This document shows positions 1-27,094 of a stretch of DNA of 27,094 bases, one piece after another. A program made the translations under genes and the position numbers. The notes under the pieces are model-generated. The model saw nothing but the letters and a program-made list of their open reading frames with translations. It was not told the DNA's origin and made no database searches. Within the stretch, counting starts at the first letter, position 1; each line of letters opens with the position of its first letter. Source of the DNA: a virus; IMG/VR virus record IMGVR_UViG_3300043772_002529, positions 1 through 27,094 of that record, one strand, 5' to 3'.

Positions 1-178
1 TAAATTCATCTTTTATATGTTCTATTCTTGAATTTATTAACTCACTTACACGAAGTGTGTCTGTAACCATATCTGGTTTTTGTTTTCTTTTGTCCAAAAA
101 ATTTTTTAAAAAAATAACCGATAAAGGACCCAAAATACCGGTTATAAAAGCAATTGTTAGTTCTACCCAATTCTCCAT
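1..178 (-). CDS. N-terminal part of a membrane-anchored protein, cut by the window edge
   Basis: The reading frame starts at ATG 178-176 and runs off the left edge without a stop, giving 59 residues. It begins MENWVEL. A hydrophobic segment at about residues 7-24 is followed by a basic stretch (KNFLDKRK), which suggests one N-terminal membrane anchor with the rest in the cytoplasm. Residues 38-59 look like the start of a helical linker. The phage-type box ATATTTAT lies about 20 nt upstream of the start, as for the neighbouring genes, which supports this start. Function unknown; the missing C-terminal part probably carries the functional domain. Confidence 0.7.
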   Translation of the reverse strand, partial: MENWVELTIAFITGILGPLSVIFLKNFLDKRKQKPDMVTDTLRVSELINSRIEHIKDEF

Positions 179-214
179 TCACATAAATTTACTTAATAAA
201 TATATTGTAATATT

Positions 215-239
215 AAAAAACCCCACCTAAAAAGATGGG
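215..239 (-). terminator. Intrinsic terminator
   Basis: On the minus strand a 6-bp stem CCCATC/GGTGGG with a short T-rich loop is followed by a run of six T. It lies between the 55-residue gene upstream and the gene at the left edge, so it would end the transcript of the small membrane-protein genes. Confidence 0.75.
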
Positions 240-260
240 ATTTATAAAATTTTGTTAAAA

Positions 261-428
261 TTACTTCTTAACAACCACTGACCAAACAGCCCCAATTAGC
301 GTTAAAATACCACCAATAGTTTGAGTTACGACCGCTTCACTAGCATAACCTTTCATTATGACAATACCACCAGCAAAGGTTAATATGTGTCTTGCAATCC
401 CAAGGACTTGTTCTTGTGTAAGTTTCAT
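261..428 (-). CDS. Small two-helix membrane protein, possibly holin-like
   Basis: A 55-residue protein beginning MKLTQEQVLG. Two hydrophobic segments (about residues 15-26 and 36-53) are separated by a short polar turn (KGYASE), and the C-terminus is basic (KK). This size and topology match small phage holins of the two-helix type, but the sequence does not identify a family. The box ATATTTAT lies about 40 nt upstream, and a terminator follows at 215-239. The gene is preceded on the same strand by another small membrane protein (490-696). The holin role is inference from topology only. Confidence 0.7.
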   Translation of the reverse strand: MKLTQEQVLGIARHILTFAGGIVIMKGYASEAVVTQTIGGILTLIGAVWSVVVKK

Positions 429-489
429 AAAATTTTGTTTTTTATGGTTTATTTGTTATAGATAAATATCTAAAAAACCATAAAAAGTT

Positions 490-696
490 TTAATCTTTAA
501 TTTTGAACAAACGTCTGAACACTTCTTCCCACTGATTCATAGCTGGATTTATTGCTATAAAAAAACCAATTAACCCAACAATAAATGGAAAAATTCCAAC
601 ATCACTTTTAAGAAAATAAGTCGTCATTTGAAGCCCAATCCCAACAACAATTACTGATAATACAGTAGATAAAATAGTAAAAAAAACATCTTTCAT
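490..696 (-). CDS. Small two-helix membrane protein
   Basis: A 68-residue protein beginning MKDVFFTILS. Hydrophobic helices lie at about residues 5-27 and 33-50. A charged amphipathic tail (NQWEEVFRRLFKIKD) follows and probably stays in the cytoplasm. It lies between the tRNA-like gene at 714-828 and the 55-residue membrane protein, all on the same strand. I do not recognise a family; a role in lysis or membrane remodelling is possible but unproven. The start is the only ATG before the hydrophobic stretch. Confidence 0.65.
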   Translation of the reverse strand: MKDVFFTILSTVLSVIVVGIGLQMTTYFLKSDVGIFPFIVGLIGFFIAINPAMNQWEEVFRRLFKIKD

Positions 697-713
697 AATA
701 TATAAATTTTAGA

Positions 714-828
714 TGTCAGGGTGGGATTCGAACCCACATTTAGCAACCTTATAACTTCTCGCGTCCAAATTGCTCTTGGACCGTGGTGTCTTTAGGACTT
801 GGCACCGTGCCGCATTACGCTCCTGACA
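714..828 (-). tRNA. tRNA-like gene with an enlarged, non-canonical core (isotype unclear)
   Basis: A perfect 7-bp acceptor (TGTCAGG/CCTGACA) and a perfect T arm (GTGGG, loop TTCGAAT, CCCAC) frame 115 nt, about 40 more than a class I tRNA. A D-arm-like CGT/ACG stem follows the acceptor. The centre does not give a clear anticodon arm. One hairpin, GTCCAA/TTGGAC, has a 7-nt loop GAGCAAT but lacks U33. A second stem, GGTGCC/GACACC with one mismatch, has a 10-nt loop. It belongs to the group of tRNA-like genes with (A/T)GTCAGG acceptors found along this array. Confidence 0.6.
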
Positions 829-945
829 AACAACGACTCTTCAGCTTTCTACTCCCAGCACCGAGGAATTGTATCTAACTTAGCCCGTCTCACCGCTGTA
901 TGGGAACTGAAGTTCATCGTCTTTTTCTTACCGTAAAGATAAACA
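829..945 (-). ncRNA. Structured leader or spacer RNA 5' of the tRNA-like gene
   Basis: This gap between the YqeY gene and the tRNA-like gene has no reading frame but folds well on the minus strand. CTTCAG (912-907) pairs with CTGAAG (844-839). Inside it CCC and CAGC pair with GCTG and GGG, and ACGA/TCGT closes the base. The RNA could be co-transcribed with the downstream tRNA-like element. No known family is recognised. Confidence 0.4.
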
Positions 946-972
946 AAATAAATAATATAAACAATAATGGTG

Positions 973-1383
973 TCATAATTTATCTGTATTTTCCAAAAGT
1001 TCTTTTGCAATCATAGATACTGTTTTATTATCAACAAGTCCTTTATAGTTTTTATTAAACTCACCCATAATCTGTCCGAGATTGGTCAATCCACTCATTA
1101 TATATGTGATAACCTTTTCACGGATTAGATTTTCACTCATCATTTGTGGTAAATATGGTTTAATATATTCCAATTCTTTTAATGATTCTGGTGTATTAGT
1201 TTGTGTTAAAGATTTTTCCATTTTCTTTAATATACCTAATACCACATCATCAGATGCAATACCTGATCTTCCTTCTTCGTTTTGGATTTCACCCTTAACA
1301 ACACCAAGGAAGTTTTTCTTTTCCATTTCTTTGTTCTTAAATGCTAACATAAAATCGGCATTTATTTGTTCTTTTAATGTCAT
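973..1383 (-). CDS. yqeY: GatB/YqeY-domain protein (YqeY-like)
   Basis: A 136-residue protein matching the YqeY family along its whole length (bacterial members are about 148 residues). The N-terminal helix MTLKEQINADFMLAFKNKE, the E-x-L-(x)n-KPYLPQ motif near residues 71-77, and the C-terminal G-E-F-N-K...G-L-V-D-N-K-x-V-x-x-I-A-K-E-L-L block are all in order. The domain is shared with GatB, the tRNA-binding tail of Asp/Glu-tRNA amidotransferase; free-standing YqeY is thought to bind tRNA, but its exact reaction is not settled. The gene sits inside the tRNA array on the same strand, so a role in handling phage or host tRNAs is a reasonable inference. The ATG is the only start that fits the family. 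Confidence 0.85.
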   Translation of the reverse strand: MTLKEQINADFMLAFKNKEMEKKNFLGVVKGEIQNEEGRSGIASDDVVLGILKKMEKSLTQTNTPESLKELEYIKPYLPQMMSENLIREKVITYIMSGLTNLGQIMGEFNKNYKGLVDNKTVSMIAKELLENTDKL

Positions 1384-1403
1384 AATTTTTTTAATTTAAA
1401 AAA

Positions 1404-1557
1404 GGTGGAGATTTGTAACCAACATAAGATCGCCCCTACGTCTCGTTTCTTTTGTCTTAGGCACTCCACCATTGCAAGTTCTTCTTTGCTTGCGCCCCCA
1501 TTCACGGATTTCCGATTTCCCAATGGGTTTTACCGTCCTATCGGAGTCAGGTAACCG
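1404..1557 (-). ncRNA. Structured spacer RNA with a tRNA-like closing stem
   Basis: No reading frame is seen. On the minus strand GGTGGAG (1470-1464) pairs perfectly with CTCCACC (1410-1404), a 7-bp stem enclosing 53 nt, the size of a tRNA. However, the interior has no normal T arm; the nearest thing is GGTTACAAATC. TAAGA/TCTTA forms an inner stem. Upstream, GCAAG/CTTGC and CCGAT/ATCGG make further hairpins. It could be a decayed tRNA or a separate RNA. Confidence 0.4.
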
Positions 1558-1561
1558 CTGA

Positions 1562-1665
1562 AGTCAGGACCGGATTTGAACCGGTATGATGGGTTTTGCG
1601 AGAACTTCGTTGTACTTCCTATCCACATCTACTCGATATAGCGTCTACCATTCCGCCACCTGACT
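1562..1665 (-). tRNA. tRNA-like gene, Leu-type 5' half, abnormal anticodon region
   Basis: Acceptor AGTCAGG/CCTGACT and T arm ACCGG, loop TTCAAAT, CCGGT are perfect. The D arm (GCG, loop, CGC with GGTAGA) is that of tRNA-Leu. The gene is 104 nt, about 18 nt longer than tRNA-Leu. The expected anticodon arm is replaced by a bulged stem CTAT-A-TC/GGATAG with a 10-nt loop and no U33-anticodon pattern, followed by an irregular variable region. Expression as a decoding tRNA is doubtful. Confidence 0.6.
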
Positions 1666-1668
1666 ATT

Positions 1669-1764
1669 TTATGATAGTATCATAATTGTTATAGCCACAC
1701 CCAGTACGATTACTGTAAGTAAAGCTACTGCCGCTCTAATAAATGTTTTGTCGTGTTCTTTCAT
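1669..1764 (-). CDS. 31-residue single-span membrane peptide
   Basis: A short frame from ATG 1764 to TAA 1669, beginning MKEHDKTFIR. Residues 9-30 are almost entirely hydrophobic and predict one membrane helix, with a short charged N-terminus. It follows the secreted-protein gene (1777-2175) by 12 nt on the same strand and ends 4 nt before the tRNA-like gene. It is short enough to be chance, but the clean hydrophobic pattern and tight packing favour a real small membrane protein. Function unknown. Confidence 0.5.
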   Translation of the reverse strand: MKEHDKTFIRAAVALLTVIVLGVAITIMILS

Positions 1765-1776
1765 AGTATATAGGTT

Positions 1777-2175
1777 TTATTCTGGTTTGTATGTTAAGAT
1801 CAATGGTGTTCCGTTCTCATCTAAAACATTGAAGAATCGTTTTTCTCTGGTACCATCAAATTCACCAAACATTATTTTGTATACTTCATCTTCGTATAGG
1901 AGAATGCTTATGTACATTGTTCGGGCTTCAGCTGGTTTCTTAAAGAATCCAAAATCAATGGGATTCACCATTATGTCGTAAACAAATCCACTTGTATCAG
2001 CACCCAATTTATCAATTACCGTGTTGTATTTAATTATTGCTGCTCGAGGATTGGTGAATCTCATCTCATAGAGATCATGTTCATTTTTCTTGAATCCGCT
2101 CATATTACGTAACTGAAACTGACCGATTACCGTACTGGTAACGAGTAAACTAAATACTAAAATTAATTTTTTCAT
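1777..2175 (-). CDS. Predicted secreted protein with signal peptide, unknown function
   Basis: A 132-residue protein if started at ATG 2175 (MKKLILVFSLLVTS), which gives a textbook signal peptide: KK, a hydrophobic core to about residue 17, and a likely cleavage near IGQ. A longer frame to 2226 would read through the tRNA gene and is rejected. The mature part is mixed alpha/beta in character with aromatic and charged residues and no cysteines; no catalytic motif is seen. It would be exported to the periplasm or cell surface. Transcription is probably from the promoter at 2271-2302, which is shared with the tRNA at 2193-2261. Confidence 0.7.
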   Translation of the reverse strand: MKKLILVFSLLVTSTVIGQFQLRNMSGFKKNEHDLYEMRFTNPRAAIIKYNTVIDKLGADTSGFVYDIMVNPIDFGFFKKPAEARTMYISILLYEDEVYKIMFGEFDGTREKRFFNVLDENGTPLILTYKPE

Positions 2176-2192
2176 ATAACTTTTATTTTTGC

Positions 2193-2261
2193 CGTCAGGA
2201 GTGGATTTGAACCACTTACCGATCACCTTTCATATCTGCTCTACCATTGAGCCACCTGACT
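2193..2261 (-). tRNA. tRNA-like gene with class I D and T arms, defective anticodon arm
   Basis: At 69 nt it is short. The D arm GCTC/GAGC with loop AATGGTA and the T arm AGTGG, loop TTCAAAT, CCACT are canonical. The acceptor is GTCAGG/CCTGAC plus an A-G mismatch at the end. The anticodon arm keeps only three pairs (GAT/ATC) around ATGAAAGGTG. A TGAAA string resembling Phe(GAA) is visible, but the stem is broken. The 5' end lies almost exactly at the predicted start site of the promoter at 2271-2302. Confidence 0.6.
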
Positions 2262-2270
2262 ATTGTTTTA

Positions 2271-2302
2271 CAAAGATATGTATTTTATTTCAATCTACCA
2301 AA
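2271..2302 (-). promoter_or_regulatory. Bacteroidota-type promoter
   Basis: Minus strand: TTTG (2302-2299), 20 nt, TATCTTTG (2278-2271). This matches the established Bacteroidota consensus of a TTTG -33 box and TAnnTTTG -7 box. The predicted start near 2265 is just before the tRNA at 2261. Adjacent AT-rich sequence is shared with several other promoters in the array. Confidence 0.8.
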
Positions 2303-2315
2303 TCTTTTTTAAAAA

Positions 2316-2348
2316 TAAAAGGGGGAATTAAGGTGTTACCCCCTTTTT
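2316..2348 (-). terminator. Strong intrinsic terminator
   Basis: Stem AAAAGGGGG/CCCCCTTTT around a 13-nt loop, T-rich on both sides, so it could work in both directions. On the minus strand it would end transcripts coming from the structured RNA region above 2349, just before the next promoter at 2271-2302. Confidence 0.8.
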
Positions 2349-2514
2349 GTTTCTGTCGTTTGAAGTTTCTATTTTAGGTCTTGGAAACCCCATTCGGTAA
2401 AAAAAGAGACCGCAGTTTCTGGAAACTTGCCAAACCCCAGTACTTCTACCTTTGTTACTTTAACGTCTCAACAATGTTACTCAACTTGGACGAGCACCAA
2501 AAAAGACGACCTGA
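2349..2514 (-). ncRNA. Structured region 3' of the tRNA-like gene
   Basis: No convincing gene. On the minus strand a hairpin GC-A-AGTTT, loop CCAG, AAACT-GC is visible at about 2412-2431. It may be the 3' part of the large RNA transcribed from above and ending at the terminator 2316-2348. Evidence is limited to this hairpin and the lack of coding frames. Confidence 0.3.
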
Positions 2515-2605
2515 AGTCAGTCAAGGAATCGAACCTTGATACAGGGAGCTACCCGACATCCATGACCTTCCATCGGACTCGAACCGACCTTGTACCAACC
2601 TGACT
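2515..2605 (-). tRNA. Chimeric tRNA-like gene with two T-arm-like hairpins
   Basis: Acceptor AGTCAG/CTGACT (6 bp) encloses 91 nt. The 3' T arm CAAGG, loop TTCGATT, CCTTG is perfect. A second hairpin, GTCGG, loop TTCGAGT, CCGAT, sits in the place of the anticodon arm and looks like a copied T arm; read as an anticodon loop it would be U33-CGA. The D arm is almost absent. The region after the second hairpin is long (GGG-CCC stem). Probably not a normal decoding tRNA. Confidence 0.5.
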
Positions 2606-2611
2606 AAATAA

Positions 2612-3066
2612 AAAGGTTCTGAATCGTCCCTCCACTAAGCGAGGAGAACCTTTTAAGTTCATAGTATTTAGTGTCATTAGTATCCCACACCGATATGACT
2701 AGGATTCGCTAGCCCGTAGTAACCATCCACGGTGGGTTTCTACTTTCATATCGTTGTGCCTTTGGGTTTCAATATATCCTTTCGGACCATAGGACTTAAA
2801 ATTAACAACAATATTATCCTCAGAACATCTTCACCCTACCCCCATAGTTACTTGGTGAGTCTCACTCGGAAGACGAGTGTGTATTGTGAGATTGTTCAGT
2901 GTTCTCACAACTTGTGGATTGTATTACGACTAATTAAAGCCCCTAACCCCCTTAATCCATAATGGGGAATCCTTATCTAACCTGTGTAGCCTCCCCCATA
3001 GCCTTGAAGCCTTCAAGTCAGGATCACACACCATAACAGACGGATATTTCTGTTAATCGTGGGGTC
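2612..3066 (-). ncRNA. Large structured noncoding RNA (about 450 nt), family unknown
   Basis: A 450-nt stretch without a credible gene, between two tRNA-like genes. Visible helices on the minus strand include TTGTGAGA/TCTCACAA (8 bp, 2910-2884), CACTCG/CGAGTG (2879-2863), a GNRA tetraloop hairpin TCC-GAAA-GGA (2786-2777), and a closing hairpin GGTTCT/AGAACC (2650-2615) with an inner CTCC/GGAG stem. Dense helices, a GNRA loop and a position in a phage tRNA array are what is known of large ornate RNAs such as GOLLD and ROOL. I cannot assign it to either by eye. Transcription from the promoter at 4472 or an unseen one is assumed. Confidence 0.5.
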
Positions 3067-3072
3067 TTTTGT

Positions 3073-3153
3073 AGTCAGGACAGGATTCGAACCTGTATTC
3101 TCCTCAGTATTCTTATGTTGACAAAGGCACATTACCAATTCCGCCACCTGACT
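3073..3153 (-). tRNA. tRNA-Leu-like gene, possible CAA anticodon
   Basis: 81 nt. Acceptor AGTCAGG/CCTGACT and T arm ACAGG, loop TTCGAAT, CCTGT are perfect, and the D arm is of the Leu type. The best anticodon loop is GTCAACA (U33, anticodon CAA), but its stem has only CTT/AAG plus a T-T mismatch. The variable arm does not pair well. Probably a degenerate Leu tRNA or a tRNA-like RNA. Confidence 0.55.
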
Positions 3154-3208
3154 GTTTTGCGGCTACATTTTTTTATAAGGTTGCCCGATGCTTTCCTTTC
3201 TGTCTTAG

Positions 3209-3427
3209 CTATAGGTCTTCAGCACTAAAGTCCGGGTTAGCTCCCTTCCAGACAAGCTCAAGCTCCTCATCCGTTACCCGCAGGCTAGCGTTAAACTTGA
3301 GATGCACAAGCCGCTGGCAAAACCGGATACGGGCCTGTGCCTTGGCCTCGTCGCCGGAGCCGAGCTCGATCAGAGCGTCGTTGAGGTGGCTTGATATGAT
3401 GAGTGATACTGGCGTGGTGTCTGTCAT
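3209..3427 (-). CDS. Small GC-rich gene, unknown function
   Basis: A 72-residue soluble protein beginning MTDTTPVSLI with an acidic C-terminus (NPDFSAEDL). It is predicted mainly alpha-helical. Its base composition stands out: long stretches use GCC, CTC, GAG and CGG codons, while all neighbours use A/T-ending codons and flanking DNA is strongly AT-rich. That points to recent acquisition from a higher-GC source. No membrane segment, metal site or known motif is seen. It sits alone between two tRNA-like genes, with no clear promoter of either class directly upstream. Confidence 0.65.
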   Translation of the reverse strand: MTDTTPVSLIISSHLNDALIELGSGDEAKAQARIRFCQRLVHLKFNASLRVTDEELELVWKGANPDFSAEDL

Positions 3428-3476
3428 TGTTGTTATTGATAATTTGATAAGGTAAATATAACCCTTTTCGGGCTCA

Positions 3477-3500
3477 GAAAAAAACTCTTTTAGTGAGTTT
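3477..3500 (-). terminator. Intrinsic terminator
   Basis: Minus-strand stem AAACTC/GAGTTT with a 7-nt loop, followed by a T run. It lies 24 nt downstream of the tRNA-like gene at 3524-3602 and would end the transcript from the promoter at 4472-4503. Confidence 0.6.
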
Positions 3501-3523
3501 TATTACCTCAATATTACATGTGT

Positions 3524-3602
3524 AGTCAGGACAGGATTCGAACCGGTAATTCCGGTTTAACCCCTCGACAGGGCCACGTCTATCCAATTCCGCCACCTGA
3601 CT
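3524..3602 (-). tRNA. tRNA-like gene, Leu-type 5' half, anticodon loop without U33
   Basis: 79 nt with acceptor AGTCAGG/CCTGACT. The anticodon-position stem GGCCC/GGGTT has loop TGTCGAG, where position 33 is G rather than U; GAG (Leu) or TCG could be read. The T stem has one mismatch (ACCGG/CCTGT). AACCGG in the variable region can pair with CCGGTT at the T arm, a 6-bp alternative fold that would break the T arm. A tRNA-like RNA or decaying tRNA-Leu. Confidence 0.55.
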
Positions 3603-3609
3603 ATATTTT

Positions 3610-3756
3610 CTACCATCTAAGATATATTGTTGCAATACCTAAAGCAATTGCAAATACCATTTTTTTATTAGGGTGGTATTCTGTTCTTTGGCAATTGATC
3701 CCTAAGTCAAACCACCAATCTCCTTCTAAACAATTCCAAGCAATCTCCAATTTCAT
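3610..3756 (-). CDS. 48-residue small protein with C-terminal hydrophobic segment
   Basis: A frame from ATG 3756 to TAG 3610, beginning MKLEIAWNCL. The N-terminal half is rich in Trp, Asp and Cys (EGDWWFDLGINCQ). The C-terminal third (residues about 33-46) is hydrophobic and could insert in a membrane. It lies between two tRNA-like genes, 7 nt and 17 nt away, and would be co-transcribed with them. No family is recognised. The unusual composition argues for a real gene, but length limits certainty. Confidence 0.5.
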   Translation of the reverse strand: MKLEIAWNCLEGDWWFDLGINCQRTEYHPNKKMVFAIALGIATIYLRW

Positions 3757-3773
3757 AACTCTTTATTTTTTGT

Positions 3774-3895
3774 AGTCAGGACAGGACTCGAACCTGTGGT
3801 TGACGTTATTACGAATATTTCATCGTACCTCCCGTTATGCAGCCAACATACCGTTCAAGGGTTACCCCATTGTGGACACCTTCCACCGCCTGACT
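3774..3895 (-). tRNA. Oversized tRNA-like gene (122 nt)
   Basis: Acceptor AGTCAGG/CCTGACT and T arm ACAGG, loop TTCGAGT, CCTGT are perfect. The D-position hairpin GTGGA/TCCAC has a 5-nt loop. An extra GGG-TAA-CCC hairpin follows. An arm TATG, loop TTGGCTG, CATA has U33 and would read as anticodon GGC (Ala). The variable region is about 37 nt with a TACGA/TCGTA stem. At 122 nt it is far outside normal tRNA size, with two extra hairpins. Confidence 0.55.
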
Positions 3896-3896
3896 A

Positions 3897-4466
3897 TAAA
3901 AAGACATCATTAGAATTTTGACCATTACATAGTTTCCTAAGTGTGAATATACTCCGTTGATATCTTTTTTTGAGGTTGAGATCCTCTGTGTTGTGTGCCA
4001 ATCATTGTATCACATTTACTAATATTTGATTCCTTTCTCAAGGGAACAACACAATATTGTTGATAGTGATGGAGTACCCGGTCTCGCTCCAATCTTAACT
4101 GCTTGCCCGAGTTTTAGGGTGCACCGGCAGAAGGGTGATGACTATCCTTGGCCTACCTAGTTCGTCGACAACATAAGTAGAGGCGTCCACTATCAATATT
4201 TTAAAAAATGGTAAGACCTTAAGATTTACTTATTCGTGAGTCACCTCATCCCTACTACCTATACCTCACCTTTAACATCCGTTCTACCCAAACCATCGTT
4301 TATATACCTGTTATCCTCTCGGATATCTTTGAGTACCTCCTCAACTTGTAATCTGATAGGGGCTCCATTTTGCTCATCATTTCTGATTCCCTGTGGGGTT
4401 CTGCTGATATAGGTCTATCTGCTATCTTACCAATTTAATATTTTCAAAGAACGTTTTCCTTATTTG
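3897..4466 (-). ncRNA. Large structured noncoding RNA (about 570 nt) with its own promoter
   Basis: No gene fits this stretch. It starts just after a Bacteroidota-type promoter (4472-4503) and carries a boxA-like leader (4452-4444). Two long-range domains are visible on the minus strand. One is closed by GGTAAGA (4431-4425) with TCTTACC (4216-4210), enclosing about 210 nt. The second is closed by GATAGTG (4194-4188) with CACTATC (4068-4062) and extended by AATATT on both sides. It runs into the oversized tRNA-like gene. Size, tRNA proximity and ornate fold resemble the GOLLD/ROOL class of phage RNAs; this is inference, not a family match. Confidence 0.55.
4444..4452 (-). promoter_or_regulatory. 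boxA-like antitermination element
   Basis: Minus strand GTTCTTTGA about 13 nt after the predicted start of transcription. boxA (E. coli rrn: GCTCTTTAACA) binds NusB/S10 and prevents early termination of rRNA. The same string occurs in two other tRNA leaders in this window. Confidence 0.5.
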
Positions 4467-4471
4467 TTTTA

Positions 4472-4503
4472 CAAAGATATATAATCTATTTCAATCTACC
4501 AAA
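4472..4503 (-). promoter_or_regulatory. Bacteroidota-type promoter for the large RNA
   Basis: Minus strand TTTG (4503-4500), 20 nt, TATCTTTG (4479-4472). The predicted start near 4465 is followed by the boxA-like leader and the structured RNA. Confidence 0.8.
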
Positions 4504-4587
4504 TGTTTTTTAAAAAAAAATTAATTTTTAGGTTAGTTTGTATGACTTTTTTGTGGGTTCGTGATATTTATATATAAAGGAGGTATT

Positions 4588-5493
4588 ATGTTTAAATGTA
4601 AAATTTGTAATCGTAAGTTAGATAATTTTGGTAACTTTAATCAACACATTAAAAAGTGTGAAAAATTATCACAAATAAAAGATGATATCATCAATCTTTA
4701 TGTAAATGAAGATTATTCAGTTAGGGATTTAAGAAAAAAATTTAAAGTCCAATCTGATGATATAAAAATTATATTAGGAGATAAAGTTAGGTCACTATCC
4801 GAATCAAATAAAATTGCTCGTAAAAAATACCCAGATAATTTCAAACATACTGAAGAAAGTAAAAAAATAATGCGAGAGAAAAGATTGGAATTTATGAAAA
4901 ATAACCCAGAAAAAACCGCTTGGAGGTTATCAAATGTCTCTTACCCTGAAAAATTATGTATTGAATATATTGAAAAAAATGGTTTAGATAAAAAATATTC
5001 AATAGTTAGAGAATATTCGGTTTTTCCTTATTTTGTTGATTTTGCTTTCTTAAATGAAATGGTTGCGGTTGAAATTGATGGATCACAACATCTTTTACCG
5101 GAAAGAAAAGAAAGAGACAATAAAAAAGATAAACTGTTAAATGATTTGGGTTGGTTGGTTGTAAGAATTTCAGAGAAAGAAATAAAAACAAATATTGAAA
5201 ATGTTTTTAATGAAATTATTTCAATATTAAAAGACAAACCAAAAATTAATAATCACCGAATCGGATTGGTTGTTAAACCAAAAAAATATCAAAAAAAGGA
5301 AAGAAATGAATTTGGTTTTACTGAGTTAGAAATTTTATCCAAATTTAAACAACGAAAGGTAGAAAGACCCCCATTATCGGTTTTATTAGATCAAACTAAA
5401 CAAATGGGGTTTCCTAAAACCGGAAAACTTTATAATGTATCCGAAAATACAATTAGAAAGTGGATAAAAGCATACCATAAAGGTTTAGGTTAG
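4588..5493 (+). CDS. Free-standing Vsr-like (DUF559/EDxHD-type) homing endonuclease
   Basis: A 301-residue protein starting at ATG 4588, which has a strong ribosome site (AAAGGAGG, 5 nt spacing) just after the ATATTTAT box; an earlier GTG at 4561 lies inside that box and is rejected. An N-terminal zinc-finger-like unit (C-x2-C...H-x4-C in CKICNRKL...HIKKC) leads into a helical DNA-binding linker. The central nuclease core carries SYPEK, FVDFAF and VEIDGSQH, the acidic and His residues of the Vsr/EDxHD nuclease fold, then GWLVVRISEKE. The C-terminus has a helix-turn-helix-like segment (GKLYNVSENTIRKWI). It runs against the array and ends next to the tRNA-Glu gene, so it probably targets a tRNA-array site. 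Confidence 0.85.
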   Translation: MFKCKICNRKLDNFGNFNQHIKKCEKLSQIKDDIINLYVNEDYSVRDLRKKFKVQSDDIKIILGDKVRSLSESNKIARKKYPDNFKHTEESKKIMREKRLEFMKNNPEKTAWRLSNVSYPEKLCIEYIEKNGLDKKYSIVREYSVFPYFVDFAFLNEMVAVEIDGSQHLLPERKERDNKKDKLLNDLGWLVVRISEKEIKTNIENVFNEIISILKDKPKINNHRIGLVVKPKKYQKKERNEFGFTELEILSKFKQRKVERPPLSVLLDQTKQMGFPKTGKLYNVSENTIRKWIKAYHKGLG

Positions 5494-5565
5494 TATTCCG
5501 ACGGAGGATCGAACTCCGAACTAGGCATAGAAAGTGCCTCGTGATCGCCATTTCACTACCGGAAC
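5494..5565 (-). tRNA. tRNA-Glu(TTC)
   Basis: Canonical 72-nt cloverleaf: acceptor GTTCCGG/TCGGAAT with G-T ends, D arm GTGA/TCAC, anticodon stem AGGCA/TGCCT with loop CTTTCTA, T arm CGGAG/CTCCG. Anticodon TTC. CCA is not encoded. Its 3' end abuts the stop codon of the convergent endonuclease gene. Confidence 0.92.
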
Positions 5566-5571
5566 ATTTTT

Positions 5572-5645
5572 TGGCGGGCTATGACGGTTACGATCCGTCG
5601 ATTTCTGATAGACAGTCAGATATGATACCATTTCACCAATAGCCC
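5572..5645 (-). tRNA. tRNA-Asp(GTC)
   Basis: Canonical fold: acceptor GGGCTAT/ATAGCCC followed by GCCA, so unlike most neighbours the CCA end is encoded. Anticodon stem TCTGA/TCAGA with loop CTGTCTA, anticodon GTC. T loop is ATCGTAA. It lies 6 nt upstream of tRNA-Glu on the same transcript. Confidence 0.92.
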
Positions 5646-5646
5646 A

Positions 5647-5733
5647 AGTTAAGATGAGTCGTGGACTTGTGTACCACTTGTCCCCCTTTAAGTTTCTCAC
5701 TAACCCTAGGTGTGGGGAAACTCATCTTGTTTG
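5647..5733 (-). ncRNA. Structured leader of the Asp-Glu tRNA transcript
   Basis: Between the promoter (5739-5770) and tRNA-Asp the leader is closed by a 9-bp stem AAGATGAGT/ACTCATCTT, with inner C- and G-rich stretches that can pair. The stem starts within a few bases of the predicted start site and ends about 4 nt before the tRNA, so it may guide processing or block the 5' end. No known family. Confidence 0.45.
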
Positions 5734-5738
5734 TCTTA

Positions 5739-5770
5739 CAAAGATAGGTATTTTATTTCAATCCACCAAA
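5739..5770 (-). promoter_or_regulatory. Bacteroidota-type promoter for tRNA-Asp/Glu
   Basis: Minus strand TTTG (5770-5767), 20 nt, TATCTTTG? The box reads TATCTTTG at 5746-5739. The upstream AT-rich stretch is nearly identical to that before the promoter at 8966-8997. Confidence 0.8.
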
Positions 5771-5776
5771 TCTTTT

Positions 5777-5932
5777 TTAAACTTTTTTGTGGGACCCGCT
5801 CCCCACTCTGAACTTGTACTTCGTTCTATAGAGCGTTTTTTTCAGTTTCCTTAAAAAATCAGTTTTTACGTTTGTTTTAACAAATTTAACCCTTCCTGAT
5901 TCACAAGTCCCTGATAAAACTTCCTTCATCAT
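5777..5932 (-). CDS. 51-residue basic protein
   Basis: A frame from ATG 5932 (MMKEVLSGTCESGR) to TAA 5777. A second ATG follows directly. The product is very basic (many Lys and Arg, C-terminus GSGSHKKV), soluble, with no membrane segment; nucleic-acid binding is plausible but no motif supports it. It ends 7 nt before the -33 box of the next promoter, the same gene-stop-promoter arrangement seen at the two 96-residue paralogues. The frame remains open upstream into the tRNA-like gene at 5960, so the true start is uncertain. Confidence 0.5.
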   Translation of the reverse strand: MMKEVLSGTCESGRVKFVKTNVKTDFLRKLKKTLYRTKYKFRVGSGSHKKV

Positions 5933-5959
5933 TCTTTCGTATTTGTTGTTTATTTTTTG

Positions 5960-6035
5960 AACTACCCATAGGACTCGAACCTACAGCCCTTCGGCTTCGT
6001 GCCGACGTGCAAACCCATTTACACCATAAGTAGTT
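5960..6035 (-). tRNA. tRNA of unclear isotype, anticodon loop without U33
   Basis: 76 nt. Acceptor AACTACT/GGTAGTT, D arm GTG/CAC with GGG in the loop, T arm GTAGG, loop TTCGAGT, CCTAT. The anticodon stem TCGG/CCGA holds a 7-nt loop CACGAAG, where position 33 is A and 34-36 would be CGA (Ser), though the short variable loop does not fit tRNA-Ser. Overall a good cloverleaf with a doubtful anticodon. Confidence 0.65.
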
Positions 6036-6042
6036 AATCAAG

Positions 6043-6097
6043 AAGACATATCAGGAAATACTGGTACCAAATTTCTCTGAGATATATGATACATCTT
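6043..6097 (-). ncRNA. Long hairpin between tRNAs
   Basis: An 11-bp stem AAGATGTATCA/TGATATGTCTT (two G-T pairs) with an inner GAAAT/ATTTC helix. The rest of 6036-6132 has no gene. It may be a processing spacer. Confidence 0.45.
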
Positions 6098-6132
6098 CTC
6101 GTTAGGACTCGGTTAATTACTCCGGTCTTTGT

Positions 6133-6203
6133 TGATTAAAAAGGATTTGAACCTTAATCCCGGACTCCAATGACGGTTCCTGTGCACCATTACACCATAA
6201 TCA
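6133..6203 (-). tRNA. tRNA with CAT anticodon, imperfect fold (Met or Ile2)
   Basis: 71 nt. Acceptor TGATTA/TAATCA, D arm TGTA/TGCA with a 4-nt loop, T arm AAGG, loop TTCAAAT, CCTT. The anticodon loop GTCATTG has U33 and anticodon CAT, but its stem has two internal mismatches. The D arm resembles that of tRNA-Met at 8676-8745. Possibly degenerate. The leader from 6204 to 6253 contains a TCTCA/TGAGA hairpin and a T-arm-like GGTTCGAAACTACC remnant. Confidence 0.55.
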
Positions 6204-6258
6204 ATCGGTAGTTTCGAACCTTCCAGTCTCAAGATAGATAATCCTGAGATTTGTTTTA

Positions 6259-6290
6259 CAAAGATATATATTTTATTTCAATCTAACAAA
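6259..6290 (-). promoter_or_regulatory. Bacteroidota-type promoter overlapping the end of an HNH gene
   Basis: Minus strand TTTG (6290-6287), 20 nt, TATCTTTG (6266-6259). The last codons and the stop of the HNH gene (6278) lie inside the -33 region, as also happens at 13193-13224. Confidence 0.8.
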
Positions 6291-7075
6291 TATTTTTTAT
6301 CCCAATCTTCAATTTTTTTTAATAATTCATCAATTGTAATATTTGATTTTTTATTTTTAGAAATGTTTTCATTATGAACCATTAACTTACAATTTGCGGG
6401 ATGTGATATAATCTTTGGGTCTATTTTATTTTTAAATCCCTCATTCACTGAATAAATGTGATCTCTACTAACACCACCTAAATTGTTACCCCTATTAACT
6501 GGTTTATACCATCCATACTCTTCAATGAGTGAAAACTCAAATTCACTTGGAAAATCTGAAAGGTTAAAATTAAATTTAGTGTCTTGTTTGTATTGTTTAT
6601 AATCTGACATCAAATTTCTTTCATACATTCTCCTACAATCTATACAACAATATTTATTATTACGTTTTTTGAAACTTAATAAATTATTACAATTACAACA
6701 TTTATTTGGTGTTTTGTTATACTCAATAAACTCTTTAGTTACACCAATACGTTCCAAGTTAGTTCTAATTATATTTTCCCTACCTTGTTGTGTCATTTTA
6801 TATTTAAGACCTTTTCTGTTTGTCCGATTAATGGATGAATTTCTACATTCATCAGAACAATAAAGTTTAGTTCTATCTTTATAGTCAATAGGTAATTCAC
6901 ATTTTTTACATTTTTTTGGATTTTGTGAATATTTTTCTTTTGATAGTTCTTTTATCCTACCACTATTTTTAGTATAATCTCTTAAATTTTTATTTACATA
7001 GATATTCCTACAAGTCAAAGAACAATATGTGTTTTTTTCTTTGATGTTTATTCCACAATTTTTACACTCTTTCAT
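6278..7075 (-). CDS. HNH homing endonuclease with multiple zinc ribbons
   Basis: A 265-residue protein starting at ATG 7075 (MKECKNCG), preceded by an AAGG ribosome site and the box ATATTTAT. A longer frame to 7273 reads through tRNA-Ala and is rejected. Three or four CxxC units (CKNCG...CSLTC, CKKCEL...CSDEC, CCNCNN...CCIDC) predict zinc ribbons that bind DNA. The nuclease core is near residues 205-245: SRDHIYSV, then NCKLMVHNENISKNKKS. The stop codon lies in the promoter for the next tRNA, so the gene appears to be inserted right up to that promoter. Confidence 0.85.
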   Translation of the reverse strand: MKECKNCGINIKEKNTYCSLTCRNIYVNKNLRDYTKNSGRIKELSKEKYSQNPKKCKKCELPIDYKDRTKLYCSDECRNSSINRTNRKGLKYKMTQQGRENIIRTNLERIGVTKEFIEYNKTPNKCCNCNNLLSFKKRNNKYCCIDCRRMYERNLMSDYKQYKQDTKFNFNLSDFPSEFEFSLIEEYGWYKPVNRGNNLGGVSRDHIYSVNEGFKNKIDPKIISHPANCKLMVHNENISKNKKSNITIDELLKKIEDWDKKYLLD

Positions 7076-7128
7076 AATTACCTTTATTAATAAATATCGG
7101 TAATTGTGGAAAAAGTTATTAACGAAGT

Positions 7129-7204
7129 GGAGGAGGTGGGACTCGAACCCACATAAAACCCTCTCGATGCAAACGAGCCGCTCATCCAATTGAGCTACAC
7201 CCCC
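7129..7204 (-). tRNA. tRNA-Ala(TGC)
   Basis: Acceptor GGGGGTG/CTCCTCC with one mismatch, D arm GCTC/GAGC, anticodon stem CTCG/CGAG with loop TTTGCAT (anticodon TGC), T arm GTGGG/CCCAC. The variable region is 9 nt instead of 4-5, which is unusual for Ala. Confidence 0.85.
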
Positions 7205-7207
7205 ATT

Positions 7208-7243
7208 TAAAAAAAATAAACCTTCCGTGCTCACCACGGGTTT
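7208..7243 (-). terminator. Intrinsic terminator upstream of tRNA-Ala
   Basis: Minus strand: AAACC and CGTG pair with CACG and GGTTT around GTGAG, followed by A and eight T. It would end the structured RNA that lies above it, leaving tRNA-Ala to read-through or a separate start. Confidence 0.65.
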
Positions 7244-7488
7244 GGATTTGATCGATGGTTTGTTCCCCATCACCTGTTGACGTGCACATCAGAGCAGGGT
7301 CCATTACAGAGTACCTTGGGTCATTTCCGTCCTCTCAGTAAAGGTTGCGATCCTACGAGAGCCAAGGTTCCTTTCATCCGCGCTAATCGGACTTCTGTAA
7401 GATTTATTTTAAAAAGACACACAATAGTGAGTGTAGTAAAGTCCCCATAAACCAGAGAATATGGGGTTTCTCACTAAGTATGTCTCAG
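7244..7488 (-). ncRNA. Structured RNA: long hairpin plus multi-branch domain
   Basis: No gene. The 5' part (7485-7415) is one long hairpin of three stacked helices: AGACATAC/GTGTGTCT, TAGTGAG/CTCACTA and CCCCATA/TATGGGG, followed by TTTTT. The next domain is closed by TTACAGA/TCTGTAA (7400-7394 with 7310-7304) and holds TCCG/CGGA, CCTTGG/CCAAGG and CTCTC/GAGAG; the last has a T-loop-like ATCGCAA tip. A GATGG/CCATC hairpin and the terminator at 7208-7243 follow. The set of nested perfect helices makes a structured RNA likely; its family is unknown. Confidence 0.55.
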
Positions 7489-7489
7489 A

Positions 7490-7561
7490 GCGGGTGGTGA
7501 GATTCAAACTCACAACTTTTGGCGTGGAAGACCAACACTCTATCAATTGAGCTACACCCGC
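7490..7561 (-). tRNA. tRNA-Gly(TCC)
   Basis: Canonical: acceptor GCGGGTG/CACCCGC, D arm GCTC/GAGT, anticodon stem TTGGT/GCCAA with loop CTTCCAC (TCC), T arm GTGAG/CTCAC. Confidence 0.93.
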
Positions 7562-7781
7562 AAATTGTGACTACTCCTTGGGTAGTTTCGTCACTTAACG
7601 TGAATGGGGTGATCAAACCTACTAACAACACGGGTGTAAGTTTATACGTCAAACTTATCTCATCAACAACGGCAGTTTTTCTCGCCTTAAACTGATAAAC
7701 GATTTGATTCCTTGTACCCTATCTTTTAAGTGCTCGGTACACTCATCTCTCAAACTGAACTCTACTGCATACACTCCCAGT
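7562..7781 (-). ncRNA. Structured spacer between tRNA-Ile(TAT) and tRNA-Gly
   Basis: No credible gene. Minus-strand helices include GTGAC...ACTAC paired with GTAGT...GTCAC (7594-7567), TAAGTTT/AAACTTA with a 7-nt loop (7657-7637), and GTACC/GGGTAC. It looks like the other structured spacers of the array. Confidence 0.4.
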
Positions 7782-7854
7782 ACCGAAGACGGGACTCGAA
7801 CCCATAACCTTGACGATATAAGCGTCCTGCTCTCACCAATTGAGCTACGTCGGC
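7782..7854 (-). tRNA. tRNA-Ile(TAT)
   Basis: Acceptor GCCGACG/CTTCGGT with one mismatch, D arm GCTC/GAGC, anticodon stem GACG/CGTC with loop CTTATAT, T arm ATGGG/CCCGT. Anticodon TAT reads AUA directly. Most bacteria read AUA with a lysidine-modified CAU tRNA, so this isotype is uncommon and frees the phage from that modification. Confidence 0.85.
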
Positions 7855-7859
7855 ATAAT

Positions 7860-8486
7860 TTATTTTTTTCTTCTGTAAACCTCACCTTTATAGTGTTTAT
7901 CAACAAATCTTTTTACTTGTGAATGTGTTAAACCTAAAATATCAGATACTTTTTTTACCCACCCATAAGTTGTCATATCAACATCTTTAATTAAATCTAA
8001 CCTTTCAGTGACAATATCTTCAGTTAATTTATTAAAACCACCGAATTTATCACCCATTTTTTTTGCATTATTAATTCTAAATTCTAAAGGTACCGATTCC
8101 CAAGTTTTTTTTCTTTTTTCTTTATTATCCCACGAACCAGCAATACTTCCATATTTTAATCCGTGTAATCGTCTCTTTTCTTCTGTCCAATAATTTTTAT
8201 TTACGTGATCAAAAGAACCTAAACCACCCAAAGAAATGTTATATGTGTTTTTATTAGTTACAAAACTTTCATTAACTATCTCACTTTCCATCTGAAACAT
8301 TTGCTTTGGGTTATCAAATATTGCTAAATATTTTTTATCAAAGTTATCAATTCCGTATTTTTTAATGGCCTCCTTTATATTTTTTCCAGACCCCATATAC
8401 CCATCGTTAAGATTTTCAGTTTTATGTACACCAACATAAATCTTACCATTAACTTTATTTGTTATTTCATAAACTATGTATTTCAT
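7860..8486 (-). CDS. GIY-YIG homing endonuclease
   Basis: A 208-residue protein. The GIY-YIG domain covers about residues 1-95: YIVYEITNKVNGKIYVGVHKT holds the two motif strands (YIVY and YVG replace GIY and YIG), followed by YMGSGKNI, the helix IKKYGIDNF, and the catalytic Glu region MESEIV and N-x-S-x-GG. The C-terminal part (about 100-208) has charged NUMOD-like repeats (KYGSIAGSW, GDKFGGFNK) and an HTH-like tail (VSDILGLTHSQVKRFV). The start has a strong ribosome site (GGAGG) and an ATATTTAT box upstream. It ends 5 nt before tRNA-Ile(TAT). Such genes spread into tRNA loci. Confidence 0.9.
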   Translation of the reverse strand: MKYIVYEITNKVNGKIYVGVHKTENLNDGYMGSGKNIKEAIKKYGIDNFDKKYLAIFDNPKQMFQMESEIVNESFVTNKNTYNISLGGLGSFDHVNKNYWTEEKRRLHGLKYGSIAGSWDNKEKRKKTWESVPLEFRINNAKKMGDKFGGFNKLTEDIVTERLDLIKDVDMTTYGWVKKVSDILGLTHSQVKRFVDKHYKGEVYRRKK

Positions 8487-8524
8487 TTTGAACCTCCGTT
8501 TATATATAAATATAACGATAGTTC

Positions 8525-8547
8525 AAAAATTGTCAGTCTTTCCTGAC
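8525..8547 (-). terminator. Intrinsic terminator
   Basis: Minus strand GTCAG/CTGAC with a 6-nt loop, then AATTTTTG. It closes the tRNA transcript ending after 8610 and separates it from the GIY-YIG gene promoter box. Confidence 0.6.
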
Positions 8548-8609
8548 CGTCACCTCTAACCCACAGGTATGAACCCGTATTGTAGTAAAGCTTGGTTGGC
8601 TATGAAATA

Positions 8610-8669
8610 AGGATGAACACGGGCCTAGCAAGCCATCTTTCAGGAAAGGCCCTTCCACCTATTCATCCT
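8610..8669 (-). ncRNA. Long hairpin downstream of tRNA-Met
   Basis: Perfect 8-bp stem AGGATGAA/TTCATCCT and inner 6-bp GGGCCT/AGGCCC. It lies 6 nt after tRNA-Met, so it may mark the 3' processing end. No gene is seen in 8548-8675. Confidence 0.45.
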
Positions 8670-8675
8670 ATTAGT

Positions 8676-8745
8676 AGCGTGTCGTGGACTCGAACCACCC
8701 CGTAGACGTTATGAGCGTCCCATGCAACCAATTACACCTTCACGC
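8676..8745 (-). tRNA. tRNA-Met(CAT)
   Basis: Acceptor GCGTG/CACGC with two weak inner pairs, D arm TGTA/TGCA, anticodon stem GGACG/CGTCT with loop CTCATAA (CAT), T stem GTGG/CCAC with loop TTCGAGT. Elongator type; CAT could also mean Ile2. Confidence 0.8.
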
Positions 8746-8752
8746 AATATGT

Positions 8753-8858
8753 AGTCAAAGAAGGATTCGAACCTATCACGAGATAAGTGTGAGATTCACC
8801 TTACCCCAAGGAGTTTTGAGTATTATCTCCCAGCGTCTACCAATTCCGCCACTTGACT
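8753..8858 (-). tRNA. tRNA-Leu(CAA)-like with enlarged anticodon loop and variable arm
   Basis: 106 nt. Acceptor AGTCAAG/TTTGACT, Leu-type D arm. Anticodon stem GGGAG/CTCCT holds a 13-nt loop: six extra bases (ATAATA) precede a normal CTCAAAA loop. The variable arm is unusually long, GGTAAG/CTTATC plus GTGA/TCAC, about 10 bp. The T stem is weak (three pairs). If the six bases were removed it would be a standard Leu(CAA). Confidence 0.65.
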
Positions 8859-8871
8859 GTTTTATTGTAGT

Positions 8872-8958
8872 TCAGTAGTTGACACACACTCTCGTTTCAC
8901 CATCTTGTGTCAACAGGTTAATGTACTTTACGAGTTTCCCGTTTCTTACAATCACTTA
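8872..8958 (-). ncRNA. Pseudoknotted leader of the Leu(CAA)/Met tRNA transcript
   Basis: From the promoter at 8966-8997 the leader contains a perfect 9-bp stem GTTGACACA/TGTGTCAAC (8914-8906 with 8886-8878). Its loop holds ACGAG (8895-8891), complementary to CTCGT (8934-8930) upstream, which would make a pseudoknot. No known family. Confidence 0.45.
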
Positions 8959-8965
8959 TCTTTAA

Positions 8966-8997
8966 CAAAGATATGTATTTTATTTTAATCTACCAAA
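8966..8997 (-). promoter_or_regulatory. Bacteroidota-type promoter
   Basis: Minus strand TTTG (8997-8994), 20 nt, TATCTTTG (8973-8966). It lies 17 nt after the stop of the 96-residue gene at 9015-9305. Confidence 0.8.
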
Positions 8998-9014
8998 TCT
9001 TTTTTTAAACTTTT

Positions 9015-9305
9015 TTAATGTAATCTCATTATGTGGTTAATAATGTCATTAATATTTTCTTTTGTTTGGTAACCCAAAACATCATTTGTTAATTTTGTAT
9101 CATAACAAATATCCCACTGATCTTTTGTCCGTTTGATTATTGCAACCTCATAATCTTCAATATCATTTGATGTGTATGAACCACCACCAAATGGATTAGA
9201 GAATCTTACAACTGAAAGTCCATATCCACCAGGGAAAAAAAGTAATCCGTGAACACCATCTCCAATAGCATGGGGTTTAAATTCTATATCATCAAATGTT
9301 ATCAT
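9015..9305 (-). CDS. 96-residue protein, paralogue of the gene at 14620-14910
   Basis: Starts at ATG 9305 (MITFDDIEFKPHAIG); a longer frame to 9392 runs through the Leu tRNA and is rejected. The protein shares about two thirds of its residues with the product of 14620-14910, including FDDIEF, FPGGYGLSVVRF, CYDT-x-LTNDVL-x-YQT and the C-terminus HIMRLH. It is a soluble alpha/beta protein without cysteine clusters or recognisable catalytic motif. A Bacteroidota promoter (9310-9341) ends 4 nt before the ATG, so the mRNA should be leaderless. Each paralogue is followed by a tRNA promoter. Function unknown. Confidence 0.75.
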   Translation of the reverse strand: MITFDDIEFKPHAIGDGVHGLLFFPGGYGLSVVRFSNPFGGGSYTSNDIEDYEVAIIKRTKDQWDICYDTKLTNDVLGYQTKENINDIINHIMRLH

Positions 9306-9309
9306 AAGA

Positions 9310-9341
9310 CAAAAATATAAATAATTTTTTAATTTACCAAA
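9310..9341 (-). promoter_or_regulatory. Promoter giving a leaderless mRNA
   Basis: Minus strand TTTG (9341-9338), 20 nt, TATTTTTG (9317-9310). The expected start coincides with the ATG at 9305. Confidence 0.7.
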
Positions 9342-9400
9342 TTTATTTTTGTAGTCCGGGTGGGACTTGAACCCACACGCCCAGATGGGCAACAGATTTT

Positions 9401-10099
9401 CTTACCACTATAGTTTTCACTACCAAACAAAATGTTGTTTGTGGTCTGGACTATACCTTAACCATATCATTAAAGACTTAGGTTCTCCGTGTCTAGTCTC
9501 TACACCTTCCTTTTTTCAAAGGCTTGGCTCGGTATTCCCAGTTTAAAGGGTTCACCGAATTTACGGAGTTCTACTCAAAGAGTTTCCTCTATGGCACTCA
9601 AATTAACTTCTTTTCTTACTTCTATAAGTTTCTGTTTGTGAATGACAATTAGGACATAAAATTCTTAAATTATCAATTTTATGATTAGCCCTATTACCAT
9701 CAATATGGTCTAATTCACAATTTAAAGGTTTATTATTCCATTCTGTAACACCACAAAGACAACATTCATTTTTTAAAATCCCTTCTTTAAATAAACGATT
9801 TTTTAGTTTAAATGTTTGAAACTGTGGATATTCCCCATTTAAAATTTTATCTGTCGATACTCTAACAACACCTTTTTTATTTTTACCTTTCCCTCCTTGG
9901 TTTGGGTCATAAACACCAAACTTTTGAGCGTAACGTTTAAACGTGTTAAAATGTAAACCTAATTTTAGTGATGCTTCAGCCATTGTGACAGATTCATTCA
10001 CAATTCTAATAAACTCATTTTCTTCAATATCTTTCTTCATACTATTATTTTTAATATAAATATCAGACATTTAGGAAAAATTTTCGTAAAAGTCTATAT
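9401..10099 (-). ncRNA. Group I self-splicing intron with internal HNH gene
   Basis: A 699-nt intron that follows U at the 5' site and ends in G (plus-strand C 9401). The conserved core is read in order on the minus strand: P element AATTCGGTGAACC, Q element AATACCGAGCCAAGCC, R element with GAGACTAGACACGG, and S element AAGGTATAGTCC; GACTA and TAGTC form P7. The HNH gene fills the 5' part, before the core. The P1 guide pairing could not be located with confidence. Confidence 0.9.
9603..10040 (-). CDS. Intron-encoded HNH homing endonuclease
   Basis: A 145-residue protein. ATG 10040 (MKKDIEENEF) is preferred: the ATATTTAT box lies just upstream, inside the longer frame that begins at 10070. 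The N-terminal half has an HTH-like segment (MAEASLKLGLHFNTFKRYA). The HNH core is C-terminal: CCLCG, then LDHIDGNRANHKIDNLRI and CPNCHSQT, giving the catalytic His-Asn-His and two zinc-binding CxxC pairs. It lies wholly in the group I intron of tRNA-Leu(UAA) and presumably cleaves intronless alleles to spread the intron. Confidence 0.9.
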   Translation of the reverse strand: MKKDIEENEFIRIVNESVTMAEASLKLGLHFNTFKRYAQKFGVYDPNQGGKGKNKKGVVRVSTDKILNGEYPQFQTFKLKNRLFKEGILKNECCLCGVTEWNNKPLNCELDHIDGNRANHKIDNLRILCPNCHSQTETYRSKKRS

Positions 10100-10148
10100 A
10101 AGTCTGTCTTGTATACCAGTTTCAACACCGGACCTTATTTTACCATTA

Positions 10149-10159
10149 TGTCAAAGAAC
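10149..10159 (-). promoter_or_regulatory. boxA-like antitermination element
   Basis: Minus strand GTTCTTTGACA, about 7 nt after the predicted start of the tRNA-Leu transcript. It matches the E. coli boxA GCTCTTTAACA at 9 of 11 positions. Confidence 0.55.
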
Positions 10160-10172
10160 CTCTTTTGTTTTA

Positions 10173-10203
10173 CAAATATAAAAACTTTTTTTCAATTATA
10201 CAA
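10173..10203 (-). promoter_or_regulatory. Bacteroidota-type promoter for tRNA-Leu(TAA)
   Basis: Minus strand TTG (10203-10201), 20 nt, TATATTTG (10180-10173). Confidence 0.75.
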
Positions 10204-10212
10204 CACCCTTAA

Positions 10213-10242
10213 ACAAAAAAACCCCTCTTTGTTAGAGAGGGG
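10213..10242 (-). terminator. Strong intrinsic terminator
   Basis: Minus strand CCCCTCT/AGAGGGG with a 7-nt loop, then seven T. It ends the long transcript that carries tRNAs, the YkuK-like gene, smpB and the small genes. Confidence 0.9.
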
Positions 10243-10269
10243 CTTCAAAATTTATTATGTGTTAAATTA

Positions 10270-10344
10270 TCATACCACCTCTTTATAGAAACGATCCTCA
10301 GCTATTGCCAATCCACCTAATAATGTGATATGTAAATTTTTCAT
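10270..10344 (-). CDS. Possible 24-residue peptide
   Basis: ATG 10344 to TGA 10270, beginning MKNLHITLLGG. It has an ATATTTAT box about 30 nt upstream and lies just before the terminator, as other small genes here do. Too short for certainty. Confidence 0.35.
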   Translation of the reverse strand: MKNLHITLLGGLAIAEDRFYKEVV

Positions 10345-10407
10345 TTGCGTTTTTATTTGTTTTGTTATAAATATATAATACTTTTTAAAAGTGTCAAGTT
10401 TTTTTTA

Positions 10408-10632
10408 TTATTTATTGTGTAATCTTTTAAATACATTTAATAATTCTGGGTTGTTTTTGATTTTATTTATTAAATCTTTCATTTTAGTATCTAAAAATTT
10501 TTGATAATCTTCATTACTTTCAAAACCCATTTTTTTCCAATCCATTTCTTTTTTATTTTTCTTATCTTCATTAACAACACGTCTAACAATTCTTGTTAAA
10601 TCCGATTCTGTTAGTCTAATTACTTTTTTCAT
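10408..10632 (-). CDS. Small protein with virion-type N-terminal leader
   Basis: A 74-residue protein. Residues 1-22 (MKKVIRLTESDLTRIVRRVV then NE) form the recurrent basic amphipathic leader seen in several proteins of this window, ending in V-x-E, the kind of site cleaved by phage prohead proteases. The rest is a Lys-rich helical domain (KMGFESNEDYQKFLDTKMKDLINK). It follows smpB by 45 nt with its own ATATTTAT box. By analogy with capsid-targeting sequences of T4 internal proteins it may be packaged in the head. This is inference. Confidence 0.7.
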   Translation of the reverse strand: MKKVIRLTESDLTRIVRRVVNEDKKNKKEMDWKKMGFESNEDYQKFLDTKMKDLINKIKNNPELLNVFKRLHNK

Positions 10633-10677
10633 ATCAATATTTTATATTATAAATATATTAATAAGATAAAAAATACT

Positions 10678-11088
10678 TTATTTACTATTGGTTTTTAACA
10701 TATCACGTTCTTGGTCTCTTTTTTTGATTGTTTCCCTCTTGTCATATAATTTTTTTCCTCTACCAATAACGATTTCCAATTTTATCAATCCCTTGTCGTT
10801 GGTGTAAATTTTATATGGAACTATTGTCAAACCCTTTTCCATACGTTTTTCAATGTCTCTGATTTCCTTTTTATTTAAAAGTAACTTAATTTCTCTTTTT
10901 TCTTCAGATGTTGTTATATTTAAGTTTCTAACAAACATCTCGCAGTTCTTTATATAACAATAGGTATCAACAATACTGACCTTATTATCTTTAATTGATT
11001 TAACTTCATTTCCACTTAAAATAATACCACAAGAATACTTTTCAATAATCTCATATTCAAATTGAACTTTTTTGTTTGTTATTAACAT
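10678..11088 (-). CDS. smpB: SmpB, tmRNA-binding protein
   Basis: A 136-residue protein that matches SmpB (usually 150-160 residues) across its length. NKKVQFEYEIIEKYSCGIILSGNEVKSI is the N-terminal OB-fold block, followed by SIVDTYCYIKNCEMFV, LLLNKKEI and the hallmark GLTIVPYKIYTNDKGLIKLEI...GRGKKLYDKR near residues 82-119. The C-terminal tail (KKRDQERDMLK) is the helix that inserts into the ribosome. The gene starts 15 nt after tRNA-Leu(TAG) on the same transcript. No tmRNA gene was found in this window, so it would work with host tmRNA or one encoded elsewhere. SmpB in a phage tRNA island suggests control of stalled ribosomes. Confidence 0.92.
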   Translation of the reverse strand: MLITNKKVQFEYEIIEKYSCGIILSGNEVKSIKDNKVSIVDTYCYIKNCEMFVRNLNITTSEEKREIKLLLNKKEIRDIEKRMEKGLTIVPYKIYTNDKGLIKLEIVIGRGKKLYDKRETIKKRDQERDMLKTNSK

Positions 11089-11103
11089 TGTTTAATTTTT
11101 TGT

Positions 11104-11188
11104 ACCTCCGGAGAGACTCGAACTCTCACTCCTATTTAAAAGGAATCCGGGTCTAAGCCGGATGTGTCTGCCATTCCACCACGAGGGT
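11104..11188 (-). tRNA. tRNA-Leu(TAG)
   Basis: Acceptor ACCCTCG/CGGAGGT with one mismatch, Leu-type D arm, anticodon stem ATCCGG/CCGGAT with loop CTTAGAC (TAG), variable arm TCCT/AGGA, T arm GAGAG/CTCTC. Confidence 0.92.
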
Positions 11189-11197
11189 ATTTTATCG

Positions 11198-11270
11198 AGG
11201 ACCTAATTGGAATCAAACCAATCTAACCGGTTTTGCAGACCGGCACCTAAATCTCTCGGCCATAGGTCCT
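11198..11270 (-). tRNA. tRNA-Cys(GCA)
   Basis: Acceptor AGGACCT/AGGTCCT, anticodon stem CCGGT/ACCGG with loop CTGCAAA (GCA), T arm ATTGG, loop TTTGATT, CCAAT. Confidence 0.92.
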
Positions 11271-11274
11271 TATA

Positions 11275-11730
11275 TTAACGGCAGTGATGATCCGCCGCCT
11301 TTGTTGCAATTTGATTGTGGGGTTTAATATTTGTTTTATACCCCAGTGATGCCGCCCAACCAACAGCCGGTTGGACTAACTTTGAACTGAAATGTTTTTC
11401 ATCACTATTATAGTCCAAGTCAATTTCCACCTTTACATTAACTTTCTTTGTCAGCCATTCAGCAACCTCAATTGAATAATCGGCCTCATTCCATAATCTT
11501 GTCCATTTGTCTTTTACTTTTTTCATCTTTTGTTTGTGGTAAATATAGTGGACACCCCTATTACCATACCTGTAAGCAATTGCCGTAACATAAACAGTTG
11601 ATCTTCTATGATTTTGAGAGTCAGTTCCGATATGAACTTCTGCCCAGGGACAATCTTTTAGAATGTCAATTGTGTGTTTTACAATGTCAGATACAGGTTC
11701 ACCAGTAACTTTTCGGAATACTCTGTTCAT
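11275..11730 (-). CDS. YkuK-type (DUF458) RNase H-fold protein
   Basis: A 151-residue protein with the DUF458 pattern: EVHIGTDSQNHR (first strand and conserved Asp, about residues 31-42), TVYVTAIAYRYGNRGVHYIY, the E-x-x-x-S helix ADYSIEVAEWL, VEIDLDYN (second Asp, about 103), and the C-terminal GYKTNIKPHNQIATKAADHH. These are the acidic residues and motifs expected of the RNase H-like YkuK family; its substrate is not established. It is flanked by tRNA-Phe and tRNA-Cys, with 4 nt to the latter. No ribosome site is visible, as is common in Bacteroidota. A role in tRNA or RNA processing fits the context but is inferred. Confidence 0.8.
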   Translation of the reverse strand: MNRVFRKVTGEPVSDIVKHTIDILKDCPWAEVHIGTDSQNHRRSTVYVTAIAYRYGNRGVHYIYHKQKMKKVKDKWTRLWNEADYSIEVAEWLTKKVNVKVEIDLDYNSDEKHFSSKLVQPAVGWAASLGYKTNIKPHNQIATKAADHHCR

Positions 11731-11746
11731 AGTTTATAATTTTTGT

Positions 11747-11820
11747 GGAACCCAACCGAGTCGAACGGTTACCTTCTGATCTTCAGTCAGACGTGACACA
11801 CCTGCTTACACCAGGGTTCC
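11747..11820 (-). tRNA. tRNA-Phe(GAA)
   Basis: Acceptor GGAACCC/GGGTTCC, anticodon stem TCTGA/TCAGA with loop CTGAAGA (GAA), T arm AACCG/CGGTT. Canonical apart from a slightly long D loop. Confidence 0.92.
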
Positions 11821-11830
11821 TTATTTTAGC

Positions 11831-11902
11831 GCGTCGTCAGGGAATCGAACCCAATGTCCATGCGAGGTGTTGGAGACCTGCCGCTTCCATAAGCTACGAC
11901 GC
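11831..11902 (-). tRNA. tRNA-Trp(CCA)
   Basis: Acceptor GCGTCGT/ACGACGC, anticodon stem AGGT/ACCT with loop CTCCAAC (CCA). The D arm is reduced (CTT/AAG), the variable region is about 9 nt and the T stem has a mismatch, so the fold is somewhat loose. The 42-nt gap to the next tRNA holds a short ACC/GGT palindrome only. Confidence 0.8.
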
Positions 11903-11944
11903 AGTAGTGCCCGACCTAGCTCGGTGCCGACTTCGGATTAAAGT

Positions 11945-12015
11945 ACCCCTCGAGAGATTTGAACTCCCACCTTAAGCCTTAGAAGAGCTTTGTACTTCCA
12001 TTATACGAAAGGGGC
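11945..12015 (-). tRNA. tRNA-Arg(TCT)
   Basis: Acceptor GCCCCTT/GAGGGGT, D arm GTA/TAC, anticodon stem AAGCT/GGCTT with loop CTTCTAA (TCT), T arm GGGAG/CTCTC. Confidence 0.9.
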
Positions 12016-12019
12016 AAAT

Positions 12020-12152
12020 AAAAGATGATGAACAACTTTATCAGGAATCCCGTCGTATGACTTCACACACCCTTAGAGAGAAATCTATTCTTAGTGTGTA
12101 CCCTTGCGAACACCTCTCCGTGTCCGTTGTTCTACGCTTCCTATCATCTTTT
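12020..12152 (-). ncRNA. Pseudoknotted spacer RNA between two Arg tRNAs
   Basis: Closed by a perfect 10-bp stem AAAAGATGAT/ATCATCTTTT that starts 2 nt from one tRNA and ends 4 nt from the next. Inside, AGGAA (12142-12138) pairs with TTCCT (12047-12043), and GAACAAC (12132-12126) pairs with GTTGTTC (12036-12030); the two helices cross, giving a pseudoknot. ACACAC/GTGTGT is a further hairpin. It shares the string ACAACGGACA with the spacer at 12228-12323. Confidence 0.55.
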
Positions 12153-12154
12153 GT

Positions 12155-12225
12155 ACCTTCGGAGAGACTCGAACTCCCAATCATCAGATTCGTATTCTGA
12201 GGCTTTTCCATTAAGCTACGAAGGT
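12155..12225 (-). tRNA. tRNA-Arg(ACG)
   Basis: Acceptor ACCTTCG/CGAAGGT, D arm GCTT/AAGC, anticodon stem TCAGA/TCTGA with loop ATACGAA (ACG), T arm GGGAG/CTCTC. Confidence 0.92.
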
Positions 12226-12227
12226 AT

Positions 12228-12323
12228 AAATAGTTCTGGTCAACCACTCGTCACCCACCTCAGGGAATAAAGGGAATACCACCCTATACTTTGAGCCTAA
12301 GCCTTGTCCGTTGTGAACTATTT
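12228..12323 (-). ncRNA. Structured spacer RNA between tRNA-His and tRNA-Arg
   Basis: Closed by a perfect 9-bp stem AAATAGTTC/GAACTATTT that begins 3 nt from tRNA-His and ends 3 nt from tRNA-Arg. CAAC/GTTG extends it. ACAACGGACA is shared with the spacer at 12020-12152 at the same relative position, which points to a common family. Confidence 0.55.
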
Positions 12324-12325
12324 GT

Positions 12326-12397
12326 GTGTATGATGGGGCACGATCCCATGGCCTCCACTTTCACAGAGTGGCACTCTACCAACTGAGCTACATACAC
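12326..12397 (-). tRNA. tRNA-His(GTG)
   Basis: Acceptor GTGTATG/CATACAC, D arm GCTC/GAGT, anticodon stem CCACT/AGTGG with loop CTGTGAA (GTG), T arm ATGGG, loop ATCGTGC, CCCAT. Confidence 0.93.
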
Positions 12398-12462
12398 CAT
12401 ATAAACCCCACTCCGTAAGTGGGGAGGGTCAATCCGGCCTGACCAAGCCATTACCTTCTCCG
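12398..12462 (-). ncRNA. Three hairpins before tRNA-His
   Basis: TCTCC/GGAGA, GGTCA/TGACC and a 7-bp CCCCACT/AGTGGGG followed by TTTAT. The last is terminator-like but has a weak T run; it may slow or process the transcript. Confidence 0.45.
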
Positions 12463-12660
12463 TTAGGGAGATGCTTCTTTGGTTGATTCAATATGTTCTA
12501 ACGCAATTAGAATCAATCCGTTGAGGTATTGCCATTTTGGACTTGCGGTTGGGTAATGTCCAAATATCTCAACTAATTTTTGTTCTTGCCATTCCCTTTC
12601 TGAAGGTACCGGTGATAACCATTCTTCTTCGTTTTTTTCAAATGCTATAAAAGTTTCTAT
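12463..12660 (-). pseudogene. 65-codon reading frame without a normal start
   Basis: An open frame from after a TAA near 12664 to TAA 12463. The product (… EEEWLSPVPSEREW …, HYPTASPKWQYL, IALEHIES) has the composition of a real soluble protein, with Trp, Pro and a regular helical tail, yet no ATG, GTG or TTG precedes it; the first codons are AAA and ATA. It is either a gene whose start was lost, a gene using ATA, or part of a protein split by a frameshift. It lies between tRNA-Met and tRNA-His in the same transcript. Function unknown. Confidence 0.45.
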
Positions 12661-12676
12661 TTTTTAAAAGTTTTGT

Positions 12677-12745
12677 CCCGTATGTTGGGTTCGAACCAAC
12701 CTAAAATCGGATATGAGCCAATTTCGTTCACCTAGAACCTACGGG
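12677..12745 (-). tRNA. tRNA with CAT anticodon (Met or Ile2)
   Basis: Acceptor CCCGTA/TACGGG, D stem GTTC/GAAC with a short loop, anticodon stem ATTGG/CCGAT with loop CTCATAT (CAT), T arm GTTGG/CCAAC. 69 nt. As Ile(TAT) is also encoded, Met is more likely. Confidence 0.8.
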
Positions 12746-12756
12746 TTGTTGTTTTA

Positions 12757-12846
12757 TATCTATCCGGAAATTTTCCTAATTGATTGTTCAATCTTAGATG
12801 TCTATCCGGAAAAAAGTTATAGTATCCGGAAAATTTCCGGATTTTA
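12757..12846. repeat. Repeated TATCCGGAAA sites with a palindrome
   Basis: TATCCGGAAA occurs at 12761, 12803 and 12823, and the inverse TTTCCGGAT at 12834, so the last pair forms a perfect 9-bp palindrome around one base. No gene is present in this 100-nt gap between tRNA-Met and tRNA-Ser. The sites could be operators, a recombination or packaging signal, or processing hairpins. Confidence 0.6.
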
Positions 12847-12849
12847 ATT

Positions 12850-12936
12850 GCGGAAGACATTGGAATCGAACCAAATACCCGAAGGTACATCTCGCTTAGC
12901 AGGCGGACCCTATCGCCATCAAGGTTTATCTTCCGT
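12850..12936 (-). tRNA. tRNA-Ser(GCT)
   Basis: Acceptor CGGAAG/CTTCCG with an A-C end, anticodon stem CGC/GCG core with loop CTGCTAA (GCT), long variable arm capped by TTCG (ACC-TTCG-GGT), T arm TTTGG, loop TTCGATT, CCAAT. Class II. Confidence 0.88.
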
Positions 12937-12939
12937 AGT

Positions 12940-13011
12940 GTTCACGATAGGTTACGATCCTATTACCTCCGACGTATCAGATCGGTGCTCTACCAATTGA
13001 GCTACGTGAAC
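12940..13011 (-). tRNA. tRNA-Ile(GAT)
   Basis: Canonical: acceptor GTTCACG/CGTGAAC, D arm GCTC/GAGC, anticodon stem CCGAT/GTCGG with loop CTGATAC (GAT), T arm ATAGG, loop ATCGTAA, CCTAT. Confidence 0.93.
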
Positions 13012-13018
13012 TTATTGC

Positions 13019-13092
13019 GGACCAGATAGGACTCGAACCTACTATCTTCTGCTTAACAGGCAGTAGCTTATGACCACTTAAGCTTCTGGTCC
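13019..13092 (-). tRNA. tRNA-Asn(GTT)
   Basis: Acceptor GGACCAG/CTGGTCC, D arm GCTT/AAGC, anticodon stem CTGC/GCAG with loop CTGTTAA (GTT), T arm GTAGG/CCTAT. Confidence 0.92.
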
Positions 13093-13097
13093 ATTGT

Positions 13098-13182
13098 GGG
13101 AGAGGAGGGACTCGAACCCCCAAGTTCCATTACAGAAGACGGTTTTACAGACCGCTGAGCCAACCAATTGCTCAACTCTCCC
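13098..13182 (-). tRNA. tRNA-Tyr(GTA)
   Basis: Acceptor GGGAGAG/CTCTCCC, anticodon stem CGGT/ACCG with loop CTGTAAA (GTA), long class II variable arm, T arm GGGGG/CCCTC. First tRNA after the promoter at 13193-13224. Confidence 0.92.
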
Positions 13183-13192
13183 TTAATTTTTA

Positions 13193-13224
13193 CAAAGATA
13201 ATACTTTTTTTTAATTAACACAAA
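13193..13224 (-). promoter_or_regulatory. Bacteroidota-type promoter for the long tRNA operon
   Basis: Minus strand TTTG (13224-13221), 20 nt, TATCTTTG (13200-13193). It lies 11 nt before tRNA-Tyr. No other promoter of this class is seen down to the terminator at 10213, so one transcript of about 3 kb may carry 11 tRNAs, the YkuK-like gene and smpB. Confidence 0.8.
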
Positions 13225-13838
13225 TTAAATCCTTTATACCAACCAAATTGTTTTGCCGTCCTTATTTTATGACAATTTGAACATCTAACGTCACATTTAT
13301 CAATTTCTTGTTTTATTTTTTCCCATTTATATCCTTTATGTACCGCGGTTGAGAGTTCAAAGTGTTTATCTGTATCATCCCTATGGTCAAATTCTAAAAC
13401 TATCACATTTGTTTCCCCACAATCAACACAAGGATTACTTTTTAAGTAATTAAAGATTTCATTTCTAATCTTGAAGTGGTATTTTTTATTTCTTTCCTGT
13501 ATTACTTTTTTGTGTTTTTCTGGATTTTCAGAATAATACTTTTTAGACCTATTATTACTACAATCTCGACAAATAGTATTTAAACCGTCTTTTTTTGTTT
13601 TGTTTTTATTAAATTCTGTTTTGTTTTTTTTAATACCACAGGTCCCACAATATTTTTCATTATCTCCACATTCAATAGGACATTTAGGGTGATAATTTTC
13701 AAATTTTATATTATACCTATTTGCTACATATCTTATAGAGTCTCTTGTTTTACCTAAAATTTTACCTATTTCGGTATAATTTTTACCCTCAATTATTAGT
13801 AGTTCTACTTTTTTTATTTCATTTTCATCCCATCCCAT
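13215..13838 (-). CDS. HNH homing endonuclease
   Basis: A 207-residue protein. ATG 13838 (MGWDENEIKKV) is chosen because the ATATTTAT box lies directly upstream, inside the longer frame to 13883. The N-terminus is an HTH-like segment (NYTEIGKILGKTRDSIRYVANRY). A zinc ribbon (CGTCGIKK...CRDC) precedes the C-terminal HNH core: PCVDCGE, LEFDHRDDTDKHF, CSNCHKIR. The stop codon lies in the -33 region of the tRNA-Tyr promoter. The gene sits between tRNA-Lys and tRNA-Tyr and probably spreads within tRNA arrays. Confidence 0.88.
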   Translation of the reverse strand: MGWDENEIKKVELLIIEGKNYTEIGKILGKTRDSIRYVANRYNIKFENYHPKCPIECGDNEKYCGTCGIKKNKTEFNKNKTKKDGLNTICRDCSNNRSKKYYSENPEKHKKVIQERNKKYHFKIRNEIFNYLKSNPCVDCGETNVIVLEFDHRDDTDKHFELSTAVHKGYKWEKIKQEIDKCDVRCSNCHKIRTAKQFGWYKGFNLC

Positions 13839-13917
13839 ATCTGTCTTTTTATTATAAATATTATGAATAATGAAAAAAACCACTATACTTTTAAATTTTT
13901 TTTAAATTAAAAGTTGT

Positions 13918-13991
13918 GTCCCCGGTTGGATTCGAACCAACGGTCTTCCCGTTAAAAGCGGGAGGCTTGAACCAGACTCAGCTACGAGGAC
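13918..13991 (-). tRNA. tRNA-Lys(TTT)
   Basis: Acceptor GTCCTCG/CGGGGAC, anticodon stem TCCCG/CGGGA with loop CTTTTAA (TTT), T arm GTTGG/CCAAC. Confidence 0.92.
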
Positions 13992-13998
13992 TTATAGT

Positions 13999-14071
13999 AG
14001 CATAGGCCGGACTCGAACCGACATCTTCCTCATCCCAAATGAGGTGGCTTAGCCAATTAGCCAACTACGCT
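13999..14071 (-). tRNA. tRNA-Pro(TGG)
   Basis: Acceptor AGCGTAG/CTATGCT, anticodon stem CCTCA/TGAGG with loop TTTGGGA (TGG), T arm GTCGG/CCGGC. Confidence 0.92.
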
Positions 14072-14078
14072 ATAGTGA

Positions 14079-14161
14079 GGAAGAGTGAGGTGTCGATCCC
14101 CATACCTTTCAGTACCTACCGTTTTCAAGACGGTGTCACAAGCCGTTGTGATTACCCTTCC
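14079..14161 (-). tRNA. tRNA-Ser(TGA)
   Basis: Acceptor GGAAGGG/CTCTTCC, anticodon stem ACCGT/ACGGT with loop CTTGAAA (TGA), class II variable arm GGTAC/GGTAT, T arm TGGGG, loop ATCGACA, CCTCA. Confidence 0.9.
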
Positions 14162-14167
14162 ATTGTT

Positions 14168-14235
14168 GTTCCCCAGGGACTCGAACCCCAATTCCACGGA
14201 CCAAAACCGCGTGTCCTGCCATTAGACGAGGGAAC
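14168..14235 (-). tRNA. tRNA-Gln(TTG)
   Basis: Acceptor GTTCCC/GGGAAC, anticodon stem CGCGG/CCGTG with loop TTTTGGT (TTG), T loop TTCGAGT. At 68 nt it is a few bases short in the D and T stems. Confidence 0.85.
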
Positions 14236-14250
14236 AAAATGAAGCCAATA

Positions 14251-14261
14251 TGTCAAAGAAC
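14251..14261 (-). promoter_or_regulatory. boxA-like antitermination element
   Basis: Minus strand GTTCTTTGACA between tRNA-Thr and tRNA-Gln, the same 11 bases as at 10149-10159. It would act on the transcript continuing to the Gln, Ser, Pro and Lys tRNAs. Confidence 0.5.
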
Positions 14262-14274
14262 TTTTTTCTTTTGA

Positions 14275-14346
14275 GGTTCCTATCAGGTTCGAACTGATGA
14301 CTCCGGGTTACAAAGCCGGGGTATTACCAAACTATACTAAGAAACC
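14275..14346 (-). tRNA. tRNA-Thr(TGT)
   Basis: Acceptor GGTTTCT/AGGAACC, anticodon stem CCGG/CCGG with a C-C mismatch next to loop TTTGTAA (TGT), T arm ATCAG/CTGAT. Confidence 0.88.
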
Positions 14347-14355
14347 AATATAAAA

Positions 14356-14384
14356 CAAAAAACCCAAGGTTTGTTGCCTTGGGT
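14356..14384 (-). terminator. Strong intrinsic terminator
   Basis: Minus strand ACCCAAGG/CCTTGGGT with a 7-nt loop, then TTTTTTG. It separates the 35-residue gene from the tRNA-Thr cluster; no promoter of the host class is seen between it and tRNA-Thr. Confidence 0.88.
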
Positions 14385-14416
14385 CTTATATTCCTTTTTA
14401 TGTTTATTAATCGTTA

Positions 14417-14524
14417 TTAACTCATAAATGAAAATGCCCCAGACAGTTTAAGCGTGTTATAGCAGAAGGACCACTGATTGCGCGGTTGCTTACTAATGAC
14501 CATATGTCTAAGATTTGTTTTCAT
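14417..14524 (-). CDS. 35-residue peptide
   Basis: ATG 14524 to TAA 14417, beginning MKTNLRHMVISK. The ATATTTAT box lies 7 nt upstream of the ATG and a strong terminator follows, so it has the frame of a complete small gene. The product is mildly basic with no membrane segment. Function unknown. It is also downstream of the host-type promoter at 14572-14601. Confidence 0.5.
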   Translation of the reverse strand: MKTNLRHMVISKQPRNQWSFCYNTLKLSGAFSFMS

Positions 14525-14571
14525 TTTCGTTATAAATATATCGTTATTTCTAAAAGTTTTAATTTCTGTTA

Positions 14572-14601
14572 CAAAGATAGGTATTTTTTTCTAATTGACA
14601 A
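14572..14601 (-). promoter_or_regulatory. Bacteroidota-type promoter
   Basis: Minus strand TTG (14601-14599), 19 nt, TATCTTTG (14579-14572), 18 nt after the stop of the 96-residue gene, the same layout as at 8966-8997. Confidence 0.7.
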
Positions 14602-14619
14602 GTGTTTTTTTAAAAAAAT

Positions 14620-14910
14620 TTAGTGTAATCTCATTATGTGTTTAATTATTTTATTTATATCTTCTTCTGTTTGGTAAGCTAGTACATCATTTGTTAGTTC
14701 TGTATCATAACAAATTTCCCAATAATCTTTTGTTCCTTTTAAAATTGCAACCTCCCAAGTATTGTCATCTGTATATGTCGAATATCTACTACTACCTGGA
14801 TGTCTAAATCTAACAACAGAAAGTCCGTATCCACCAGGAAAGAAAATCAGACCGTGTAATCCTTCACCAACACTATGTGGTTCAAACTCTATATCGTCAA
14901 ATGTAAACAT
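14620..14910 (-). CDS. 96-residue protein, paralogue of the gene at 9015-9305
   Basis: Starts at ATG 14910 (MFTFDDIEFEPHSVG). It is the same length as, and closely similar to, the 9015-9305 product: FDDIEF, HGLIFFPGGYGLSVVRF, EICYDTELTNDVLAYQT and HIMRLH are kept, and the middle (residues 40-52) differs most. A promoter (14915-14946) ends 4 nt before the ATG, so the message should be leaderless. The pair brackets about half of the tRNA array, each gene directly before a tRNA promoter. No known domain is recognised. Confidence 0.75.
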   Translation of the reverse strand: MFTFDDIEFEPHSVGEGLHGLIFFPGGYGLSVVRFRHPGSSRYSTYTDDNTWEVAILKGTKDYWEICYDTELTNDVLAYQTEEDINKIIKHIMRLH

Positions 14911-14914
14911 AGAA

Positions 14915-14946
14915 CAAATGTAAGTATTTTTTAAAGAAAAAATCAA
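14915..14946 (-). promoter_or_regulatory. Promoter giving a leaderless mRNA
   Basis: Minus strand TTG (14946-14944), 21 nt, TACATTTG (14922-14915), with the expected start at or beside the ATG at 14910. Confidence 0.6.
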
Positions 14947-14997
14947 TAATATTAAATTTTATTTTTTTAATTCAAACTAATATTATATATTTGTATA

Positions 14998-15417
14998 ATG
15001 AAGACAATAAAAGTATATAAAATTAAAATTGACAACCAAGAGTTGGCAAATGATATTATGGACGATTTTACTAATATTGTTATTGGTGACGAAATTTTAA
15101 ATGTTATTTTTAATTCAATTAGTGAAACTGAAGATTTTGTTTTTTGTTTTTTAACCGATGATAAACAAGAGATGATTTTTAATTTGTTTATTGATTATGG
15201 TGTTTTAAGATCGCACTTTGACATTACAAAAGATGTTTTATATCAAAAAGATACGAGCATTGTTGTTGAATGTCTAAGTGATATTAAATTGATTAAAAAT
15301 TTTATTAGTGAGTTTTTGGATTCCGATACGGTTTTGGATAAAATTATTGAACTTGGTATTGATTCGTTAAATGATATTGATTACCAAGTATTACAAAATG
15401 AAAATCCCCAAGTATAA
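14998..15417 (+). CDS. 139-residue acidic protein, unknown function
   Basis: A soluble, strongly acidic protein beginning MKTIKVYKIK. Alternating hydrophobic strands and helices (VFCFLTDDKQEMIFNLFIDYG, TSIVVECLSDIKLIKNFISEFL) suggest a compact alpha/beta fold; no metal or catalytic motif is seen. TATATTTG (14986-14993) lies 4 nt before the ATG, again suggesting a very short or absent leader, though no good -33 box is present. An intrinsic terminator overlaps its stop. It is one of the few plus-strand genes here and diverges from the 96-residue gene. Confidence 0.65.
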   Translation: MKTIKVYKIKIDNQELANDIMDDFTNIVIGDEILNVIFNSISETEDFVFCFLTDDKQEMIFNLFIDYGVLRSHFDITKDVLYQKDTSIVVECLSDIKLIKNFISEFLDSDTVLDKIIELGIDSLNDIDYQVLQNENPQV

Positions 15418-15432
15418 CCTGGGGATTTTTTT
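15402..15432 (+). terminator. Intrinsic terminator
   Basis: AATCCCC/GGGGATT followed by eight T; the left arm and the stop codon of the upstream gene overlap. The T run abuts the stop of the convergent gene at 15432. Confidence 0.88.
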
Positions 15433-15854
15433 TATTTATTTCTTTTTCTACTTTCTGACATTGTTCCAGGACTAAATGGTGATCCGGCACCTAATCTTCT
15501 TTTTGGGTCAGAATGACGAGGAACCCATTTAACATATTTGTCTTTGTTACCAACAATTTCCCATCTTCCTCTGTAATTATCTTCTTCAGCTTGACGCATA
15601 AGGGATTCTTTTTTTCTATCCCAATTATCATAAAACACATCTTCTTCTGGTATAGCGTCTAATTCAGATTTTAATTCATCACGCTTAGCATCTTTCTCTG
15701 ATTCATCACCATAACCAGTAAAACCTCTTTTAATTCCTTTTCCTAAATCACCAAAGAAACCTTCTTCAACCTCAACATCTTGTTGTTCTTTGATTATTCT
15801 TTCAACCAAATGAATTAGTTCTGATTCGGTTAATCTAACTATTTTCTTTCCCAT
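15432..15854 (-). CDS. Probable virion protein with N-terminal leader
   Basis: A 140-residue protein. Residues 1-23 (MGKKIVRLTESELIHLVERI, then IKE) match the recurrent basic leader ending in I-x-E. The rest is charged, with Gly-rich GFFGDLGKGIKRGFTGYGD, a long helical acidic stretch (SEKDAKRDELKSELDAIPEED), and a disordered basic C-terminus (SESRKRNK). It has an ATATTTAT box about 40 nt upstream. By analogy with T4 internal head proteins it may be packaged and trimmed by a prohead protease. Function unknown. Confidence 0.7.
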   Translation of the reverse strand: MGKKIVRLTESELIHLVERIIKEQQDVEVEEGFFGDLGKGIKRGFTGYGDESEKDAKRDELKSELDAIPEEDVFYDNWDRKKESLMRQAEEDNYRGRWEIVGNKDKYVKWVPRHSDPKRRLGAGSPFSPGTMSESRKRNK

Positions 15855-15901
15855 ATTTTTATTTTTTATTTCTTATTTTAATAATAAATATATGGAAGAC
15901 T

Positions 15902-15937
15902 AAAAAAAACAAAAAAAGGAGATAAAAATCTCCTTTT
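15902..15937 (-). terminator. Intrinsic terminator
   Basis: Minus strand AAAAGGAGAT/ATCTCCTTTT with a 4-nt T loop, followed by a T run. It overlaps the stop codon of the 30-residue gene at 15936-16028. Confidence 0.88.
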
Positions 15938-16028
15938 AATTTTTTTGTTCTTCTAAGATTTTAAGATAGACTATATAATCTTCAGATGTTATAAACTCGT
16001 AATGTATCTGTTCAAAAATATCTTCCAT
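15936..16028 (-). CDS. 30-residue acidic peptide, translationally coupled
   Basis: ATG 16028 overlaps the stop of the upstream gene (TAATG), a classic coupling signal, and a terminator follows directly. The peptide (MEDIFEQIHYEF... EEQKN) is acidic and probably helical. Function unknown; the overlap and terminator support it as a real gene. Confidence 0.55.
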   Translation of the reverse strand: MEDIFEQIHYEFITSEDYIVYLKILEEQKN

Positions 16029-16765
16029 TATTCGTTGTATAACATTTTAATAATTTCAACATCGATTGGTGCGTATTCAGTTGTTGTTGTCCAACCTTGG
16101 TAAAACATACTATTTGGATAATCGTAAGAATCTTGTTTGAAACCTAAAGCTTGAGTAAATTCTTCACGAAGTAAGTGTTTTTGACCGTCAATATCTGCGC
16201 ATCTAAAAATATCAACAAACATATTTGCATCATAAATAACAGAACCAGAATTTGTAGTAAATAAACCCCAATTGTCCTCAACATAATTAGCAGCATATGG
16301 TTCTACATTTACATAATCTTGAGCTGAACCGAAAACAACAACAAAATTAGCCTCACTTCTTGAATTAACAAATTTTATGTTAATCGGATCAATATAAGAA
16401 TTTAATTCATTTACAATACTTTTAAACTCATCCATAAGGTAATCACGCTTTTGACCCATAACATATACCTTAACATCACTATTCCACTTCGAGATTTGGT
16501 CTCCTGAACCATACTCTGAACCTCTACAAATAGTATTAAAGTAGTTGATAGCTTCTTTTGAATGTTCAACAGGCTCACTAGGTTCAGTAGGTTGATTGTC
16601 ACTTTCAGTTTGAGTTTGTGTTTTATTACCACCACCATATTGTGTTGATAATGTGTCAACCAAATCTGAAATATTGTTTAAATCAGATAATGACTTATTT
16701 TTTGAGTTTTCATACATAAAAAATGCTGCACCCAAAACTACGACTAAAGAGAAAACTGTTTTCAT
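16028..16765 (-). CDS. DUF2927-like secreted protein
   Basis: A 245-residue protein. Residues 1-18 form a hydrophobic N-terminal anchor or signal (MKTVFSLVVVLGAAFFMY). A low-complexity linker rich in Gln, Thr, Glu and Pro (about 40-68) leads to the folded domain. Its C-terminal part has the DUF2927 hallmark LREEFTQALGFKQDS, then NSMFYQG and a closing APIDVEIIKMLYNE. DUF2927 is thought to be related to zinc peptidases, but here the HExxH positions read REEFT, so zinc catalysis is doubtful. Two cysteines (about 79 and 192) may form a disulfide. A host-type promoter (16795-16825) drives it. Confidence 0.75.
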   Translation of the reverse strand: MKTVFSLVVVLGAAFFMYENSKNKSLSDLNNISDLVDTLSTQYGGGNKTQTQTESDNQPTEPSEPVEHSKEAINYFNTICRGSEYGSGDQISKWNSDVKVYVMGQKRDYLMDEFKSIVNELNSYIDPINIKFVNSRSEANFVVVFGSAQDYVNVEPYAANYVEDNWGLFTTNSGSVIYDANMFVDIFRCADIDGQKHLLREEFTQALGFKQDSYDYPNSMFYQGWTTTTEYAPIDVEIIKMLYNE

Positions 16766-16794
16766 ATTTTTTATTGTTTTAATTGATTACAATA

Positions 16795-16825
16795 CAAAGA
16801 TATATGTTTTATTTGGATTTACAAA
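16795..16825 (-). promoter_or_regulatory. Bacteroidota-type promoter for the DUF2927-like gene
   Basis: Minus strand TTTG (16825-16822), 19 nt, TATCTTTG (16802-16795), start near 16788 and 23 nt before the ATG. Confidence 0.7.
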
Positions 16826-16847
16826 ACATTTTTTGAAATTTTTTTGT

Positions 16848-16902
16848 GATTCCGAATGGATTCGAACCATTGACCTACTGCTTAGAAGGCAACCATTGAA
16901 TC
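16848..16902 (-). pseudogene. Truncated tRNA-Arg(TCT) lacking a D arm
   Basis: T arm AATGG, loop TTCGAAT, CCATT and anticodon stem GTTGC/GCAGT with loop CTTCTAA (TCT) are intact. The D arm is missing: GATTC, which may be the old D stem, now stands where the acceptor 5' strand should be and pairs with GAATC. 55 nt in all. A deletion derivative, or a minimal tRNA-like RNA. Confidence 0.6.
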
Positions 16903-16982
16903 ATAATACAAAATTACATATTAATTTTTAATATATACAACTTTTTATTAGAATTTTTTTTTCTATCCATATATTTATTAAT

Positions 16983-17345
16983 ATGGAAAATAAAATTTGT
17001 ACTTTATGTAATGAAGAAAAAACTATAACAGAATTCTATCAACAAAAAGATAGAAAAACTGGTTCATCACAATGTAAACAATGTTTTAATCAATATTGTA
17101 TTGAACGTTGGAAACAAAGAAAAATTGATGCTATCAAATATAAAGGTGGTTCATGTATTGACTGTAATGTTACTTACCCAGATGTACCTTATGTTATATT
17201 TGATTTTCACCATTTAGACCCAAACGAAAAAGATGTCGATTGGAGTAAACTTCGTTTACGTTCATGGGATAAAATTGTCAAAGAACTTGATAAATGTGTA
17301 TTGTTATGTTCTAATTGTCATAGAATACGACATCATATTCAGTAG
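16983..17345 (+). CDS. HNH endonuclease with N-terminal zinc ribbon
   Basis: A 120-residue protein. Residues 6-40 form a zinc ribbon (CTLCNEEK...CKQCFNQYC). The HNH core follows: GGSCIDCNVTY, then VIFDFHHLDPNEKD with the catalytic His pair, and CVLLCSNCHRIRHH, with CxxC pairs binding zinc. It resembles the C-terminal half of the endonuclease at 13215-13838. An ATATTTAT box lies directly before the ATG. The stop codon overlaps the 3' end of the convergent tRNA-Arg, as expected of a homing gene placed at a tRNA. Confidence 0.88.
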   Translation: MENKICTLCNEEKTITEFYQQKDRKTGSSQCKQCFNQYCIERWKQRKIDAIKYKGGSCIDCNVTYPDVPYVIFDFHHLDPNEKDVDWSKLRLRSWDKIVKELDKCVLLCSNCHRIRHHIQ

Positions 17346-17414
17346 CCCCACCTAGAATCGAACTAGGAACTAATCTTTAGAAGAGATTCGTTATATCCAT
17401 TTAACTATGGAGCC
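17344..17414 (-). tRNA. tRNA-Arg(TCT)
   Basis: Canonical: acceptor GGCTCCA/TGGGGCT, D arm GTTA/TAAC, anticodon stem AATCT/AGATT with loop CTTCTAA (TCT), T arm CCTAG/CTAGG. A second Arg(TCT) besides 11945-12015. The 3' end overlaps the HNH stop codon. Confidence 0.92.
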
Positions 17415-17417
17415 ATG

Positions 17418-17450
17418 TCCGTAGCTACTATCCAGCTGAGCTACGGAACC
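17418..17450 (-). pseudogene. 5' fragment of a tRNA
   Basis: GGTTCCG, TA, then GCTCAGCTGGATAG is the 5' acceptor strand and D arm of a class I tRNA, but the sequence then stops. Instead AGCTACGGA follows and pairs with TCCGTAGCT, making a 9-bp hairpin. Probably what remains after deletion; it abuts tRNA-Arg. Confidence 0.6.
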
Positions 17451-17456
17451 ATTTAG

Positions 17457-17633
17457 TTAAATCTTTTTAACTTCGTATTTATGTCCAGAATCCGAGTTGA
17501 GCTGAAATGTATCTTTCATTTTTTCCGCTTCTTTTTCTGTATCAAATTCCCATATTTCACCTTGACTATCTAATAAAATAACCGGGACTCTTTTTTTATT
17601 TTCCGTTTTTACATGTTTAACAATTACATACAT
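17457..17633 (-). CDS. 58-residue small soluble protein
   Basis: ATG 17633 to TAA 17457, beginning MYVIVKHVKT. A beta-rich N-terminal half (KRVPVILLDSQGEIWEF) is followed by a charged helix (DTEKEAEKMKDTF) and SGHKYEVKKI. It is compact, without cysteines or membrane segments. It lies 6 nt upstream of the tRNA fragment. Small proteins of this layout are common in phages but without known function. No promoter box is clear. Confidence 0.6.
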   Translation of the reverse strand: MYVIVKHVKTENKKRVPVILLDSQGEIWEFDTEKEAEKMKDTFQLNSDSGHKYEVKKI

Positions 17634-17741
17634 AGCTTATCTTTTTTATTCAATTATGAGTAATTGATTTTGTTTTGTCAAATTAAATATTAAATTTTCC
17701 ACCTAAATTTTTAATCTTTTTTCCCTTAACAAAATCTAATA

Positions 17742-17769
17742 TAAAACAAAATAGGAACCGAAGTTCCTA
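17742..17769 (-). terminator. Intrinsic terminator with UUCG loop
   Basis: Minus strand TAGGAAC, loop TTCG, GTTCCTA, then TTTTGTTTT. It ends the transcript of the virion genes above 17857. The stretch 17770-17856 holds no clear gene. Confidence 0.88.
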
Positions 17770-17856
17770 CTTTGCTAGATAATTAACACCTCCTTCTTTT
17801 GTCGGTTTATCCTTACCGGACAACTACATCCAGTAAGTATTTTTGAGACATTATCC

Positions 17857-19263
17857 TTATCTCATTGTTTTTCTTTTTATTTCTTTCAAACTCAATCTAA
17901 TGTTTCTTGAAAGAGATTCCTCAAGTTGTGTTCCTGCTTGTTGTGATGCTTTATTTTCTTCGGCATTAGGGCTAAATCTATTTGTTGATGTATTTAATTC
18001 TCTTAACATTGTTTCATAATCTTTTCCACCAACACCAAGGAAACCTTTTAGATTTACTCTACCACATTTTCTAACCAATTTTTTTAATGTTGTTAAAGTA
18101 TCAAAATATTCATTCTCACCACCTTTATAATTACTACTATAAGTTTGGTTCATTGAATCAGCACATTCAGCATCATCATTAGATGCCATACAAGCATGTA
18201 ATACTGTTATTGCAGCTCTACACGAATCTTTATCAGCATATTGACTTTGAACATCTTTTATTGCTCTTTTAGCTTGTCTTCCAGACGCTGAGGTTTTTAC
18301 AAATTCTTTATAATCTGAAACATTTATACCTTGTTTTCTTGCTTCTTCTTTTTGTTTTGCATTCATTGGCCAAATTTCTCTATCACCTTCAATCTCATTT
18401 GCATATTTTAATAAGACATCGTCACAATCACCACCTTGACAAAGTTTTTTAACTGAAGTTGGGTTTTTCGCCTCCTGTGTTCCAGGTAAAGCAGCATCTC
18501 TTGTATAACCCATTCTTTTTAACATTGCCTCAACTTCATCTGGAATGTCAAAACCTCTTTCTTCACCACCTAAACTTACCCAAATAAAATATTTTCCTGG
18601 TTCTGTAAATTCTTGTTTTAAACCATCCAATGATGTTTTTTTAATATATTGTTTTTTATCATTTACACCCATACCAGTATTCAAATCAACAGGTTCATAT
18701 AGTGTTCCGATTCCAGATTTTGGTCTAACTTTTGTATAACTAAAATCGGTTTCTTTAGCCCCACTTGGACCAACAAGTTCTTCAACTCTAATTGATTGTT
18801 CGGCCGAAAGATTTTTAACATCAGATACAAAACTTTCACCTCTTTTTAATTCTGGACATACTAACTGATTTTCAGAATATGGTTTTTCTTTATTTCCAGT
18901 ATCTTGTTTTACAAGTAAAAAAGCTCCTTTTGAATTTCTTTTGGCAAATACAAAAAATCTAAGATCATTTAACATAAATGATACATATTGGTCACCGGCG
19001 TTGACATTATTAACACCAGAATTTCTTAATTTTTGAATATTCTCTGGTTTAATATTTCCGATTTTACTTATATTTTTAGCCCCTTTATTCGTTAAACAAC
19101 CAGCAGGTCCTGAAATCCAGGTTAGCCATTCTTCTGGTGTTTTAAAAGAAATAGCACTATCTTGTTCATTTAATATTTGTTCAGAAATAAGTGGTTTTAC
19201 ATCACCCATTTTTGTTTCAAGAAGTCCAAGCATTCTTTTAATTTCTAAATTAACATTTTTCAT
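17857..19263 (-). CDS. Large probable virion protein with N-terminal leader
   Basis: A 468-residue soluble protein. The N-terminus (MKNVNLEIKRMLGLLE..., then LISEQ) is a leader of the hydrophobic-x-Glu type. The body has no transmembrane segment. It has several cysteines (CLTNKG near 53, CQGGDCDD near 275, CRAAITVLHAC near 340, CGR near 394) that may bind metal or form disulfides, and a basic C-terminus (SLKEIKRKTMR). No catalytic motif was recognised. It is last in a minus-strand run of genes (24538 to 17857) that share leaders and spacing, so a head or tail component is likely. Confidence 0.65.
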   Translation of the reverse strand: MKNVNLEIKRMLGLLETKMGDVKPLISEQILNEQDSAISFKTPEEWLTWISGPAGCLTNKGAKNISKIGNIKPENIQKLRNSGVNNVNAGDQYVSFMLNDLRFFVFAKRNSKGAFLLVKQDTGNKEKPYSENQLVCPELKRGESFVSDVKNLSAEQSIRVEELVGPSGAKETDFSYTKVRPKSGIGTLYEPVDLNTGMGVNDKKQYIKKTSLDGLKQEFTEPGKYFIWVSLGGEERGFDIPDEVEAMLKRMGYTRDAALPGTQEAKNPTSVKKLCQGGDCDDVLLKYANEIEGDREIWPMNAKQKEEARKQGINVSDYKEFVKTSASGRQAKRAIKDVQSQYADKDSCRAAITVLHACMASNDDAECADSMNQTYSSNYKGGENEYFDTLTTLKKLVRKCGRVNLKGFLGVGGKDYETMLRELNTSTNRFSPNAEENKASQQAGTQLEESLSRNIRLSLKEIKRKTMR

Positions 19264-19282
19264 TTTCTTATATATTTAAATT

Positions 19283-20149
19283 TTATAATTCACCACAAAT
19301 ATCAGAAATATCGGATGTGGTTATTTTACTTTTTTTAATTTCACTTTGAACCAATTTATCAAGTTCATCATCATATTTACCTGTTTGTTCAAGACCTAAA
19401 CATCCTTGAAGTTTTTTAATCTGGCCACCAGAAATTCCATCTTTACATCCTTTATAAAACTCACCAGAACAAACAACATAAGATAGATCATCATCTTTTT
19501 CCGTTTCTGAACCCTTATTACCCCCACCTGGATCACGAAGACCTTCGTCCTCTTTGGTTTTATTTTCAATTTTTTTATAACCTGGAACATCTCCATCAAC
19601 TTCCATTGTTTTCTTTACAGCACCTGATAAACCATTCATTACAATTGTGTCAAAATTTTGATAAACCTCATCCATCAAAACTTCACCCAAGTCTTGAGTA
19701 TAAAGTTTTTCATATTCTTTTTTAACTTTACAATAATCACCAATTGATCTTATTTTCTTTAATAATTTTGTTACAGTTTCATTATATGTTCCCCAATCCA
19801 TCCCCAATGTGTACCAATCACTCCAATTAAAAGACTTATTTAATTTTTTTGCAATATATTGATAATCATTTGGGTTGTTAAATGTTTTTAATTTACTAGA
19901 AGTTGGTATATCACACCCTTTATTGATTTGACTAAAAGCATCTTTACTTTTTTGTCCGGTTAATGAATCCCAATTTTTATAAAGTGCCGCAGCACCACCA
20001 GCCGCAAGACCAATACCAAGTAATGTCAAAAAAAACTCGTTTAGTGGTTCTTTATCCTCCTTTAGATACAATTGGTTTGTTGCTTTTTTGTGCATTTCAA
20101 GGATTCTCTGTTTCTCATATTGATCCAAAAAATATAAAGGTTTTTTCAT
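19283..20149 (-). CDS. Probable virion protein with C-terminal peptidoglycan-binding-like domain
   Basis: A 288-residue protein. The N-terminus (MKKPLYFLDQYEKQRILEMH) is the EK-x-x-IL-x-x-H leader also seen in 20760-21335. A short hydrophobic segment (FFLTLLGIGLAAGGAAALY, about 39-58) follows a possible L-x-E site. The middle is Lys/Asp-rich. The C-terminal 50 residues (GGQIKKLQGCLGLEQTGKYD, then DELDKLV) look like a PG_binding_1 repeat. This would suit a virion protein that contacts the cell wall. Its ATG overlaps the stop of the upstream gene (20146), so the two are coupled. Confidence 0.65.
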   Translation of the reverse strand: MKKPLYFLDQYEKQRILEMHKKATNQLYLKEDKEPLNEFFLTLLGIGLAAGGAAALYKNWDSLTGQKSKDAFSQINKGCDIPTSSKLKTFNNPNDYQYIAKKLNKSFNWSDWYTLGMDWGTYNETVTKLLKKIRSIGDYCKVKKEYEKLYTQDLGEVLMDEVYQNFDTIVMNGLSGAVKKTMEVDGDVPGYKKIENKTKEDEGLRDPGGGNKGSETEKDDDLSYVVCSGEFYKGCKDGISGGQIKKLQGCLGLEQTGKYDDELDKLVQSEIKKSKITTSDISDICGEL

Positions 20150-20394
20150 AATAATGTATTTGCTTTTCCTCTTGTTAATTTATTTAAAGATTTCCAGGTT
20201 ACTTTATAGTCAATTTGATTTGCAACACTCCTTGTAAGTCCGGTTTCCCACTTTGTTACAGTCGGATAACCATTGCCACCACCAGAAGTCGCCGTTGATC
20301 CACCACCTTCTTCTTGTTCATCAATTTCACCTTCGCTTTTATCACTAAAAGTAAATTTTTGCATAATTGAAATTAAATCTTCAAGATTATCCAT
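20146..20394 (-). CDS. 82-residue protein, translationally coupled
   Basis: Begins MDNLEDLISIMQKF. It has an acidic first half, a Gly/Ser-rich linker (EEGGGSTATSGGGNGYP), and a basic C-terminal tail (KVTWKSLNKLTRGKANTLL). The ATATTTAT box is about 20 nt upstream. It overlaps the next gene by 4 nt. It looks like a small adaptor or structural peptide; no family is recognised. Confidence 0.6.
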   Translation of the reverse strand: MDNLEDLISIMQKFTFSDKSEGEIDEQEEGGGSTATSGGGNGYPTVTKWETGLTRSVANQIDYKVTWKSLNKLTRGKANTLL

Positions 20395-20445
20395 AGAATA
20401 TCTTTTAATATAAATATACCTATGGTATGAAAAAAAATATAAGGA

Positions 20446-20757
20446 TTAAAAACTTTCTACCTTTGGTAGTTTTTCTGGATATACAATATAATATTCGTTT
20501 AGGAAAGAAAAAAGAGTATCTTCATCTATTGTCGGAAATTCATCTTCAAAATCATCCTCGTCTTCAAAATCATCATCCAATGTATTAAAAAAATCGTAAC
20601 TTTCTTCAATTAGATTATATCCAAATTCTTTTGACTCATCCAAATTGATAATATCATTTCTTACCTCATCCTCTGAATCAATTGTAAGACGAAATGTAAT
20701 TTCCATCCTTTTTGTATCTTCATAAATGTAATAAGAAACAATTTCTCTAACTTCCAT
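20446..20757 (-). CDS. 103-residue acidic protein
   Basis: Begins MEVREIVSYYIYEDTKRMEI, a beta-rich start, followed by a very acidic stretch (DDDFEDEDDFEDEFP, about 64-78) and an amphipathic C-terminal helix. It starts 2 nt after the upstream gene ends, so the two are probably one operon. Acidic phage proteins can mimic DNA, but nothing specific supports that here. Function unknown. Confidence 0.6.
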   Translation of the reverse strand: MEVREIVSYYIYEDTKRMEITFRLTIDSEDEVRNDIINLDESKEFGYNLIEESYDFFNTLDDDFEDEDDFEDEFPTIDEDTLFSFLNEYYIVYPEKLPKVESF

Positions 20758-20759
20758 TA

Positions 20760-21335
20760 TTATTTGATAATTCTTTTAAACATACTAAGAGATTCATCAA
20801 GTTTTACAATGAAATCTTCTTTTAAATCATCTGGAACATCTTTAATTAGATCAATAGATAATTTATTATCAAAATCAATTTCATCATCTTCATCGATTTC
20901 ATATTCTTCATCATCTAAATAATCATCTTCAATAGCCATCATATCGGAGAAATCTTCCTCATCATCATAGTATGGATCATACATACTTCGGTCTTTATAG
21001 TCATCAGAATTTCCAGTAGAAAAGAATTCATATTCATCATCTCTATCCTCAACATCATCAAAATCTACGGTTCCATTTTTTAAATCATCTGGACCGTCAG
21101 CAATCTTATCAAGAGGAATGTGTGACTCATTTATTCCAACATTTGTATAAGGTTTAACATTACCTTTATTTGATACAACAATACCACCCTTATCATTCGC
21201 AAAATCTTGAACATATAATGGTTGTGTATTTGATTGTTGTCCAAATTGTGTTACATAACCATCATATATTGTTTTGTGTTGATCCAAAATATTATTTTTT
21301 TCGGTTTGTGACATTTTAAAGAAATATTGGTTCAT
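20760..21335 (-). CDS. 191-residue acidic probable virion protein
   Basis: The N-terminus (MNQYFFKMSQTEKNNILDQH) is the EK-x-x-IL-x-x-H leader shared with 19283-20149. The second half is dominated by Asp and Glu (DEEDFSDMMAIEDDYLDDEE). The C-terminus (FIVKLDESLSMFKRIIK) is amphipathic. No membrane segments. The pairing with another very acidic product immediately downstream suggests they act together, for example as internal scaffold-like head proteins. That is inference. Confidence 0.6.
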   Translation of the reverse strand: MNQYFFKMSQTEKNNILDQHKTIYDGYVTQFGQQSNTQPLYVQDFANDKGGIVVSNKGNVKPYTNVGINESHIPLDKIADGPDDLKNGTVDFDDVEDRDDEYEFFSTGNSDDYKDRSMYDPYYDDEEDFSDMMAIEDDYLDDEEYEIDEDDEIDFDNKLSIDLIKDVPDDLKEDFIVKLDESLSMFKRIIK

Positions 21336-21348
21336 ATTTTGTTTTTTT

Positions 21349-21657
21349 TTAAAAATTTTTATTGAGAATATCTCTCTTTGTTCTTACGAGAACAATTTTA
21401 TTTTCGGTTAGCGATTCTTCACTACCATCAATTTGAACTATTTTTTTCCAGCTATCAGCACCATCAATTAAAGCGAGTTTTGATCCACCAACCCATTCAA
21501 CATAATATATTTTGTCTCCTTGGACCTCACTAACGGATTTAACTTTACCTGGTGTTCCTGGATTTACTGGTGAATATGGATCATCCATTATAACACAAAT
21601 CACCTTGTCCCCAACTTCTAGTGGAGCGTTATTTTCATATTTTATTTTCTTTGCCAT
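21349..21657 (-). CDS. 102-residue protein with a KOW/SH3-like barrel
   Basis: Begins MAKKIKYENNAPLEVG. Residues 15-70 (GDKVICVIMDDPYSPVNPG, then TPGKVKSVSEVQGDKIYYVEW) have the turn pattern and Gly/Val placement of an SH3-like or KOW barrel: GDKV at the first strand and PGKV at the turn. The C-terminal tail is charged. A short region shared with the divergent gene at 21691 carries ATATTTAT boxes in both directions. Function unknown; binding of RNA or protein is plausible. Confidence 0.6.
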   Translation of the reverse strand: MAKKIKYENNAPLEVGDKVICVIMDDPYSPVNPGTPGKVKSVSEVQGDKIYYVEWVGGSKLALIDGADSWKKIVQIDGSEESLTENKIVLVRTKRDILNKNF

Positions 21658-21690
21658 ACAAATATAAATATAACGAAATATTTATTTAGT

Positions 21691-22311
21691 ATGAAAATAA
21701 TAGTAAAAGAATCTCAATATAGAAAACTAATTCTTGAAGAAAGAAAAATTATGTTTGAAAAAAAGTTAGAAAATATGAAAAACTTCTTTGGGGAATTAAG
21801 TGAAAACATCAAAAACCAGATTGGTTTGGATTTAACCTTTTTATCTACTTGGGGTGTAACTATTGCCGGATTTGTAAAACCAGTTCAAGATTTTATTGCA
21901 AATAAATTTGACGGAATATCACCTGACGATTTAGTGTTAATGTCTGTTGGTTTAATTTTGGTATATTATCAAAATAATAAAGAAAAATTAAAAAGTGTTT
22001 TAGACGAAATAAAAGAAAGAAACCTAGTTGAGGTATTTGATGATACATTAAAAGTCGGTGAAAGATTAAGAAATGTGTTCGTTAAATTTATAGAAAGTTT
22101 AGCAATACCTACTTTAAAATATTCTAATATATTGGCATATACTTTTATTATCCCACTAATTGGTGATTTGTTTAATTTAGTCCAAGGTGAATCAGATATG
22201 GTTAATCCAATTGATGTTGTAAAAAGAATTGGTGGATATATTGTTTTAAATTTGAGTGGTGAAATTGTTAAAAGAATTTTACTTGCAATTGTAAGGAGAT
22301 TTAAATCTTAA
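21691..22311 (+). CDS. Membrane-associated probable virion protein
   Basis: A 206-residue protein beginning MKIIVKESQYRKLILEERK, a leader ending near I-L-E-E. Hydrophobic segments lie at about 50-65, 88-100, 144-160 and 182-200, with a Lys/Arg-rich C-terminus (KRILLAIVRRFKS), so it could span the membrane several times. The plus-strand gene converges with 22308 and overlaps it by 4 nt. The ATATTTAT box is just upstream of the ATG. A membrane-active virion or ejection protein is a guess. Confidence 0.6.
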   Translation: MKIIVKESQYRKLILEERKIMFEKKLENMKNFFGELSENIKNQIGLDLTFLSTWGVTIAGFVKPVQDFIANKFDGISPDDLVLMSVGLILVYYQNNKEKLKSVLDEIKERNLVEVFDDTLKVGERLRNVFVKFIESLAIPTLKYSNILAYTFIIPLIGDLFNLVQGESDMVNPIDVVKRIGGYIVLNLSGEIVKRILLAIVRRFKS

Positions 22312-22715
22312 TATTTAAATCCTGGATCAAAAAACACCCCAAATTCCAGTTTTTCAAAATTGTCACCATATAAATCACAAGTATATAATAAAACACCTCT
22401 TAAAGAAGAATATGTGTTTTTTAATTGTAAATTTTCGGTCAAACCAACAACACTACCTTTATATATTTTAGTTTTTAATTTGACAATTTCTTGACTAATA
22501 TTTTCTGGTTCAAAATCACATTCCGGACAATCTACATCATTTATTTTTATTTCAAATATAAGTTCATTAACCTTGTTTTTTTCTCTATCATAAACAACAT
22601 CACCCGTTATTATAGATACATTACTCCCATATTCAGAAAGTAATCCAGATTTTGCAAGGATTAGACTTTTTAACATCTCAATTTTTTTTAATATATTTTC
22701 TGGAATATTCTTCAT
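22308..22715 (-). CDS. 135-residue protein, unknown function
   Basis: Begins MKNIPENILKKIEMLKSLIL. A leucine-rich helix is followed by a beta-rich domain with three Cys (CPEC and YTCD), a possible metal site. It overlaps the upstream gene by 4 nt, so it is coupled to the large HELRH protein at 22712-24538. No family is recognised. Confidence 0.6.
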   Translation of the reverse strand: MKNIPENILKKIEMLKSLILAKSGLLSEYGSNVSIITGDVVYDREKNKVNELIFEIKINDVDCPECDFEPENISQEIVKLKTKIYKGSVVGLTENLQLKNTYSSLRGVLLYTCDLYGDNFEKLEFGVFFDPGFKY

Positions 22716-24538
22716 TTTTTTTCTTTTATAATTATTTCCATAACTTTTTTTGTTTCATCGTCTGTTAAGTTATGAATATCTTTATTTTTCTCAAACCAAT
22801 TTTTCATAACAGTTATAAATGGTTTTTTTGTCATTTTTGACATTCTTTTAAAACCAAAAATCTGAGCATCAATTTCTTCTGGTTGTGTATAATATTTAAA
22901 CGAATCCGTTTCTTCTGGTTGATCCAAATCGTAAAGACTATTTAATTTTTGATAAACATGTCTTAATTCGTGTCCAACCAACTCATTTAATTCGCCAACA
23001 ATATCATAAATTAATTTTTGTTTATTTGTTGGGTTATATTTTATTTTAATTGATATTGTATCCTCATCCCTCCAATAGTCAGCATTTAATATAAAATCGT
23101 CTATTTTTCTATCTTGTTCAATCTCCAATTCAAAACCAATTGGTATTGGTAGATCGGTAAATTCATAGAACATATTATCATTATCCAATTCTTCAGGTAG
23201 ATAAAATGTTCCTTCCTCATTTTCTTTGAAAACTTTTACGACATCTCTAACGATTGTTCTAATAATATTTCTTAATTCTGATTTATTTCTTTCTAAAATA
23301 ATATCATTTTTAATCTCTTCTATTTCAACAACCAAATCACCATTTCCTTTTATAACTCTATGATACATACCTTTTGGTATGAAGATTGTCTCACCTTCTT
23401 TTAATTGTTTTGGTATTTGATTATCCATCTGAAACTTCCAACCATTTGATTTTATTACTTTAACATTTCTGTCTAATTCATCAAAATGCCATTTTAACTC
23501 ATCATTATCTAAACTTTCTTTAAATAATCTTGTTTTCTTTCCATTTTCTTTGATTTCATCAAAAGGTAATTCATCATCTTCTTTTCCTTTTTTTTCTGGT
23601 AGTGGTGGATCCAATAAAAATTTCTCATTTAACCAATGTCTTAATTCATTCTCAACGAAAAATTCTGGAACCTCCTCATCATCTGATTTTTCTGATGCAA
23701 TTTCTGCAATATATCTAGCAAACTTAACTTTTAGTTTATCATCAAGCATTGTCATAAGTCCATCAGATATAAAAAATATTTTTGATAATGGGTCGTCAAT
23801 TCCTAACTCACCCTCAACCAAATTAAAAATTTTCATTATTGTTTTTCCCCACCAAGTTTTATAACCGGTTGTTTCTTCAATTCCAGGTCTAAACACTTTA
23901 TTAAACGCTCGTAATAATGATCCGGTAAAACCCACAATTGATAATTGTGGAAAAAACCAAGGAAGCAATCTTAATATTGCTTTATATCCTCCTTCACCAA
24001 TATGTTGATATAATCTTTTTGCTTTTGCGTTTGTTACAATTTCTTTTAACTGACCGAATGTTATTTTTCCTTGAGCTTTACAAAATTTTTTTGCATCACA
24101 AATATTTTTGATTGCTCTTTCGGATGGCTCAATTTCTTCATTTAAACGATTATCCGTAGTATAGTCTAACTTAAATAACGGTCTTTTATTAAAATTAATT
24201 CTAATATTAAACTTATCTGGATCATATTCTATATACTGACCATCTTGTAATTGTAGAATATTTTCACCTTTTAATAAAATCAAATCTTCAATAAAATTAG
24301 TTCTTATATTATTTGGTTCAGTATCAATAAAAAAACTAACAGTTGCTTGTGAATTTAAAAGTTCCTCTTTTGGTATGTATTTGTTGACAGAACTTTTTGG
24401 TGTTATTGCAATACCATATAATTTAAGATTTATTTTTTTCTTATATTTTTCATAAAATAATGGTTCACACGCTTTTTTTAAAAAGGCGTTAAATAACATT
24501 ATATATTTTTTATTAATAAATCTTTCGTATGGTGTCAT
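22712..24538 (-). CDS. Large virion-associated protein with cupin-like and HExxH metallopeptidase domains
   Basis: A 608-residue protein. The first 330 residues form a conserved-looking helical domain (SERAIKNICDAKKFCKAQGK, GEGGYKAILRLLPWFFPQ, WWGKTIMKIFNL, FFISDGLMTMLDDK). At about 370-411 a cupin-like stretch follows (GETIFIPKGMYHRVIKGNGD). The C-terminus has the zinc-peptidase motif HELRH (523-527), with a third ligand probably at Glu554 or Glu555 (TQPEEIDA). The order suggests a peptidase domain added to a structural protein. Substrate unknown; prohead processing or cell-wall entry are both possible. It leads a run of coupled genes with 22308-22715. Confidence 0.7.
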   Translation of the reverse strand: MTPYERFINKKYIMLFNAFLKKACEPLFYEKYKKKINLKLYGIAITPKSSVNKYIPKEELLNSQATVSFFIDTEPNNIRTNFIEDLILLKGENILQLQDGQYIEYDPDKFNIRINFNKRPLFKLDYTTDNRLNEEIEPSERAIKNICDAKKFCKAQGKITFGQLKEIVTNAKAKRLYQHIGEGGYKAILRLLPWFFPQLSIVGFTGSLLRAFNKVFRPGIEETTGYKTWWGKTIMKIFNLVEGELGIDDPLSKIFFISDGLMTMLDDKLKVKFARYIAEIASEKSDDEEVPEFFVENELRHWLNEKFLLDPPLPEKKGKEDDELPFDEIKENGKKTRLFKESLDNDELKWHFDELDRNVKVIKSNGWKFQMDNQIPKQLKEGETIFIPKGMYHRVIKGNGDLVVEIEEIKNDIILERNKSELRNIIRTIVRDVVKVFKENEEGTFYLPEELDNDNMFYEFTDLPIPIGFELEIEQDRKIDDFILNADYWRDEDTISIKIKYNPTNKQKLIYDIVGELNELVGHELRHVYQKLNSLYDLDQPEETDSFKYYTQPEEIDAQIFGFKRMSKMTKKPFITVMKNWFEKNKDIHNLTDDETKKVMEIIIKEKK

Positions 24539-24544
24539 AATTAA

Positions 24545-25159
24545 TTACCAACTTCTTGATGATTTAAGTCCCAATTTTTTTCTATATCTTGAAACATTAC
24601 ACGCCCAGTAACCAGCTTTTGTTCTATCTTTCTTTTGATCACATTTATGACGAGCTCTAAATGATTTTGCTCTTGATTTACTTGCGTTTCTAACTCTCAA
24701 ATTAGGATCACCAAAAGTTACTTTTTTAATATTACCACTTGGTGATTTAACATATACAGCAAATTTCTTTGGTCCTCCTGGTGTTCTAAAAGGGCTATTT
24801 AATTTAACATTTTTTCCTCTGTGTTTTGCTTCGGTAATCGGTTCTTCCACCTCAATTGGGGCATCAAGCCAAACTTCCTCACCACTTTCAAGAATTACCT
24901 TTTTACCTAAATCACTTTCAACAATCCAAGTATCTTCTTCATTTAATTGGATTAAACCACGATTATATAATTTTCTTACTTCATTTATTAAATTGAAATA
25001 TTCATCAGAATAAATTCTAAAGATGTTTTCAGATAGTGTAATGTTATTATCCAAATGGTATTTCAAATTTTCAGACACTTTTACATTCTCAACTAATCTC
25101 ATTGAGTGTGAATATATCTCAAGTAATGATTTTCTAATTATATTTTCTAAAATTCTCAT
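24545..25159 (-). CDS. Probable virion protein with DUF5872-like C-terminal domain
   Basis: A 204-residue protein. The N-terminus (MRILENIIRKSLLEI) is a basic leader. The middle has several amphipathic helices. The C-terminal 90 residues are distinctive: SPFRTPGGPKKFAVYVK, KVTFGDPNLRVRN, SFRARHKCDQKKDRTKAGYW and GLKSSRSW. This block resembles the DUF5872-type domain found in phage structural and prohead-associated proteins; the assignment is from memory and should be verified. It is divergent from the gene at 25229 and lies 6 nt upstream of the large peptidase-bearing gene. Confidence 0.65.
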   Translation of the reverse strand: MRILENIIRKSLLEIYSHSMRLVENVKVSENLKYHLDNNITLSENIFRIYSDEYFNLINEVRKLYNRGLIQLNEEDTWIVESDLGKKVILESGEEVWLDAPIEVEEPITEAKHRGKNVKLNSPFRTPGGPKKFAVYVKSPSGNIKKVTFGDPNLRVRNASKSRAKSFRARHKCDQKKDRTKAGYWACNVSRYRKKLGLKSSRSW

Positions 25160-25228
25160 AGTTGTTGATATTTATTTGTATAAATACTTTGTATCTTAAT
25201 AAATAAAACATATTTATAGTAAAATACT

Positions 25229-25771
25229 ATGAAAAGAAATAGATTAAACGAAAGAGATATTACACGAATCATCAATCGTGTGCTAGCCGAACAAGAAAAC
25301 CCAAGTTCAGAAAAAAAAGGTAAAAATAAGGAAGATGTAAAACCAAGATGTATTCCAGAAAATGTTGTTCCTTTAAATGAGATTGTTGGTTTTGCTGATG
25401 AGTATGTAAAATATTCTCCTGGAATTAAAAAAAGAAGAGCCGGTGTAAATTCAATGGTTGATACTATTGGTATTTTAAATAATCTTAGATGGGCTAACGA
25501 TATTAAAGACGGTGGAGCACATTTAGCTTATGAAATGATGAACAATCTAAATCGTTTTAGAAATAAAAACTATTACGATGAAACAACTGGTGATTGTCAT
25601 AAAGCTATGGATAAAATTCTTGAATTATACAAAGAAAACGAACACGGAACTGAACTTGTTAAAGATATTGAGAGAGTTTTAGCTCTACAAACAAAAGATG
25701 ATGAATATACACCATCACCAAGAGCTAAAGAATATTTAAAACAATGTATTAACCTAATTAAAGGTCAATAA
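25229..25771 (+). CDS. Probable virion protein with N-terminal leader
   Basis: A 180-residue soluble protein. Residues 1-21 (MKRNRLNERDITRIINRVLA, then E) are the basic leader ending in V-L-A-E. A short disordered linker (QENPSSEKKGKNKED) follows, then a helical domain (KYSPGIKKRRAGVNSM, GGAHLAYEMMNNLNRFR, HGTELVKDIERVLAL). Two cysteines, no membrane segment. ATATTTAT lies about 15 nt upstream. A terminator follows at 25809. Likely an internal head protein; function unknown. Confidence 0.7.
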   Translation: MKRNRLNERDITRIINRVLAEQENPSSEKKGKNKEDVKPRCIPENVVPLNEIVGFADEYVKYSPGIKKRRAGVNSMVDTIGILNNLRWANDIKDGGAHLAYEMMNNLNRFRNKNYYDETTGDCHKAMDKILELYKENEHGTELVKDIERVLALQTKDDEYTPSPRAKEYLKQCINLIKGQ

Positions 25772-25808
25772 AAGTTTGCTTAGGACCATTACTGGTTATG
25801 GTAATGTT

Positions 25809-25842
25809 AAAAGGGACAATTCGCTACTGTCCCTTTTTTATT
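25809..25842 (+). terminator. Intrinsic terminator
   Basis: AAAAGGGACA/TGTCCCTTTT with a 10-nt loop and a T run. A second hairpin, CATTAC/GTAATG, precedes it at 25786-25805. Confidence 0.88.
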
Positions 25843-25869
25843 TATCTAAATATTTATATAAAAACAACT

Positions 25870-26103
25870 ATGATGAAAAATTATTGGAAACCCACACCGA
25901 AAAAGTGGAGAAAATTAGGGGATGCTTTACTTGCTGTTGCAACAGTTATTGCAATTGGTGGTATTTGGCAGTATGATAGTCTAAAAGAAATTTTCACAAC
26001 AACTGAACTTAAAATTATGATTGTGTCCTCAATTATATTTGGGGTTGTTGGTAAATTTCTTACAAATTTCTTTAAGGAGGATAAATCAGAATCCCAAGAA
26101 TAA
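25870..26103 (+). CDS. Holin-like two-helix membrane protein
   Basis: A 77-residue protein starting at ATG 25870 (MMKNYWKPTPKKW), just after the ATATTTAT box; longer frames beginning at 25776 and 25798 read through the terminator and are rejected. Two hydrophobic helices (about 19-33 and 49-67, LLAVATVIAIGGIW and IMIVSSIIFGVVGKFL) and a charged C-terminal tail (FFKEDKSESQE) give the topology of class II holins. A terminator follows. No family match is claimed beyond topology. Confidence 0.65.
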   Translation: MMKNYWKPTPKKWRKLGDALLAVATVIAIGGIWQYDSLKEIFTTTELKIMIVSSIIFGVVGKFLTNFFKEDKSESQE

Positions 26104-26120
26104 CATTTTATCAGTTTTTT

Positions 26121-26152
26121 ACTCCCCTCACAAAAGAGGGGTTTCTTTTTTT
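26121..26152 (+). terminator. Intrinsic terminator
   Basis: CCCCTC/GAGGGG with a 6-nt loop, then TTTCTTTTTTT. It ends the holin-like gene transcript. Confidence 0.9.
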
Positions 26153-26179
26153 AGGTAATTATTACTATATTTGTATCCT

Positions 26180-26335
26180 ATGAGTGATAAAAAAACAAAA
26201 AAACAAGTAGAAAGAAAGGTATTTGAAAGGACAATTACTCTTGATGATTGTATTATGATCTGGAAATATGACAATTATAAGACAAATACCGGCCCATATG
26301 AGGTGGAAATCAAACAACAAAAGAAAAAGGATTAA
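26180..26335 (+). CDS. 51-residue basic protein
   Basis: ATG 26180 to TAA 26333-26335, beginning MSDKKTKKQVERKVFERTIT. A Lys-rich start, an aromatic middle (DDCIMIWKYDNY) and a Lys-rich end. TATATTTG (26166-26173) lies 6 nt before the ATG, so the message may be leaderless; no -33 box is clear. Function unknown. Confidence 0.55.
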   Translation: MSDKKTKKQVERKVFERTITLDDCIMIWKYDNYKTNTGPYEVEIKQQKKKD

Positions 26336-26352
26336 TTAGAGTATTTATTTAT

Positions 26353-26793
26353 ATGAAGTTATTACCTATTTTAAGTGAAATAATAGACAAAAAAACCCTC
26401 ATTTCAGCGTTAAAAACGATGGATTTTGACGAAAAAGAGGCTAAAAATGAGCTAAAATACCACCTAAATAGGGTAAAAAACCTCCAAAAAACACTTATAG
26501 GATACCGAATTTTGGTTGTAGATGACGAAAAAGACATCAATTTAGACGAAATTGGGACACATTTTAGTGAAAATAGACAAGAATTATTGTCAAATCACTC
26601 ATTTTGTACTGGTTGTGGGGAAAAATACTACCTAATTACCGCAGAAATACCAAAAAATGAGGTAGATTTACAAGAAACACTCAGAAATAACATACTTTAC
26701 CCCAATGAACACGAAATTTCAGTAAAAAATAAGGGAAAAAATGTAAAAATACTCAAAATTCAAGAAATTAACGCCGAAAATGATGATTTTTAA
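26353..26793 (+). CDS. 146-residue protein, unknown function
   Basis: Begins MKLLPILSEIIDKK. A helical first half (KYHLNRVKNLQKTLIGYRIL) is followed by an acidic stretch (VVDDEKDINLDE) and a C-terminal beta-rich part with a CxxC pair (FCTGCGEKYY). Codon choice and composition match the neighbours. ATATTTAT is directly upstream. A terminator shared with the convergent gene follows. No family is recognised. Confidence 0.6.
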   Translation: MKLLPILSEIIDKKTLISALKTMDFDEKEAKNELKYHLNRVKNLQKTLIGYRILVVDDEKDINLDEIGTHFSENRQELLSNHSFCTGCGEKYYLITAEIPKNEVDLQETLRNNILYPNEHEISVKNKGKNVKILKIQEINAENDDF

Positions 26794-26844
26794 GGTTATA
26801 AACTGATAAAATGCTAAATATTTCAGTCTATAACCTTATTTTTT
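26792..26844. terminator. Terminator between convergent genes
   Basis: AAGGTTATA/TATAACCTT extended by ACTGA/TCAGT, with a T run on the plus side. The left arm follows the stop of 26353-26793 and the right arm overlaps the end of the convergent gene at 26836. Confidence 0.8.
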
Positions 26845-27063
26845 GGTGATTTTTCTAATAATCTCCTTAACTTTATTCAATTCTTGATCAAAATGACTTG
26901 TAATTGAGGTTTTTTGTTGGGTTATTGACTGATTTGCAATGTTATTTATTTTATTCAGAATGTTTTTAATGTGTTTTTTAAAAATTCTATACAATATGTA
27001 GTATATTAAAACATTTATACCTAAAAAAACTAATGATATGATTAAAAAATATAAAATATTCAT
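26836..27063 (-). CDS. 75-residue membrane-anchored coiled-coil protein
   Basis: Begins MNILYFLIISLVFLGIN. One transmembrane helix (about 2-27) is followed by a basic stretch (RIFKKHIKNILNK) and a coiled-coil-like tail (ITSHFDQELNKVKEIIRKI). The N-out, C-in or reverse topology cannot be set by eye. It could be a spanin- or lysis-type small protein; no evidence favours that over other roles. Upstream sequence to the right edge holds nothing further. Confidence 0.6.
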   Translation of the reverse strand: MNILYFLIISLVFLGINVLIYYILYRIFKKHIKNILNKINNIANQSITQQKTSITSHFDQELNKVKEIIRKITKK

Positions 27064-27094
27064 AACTTACTGATTTGGATACTTAAAATTAAGT

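What the first reader, a model, noticed from the sequence alone, without database searches (positions are those of the whole stretch)
700..8858. A family of tRNA-like genes with one shared acceptor stem and variable, non-canonical cores
At least seven genes (714, 1562, 2193, 2515, 3073, 3524, 3774) have the acceptor (A/T)GTCAGG/CCTGAC(T/A/G), and 8753 has the related AGTCAAG. Three share an identical 3' strand up to the T loop. Between acceptor and T arm their cores differ in length (69 to 122 nt), carry extra hairpins, and mostly lack a normal anticodon loop with U33. The constant ends would let RNase P, RNase Z and CCA-adding enzyme act, while the middle varies. That is what one expects of RNAs used for something other than decoding, such as decoys for host tRNA-cutting defences. 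Simple decay of duplicated tRNA-Leu genes is the main alternative.
Basis: partly seen in the sequence, partly recalled or inferred. Interest (0 to 1): 0.8.

Follow-up and report, generated by a model that had tools for sequence, protein, structure and literature searches.

The report
Phage tRNA-like RNAs with exchangeable cores
Large uncultured phages, probably of Bacteroidota, carry a previously undescribed, very widespread family of small RNA genes that keep the two ends of a transfer RNA but replace the decoding middle with one of hundreds of different sequences that are swapped as whole cassettes between related phages.

Summary
Eight tRNA-like genes lie on the minus strand (714-828 to 8753-8858). 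Their signature, acceptor AGUCAGG/CCUGACU with a Leu-type D arm and a T arm, occurs in at least 164 of 223 fetched loci. I collected 371 distinct genes, with up to 15 copies per phage. About 95% lack a canonical anticodon arm (18 of 333 have one).

This is not decay. Acceptor, D and T stems covary. Two window cores (714, 2515) recur in 32 and 49 viral contigs, and gene 8753 is 100% identical in a relative whose flanks are 90%. Where flanks are homologous, core identity is bimodal: at or above 0.9 (20 pairs), at or below 0.6 (22 pairs), almost nothing between. Phages about 97% identical carry different cores between identical flanks, and one core appears at different loci. The tRNA ends are therefore a constant frame around an exchangeable payload.

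Best reading: non-decoding, tRNA-scaffolded small RNAs, matured by host tRNA enzymes, diversified by cassette exchange; payload function unknown. Decoys for tRNA-cutting defences are not supported specifically and not excluded. Rfam and the open literature searched hold nothing like it.

The parts
714..828 (-). tRNA-like gene 'type 714': acceptor TGUCAGG/CCUGACA, no D arm, own closing stem, hairpin ACACCACGGUCC..GGACGCGAGA, T arm
   Evidence: 32 viral contigs share the core pattern; alignment A1 with covariation 0.317 vs 0.148 shuffled, 0/500; 92% identical in L349 vs 77% flanks
1562..1665 (-). tRNA-like gene, Leu-type D arm, core without anticodon arm; the gene at the same place in two relatives has a different body
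2193..2261 (-). short tRNA-like gene (69 nt); promoter-like site directly upstream
   Evidence: Rfam tRNA 40.9 bits; promoter-like site 2271-2302
2515..2605 (-). tRNA-like gene 'type 2515': a second T-arm-like hairpin in place of the D arm
   Evidence: 49 viral contigs with the exact 26-nt core; acceptor and T stem covary
3073..3153 (-). tRNA-like gene, Leu-type D arm, irregular anticodon region (ARAGORN 'Leu-CAA')
   Evidence: absent from near-identical phage G041
3524..3602 (-). tRNA-like gene, 7-nt loop with G33 (ARAGORN 'Arg-UCG'), mismatched T stem
   Evidence: absent from G041
3774..3895 (-). longest tRNA-like gene of the window (122 nt), no homologous core found
8753..8858 (-). tRNA-like gene, acceptor AGUCAAG; Leu(CAA)-like loop enlarged by 6 nt plus extra hairpins
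   Evidence: 106/106 identical in L284 with flanks 90%, 103/106 in L349 with flanks 88%
2271..2302 (-). Bacteroidota-type promoter-like site (TTTG-N20-TATCTTTG) just upstream of gene 2193; near-identical copies at 4472-4503, 5739-5770, 6259-6290, 8966-8997
   Evidence: 10 sites in the window vs 2.4 expected, 0/100 shuffles
2618..7551 (.). block that holds genes 3073, 3524 and 3774 and is replaced by other sequence in phage G041, over 99% identical on both sides

Best explanation
The genes encode non-decoding small RNAs built on a tRNA scaffold. A constant 5' part (acceptor strand and, usually, a Leu-type D arm) and a constant 3' part (T arm and acceptor strand) fold as in a tRNA. Host RNase P, RNase Z and CCA-adding enzyme would therefore cut out and cap the RNA from the phage's tRNA transcript. 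The middle is a payload: one of hundreds of different sequences, some clearly structured. It is kept intact while it is used, and exchanged as a whole with other payloads by recombination whose borders fall in the constant ends. What each payload does (binding a host protein or RNA during infection) is inferred, not shown. Shown here: the family, its folds, core conservation, and core swapping with end retention. Inferred: processing, expression, and action through the payload.
For: Family: at least 164 of 223 loci; 371 distinct genes; non-ARAGORN tRNA-like genes nearly all have AGUCAGG while canonical tRNAs in the same loci have diverse acceptors. Fold: acceptor pairs 356-371/371 standard, T stem with compensatory types, Levitt pair 15:48 A-U 298 or G-C 19. 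No anticodon arm: 18/333 with 5 bp, 7-nt loop and U33; 1.65 expected by shuffling. Cores constrained: types 714 and 2515; gene 8753 100% vs 90% flanks; unswapped cores 0.964 vs flanks 0.898. Cores exchanged: 44 flank-homologous pairs, 22 with core identity at most 0.6, 20 at least 0.9. G001 vs G344: flanks identical, core different at three loci; the core of G001:16325 sits at another locus in G344, and one G344 core is present at two loci. L037 vs L304: both 60-nt flanks identical, core replaced. Maturation left to the host: CCA-adding enzyme 2/41, RtcB 0/41. Hairpin of type 714 also sits in a phage tmRNA, and type-714 genes exist without it: modules move.
Against: No expression or processing data. 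Most cores (221 of 281 clusters) are singletons, so constraint is shown only for those with relatives. Core folding energy is only slightly better than shuffled (mean z -0.62). Canonical tRNAs in these arrays are also replaced between flanks (6 of 42 loci against 7 of 20; p = 0.09), so swapping is partly a general property of phage tRNA arrays. In all six canonical cases the anticodon was kept, so exchange of unlike cores could mean that the cores are equivalent and the function lies in the scaffold. Flank-homologous pairs are few and not independent.
Confidence: 0.55

Rival explanations
1. Scaffold-only decoy or sink. The function is in the elbow, acceptor and CCA end. The RNAs occupy a host factor that binds tRNA (for example a tRNA-cutting or CCA-modifying defence effector) and cannot be cut because they have no anticodon loop. 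Core sequence matters little.
For: Scaffold is the only shared part; up to 15 copies per phage; minimal members keep D and T arms with a core of about a dozen nt (L284 ~7190-7252); members replace one another freely at a locus; phage tRNAs are known to counter tRNA-cutting defences (PMC11555353, by supplying specific tRNAs).
Against: Unswapped cores are more conserved than flanks; types 714 and 2515 lack a D arm and are near-invariant inside the core; acceptor not found in 294 other Bacteroidia genomes; paralogues in one phage keep different cores instead of being homogenised.
Confidence: 0.2
2. DNA-level cassettes. The conserved ends are mainly recombination or homing sites that spread the cassettes selfishly; the tRNA fold is a relic of the tRNA-Leu from which they arose.
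For: Clean exchange with borders in the ends; many endonuclease genes in the array; deletion between the 3' ends of neighbouring genes in G344.
Against: Compensatory changes in acceptor, T and D stems and retention of tRNA tertiary positions are expected of an RNA, not of a DNA site; cores conserved above flanks.
Confidence: 0.1
3. Leucine-accepting, non-decoding tRNAs: charged by host LeuRS, which ignores the anticodon, and used outside decoding.
For: Leu-type D arm, A15:U48 in 298/371 and A73 in 323/371; canonical phage tRNA-Leu have both in 39/39.
Against: 48/371 lack A73, including window genes 714, 1562, 2193 and 2515; types 714 and 2515 have no D arm; the constant acceptor is not a known Leu identity element (own knowledge).
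Confidence: 0.07
4. tmRNA-like rescue RNAs working with phage SmpB, which would stand in for the missing anticodon arm.
For: Window encodes SmpB (10678-11088, PF01668 E 2e-41); a type-714 hairpin lies in a phage tmRNA; a tmRNA lies beside family genes in G037 (L256).
Against: SmpB in only 6 of 41 records (many are fragments); no tag reading frame looked for or evident; most members have a full D stem, unlike tmRNA.
Confidence: 0.05
5. Decaying duplicates of tRNA-Leu.
For: D-arm sequence is that of tRNA-Leu; single window genes such as 3774 have no relative.
Against: Ends conserved across hundreds of divergent phages, covariation, conservation above flanks, bimodal core identity.
Confidence: 0.03

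Closest known systems
Canonical phage tRNA genes (Rfam RF00005), especially tRNA-Leu
   Same: Acceptor, Leu-type D arm, T arm, elbow positions, A73 in most, position in tRNA arrays, no encoded CCA
   Different: No anticodon arm in about 95%; one acceptor sequence for most members; hypervariable core of about 13-150 nt
Bacterial Y RNAs with a tRNA-like module (YrlA, RF02553) bound by Rsr/Ro60 (own knowledge)
   Same: tRNA-like module joined to a non-tRNA domain
   Different: No convincing YrlA match in the window (one partial, below gathering score, over canonical tRNAs); acceptor is a closed stem with tRNA-type ends, cores are unrelated to each other; presence of Ro60 not tested
tmRNA (RF00023)
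   Same: tRNA-like acceptor and T arm closing a non-tRNA body; one hairpin module shared with a phage tmRNA (L326)
   Different: 65-190 nt, D stem present in most, no Rfam match to tmRNA in the window genes; SmpB not a consistent neighbour
GOLLD and ROOL RNAs (PMC12286853)
   Same: Structured phage RNAs of unknown function near tRNA islands
   Different: They are long and ornate (many GOLLD over 800 nt) and form cages; not tRNA-ended, not a hypervariable family
tRNA-scaffold display of recombinant RNAs (laboratory method, own knowledge)
   Same: A payload replaces the anticodon arm between intact tRNA ends, giving processing and stability
   Different: Artificial; here a natural gene family with payload exchange
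Integron gene cassettes or antigenic-variation cassettes
   Same: Constant borders, exchangeable middle, copies at several loci
   Different: No dedicated recombinase found or sought in depth; the borders are themselves a functional RNA fold

Membership tests
Canonical decoding tRNA | 7-bp acceptor, T arm with TTCRA loop, D arm with GG | tested here: met
   for the family (selected on acceptor/T arm); window genes 714 and 2515 have no ordinary D arm
Canonical decoding tRNA | Anticodon arm: 5 bp, 7-nt loop, U33 | tested here: not met
   18 of 333 members have it; none of the eight window genes in regular form
Canonical decoding tRNA | Rfam RF00005 gathering score | tested here: inconclusive
   Window: three genes pass, one below cut-off, four not found
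tRNA-Leu | A73 and A15:U48 | tested here: inconclusive
   A73 323/371, A15:U48 298/371, canonical Leu 39/39; four window genes lack A73
tRNA pseudogene (decay) | No pair conservation, divergence like flanking DNA | tested here: not met
tmRNA | Match to RF00023 and an SmpB partner | tested here: not met
   No RF00023 match in the window genes; SmpB in 6/41 records
Y RNA (YrlA) | Match to RF02553; Rsr/Ro60 partner | tested here: not met
   Only a weak partial RF02553 hit (22.4 bits, cut-off 69) over canonical tRNAs 12987-13044; partner not tested
GOLLD / ROOL | Match to the Rfam models | tested here: not met
   No match listed in the window or in nine related loci
Anticodon-nuclease decoy | Intact but altered anticodon loop of the targeted tRNA | tested here: not met
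   No anticodon arm in most members
tRNA-scaffolded RNA | Processing by RNase P and RNase Z, CCA added | not testable with these tools
   Needs small-RNA sequencing

The most novel reading that the evidence does not exclude
Phages of Bacteroidota maintain a shared, open-ended pool of RNA payloads mounted in a standard tRNA frame. Recombination through the frame shuffles payloads between loci and phages, giving each phage a changing set of small RNA effectors against host defences or host functions, an RNA counterpart of exchangeable gene cassettes.
Probability: 0.35. Interest if true: 0.93.

Novelty: categorically new. Interest (0 to 1): 0.84.

Why it matters
It would be one of the most diverse non-coding RNA families known in viruses: 281 core types in 371 genes, about 820 estimated by Chao1. 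It hides among genes that annotation pipelines call 'tRNA-Undet' or overlook. It shows that phage tRNA arrays carry more than decoding tRNAs, and offers a natural, ready-made test of what a tRNA without an anticodon arm can do. If the payloads act on host factors, it opens a large class of RNA-based phage weapons.

Tried and rejected
SmpB as partner: in 6 of 41 records. RtcB, CCA-adding enzyme, YqeY as partners: 0, 2 and 1 of 41. The YqeY domain looked attractive because it lies between genes 714 and 1562, but only the window has it.

Antisense guides: exact 13-mers of cores in the rest of their own contig, 7 observed against 3-13 shuffled. Matches in other contigs were raised (1817 vs about 1300), which unmasked diverged family members could explain.

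Host-tRNA mimicry: the 3' end is absent from 294 other Bacteroidia genomes.

Known RNA families in the cores: none in Rfam apart from tRNA and one nearby tmRNA. Cultured phages: no relative of cores 714 or 2515 in 50,697 records.

Literature: searches found no description; subscription journals and preprints are largely outside the library, so priority is not proven.

Upstream promoters for the whole family: 11 of 369 upstream regions against 1 in shuffles, so most are presumably read through from array promoters.

The alignment A2 contained one wrong row and was replaced by A3.
Full report
What is in the window. The window is a 27,094-base fragment of an uncultured virus. Its minus strand carries 22 ARAGORN tRNAs, intermixed with endonuclease genes and repeated promoter-like sites of the Bacteroidota type (TTTG-N-TAnnTTTG; 10 sites, 2.4 expected). 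Each closes with a tRNA-type acceptor and T arm. None has a regular 5-bp anticodon stem with a 7-nt loop and U33.

A family, not a local oddity. Nearly every 5' hit is a complete gene: AGUCAGG, U8, a D arm like that of tRNA-Leu, a core of arbitrary sequence, then ACAGG-UUCGAAU-CCUGU and CCUGACU. A scan of 223 loci for any tRNA-like gene (acceptor, D stem, T arm) found that genes not recognised by ARAGORN almost all use AGUCAGG, while canonical tRNAs in the same loci use many acceptors. In 41 viral records the 3' end occurs at over 120 places (up to 15 per record), never with the reversed control pattern, and mostly on one strand per record. Array maps show phages with nearly full decoding tRNA sets plus a dozen such genes. 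After further fetching I have 371 distinct genes, 65-190 nt long, median 103. The loci were fetched by these motifs, so the acceptor figures are partly a matter of selection.

Fold. Over the 371 genes the seven acceptor pairs are standard in 356-371, with compensatory types at several positions. The T stem shows up to six pair types per position, and T-loop residues are as in tRNA; U8 was required by the search. Position pair 15:48 is A-U in 298 and G-C in 19, the tertiary Levitt pair of tRNA. Only 18 of 333 with a recognisable D stem have a regular anticodon arm, against 1.65 by chance. A few members are complete cloverleaves: L182:4958-5029 is the body of a tRNA-Ile(UAU) seen in L005 with the AGUCAGG acceptor in place of its own. 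The acceptor is not strictly fixed: GGUCAGG, TGUCAGG, AGUCAAG, AAUCAGA, AGUUGGG and, in MW202828, AGUGCAG with matching 3' strands occur.

The cores are maintained. Gene 714 has relatives in 32 viral contigs. Their alignment supports a fold with acceptor, a separate closing stem, an almost invariant hairpin and T arm: 99% of cells paired, 46 cells with a change on both sides against 14 in shuffles, covariation score 0.317 against 0.148, 0 of 500. Gene 2515 has relatives in 49 contigs with a second T-arm-like hairpin; its acceptor and T stem covary, its core hardly varies (part of that invariance is the search pattern). Gene 8753 is 106/106 identical in L284 where the flanks are 90%, and 103/106 in L349 with flanks 88%; gene 714 is 92% in L349 against 77% flanks. 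Neither core 714 nor core 2515 occurs in 50,697 deposited phage records.

The cores are exchanged whole. Phage G041 is 99% or more identical to the window at 1-2,618, 7,551-8,863 and 11,095-27,094, but the blocks between differ, and genes 3073, 3524 and 3774 are missing there while another tRNA-like gene is present. At the place of gene 1562 two relatives keep the downstream DNA but have other bodies, one with only about 13 nt between D and T arms. Phages G001 and G344 (about 97% identical) show the process plainly: at three loci the 30-nt flanks are identical on both sides and the core is different. The core of G001:16325 is found at another locus of G344 (7544), one core is present at two G344 loci, and two G001 genes are fused into one in G344 at their common 3' end. 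In L037 versus L304 both 60-nt flanks are identical and the core is replaced. Across all loci, 44 gene pairs with homologous flanks give core identities at most 0.6 (22 pairs) or at least 0.9 (20 pairs), two between; where not replaced and with diverged flanks, cores are more alike than flanks (0.964 against 0.898, p = 0.04). Decay would give a continuum. Control: canonical tRNAs in these arrays are also replaced between flanks, in 6 of 42 loci against 7 of 20 for the family (p = 0.09), and on inspection of the listed pairs always by a tRNA with the same anticodon. Replacement is thus partly a general habit of these arrays; what is special is that the family keeps its ends and not its middle.

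Modules. Type-714 genes exist with and without the conserved hairpin. The same hairpin lies inside a phage tmRNA in L326. Clustering the 371 cores gives 281 clusters, 221 singletons, Chao1 about 824. Cores fold slightly better than shuffled (mean z -0.62, p = 3e-11).

Partners and hosts. SmpB is in 6 of 41 records, RtcB in none, CCA-adding enzyme in 2, YqeY in 1; many records are fragments, so absence is weak evidence. The 3' end is absent from 294 other Bacteroidia genomes; in the four bacterial MAG assemblies searched that hold it, all hits lie on a single contig, which suggests phage contigs. The frame is therefore not copied from a host tRNA present in the sampled genomes. The Leu-like features (A73 87%, A15:U48 80%) are weaker than in the phages' own tRNA-Leu (39/39 for both), and four window genes lack A73, so general charging with leucine is unlikely.

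Mechanism. Shown: tRNA-type ends under pairing constraint, absence of a decoding arm, constrained cores, exchange of cores within constant ends. Inferred from tRNA biology: release from the array transcript by host RNase P and RNase Z, CCA addition, stability. Inferred with less certainty: the core acts, probably on a host component, and exchange is favoured because hosts differ. A scaffold-only decoy remains the main rival, because members replace one another freely.

Novelty. Rfam 15 has no matching family apart from tRNA itself, and eight literature searches found no description. A cultured phage, Tenacibaculum pT24, has two annotated 'tRNA-Undet' genes without a normal anticodon loop but with another acceptor, so related RNAs may be wider than the AGUCAGG family. 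The literature library is open-access only, so priority is not proven.

Noticed in passing
window 9357-10150 (-): A tRNA-Leu(UAA) gene appears split in its anticodon loop by a group I intron (RF00028, 58.2 bits at 9426-9615) that holds an HNH-like endonuclease ORF (9603-10070).
   Followed up: partly
window 10678-11088 (-): The phage encodes SmpB (PF01668, E 2e-41), nearest among deposited phages to huge uncultured and Lak phages (under 50% identity); no tmRNA gene was found in the window.
   Followed up: partly
window 973-1383 (-): A stand-alone YqeY-domain protein (the tRNA-binding tail domain of GatB) lies between tRNA-like genes 714 and 1562.
   Followed up: partly
window 7247-7308 (-): Match to the orphan Rfam family freshwater-1 (RF02979, 85 bits) between tRNA genes.
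   Followed up: no
window 1386-1560 (-) and 838-929 (-): Two non-coding stretches next to tRNA-like genes are conserved in several relatives (L284, L349, L317) and look like further structured RNAs.
   Followed up: partly
window 12020-12145 and 12230-12320 (-): Stretches between tRNA genes closed by terminal inverted repeats (AAGATGAT..ATCATCTT, AAATAGTTC..GAACTATTT), possibly more small RNAs.
   Followed up: no
window 4561-5493, 6278-7081, 7860-8486, 9603-10070, 13215-13883, 16983-17345: Likely endonuclease genes (DUF559, GIY-YIG/SegE, HNH-like; three without a Pfam match) scattered through the tRNA array.
   Followed up: partly
window 10408-10632, 15432-15854; L346 14718-15056: Otherwise unlike proteins share an N-terminus of the form MKKVIRLTESDLTRIVRRVI.E, perhaps a targeting or propeptide tag.
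   Followed up: no
L182 4958-5029 and L005 10-81: A tRNA-Ile(UAU) body appears once with its own acceptor and once with the AGTCAGG acceptor, an acceptor swap on a decoding tRNA.
   Followed up: partly
L256 6309-6803: Phage record G037 carries a tmRNA (RF00023, 68.5 bits) among tRNA and tRNA-like genes.
   Followed up: no
L346 12960-14657: Near-identical phage G041 carries an IS605-type pair (OrfB/TnpB-like and TnpA-like proteins, judged by eye) in the block that replaces window 2618-7551.
   Followed up: no
L356 2290-2368 and 2657-2735: Tenacibaculum phage pT24 has two near-identical 'tRNA-Undet' genes without a normal anticodon loop, acceptor GGUUGUA.
   Followed up: partly

Follow-up and report, generated by a model that had tools for sequence, protein, structure and literature searches.

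The window analyzed here is the whole stretch of viral DNA, 27,094 nucleotides, covering positions 1 to 27,094 of the IMG/VR record IMGVR_UViG_3300043772_002529. We focused on positions 3897 to 4466 and their flanks. The features found, all on the minus strand, are as follows; the promoter, the boxA-like leader, both closing stems of A and B and the tRNA-like gene lie at the positions proposed in a preliminary description or within a few bases of them.

4471-4503, minus strand: promoter of the Bacteroidota type, TTTG-N20-TATCTTTG
4442-4452, minus strand: boxA-like leader, GTTCTTTGAAA
4210-4431, minus strand: RNA A, 222 nt in its long form, with the closing stem GGTAAGA/TCTTACC
4062-4194, minus strand: RNA B, 133 nt, with the closing stem GATAGTG/CACTATC, the loop GTCGAC and the palindromic hairpin CGGTGCACC
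3972-4052, minus strand: RNA C, 81 nt, made of the frame GTGTTGTTCCCTTGAGAAAGGAA, a 35-nt payload, ACAACAC and the hairpin GAGGATCTCAACCTC
3898-3969, minus strand: RNA D, 72 nt, with the closing stem AAAGATATCA/TGATGTCTTT
3773-3896, minus strand: tRNA-like RNA (TLR), 124 nt, with the acceptor AGTCAGG/CCTGACT and the T arm ACAGGTTCGAGTCCTGT

The preliminary description had pictured about 570 nt of gene-free DNA behind a Bacteroidota promoter and a boxA-like leader, running into a tRNA-like gene, and each of these elements was found again. The longest open reading frames of the stretch encode 51 amino acids on the minus strand and 58 on the plus strand, none credible as a gene; every frame has 6 to 16 stops across the 570 nt, and no conserved open reading frame was detected in positions 3897 to 4466. 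The promoter/leader block, in which GTTCTTTGAAA is a putative boxA, is repeated at 6 to 8 sites in the window, mostly ahead of tRNA genes or operons. The setting is thus that of noncoding phage RNA beside tRNAs behind a host-type promoter and leader, as had been claimed. A search of the stretch with Rfam 15 gave nothing at or above the gathering threshold and, up to an E value of 10, only two chance snoRNA matches. The corresponding modules of relatives carrying A, B and C, also scanned with Rfam 15, likewise yielded no family above the gathering score. The Rfam pRNA family, representing phi29-type packaging RNA, was likewise unmatched in the stretch up to E = 10. The folding energy of the entire region on the minus strand was at the level of shuffled sequences (z = 0.0). 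We therefore rejected folding energy as evidence for an RNA, and the case for RNA rests on comparison.

Six IMG/VR contigs have an exact 29-mer of the stretch in common, and their comparison splits it into modules. The two closing stems noted before are both exact, with 4425 to 4431 pairing with 4210 to 4216 and 4188 to 4194 pairing with 4062 to 4068 (minus strand). They do not form a long-range nest, however: they are consecutive, each closing its own module, and so delimit two neighboring RNAs. A, B and C occur together and adjoining in three relatives (L013, L015 and L016). B is present without A or C in L014, and B and C lie directly behind a tRNA-Asp gene, without A, in L017 and L018. Short linkers, such as AATATT, separate the modules. 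We conclude with high confidence that the stretch consists of at least four separate small RNAs, A to D, followed by the TLR. In L014, another closed RNA of 134 nt (GTTTAACGG...CCGTTAAAC, 10981-11114, minus strand) stands where A would be, and in L017 (1980-2060) and L018 (6013-6093) C is followed by one more element closed by a stem, GGTAAATGTAATTAGG...CCTAATTACATTACC.

RNA B was searched for in IMG/VR with a degenerate pattern of 19 bases taken from its 3' part, which returned 85 stretches with 51 unique full sequences. The pattern found no B in the 84,980 prokaryote genomes of GTDB, where three exact matches in bacterial genomes were dismissed as chance, and BLAST found none in the INPHARED phages. 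B was also unmatched in Rfam. A resemblance to 5S rRNA, prompted by GTTAAG...GGTACT, was discarded after no Rfam match appeared up to E = 10. A covariance model found a single B in every one of 20 records of 130 to 373 kb; it also detected B in 15 of 50 records first reached via other modules, 4 of which were common to the 20. In total, 31 large-phage records have B, one copy each. B is therefore a new RNA family, so far in large phages only, and it is virtually certain that it is a structured RNA and a genuine family. Novelty here is judged against Rfam, INPHARED, prokaryote genomes and open papers; the 224 candidate RNAs of Weinberg 2017 (Nucleic Acids Research) lie outside this comparison, and families reported here could already be described elsewhere.

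In the structure of B, a closing helix leads into an arm of stacked helices topped by the loop GUCGACA, a second arm (CNGC/GCNG) capped by a short tetraloop hairpin, and a third hairpin with GGNN...NNCC around CGAGACGGGUA. With 40 sequences aligned by plain MAFFT, 91.4% of the cells were paired, compared with 29 to 44% for slid structures, and both sides had changed in 26 of 35 pairs, so that the covariation stood out against slid and shuffled controls. The GATAGTG/CACTATC helix put forward in the preliminary description changed on both sides in 8 of its 9 pairs, with none broken. Among 14 sequences outside the model (9 distinct), 96.3% of the positions were paired and 22 of 34 pairs had changed on both sides, in an alignment fitted to the B model and hence biased toward structure.

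The 4-nt loop of B is self-complementary (GGCC, UGCA, AGCU or CGCG) in 49 of the 51 unique sequences, and an additional palindrome, GAUC, was found in B sequences not used for the model. The outer bases of the loop (alignment columns 84 to 87) were GC in 25 cases, UA in 13, AU in 1 and CG in 1, and were never unpaired, even though no pairing is possible between them inside one chain since all four columns lie within the 4-nt loop. The palindrome class changed at least 10 times on a tree made without those columns; this tree is approximate because B recombines. The other hairpin loop reads GUCGAC in all sequences but that of L152, which has GUGCAC, likewise a palindrome; having varied only once, it carries no covariation signal. 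There were counter-cases. Six of 14 rows found by the model, representing few distinct types, have an 11-nt version, GAGGGCCTC, in which a 5-nt loop contains GGCC but is no longer an exact palindrome, and the loop of L382, GGCU, is self-complementary only with G-U pairs. Kretsch and colleagues took tetranucleotide switching from GGCC to GAUC or AGCU as support for kissing loops in OLE and GOLLD (PMC12286853), the loops concerned being OLE L9.3 and GOLLD L21a. A self-complementary loop that varies by paired changes impossible within one molecule is the mark of homo-oligomeric ornate RNAs, and B bears it. Because B displays the signature published for OLE and GOLLD, it very probably self-associates, as a dimer joined through the palindromic tetraloop. 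With two self-complementary loops, it could also build chains or closed rings.

Alternatively, B could act as a monomer, with the palindrome arising from a site at the DNA level (protein binding or restriction) or from alternative folding. The case for oligomers is read from sequences, and protein-binding sites in DNA are commonly palindromic. However, the letters of the palindrome change freely while its self-complementarity is kept, unlike those of a fixed-sequence site, and the element coincides exactly with a hairpin loop between covarying stems. An alternative intramolecular helix involving the 3' half of the palindrome was rejected, as it paired at the level of chance (60.4%, compared with 60.7% for shuffles). 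We thus regard a monomeric B as improbable and self-association as the better reading.

RNA A has about 24 relatives, in a long form (222 nt) and a short form (113 nt) that differ by one internal domain. It displays GNRA-type tetraloops (GUGA, GCAA and GUAA) on a covarying stem. Covariation was found in its proposed helices, 11 of 59 predicted pairs having changed on both sides, and is weaker than in B because the alignment is 92% identical; the slid and shuffled controls apply to B. RNA D was found in seven phage contigs including this one, in differing neighborhoods: directly after C in L013 and L016, and without A to C in L088 and L365 to L367, where a tRNA or TLR lies on one side of it and a further TLR on the other. 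Its structure is weakly tested, with a single change from U-G to C-G.

RNA C, with 102 to 103 unique members, combines a near-constant 5' frame (GTGTTGTTCCCTTGAGAAAGGAA) and a 3' frame (ACAACAC and the hairpin) with payloads of 23 to 106 nt; kissing of its UGAG/CUCA loops is a candidate interaction only, as the search pattern fixed one of the two. A second 3' version of C (ACAACACAAATGAGTTCTCAGC...) runs on into a larger RNA, where two additional conserved stems enclose more variable segments. A larger RNA that opens with the C frame continues with CAAATGAGTTCTCAGCAAGTAGTTA...TAACTACGTGACCCTACTCTTAT...ATAAGAAAGAGGGTGCTAA, its conserved stems being separated by variable segments. It was seen in L091, L228, L257 to L262, L266, L271, L277, L282, L304, L309, L325 and others, and had no Rfam match in the loci scanned.

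Of a Leu-type tRNA, the TLRs retain the acceptor, the T arm and a segment resembling the D arm, whereas the anticodon and variable arms are replaced; in the TLR of the window, an unrelated domain stands in place of the tRNA middle. A tRNA was taken to have an anticodon arm with a 7-nt loop and a length of about 75 to 95 nt. At 124 nt, the TLR of the window received no ARAGORN call and no match to RF00005. Its length, along with an SmpB gene in the phage, raised the possibility of a tmRNA, which was set aside for want of an Rfam match. In the fetched loci, 376 distinct TLRs were found on this frame. Further TLRs on the same or a close frame lie in the window at 3071-3153, 3522-3602, about 1561-1664 and about 8750-8855 (minus strand). 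ARAGORN labels the first of these tRNA-Leu(caa) and the second tRNA-Arg(tcg), probably wrongly.

Clustering of the 455 payloads gave 335 groups, of which 270 were singletons. When the window was compared with L013, L015 and L016, A was 98 to 99%, B 99.2% and the C frames 96 to 100% identical; D was 100% identical in L013 and L016 and absent from L015. In the same comparisons, the payloads of C and of the TLR showed 44 to 51% identity, against 45 to 47% for shuffled letters. This chance-level identity between near-identical modules indicates that payloads were replaced as units and not mutated in place. The C payload of the window was 86% identical to one in L190. Because pattern searches favor conserved sequence, part of the invariance of the frames follows from the method; the diversity of the payloads does not. 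The payloads alone were weakly more structured than shuffles (mean z of -0.35 and -0.47), and we therefore make no claim of structure for all of them. Movement of payloads between C and TLR frames found no support, a single 21-nt match being the only sharing detected. Recombination between constant frames is the likeliest cause of the exchange, possibly helped by free-standing endonuclease genes in the array. A phage homing endonuclease was recently reported to amplify anti-defense loci against a tRNA-cleaving defense (PMC13096335); this result fits endonuclease-aided exchange, without being proof of it. The window holds a free-standing GIY-YIG endonuclease gene at 7860-8486 and, at 4561-5493 (plus strand), a gene for a DUF559/Vsr-like endonuclease, oriented divergently to the RNA operon; the start of this DUF559-type gene also adjoins the operon in L014, L015 and L016, though not in L013. 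The DUF559/Vsr-like enzyme is a possible agent of cassette exchange.

We also examined the surroundings of 86 B copies. On average, ARAGORN called 11.5 tRNA genes within 3 kb of a copy, without exception on the strand of B, and 85 of the copies had at least one tRNA within that distance. Placement of this kind is consistent with release by tRNA-processing enzymes. The modules might act in cis in the tRNA operon, as leader or processing elements (antitermination or RNase sites) that have no function once cleaved, as their position in tRNA operons, at times right behind the leader, would allow. This reading is unlikely, however, because 44 of the 86 B copies immediately follow a tRNA within an operon instead of lying in the leader, each record has a single B although the arrays hold many tRNA genes, and B carries the signature of a homo-oligomer. 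Six of 20 records with B also contain GOLLD at a different site, and in two huge phages (L009 and L010) GOLLD itself follows a leader of this type. Least likely is a single large ornate RNA of about 570 nt (GOLLD, ROOL or a new class) with deletable domains, as the preliminary description proposed; the contiguous noncoding stretch behind one promoter and the adjoining A, B and C of three relatives would suit it, but neither GOLLD nor ROOL matched at the Rfam gathering threshold or up to E = 10, the closing stems follow one another, GOLLD occurs separately in some of the same genomes, and B, C and D occur without the others and directly between tRNA genes, which led us to reject it. Elsewhere in the window, an SmpB gene (PF01668, 2e-41) lies at 10678-11088 (minus strand), and a promoter-driven, stem-closed noncoding element of 78 nt (AAGATGAGT...ACTCATCTT) at 5651-5728 (minus strand), before a tRNA-Asp/Glu pair. 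Nine of 20 B-bearing phage records encode SmpB, and tmRNA genes occur in L014, L098, L282 and L318.

Several separate modules are thus the reading we retain, and the stretch would be the front of one of the tRNA operons of the phage. The Bacteroidota-type promoter and boxA-like leader would drive a polycistronic transcript, which may be cut, like its tRNA neighbors, into stable A, B, C, D and TLR. Copies of B would join through the GUCGAC loop and the covarying palindromic tetraloop into dimers or larger homo-oligomers, as GOLLD, ROOL and OLE do, while C and the TLR would serve as fixed frames for payload RNAs exchanged between phages. Taken as a whole, this explanation is probable. As to function, the best of several ideas, offered tentatively, is that these are trans-acting structural or decoy RNAs during infection. 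Equally speculative is the broader proposal that large Bacteroidota phages carry exchangeable RNA cassettes, in which tRNA-like and C frames display payloads beside self-assembling RNAs such as B. If true, tRNA-type promoters would drive a natural repertoire of displayed or decoy RNAs, and an arms race with host defenses that target RNA would probably have shaped it.

B adds a small family, of 133 nt, to the very few natural RNAs for which sequence comparison supports homo-oligomers made of RNA only. It is kept as a single copy in many phage records of 130 to 373 kb and is small enough for quick structural work. More broadly, the tRNA islands of phages contain several RNA families not yet described, along with hundreds of different TLRs on one frame, which standard annotation misses or reports as odd tRNAs. 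With such small, exchangeable parts, the purpose of tRNA-island RNAs such as GOLLD and ROOL becomes testable.

Among known systems, freshwater-1 RNA (RF02979) is, like the modules, a small RNA of the same tRNA arrays, present in the window at 7247-7308 (minus strand, 85 bits) and in L017, L018 and L154; it is a separate family of 62 nt, unmatched within 3897-4466. The TLRs share the acceptor stem, a D-arm-like 5' part, the T arm and A73 with tRNA-Leu and tmRNA, but unrelated domains of about 10 to 130 nt replace the anticodon and variable arms, and the tmRNA model was unmatched. ROOL, a phage tRNA-island RNA like B, forms an RNA-only assembly (PMC12286853); it is about 660 nt long, and its Rfam model had no match in the stretch up to E = 10. 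GOLLD (RF02032) is, like B, a phage noncoding RNA beside tRNA islands, and the two can share one genome. GOLLD, of 400 to more than 800 nt, is unrelated to B in sequence and secondary structure; a match to RF02032 (3' domain, 416 positions, 150 bits) served as the test for it, and none was obtained in the stretch, even up to E = 10. GOLLD forms homo-oligomers through symmetric kissing loops with covarying palindromes (PMC12286853), the arrangement predicted for B. OLE is a large RNA of extremophile bacteria, in which we found no sequence similarity to B. Nevertheless, its loop L9.3 switches among palindromic tetraloops, GGCC, GAUC and AGCU (PMC12286853), much as the loop of B switches among GGCC, UGCA, AGCU, CGCG and GAUC.
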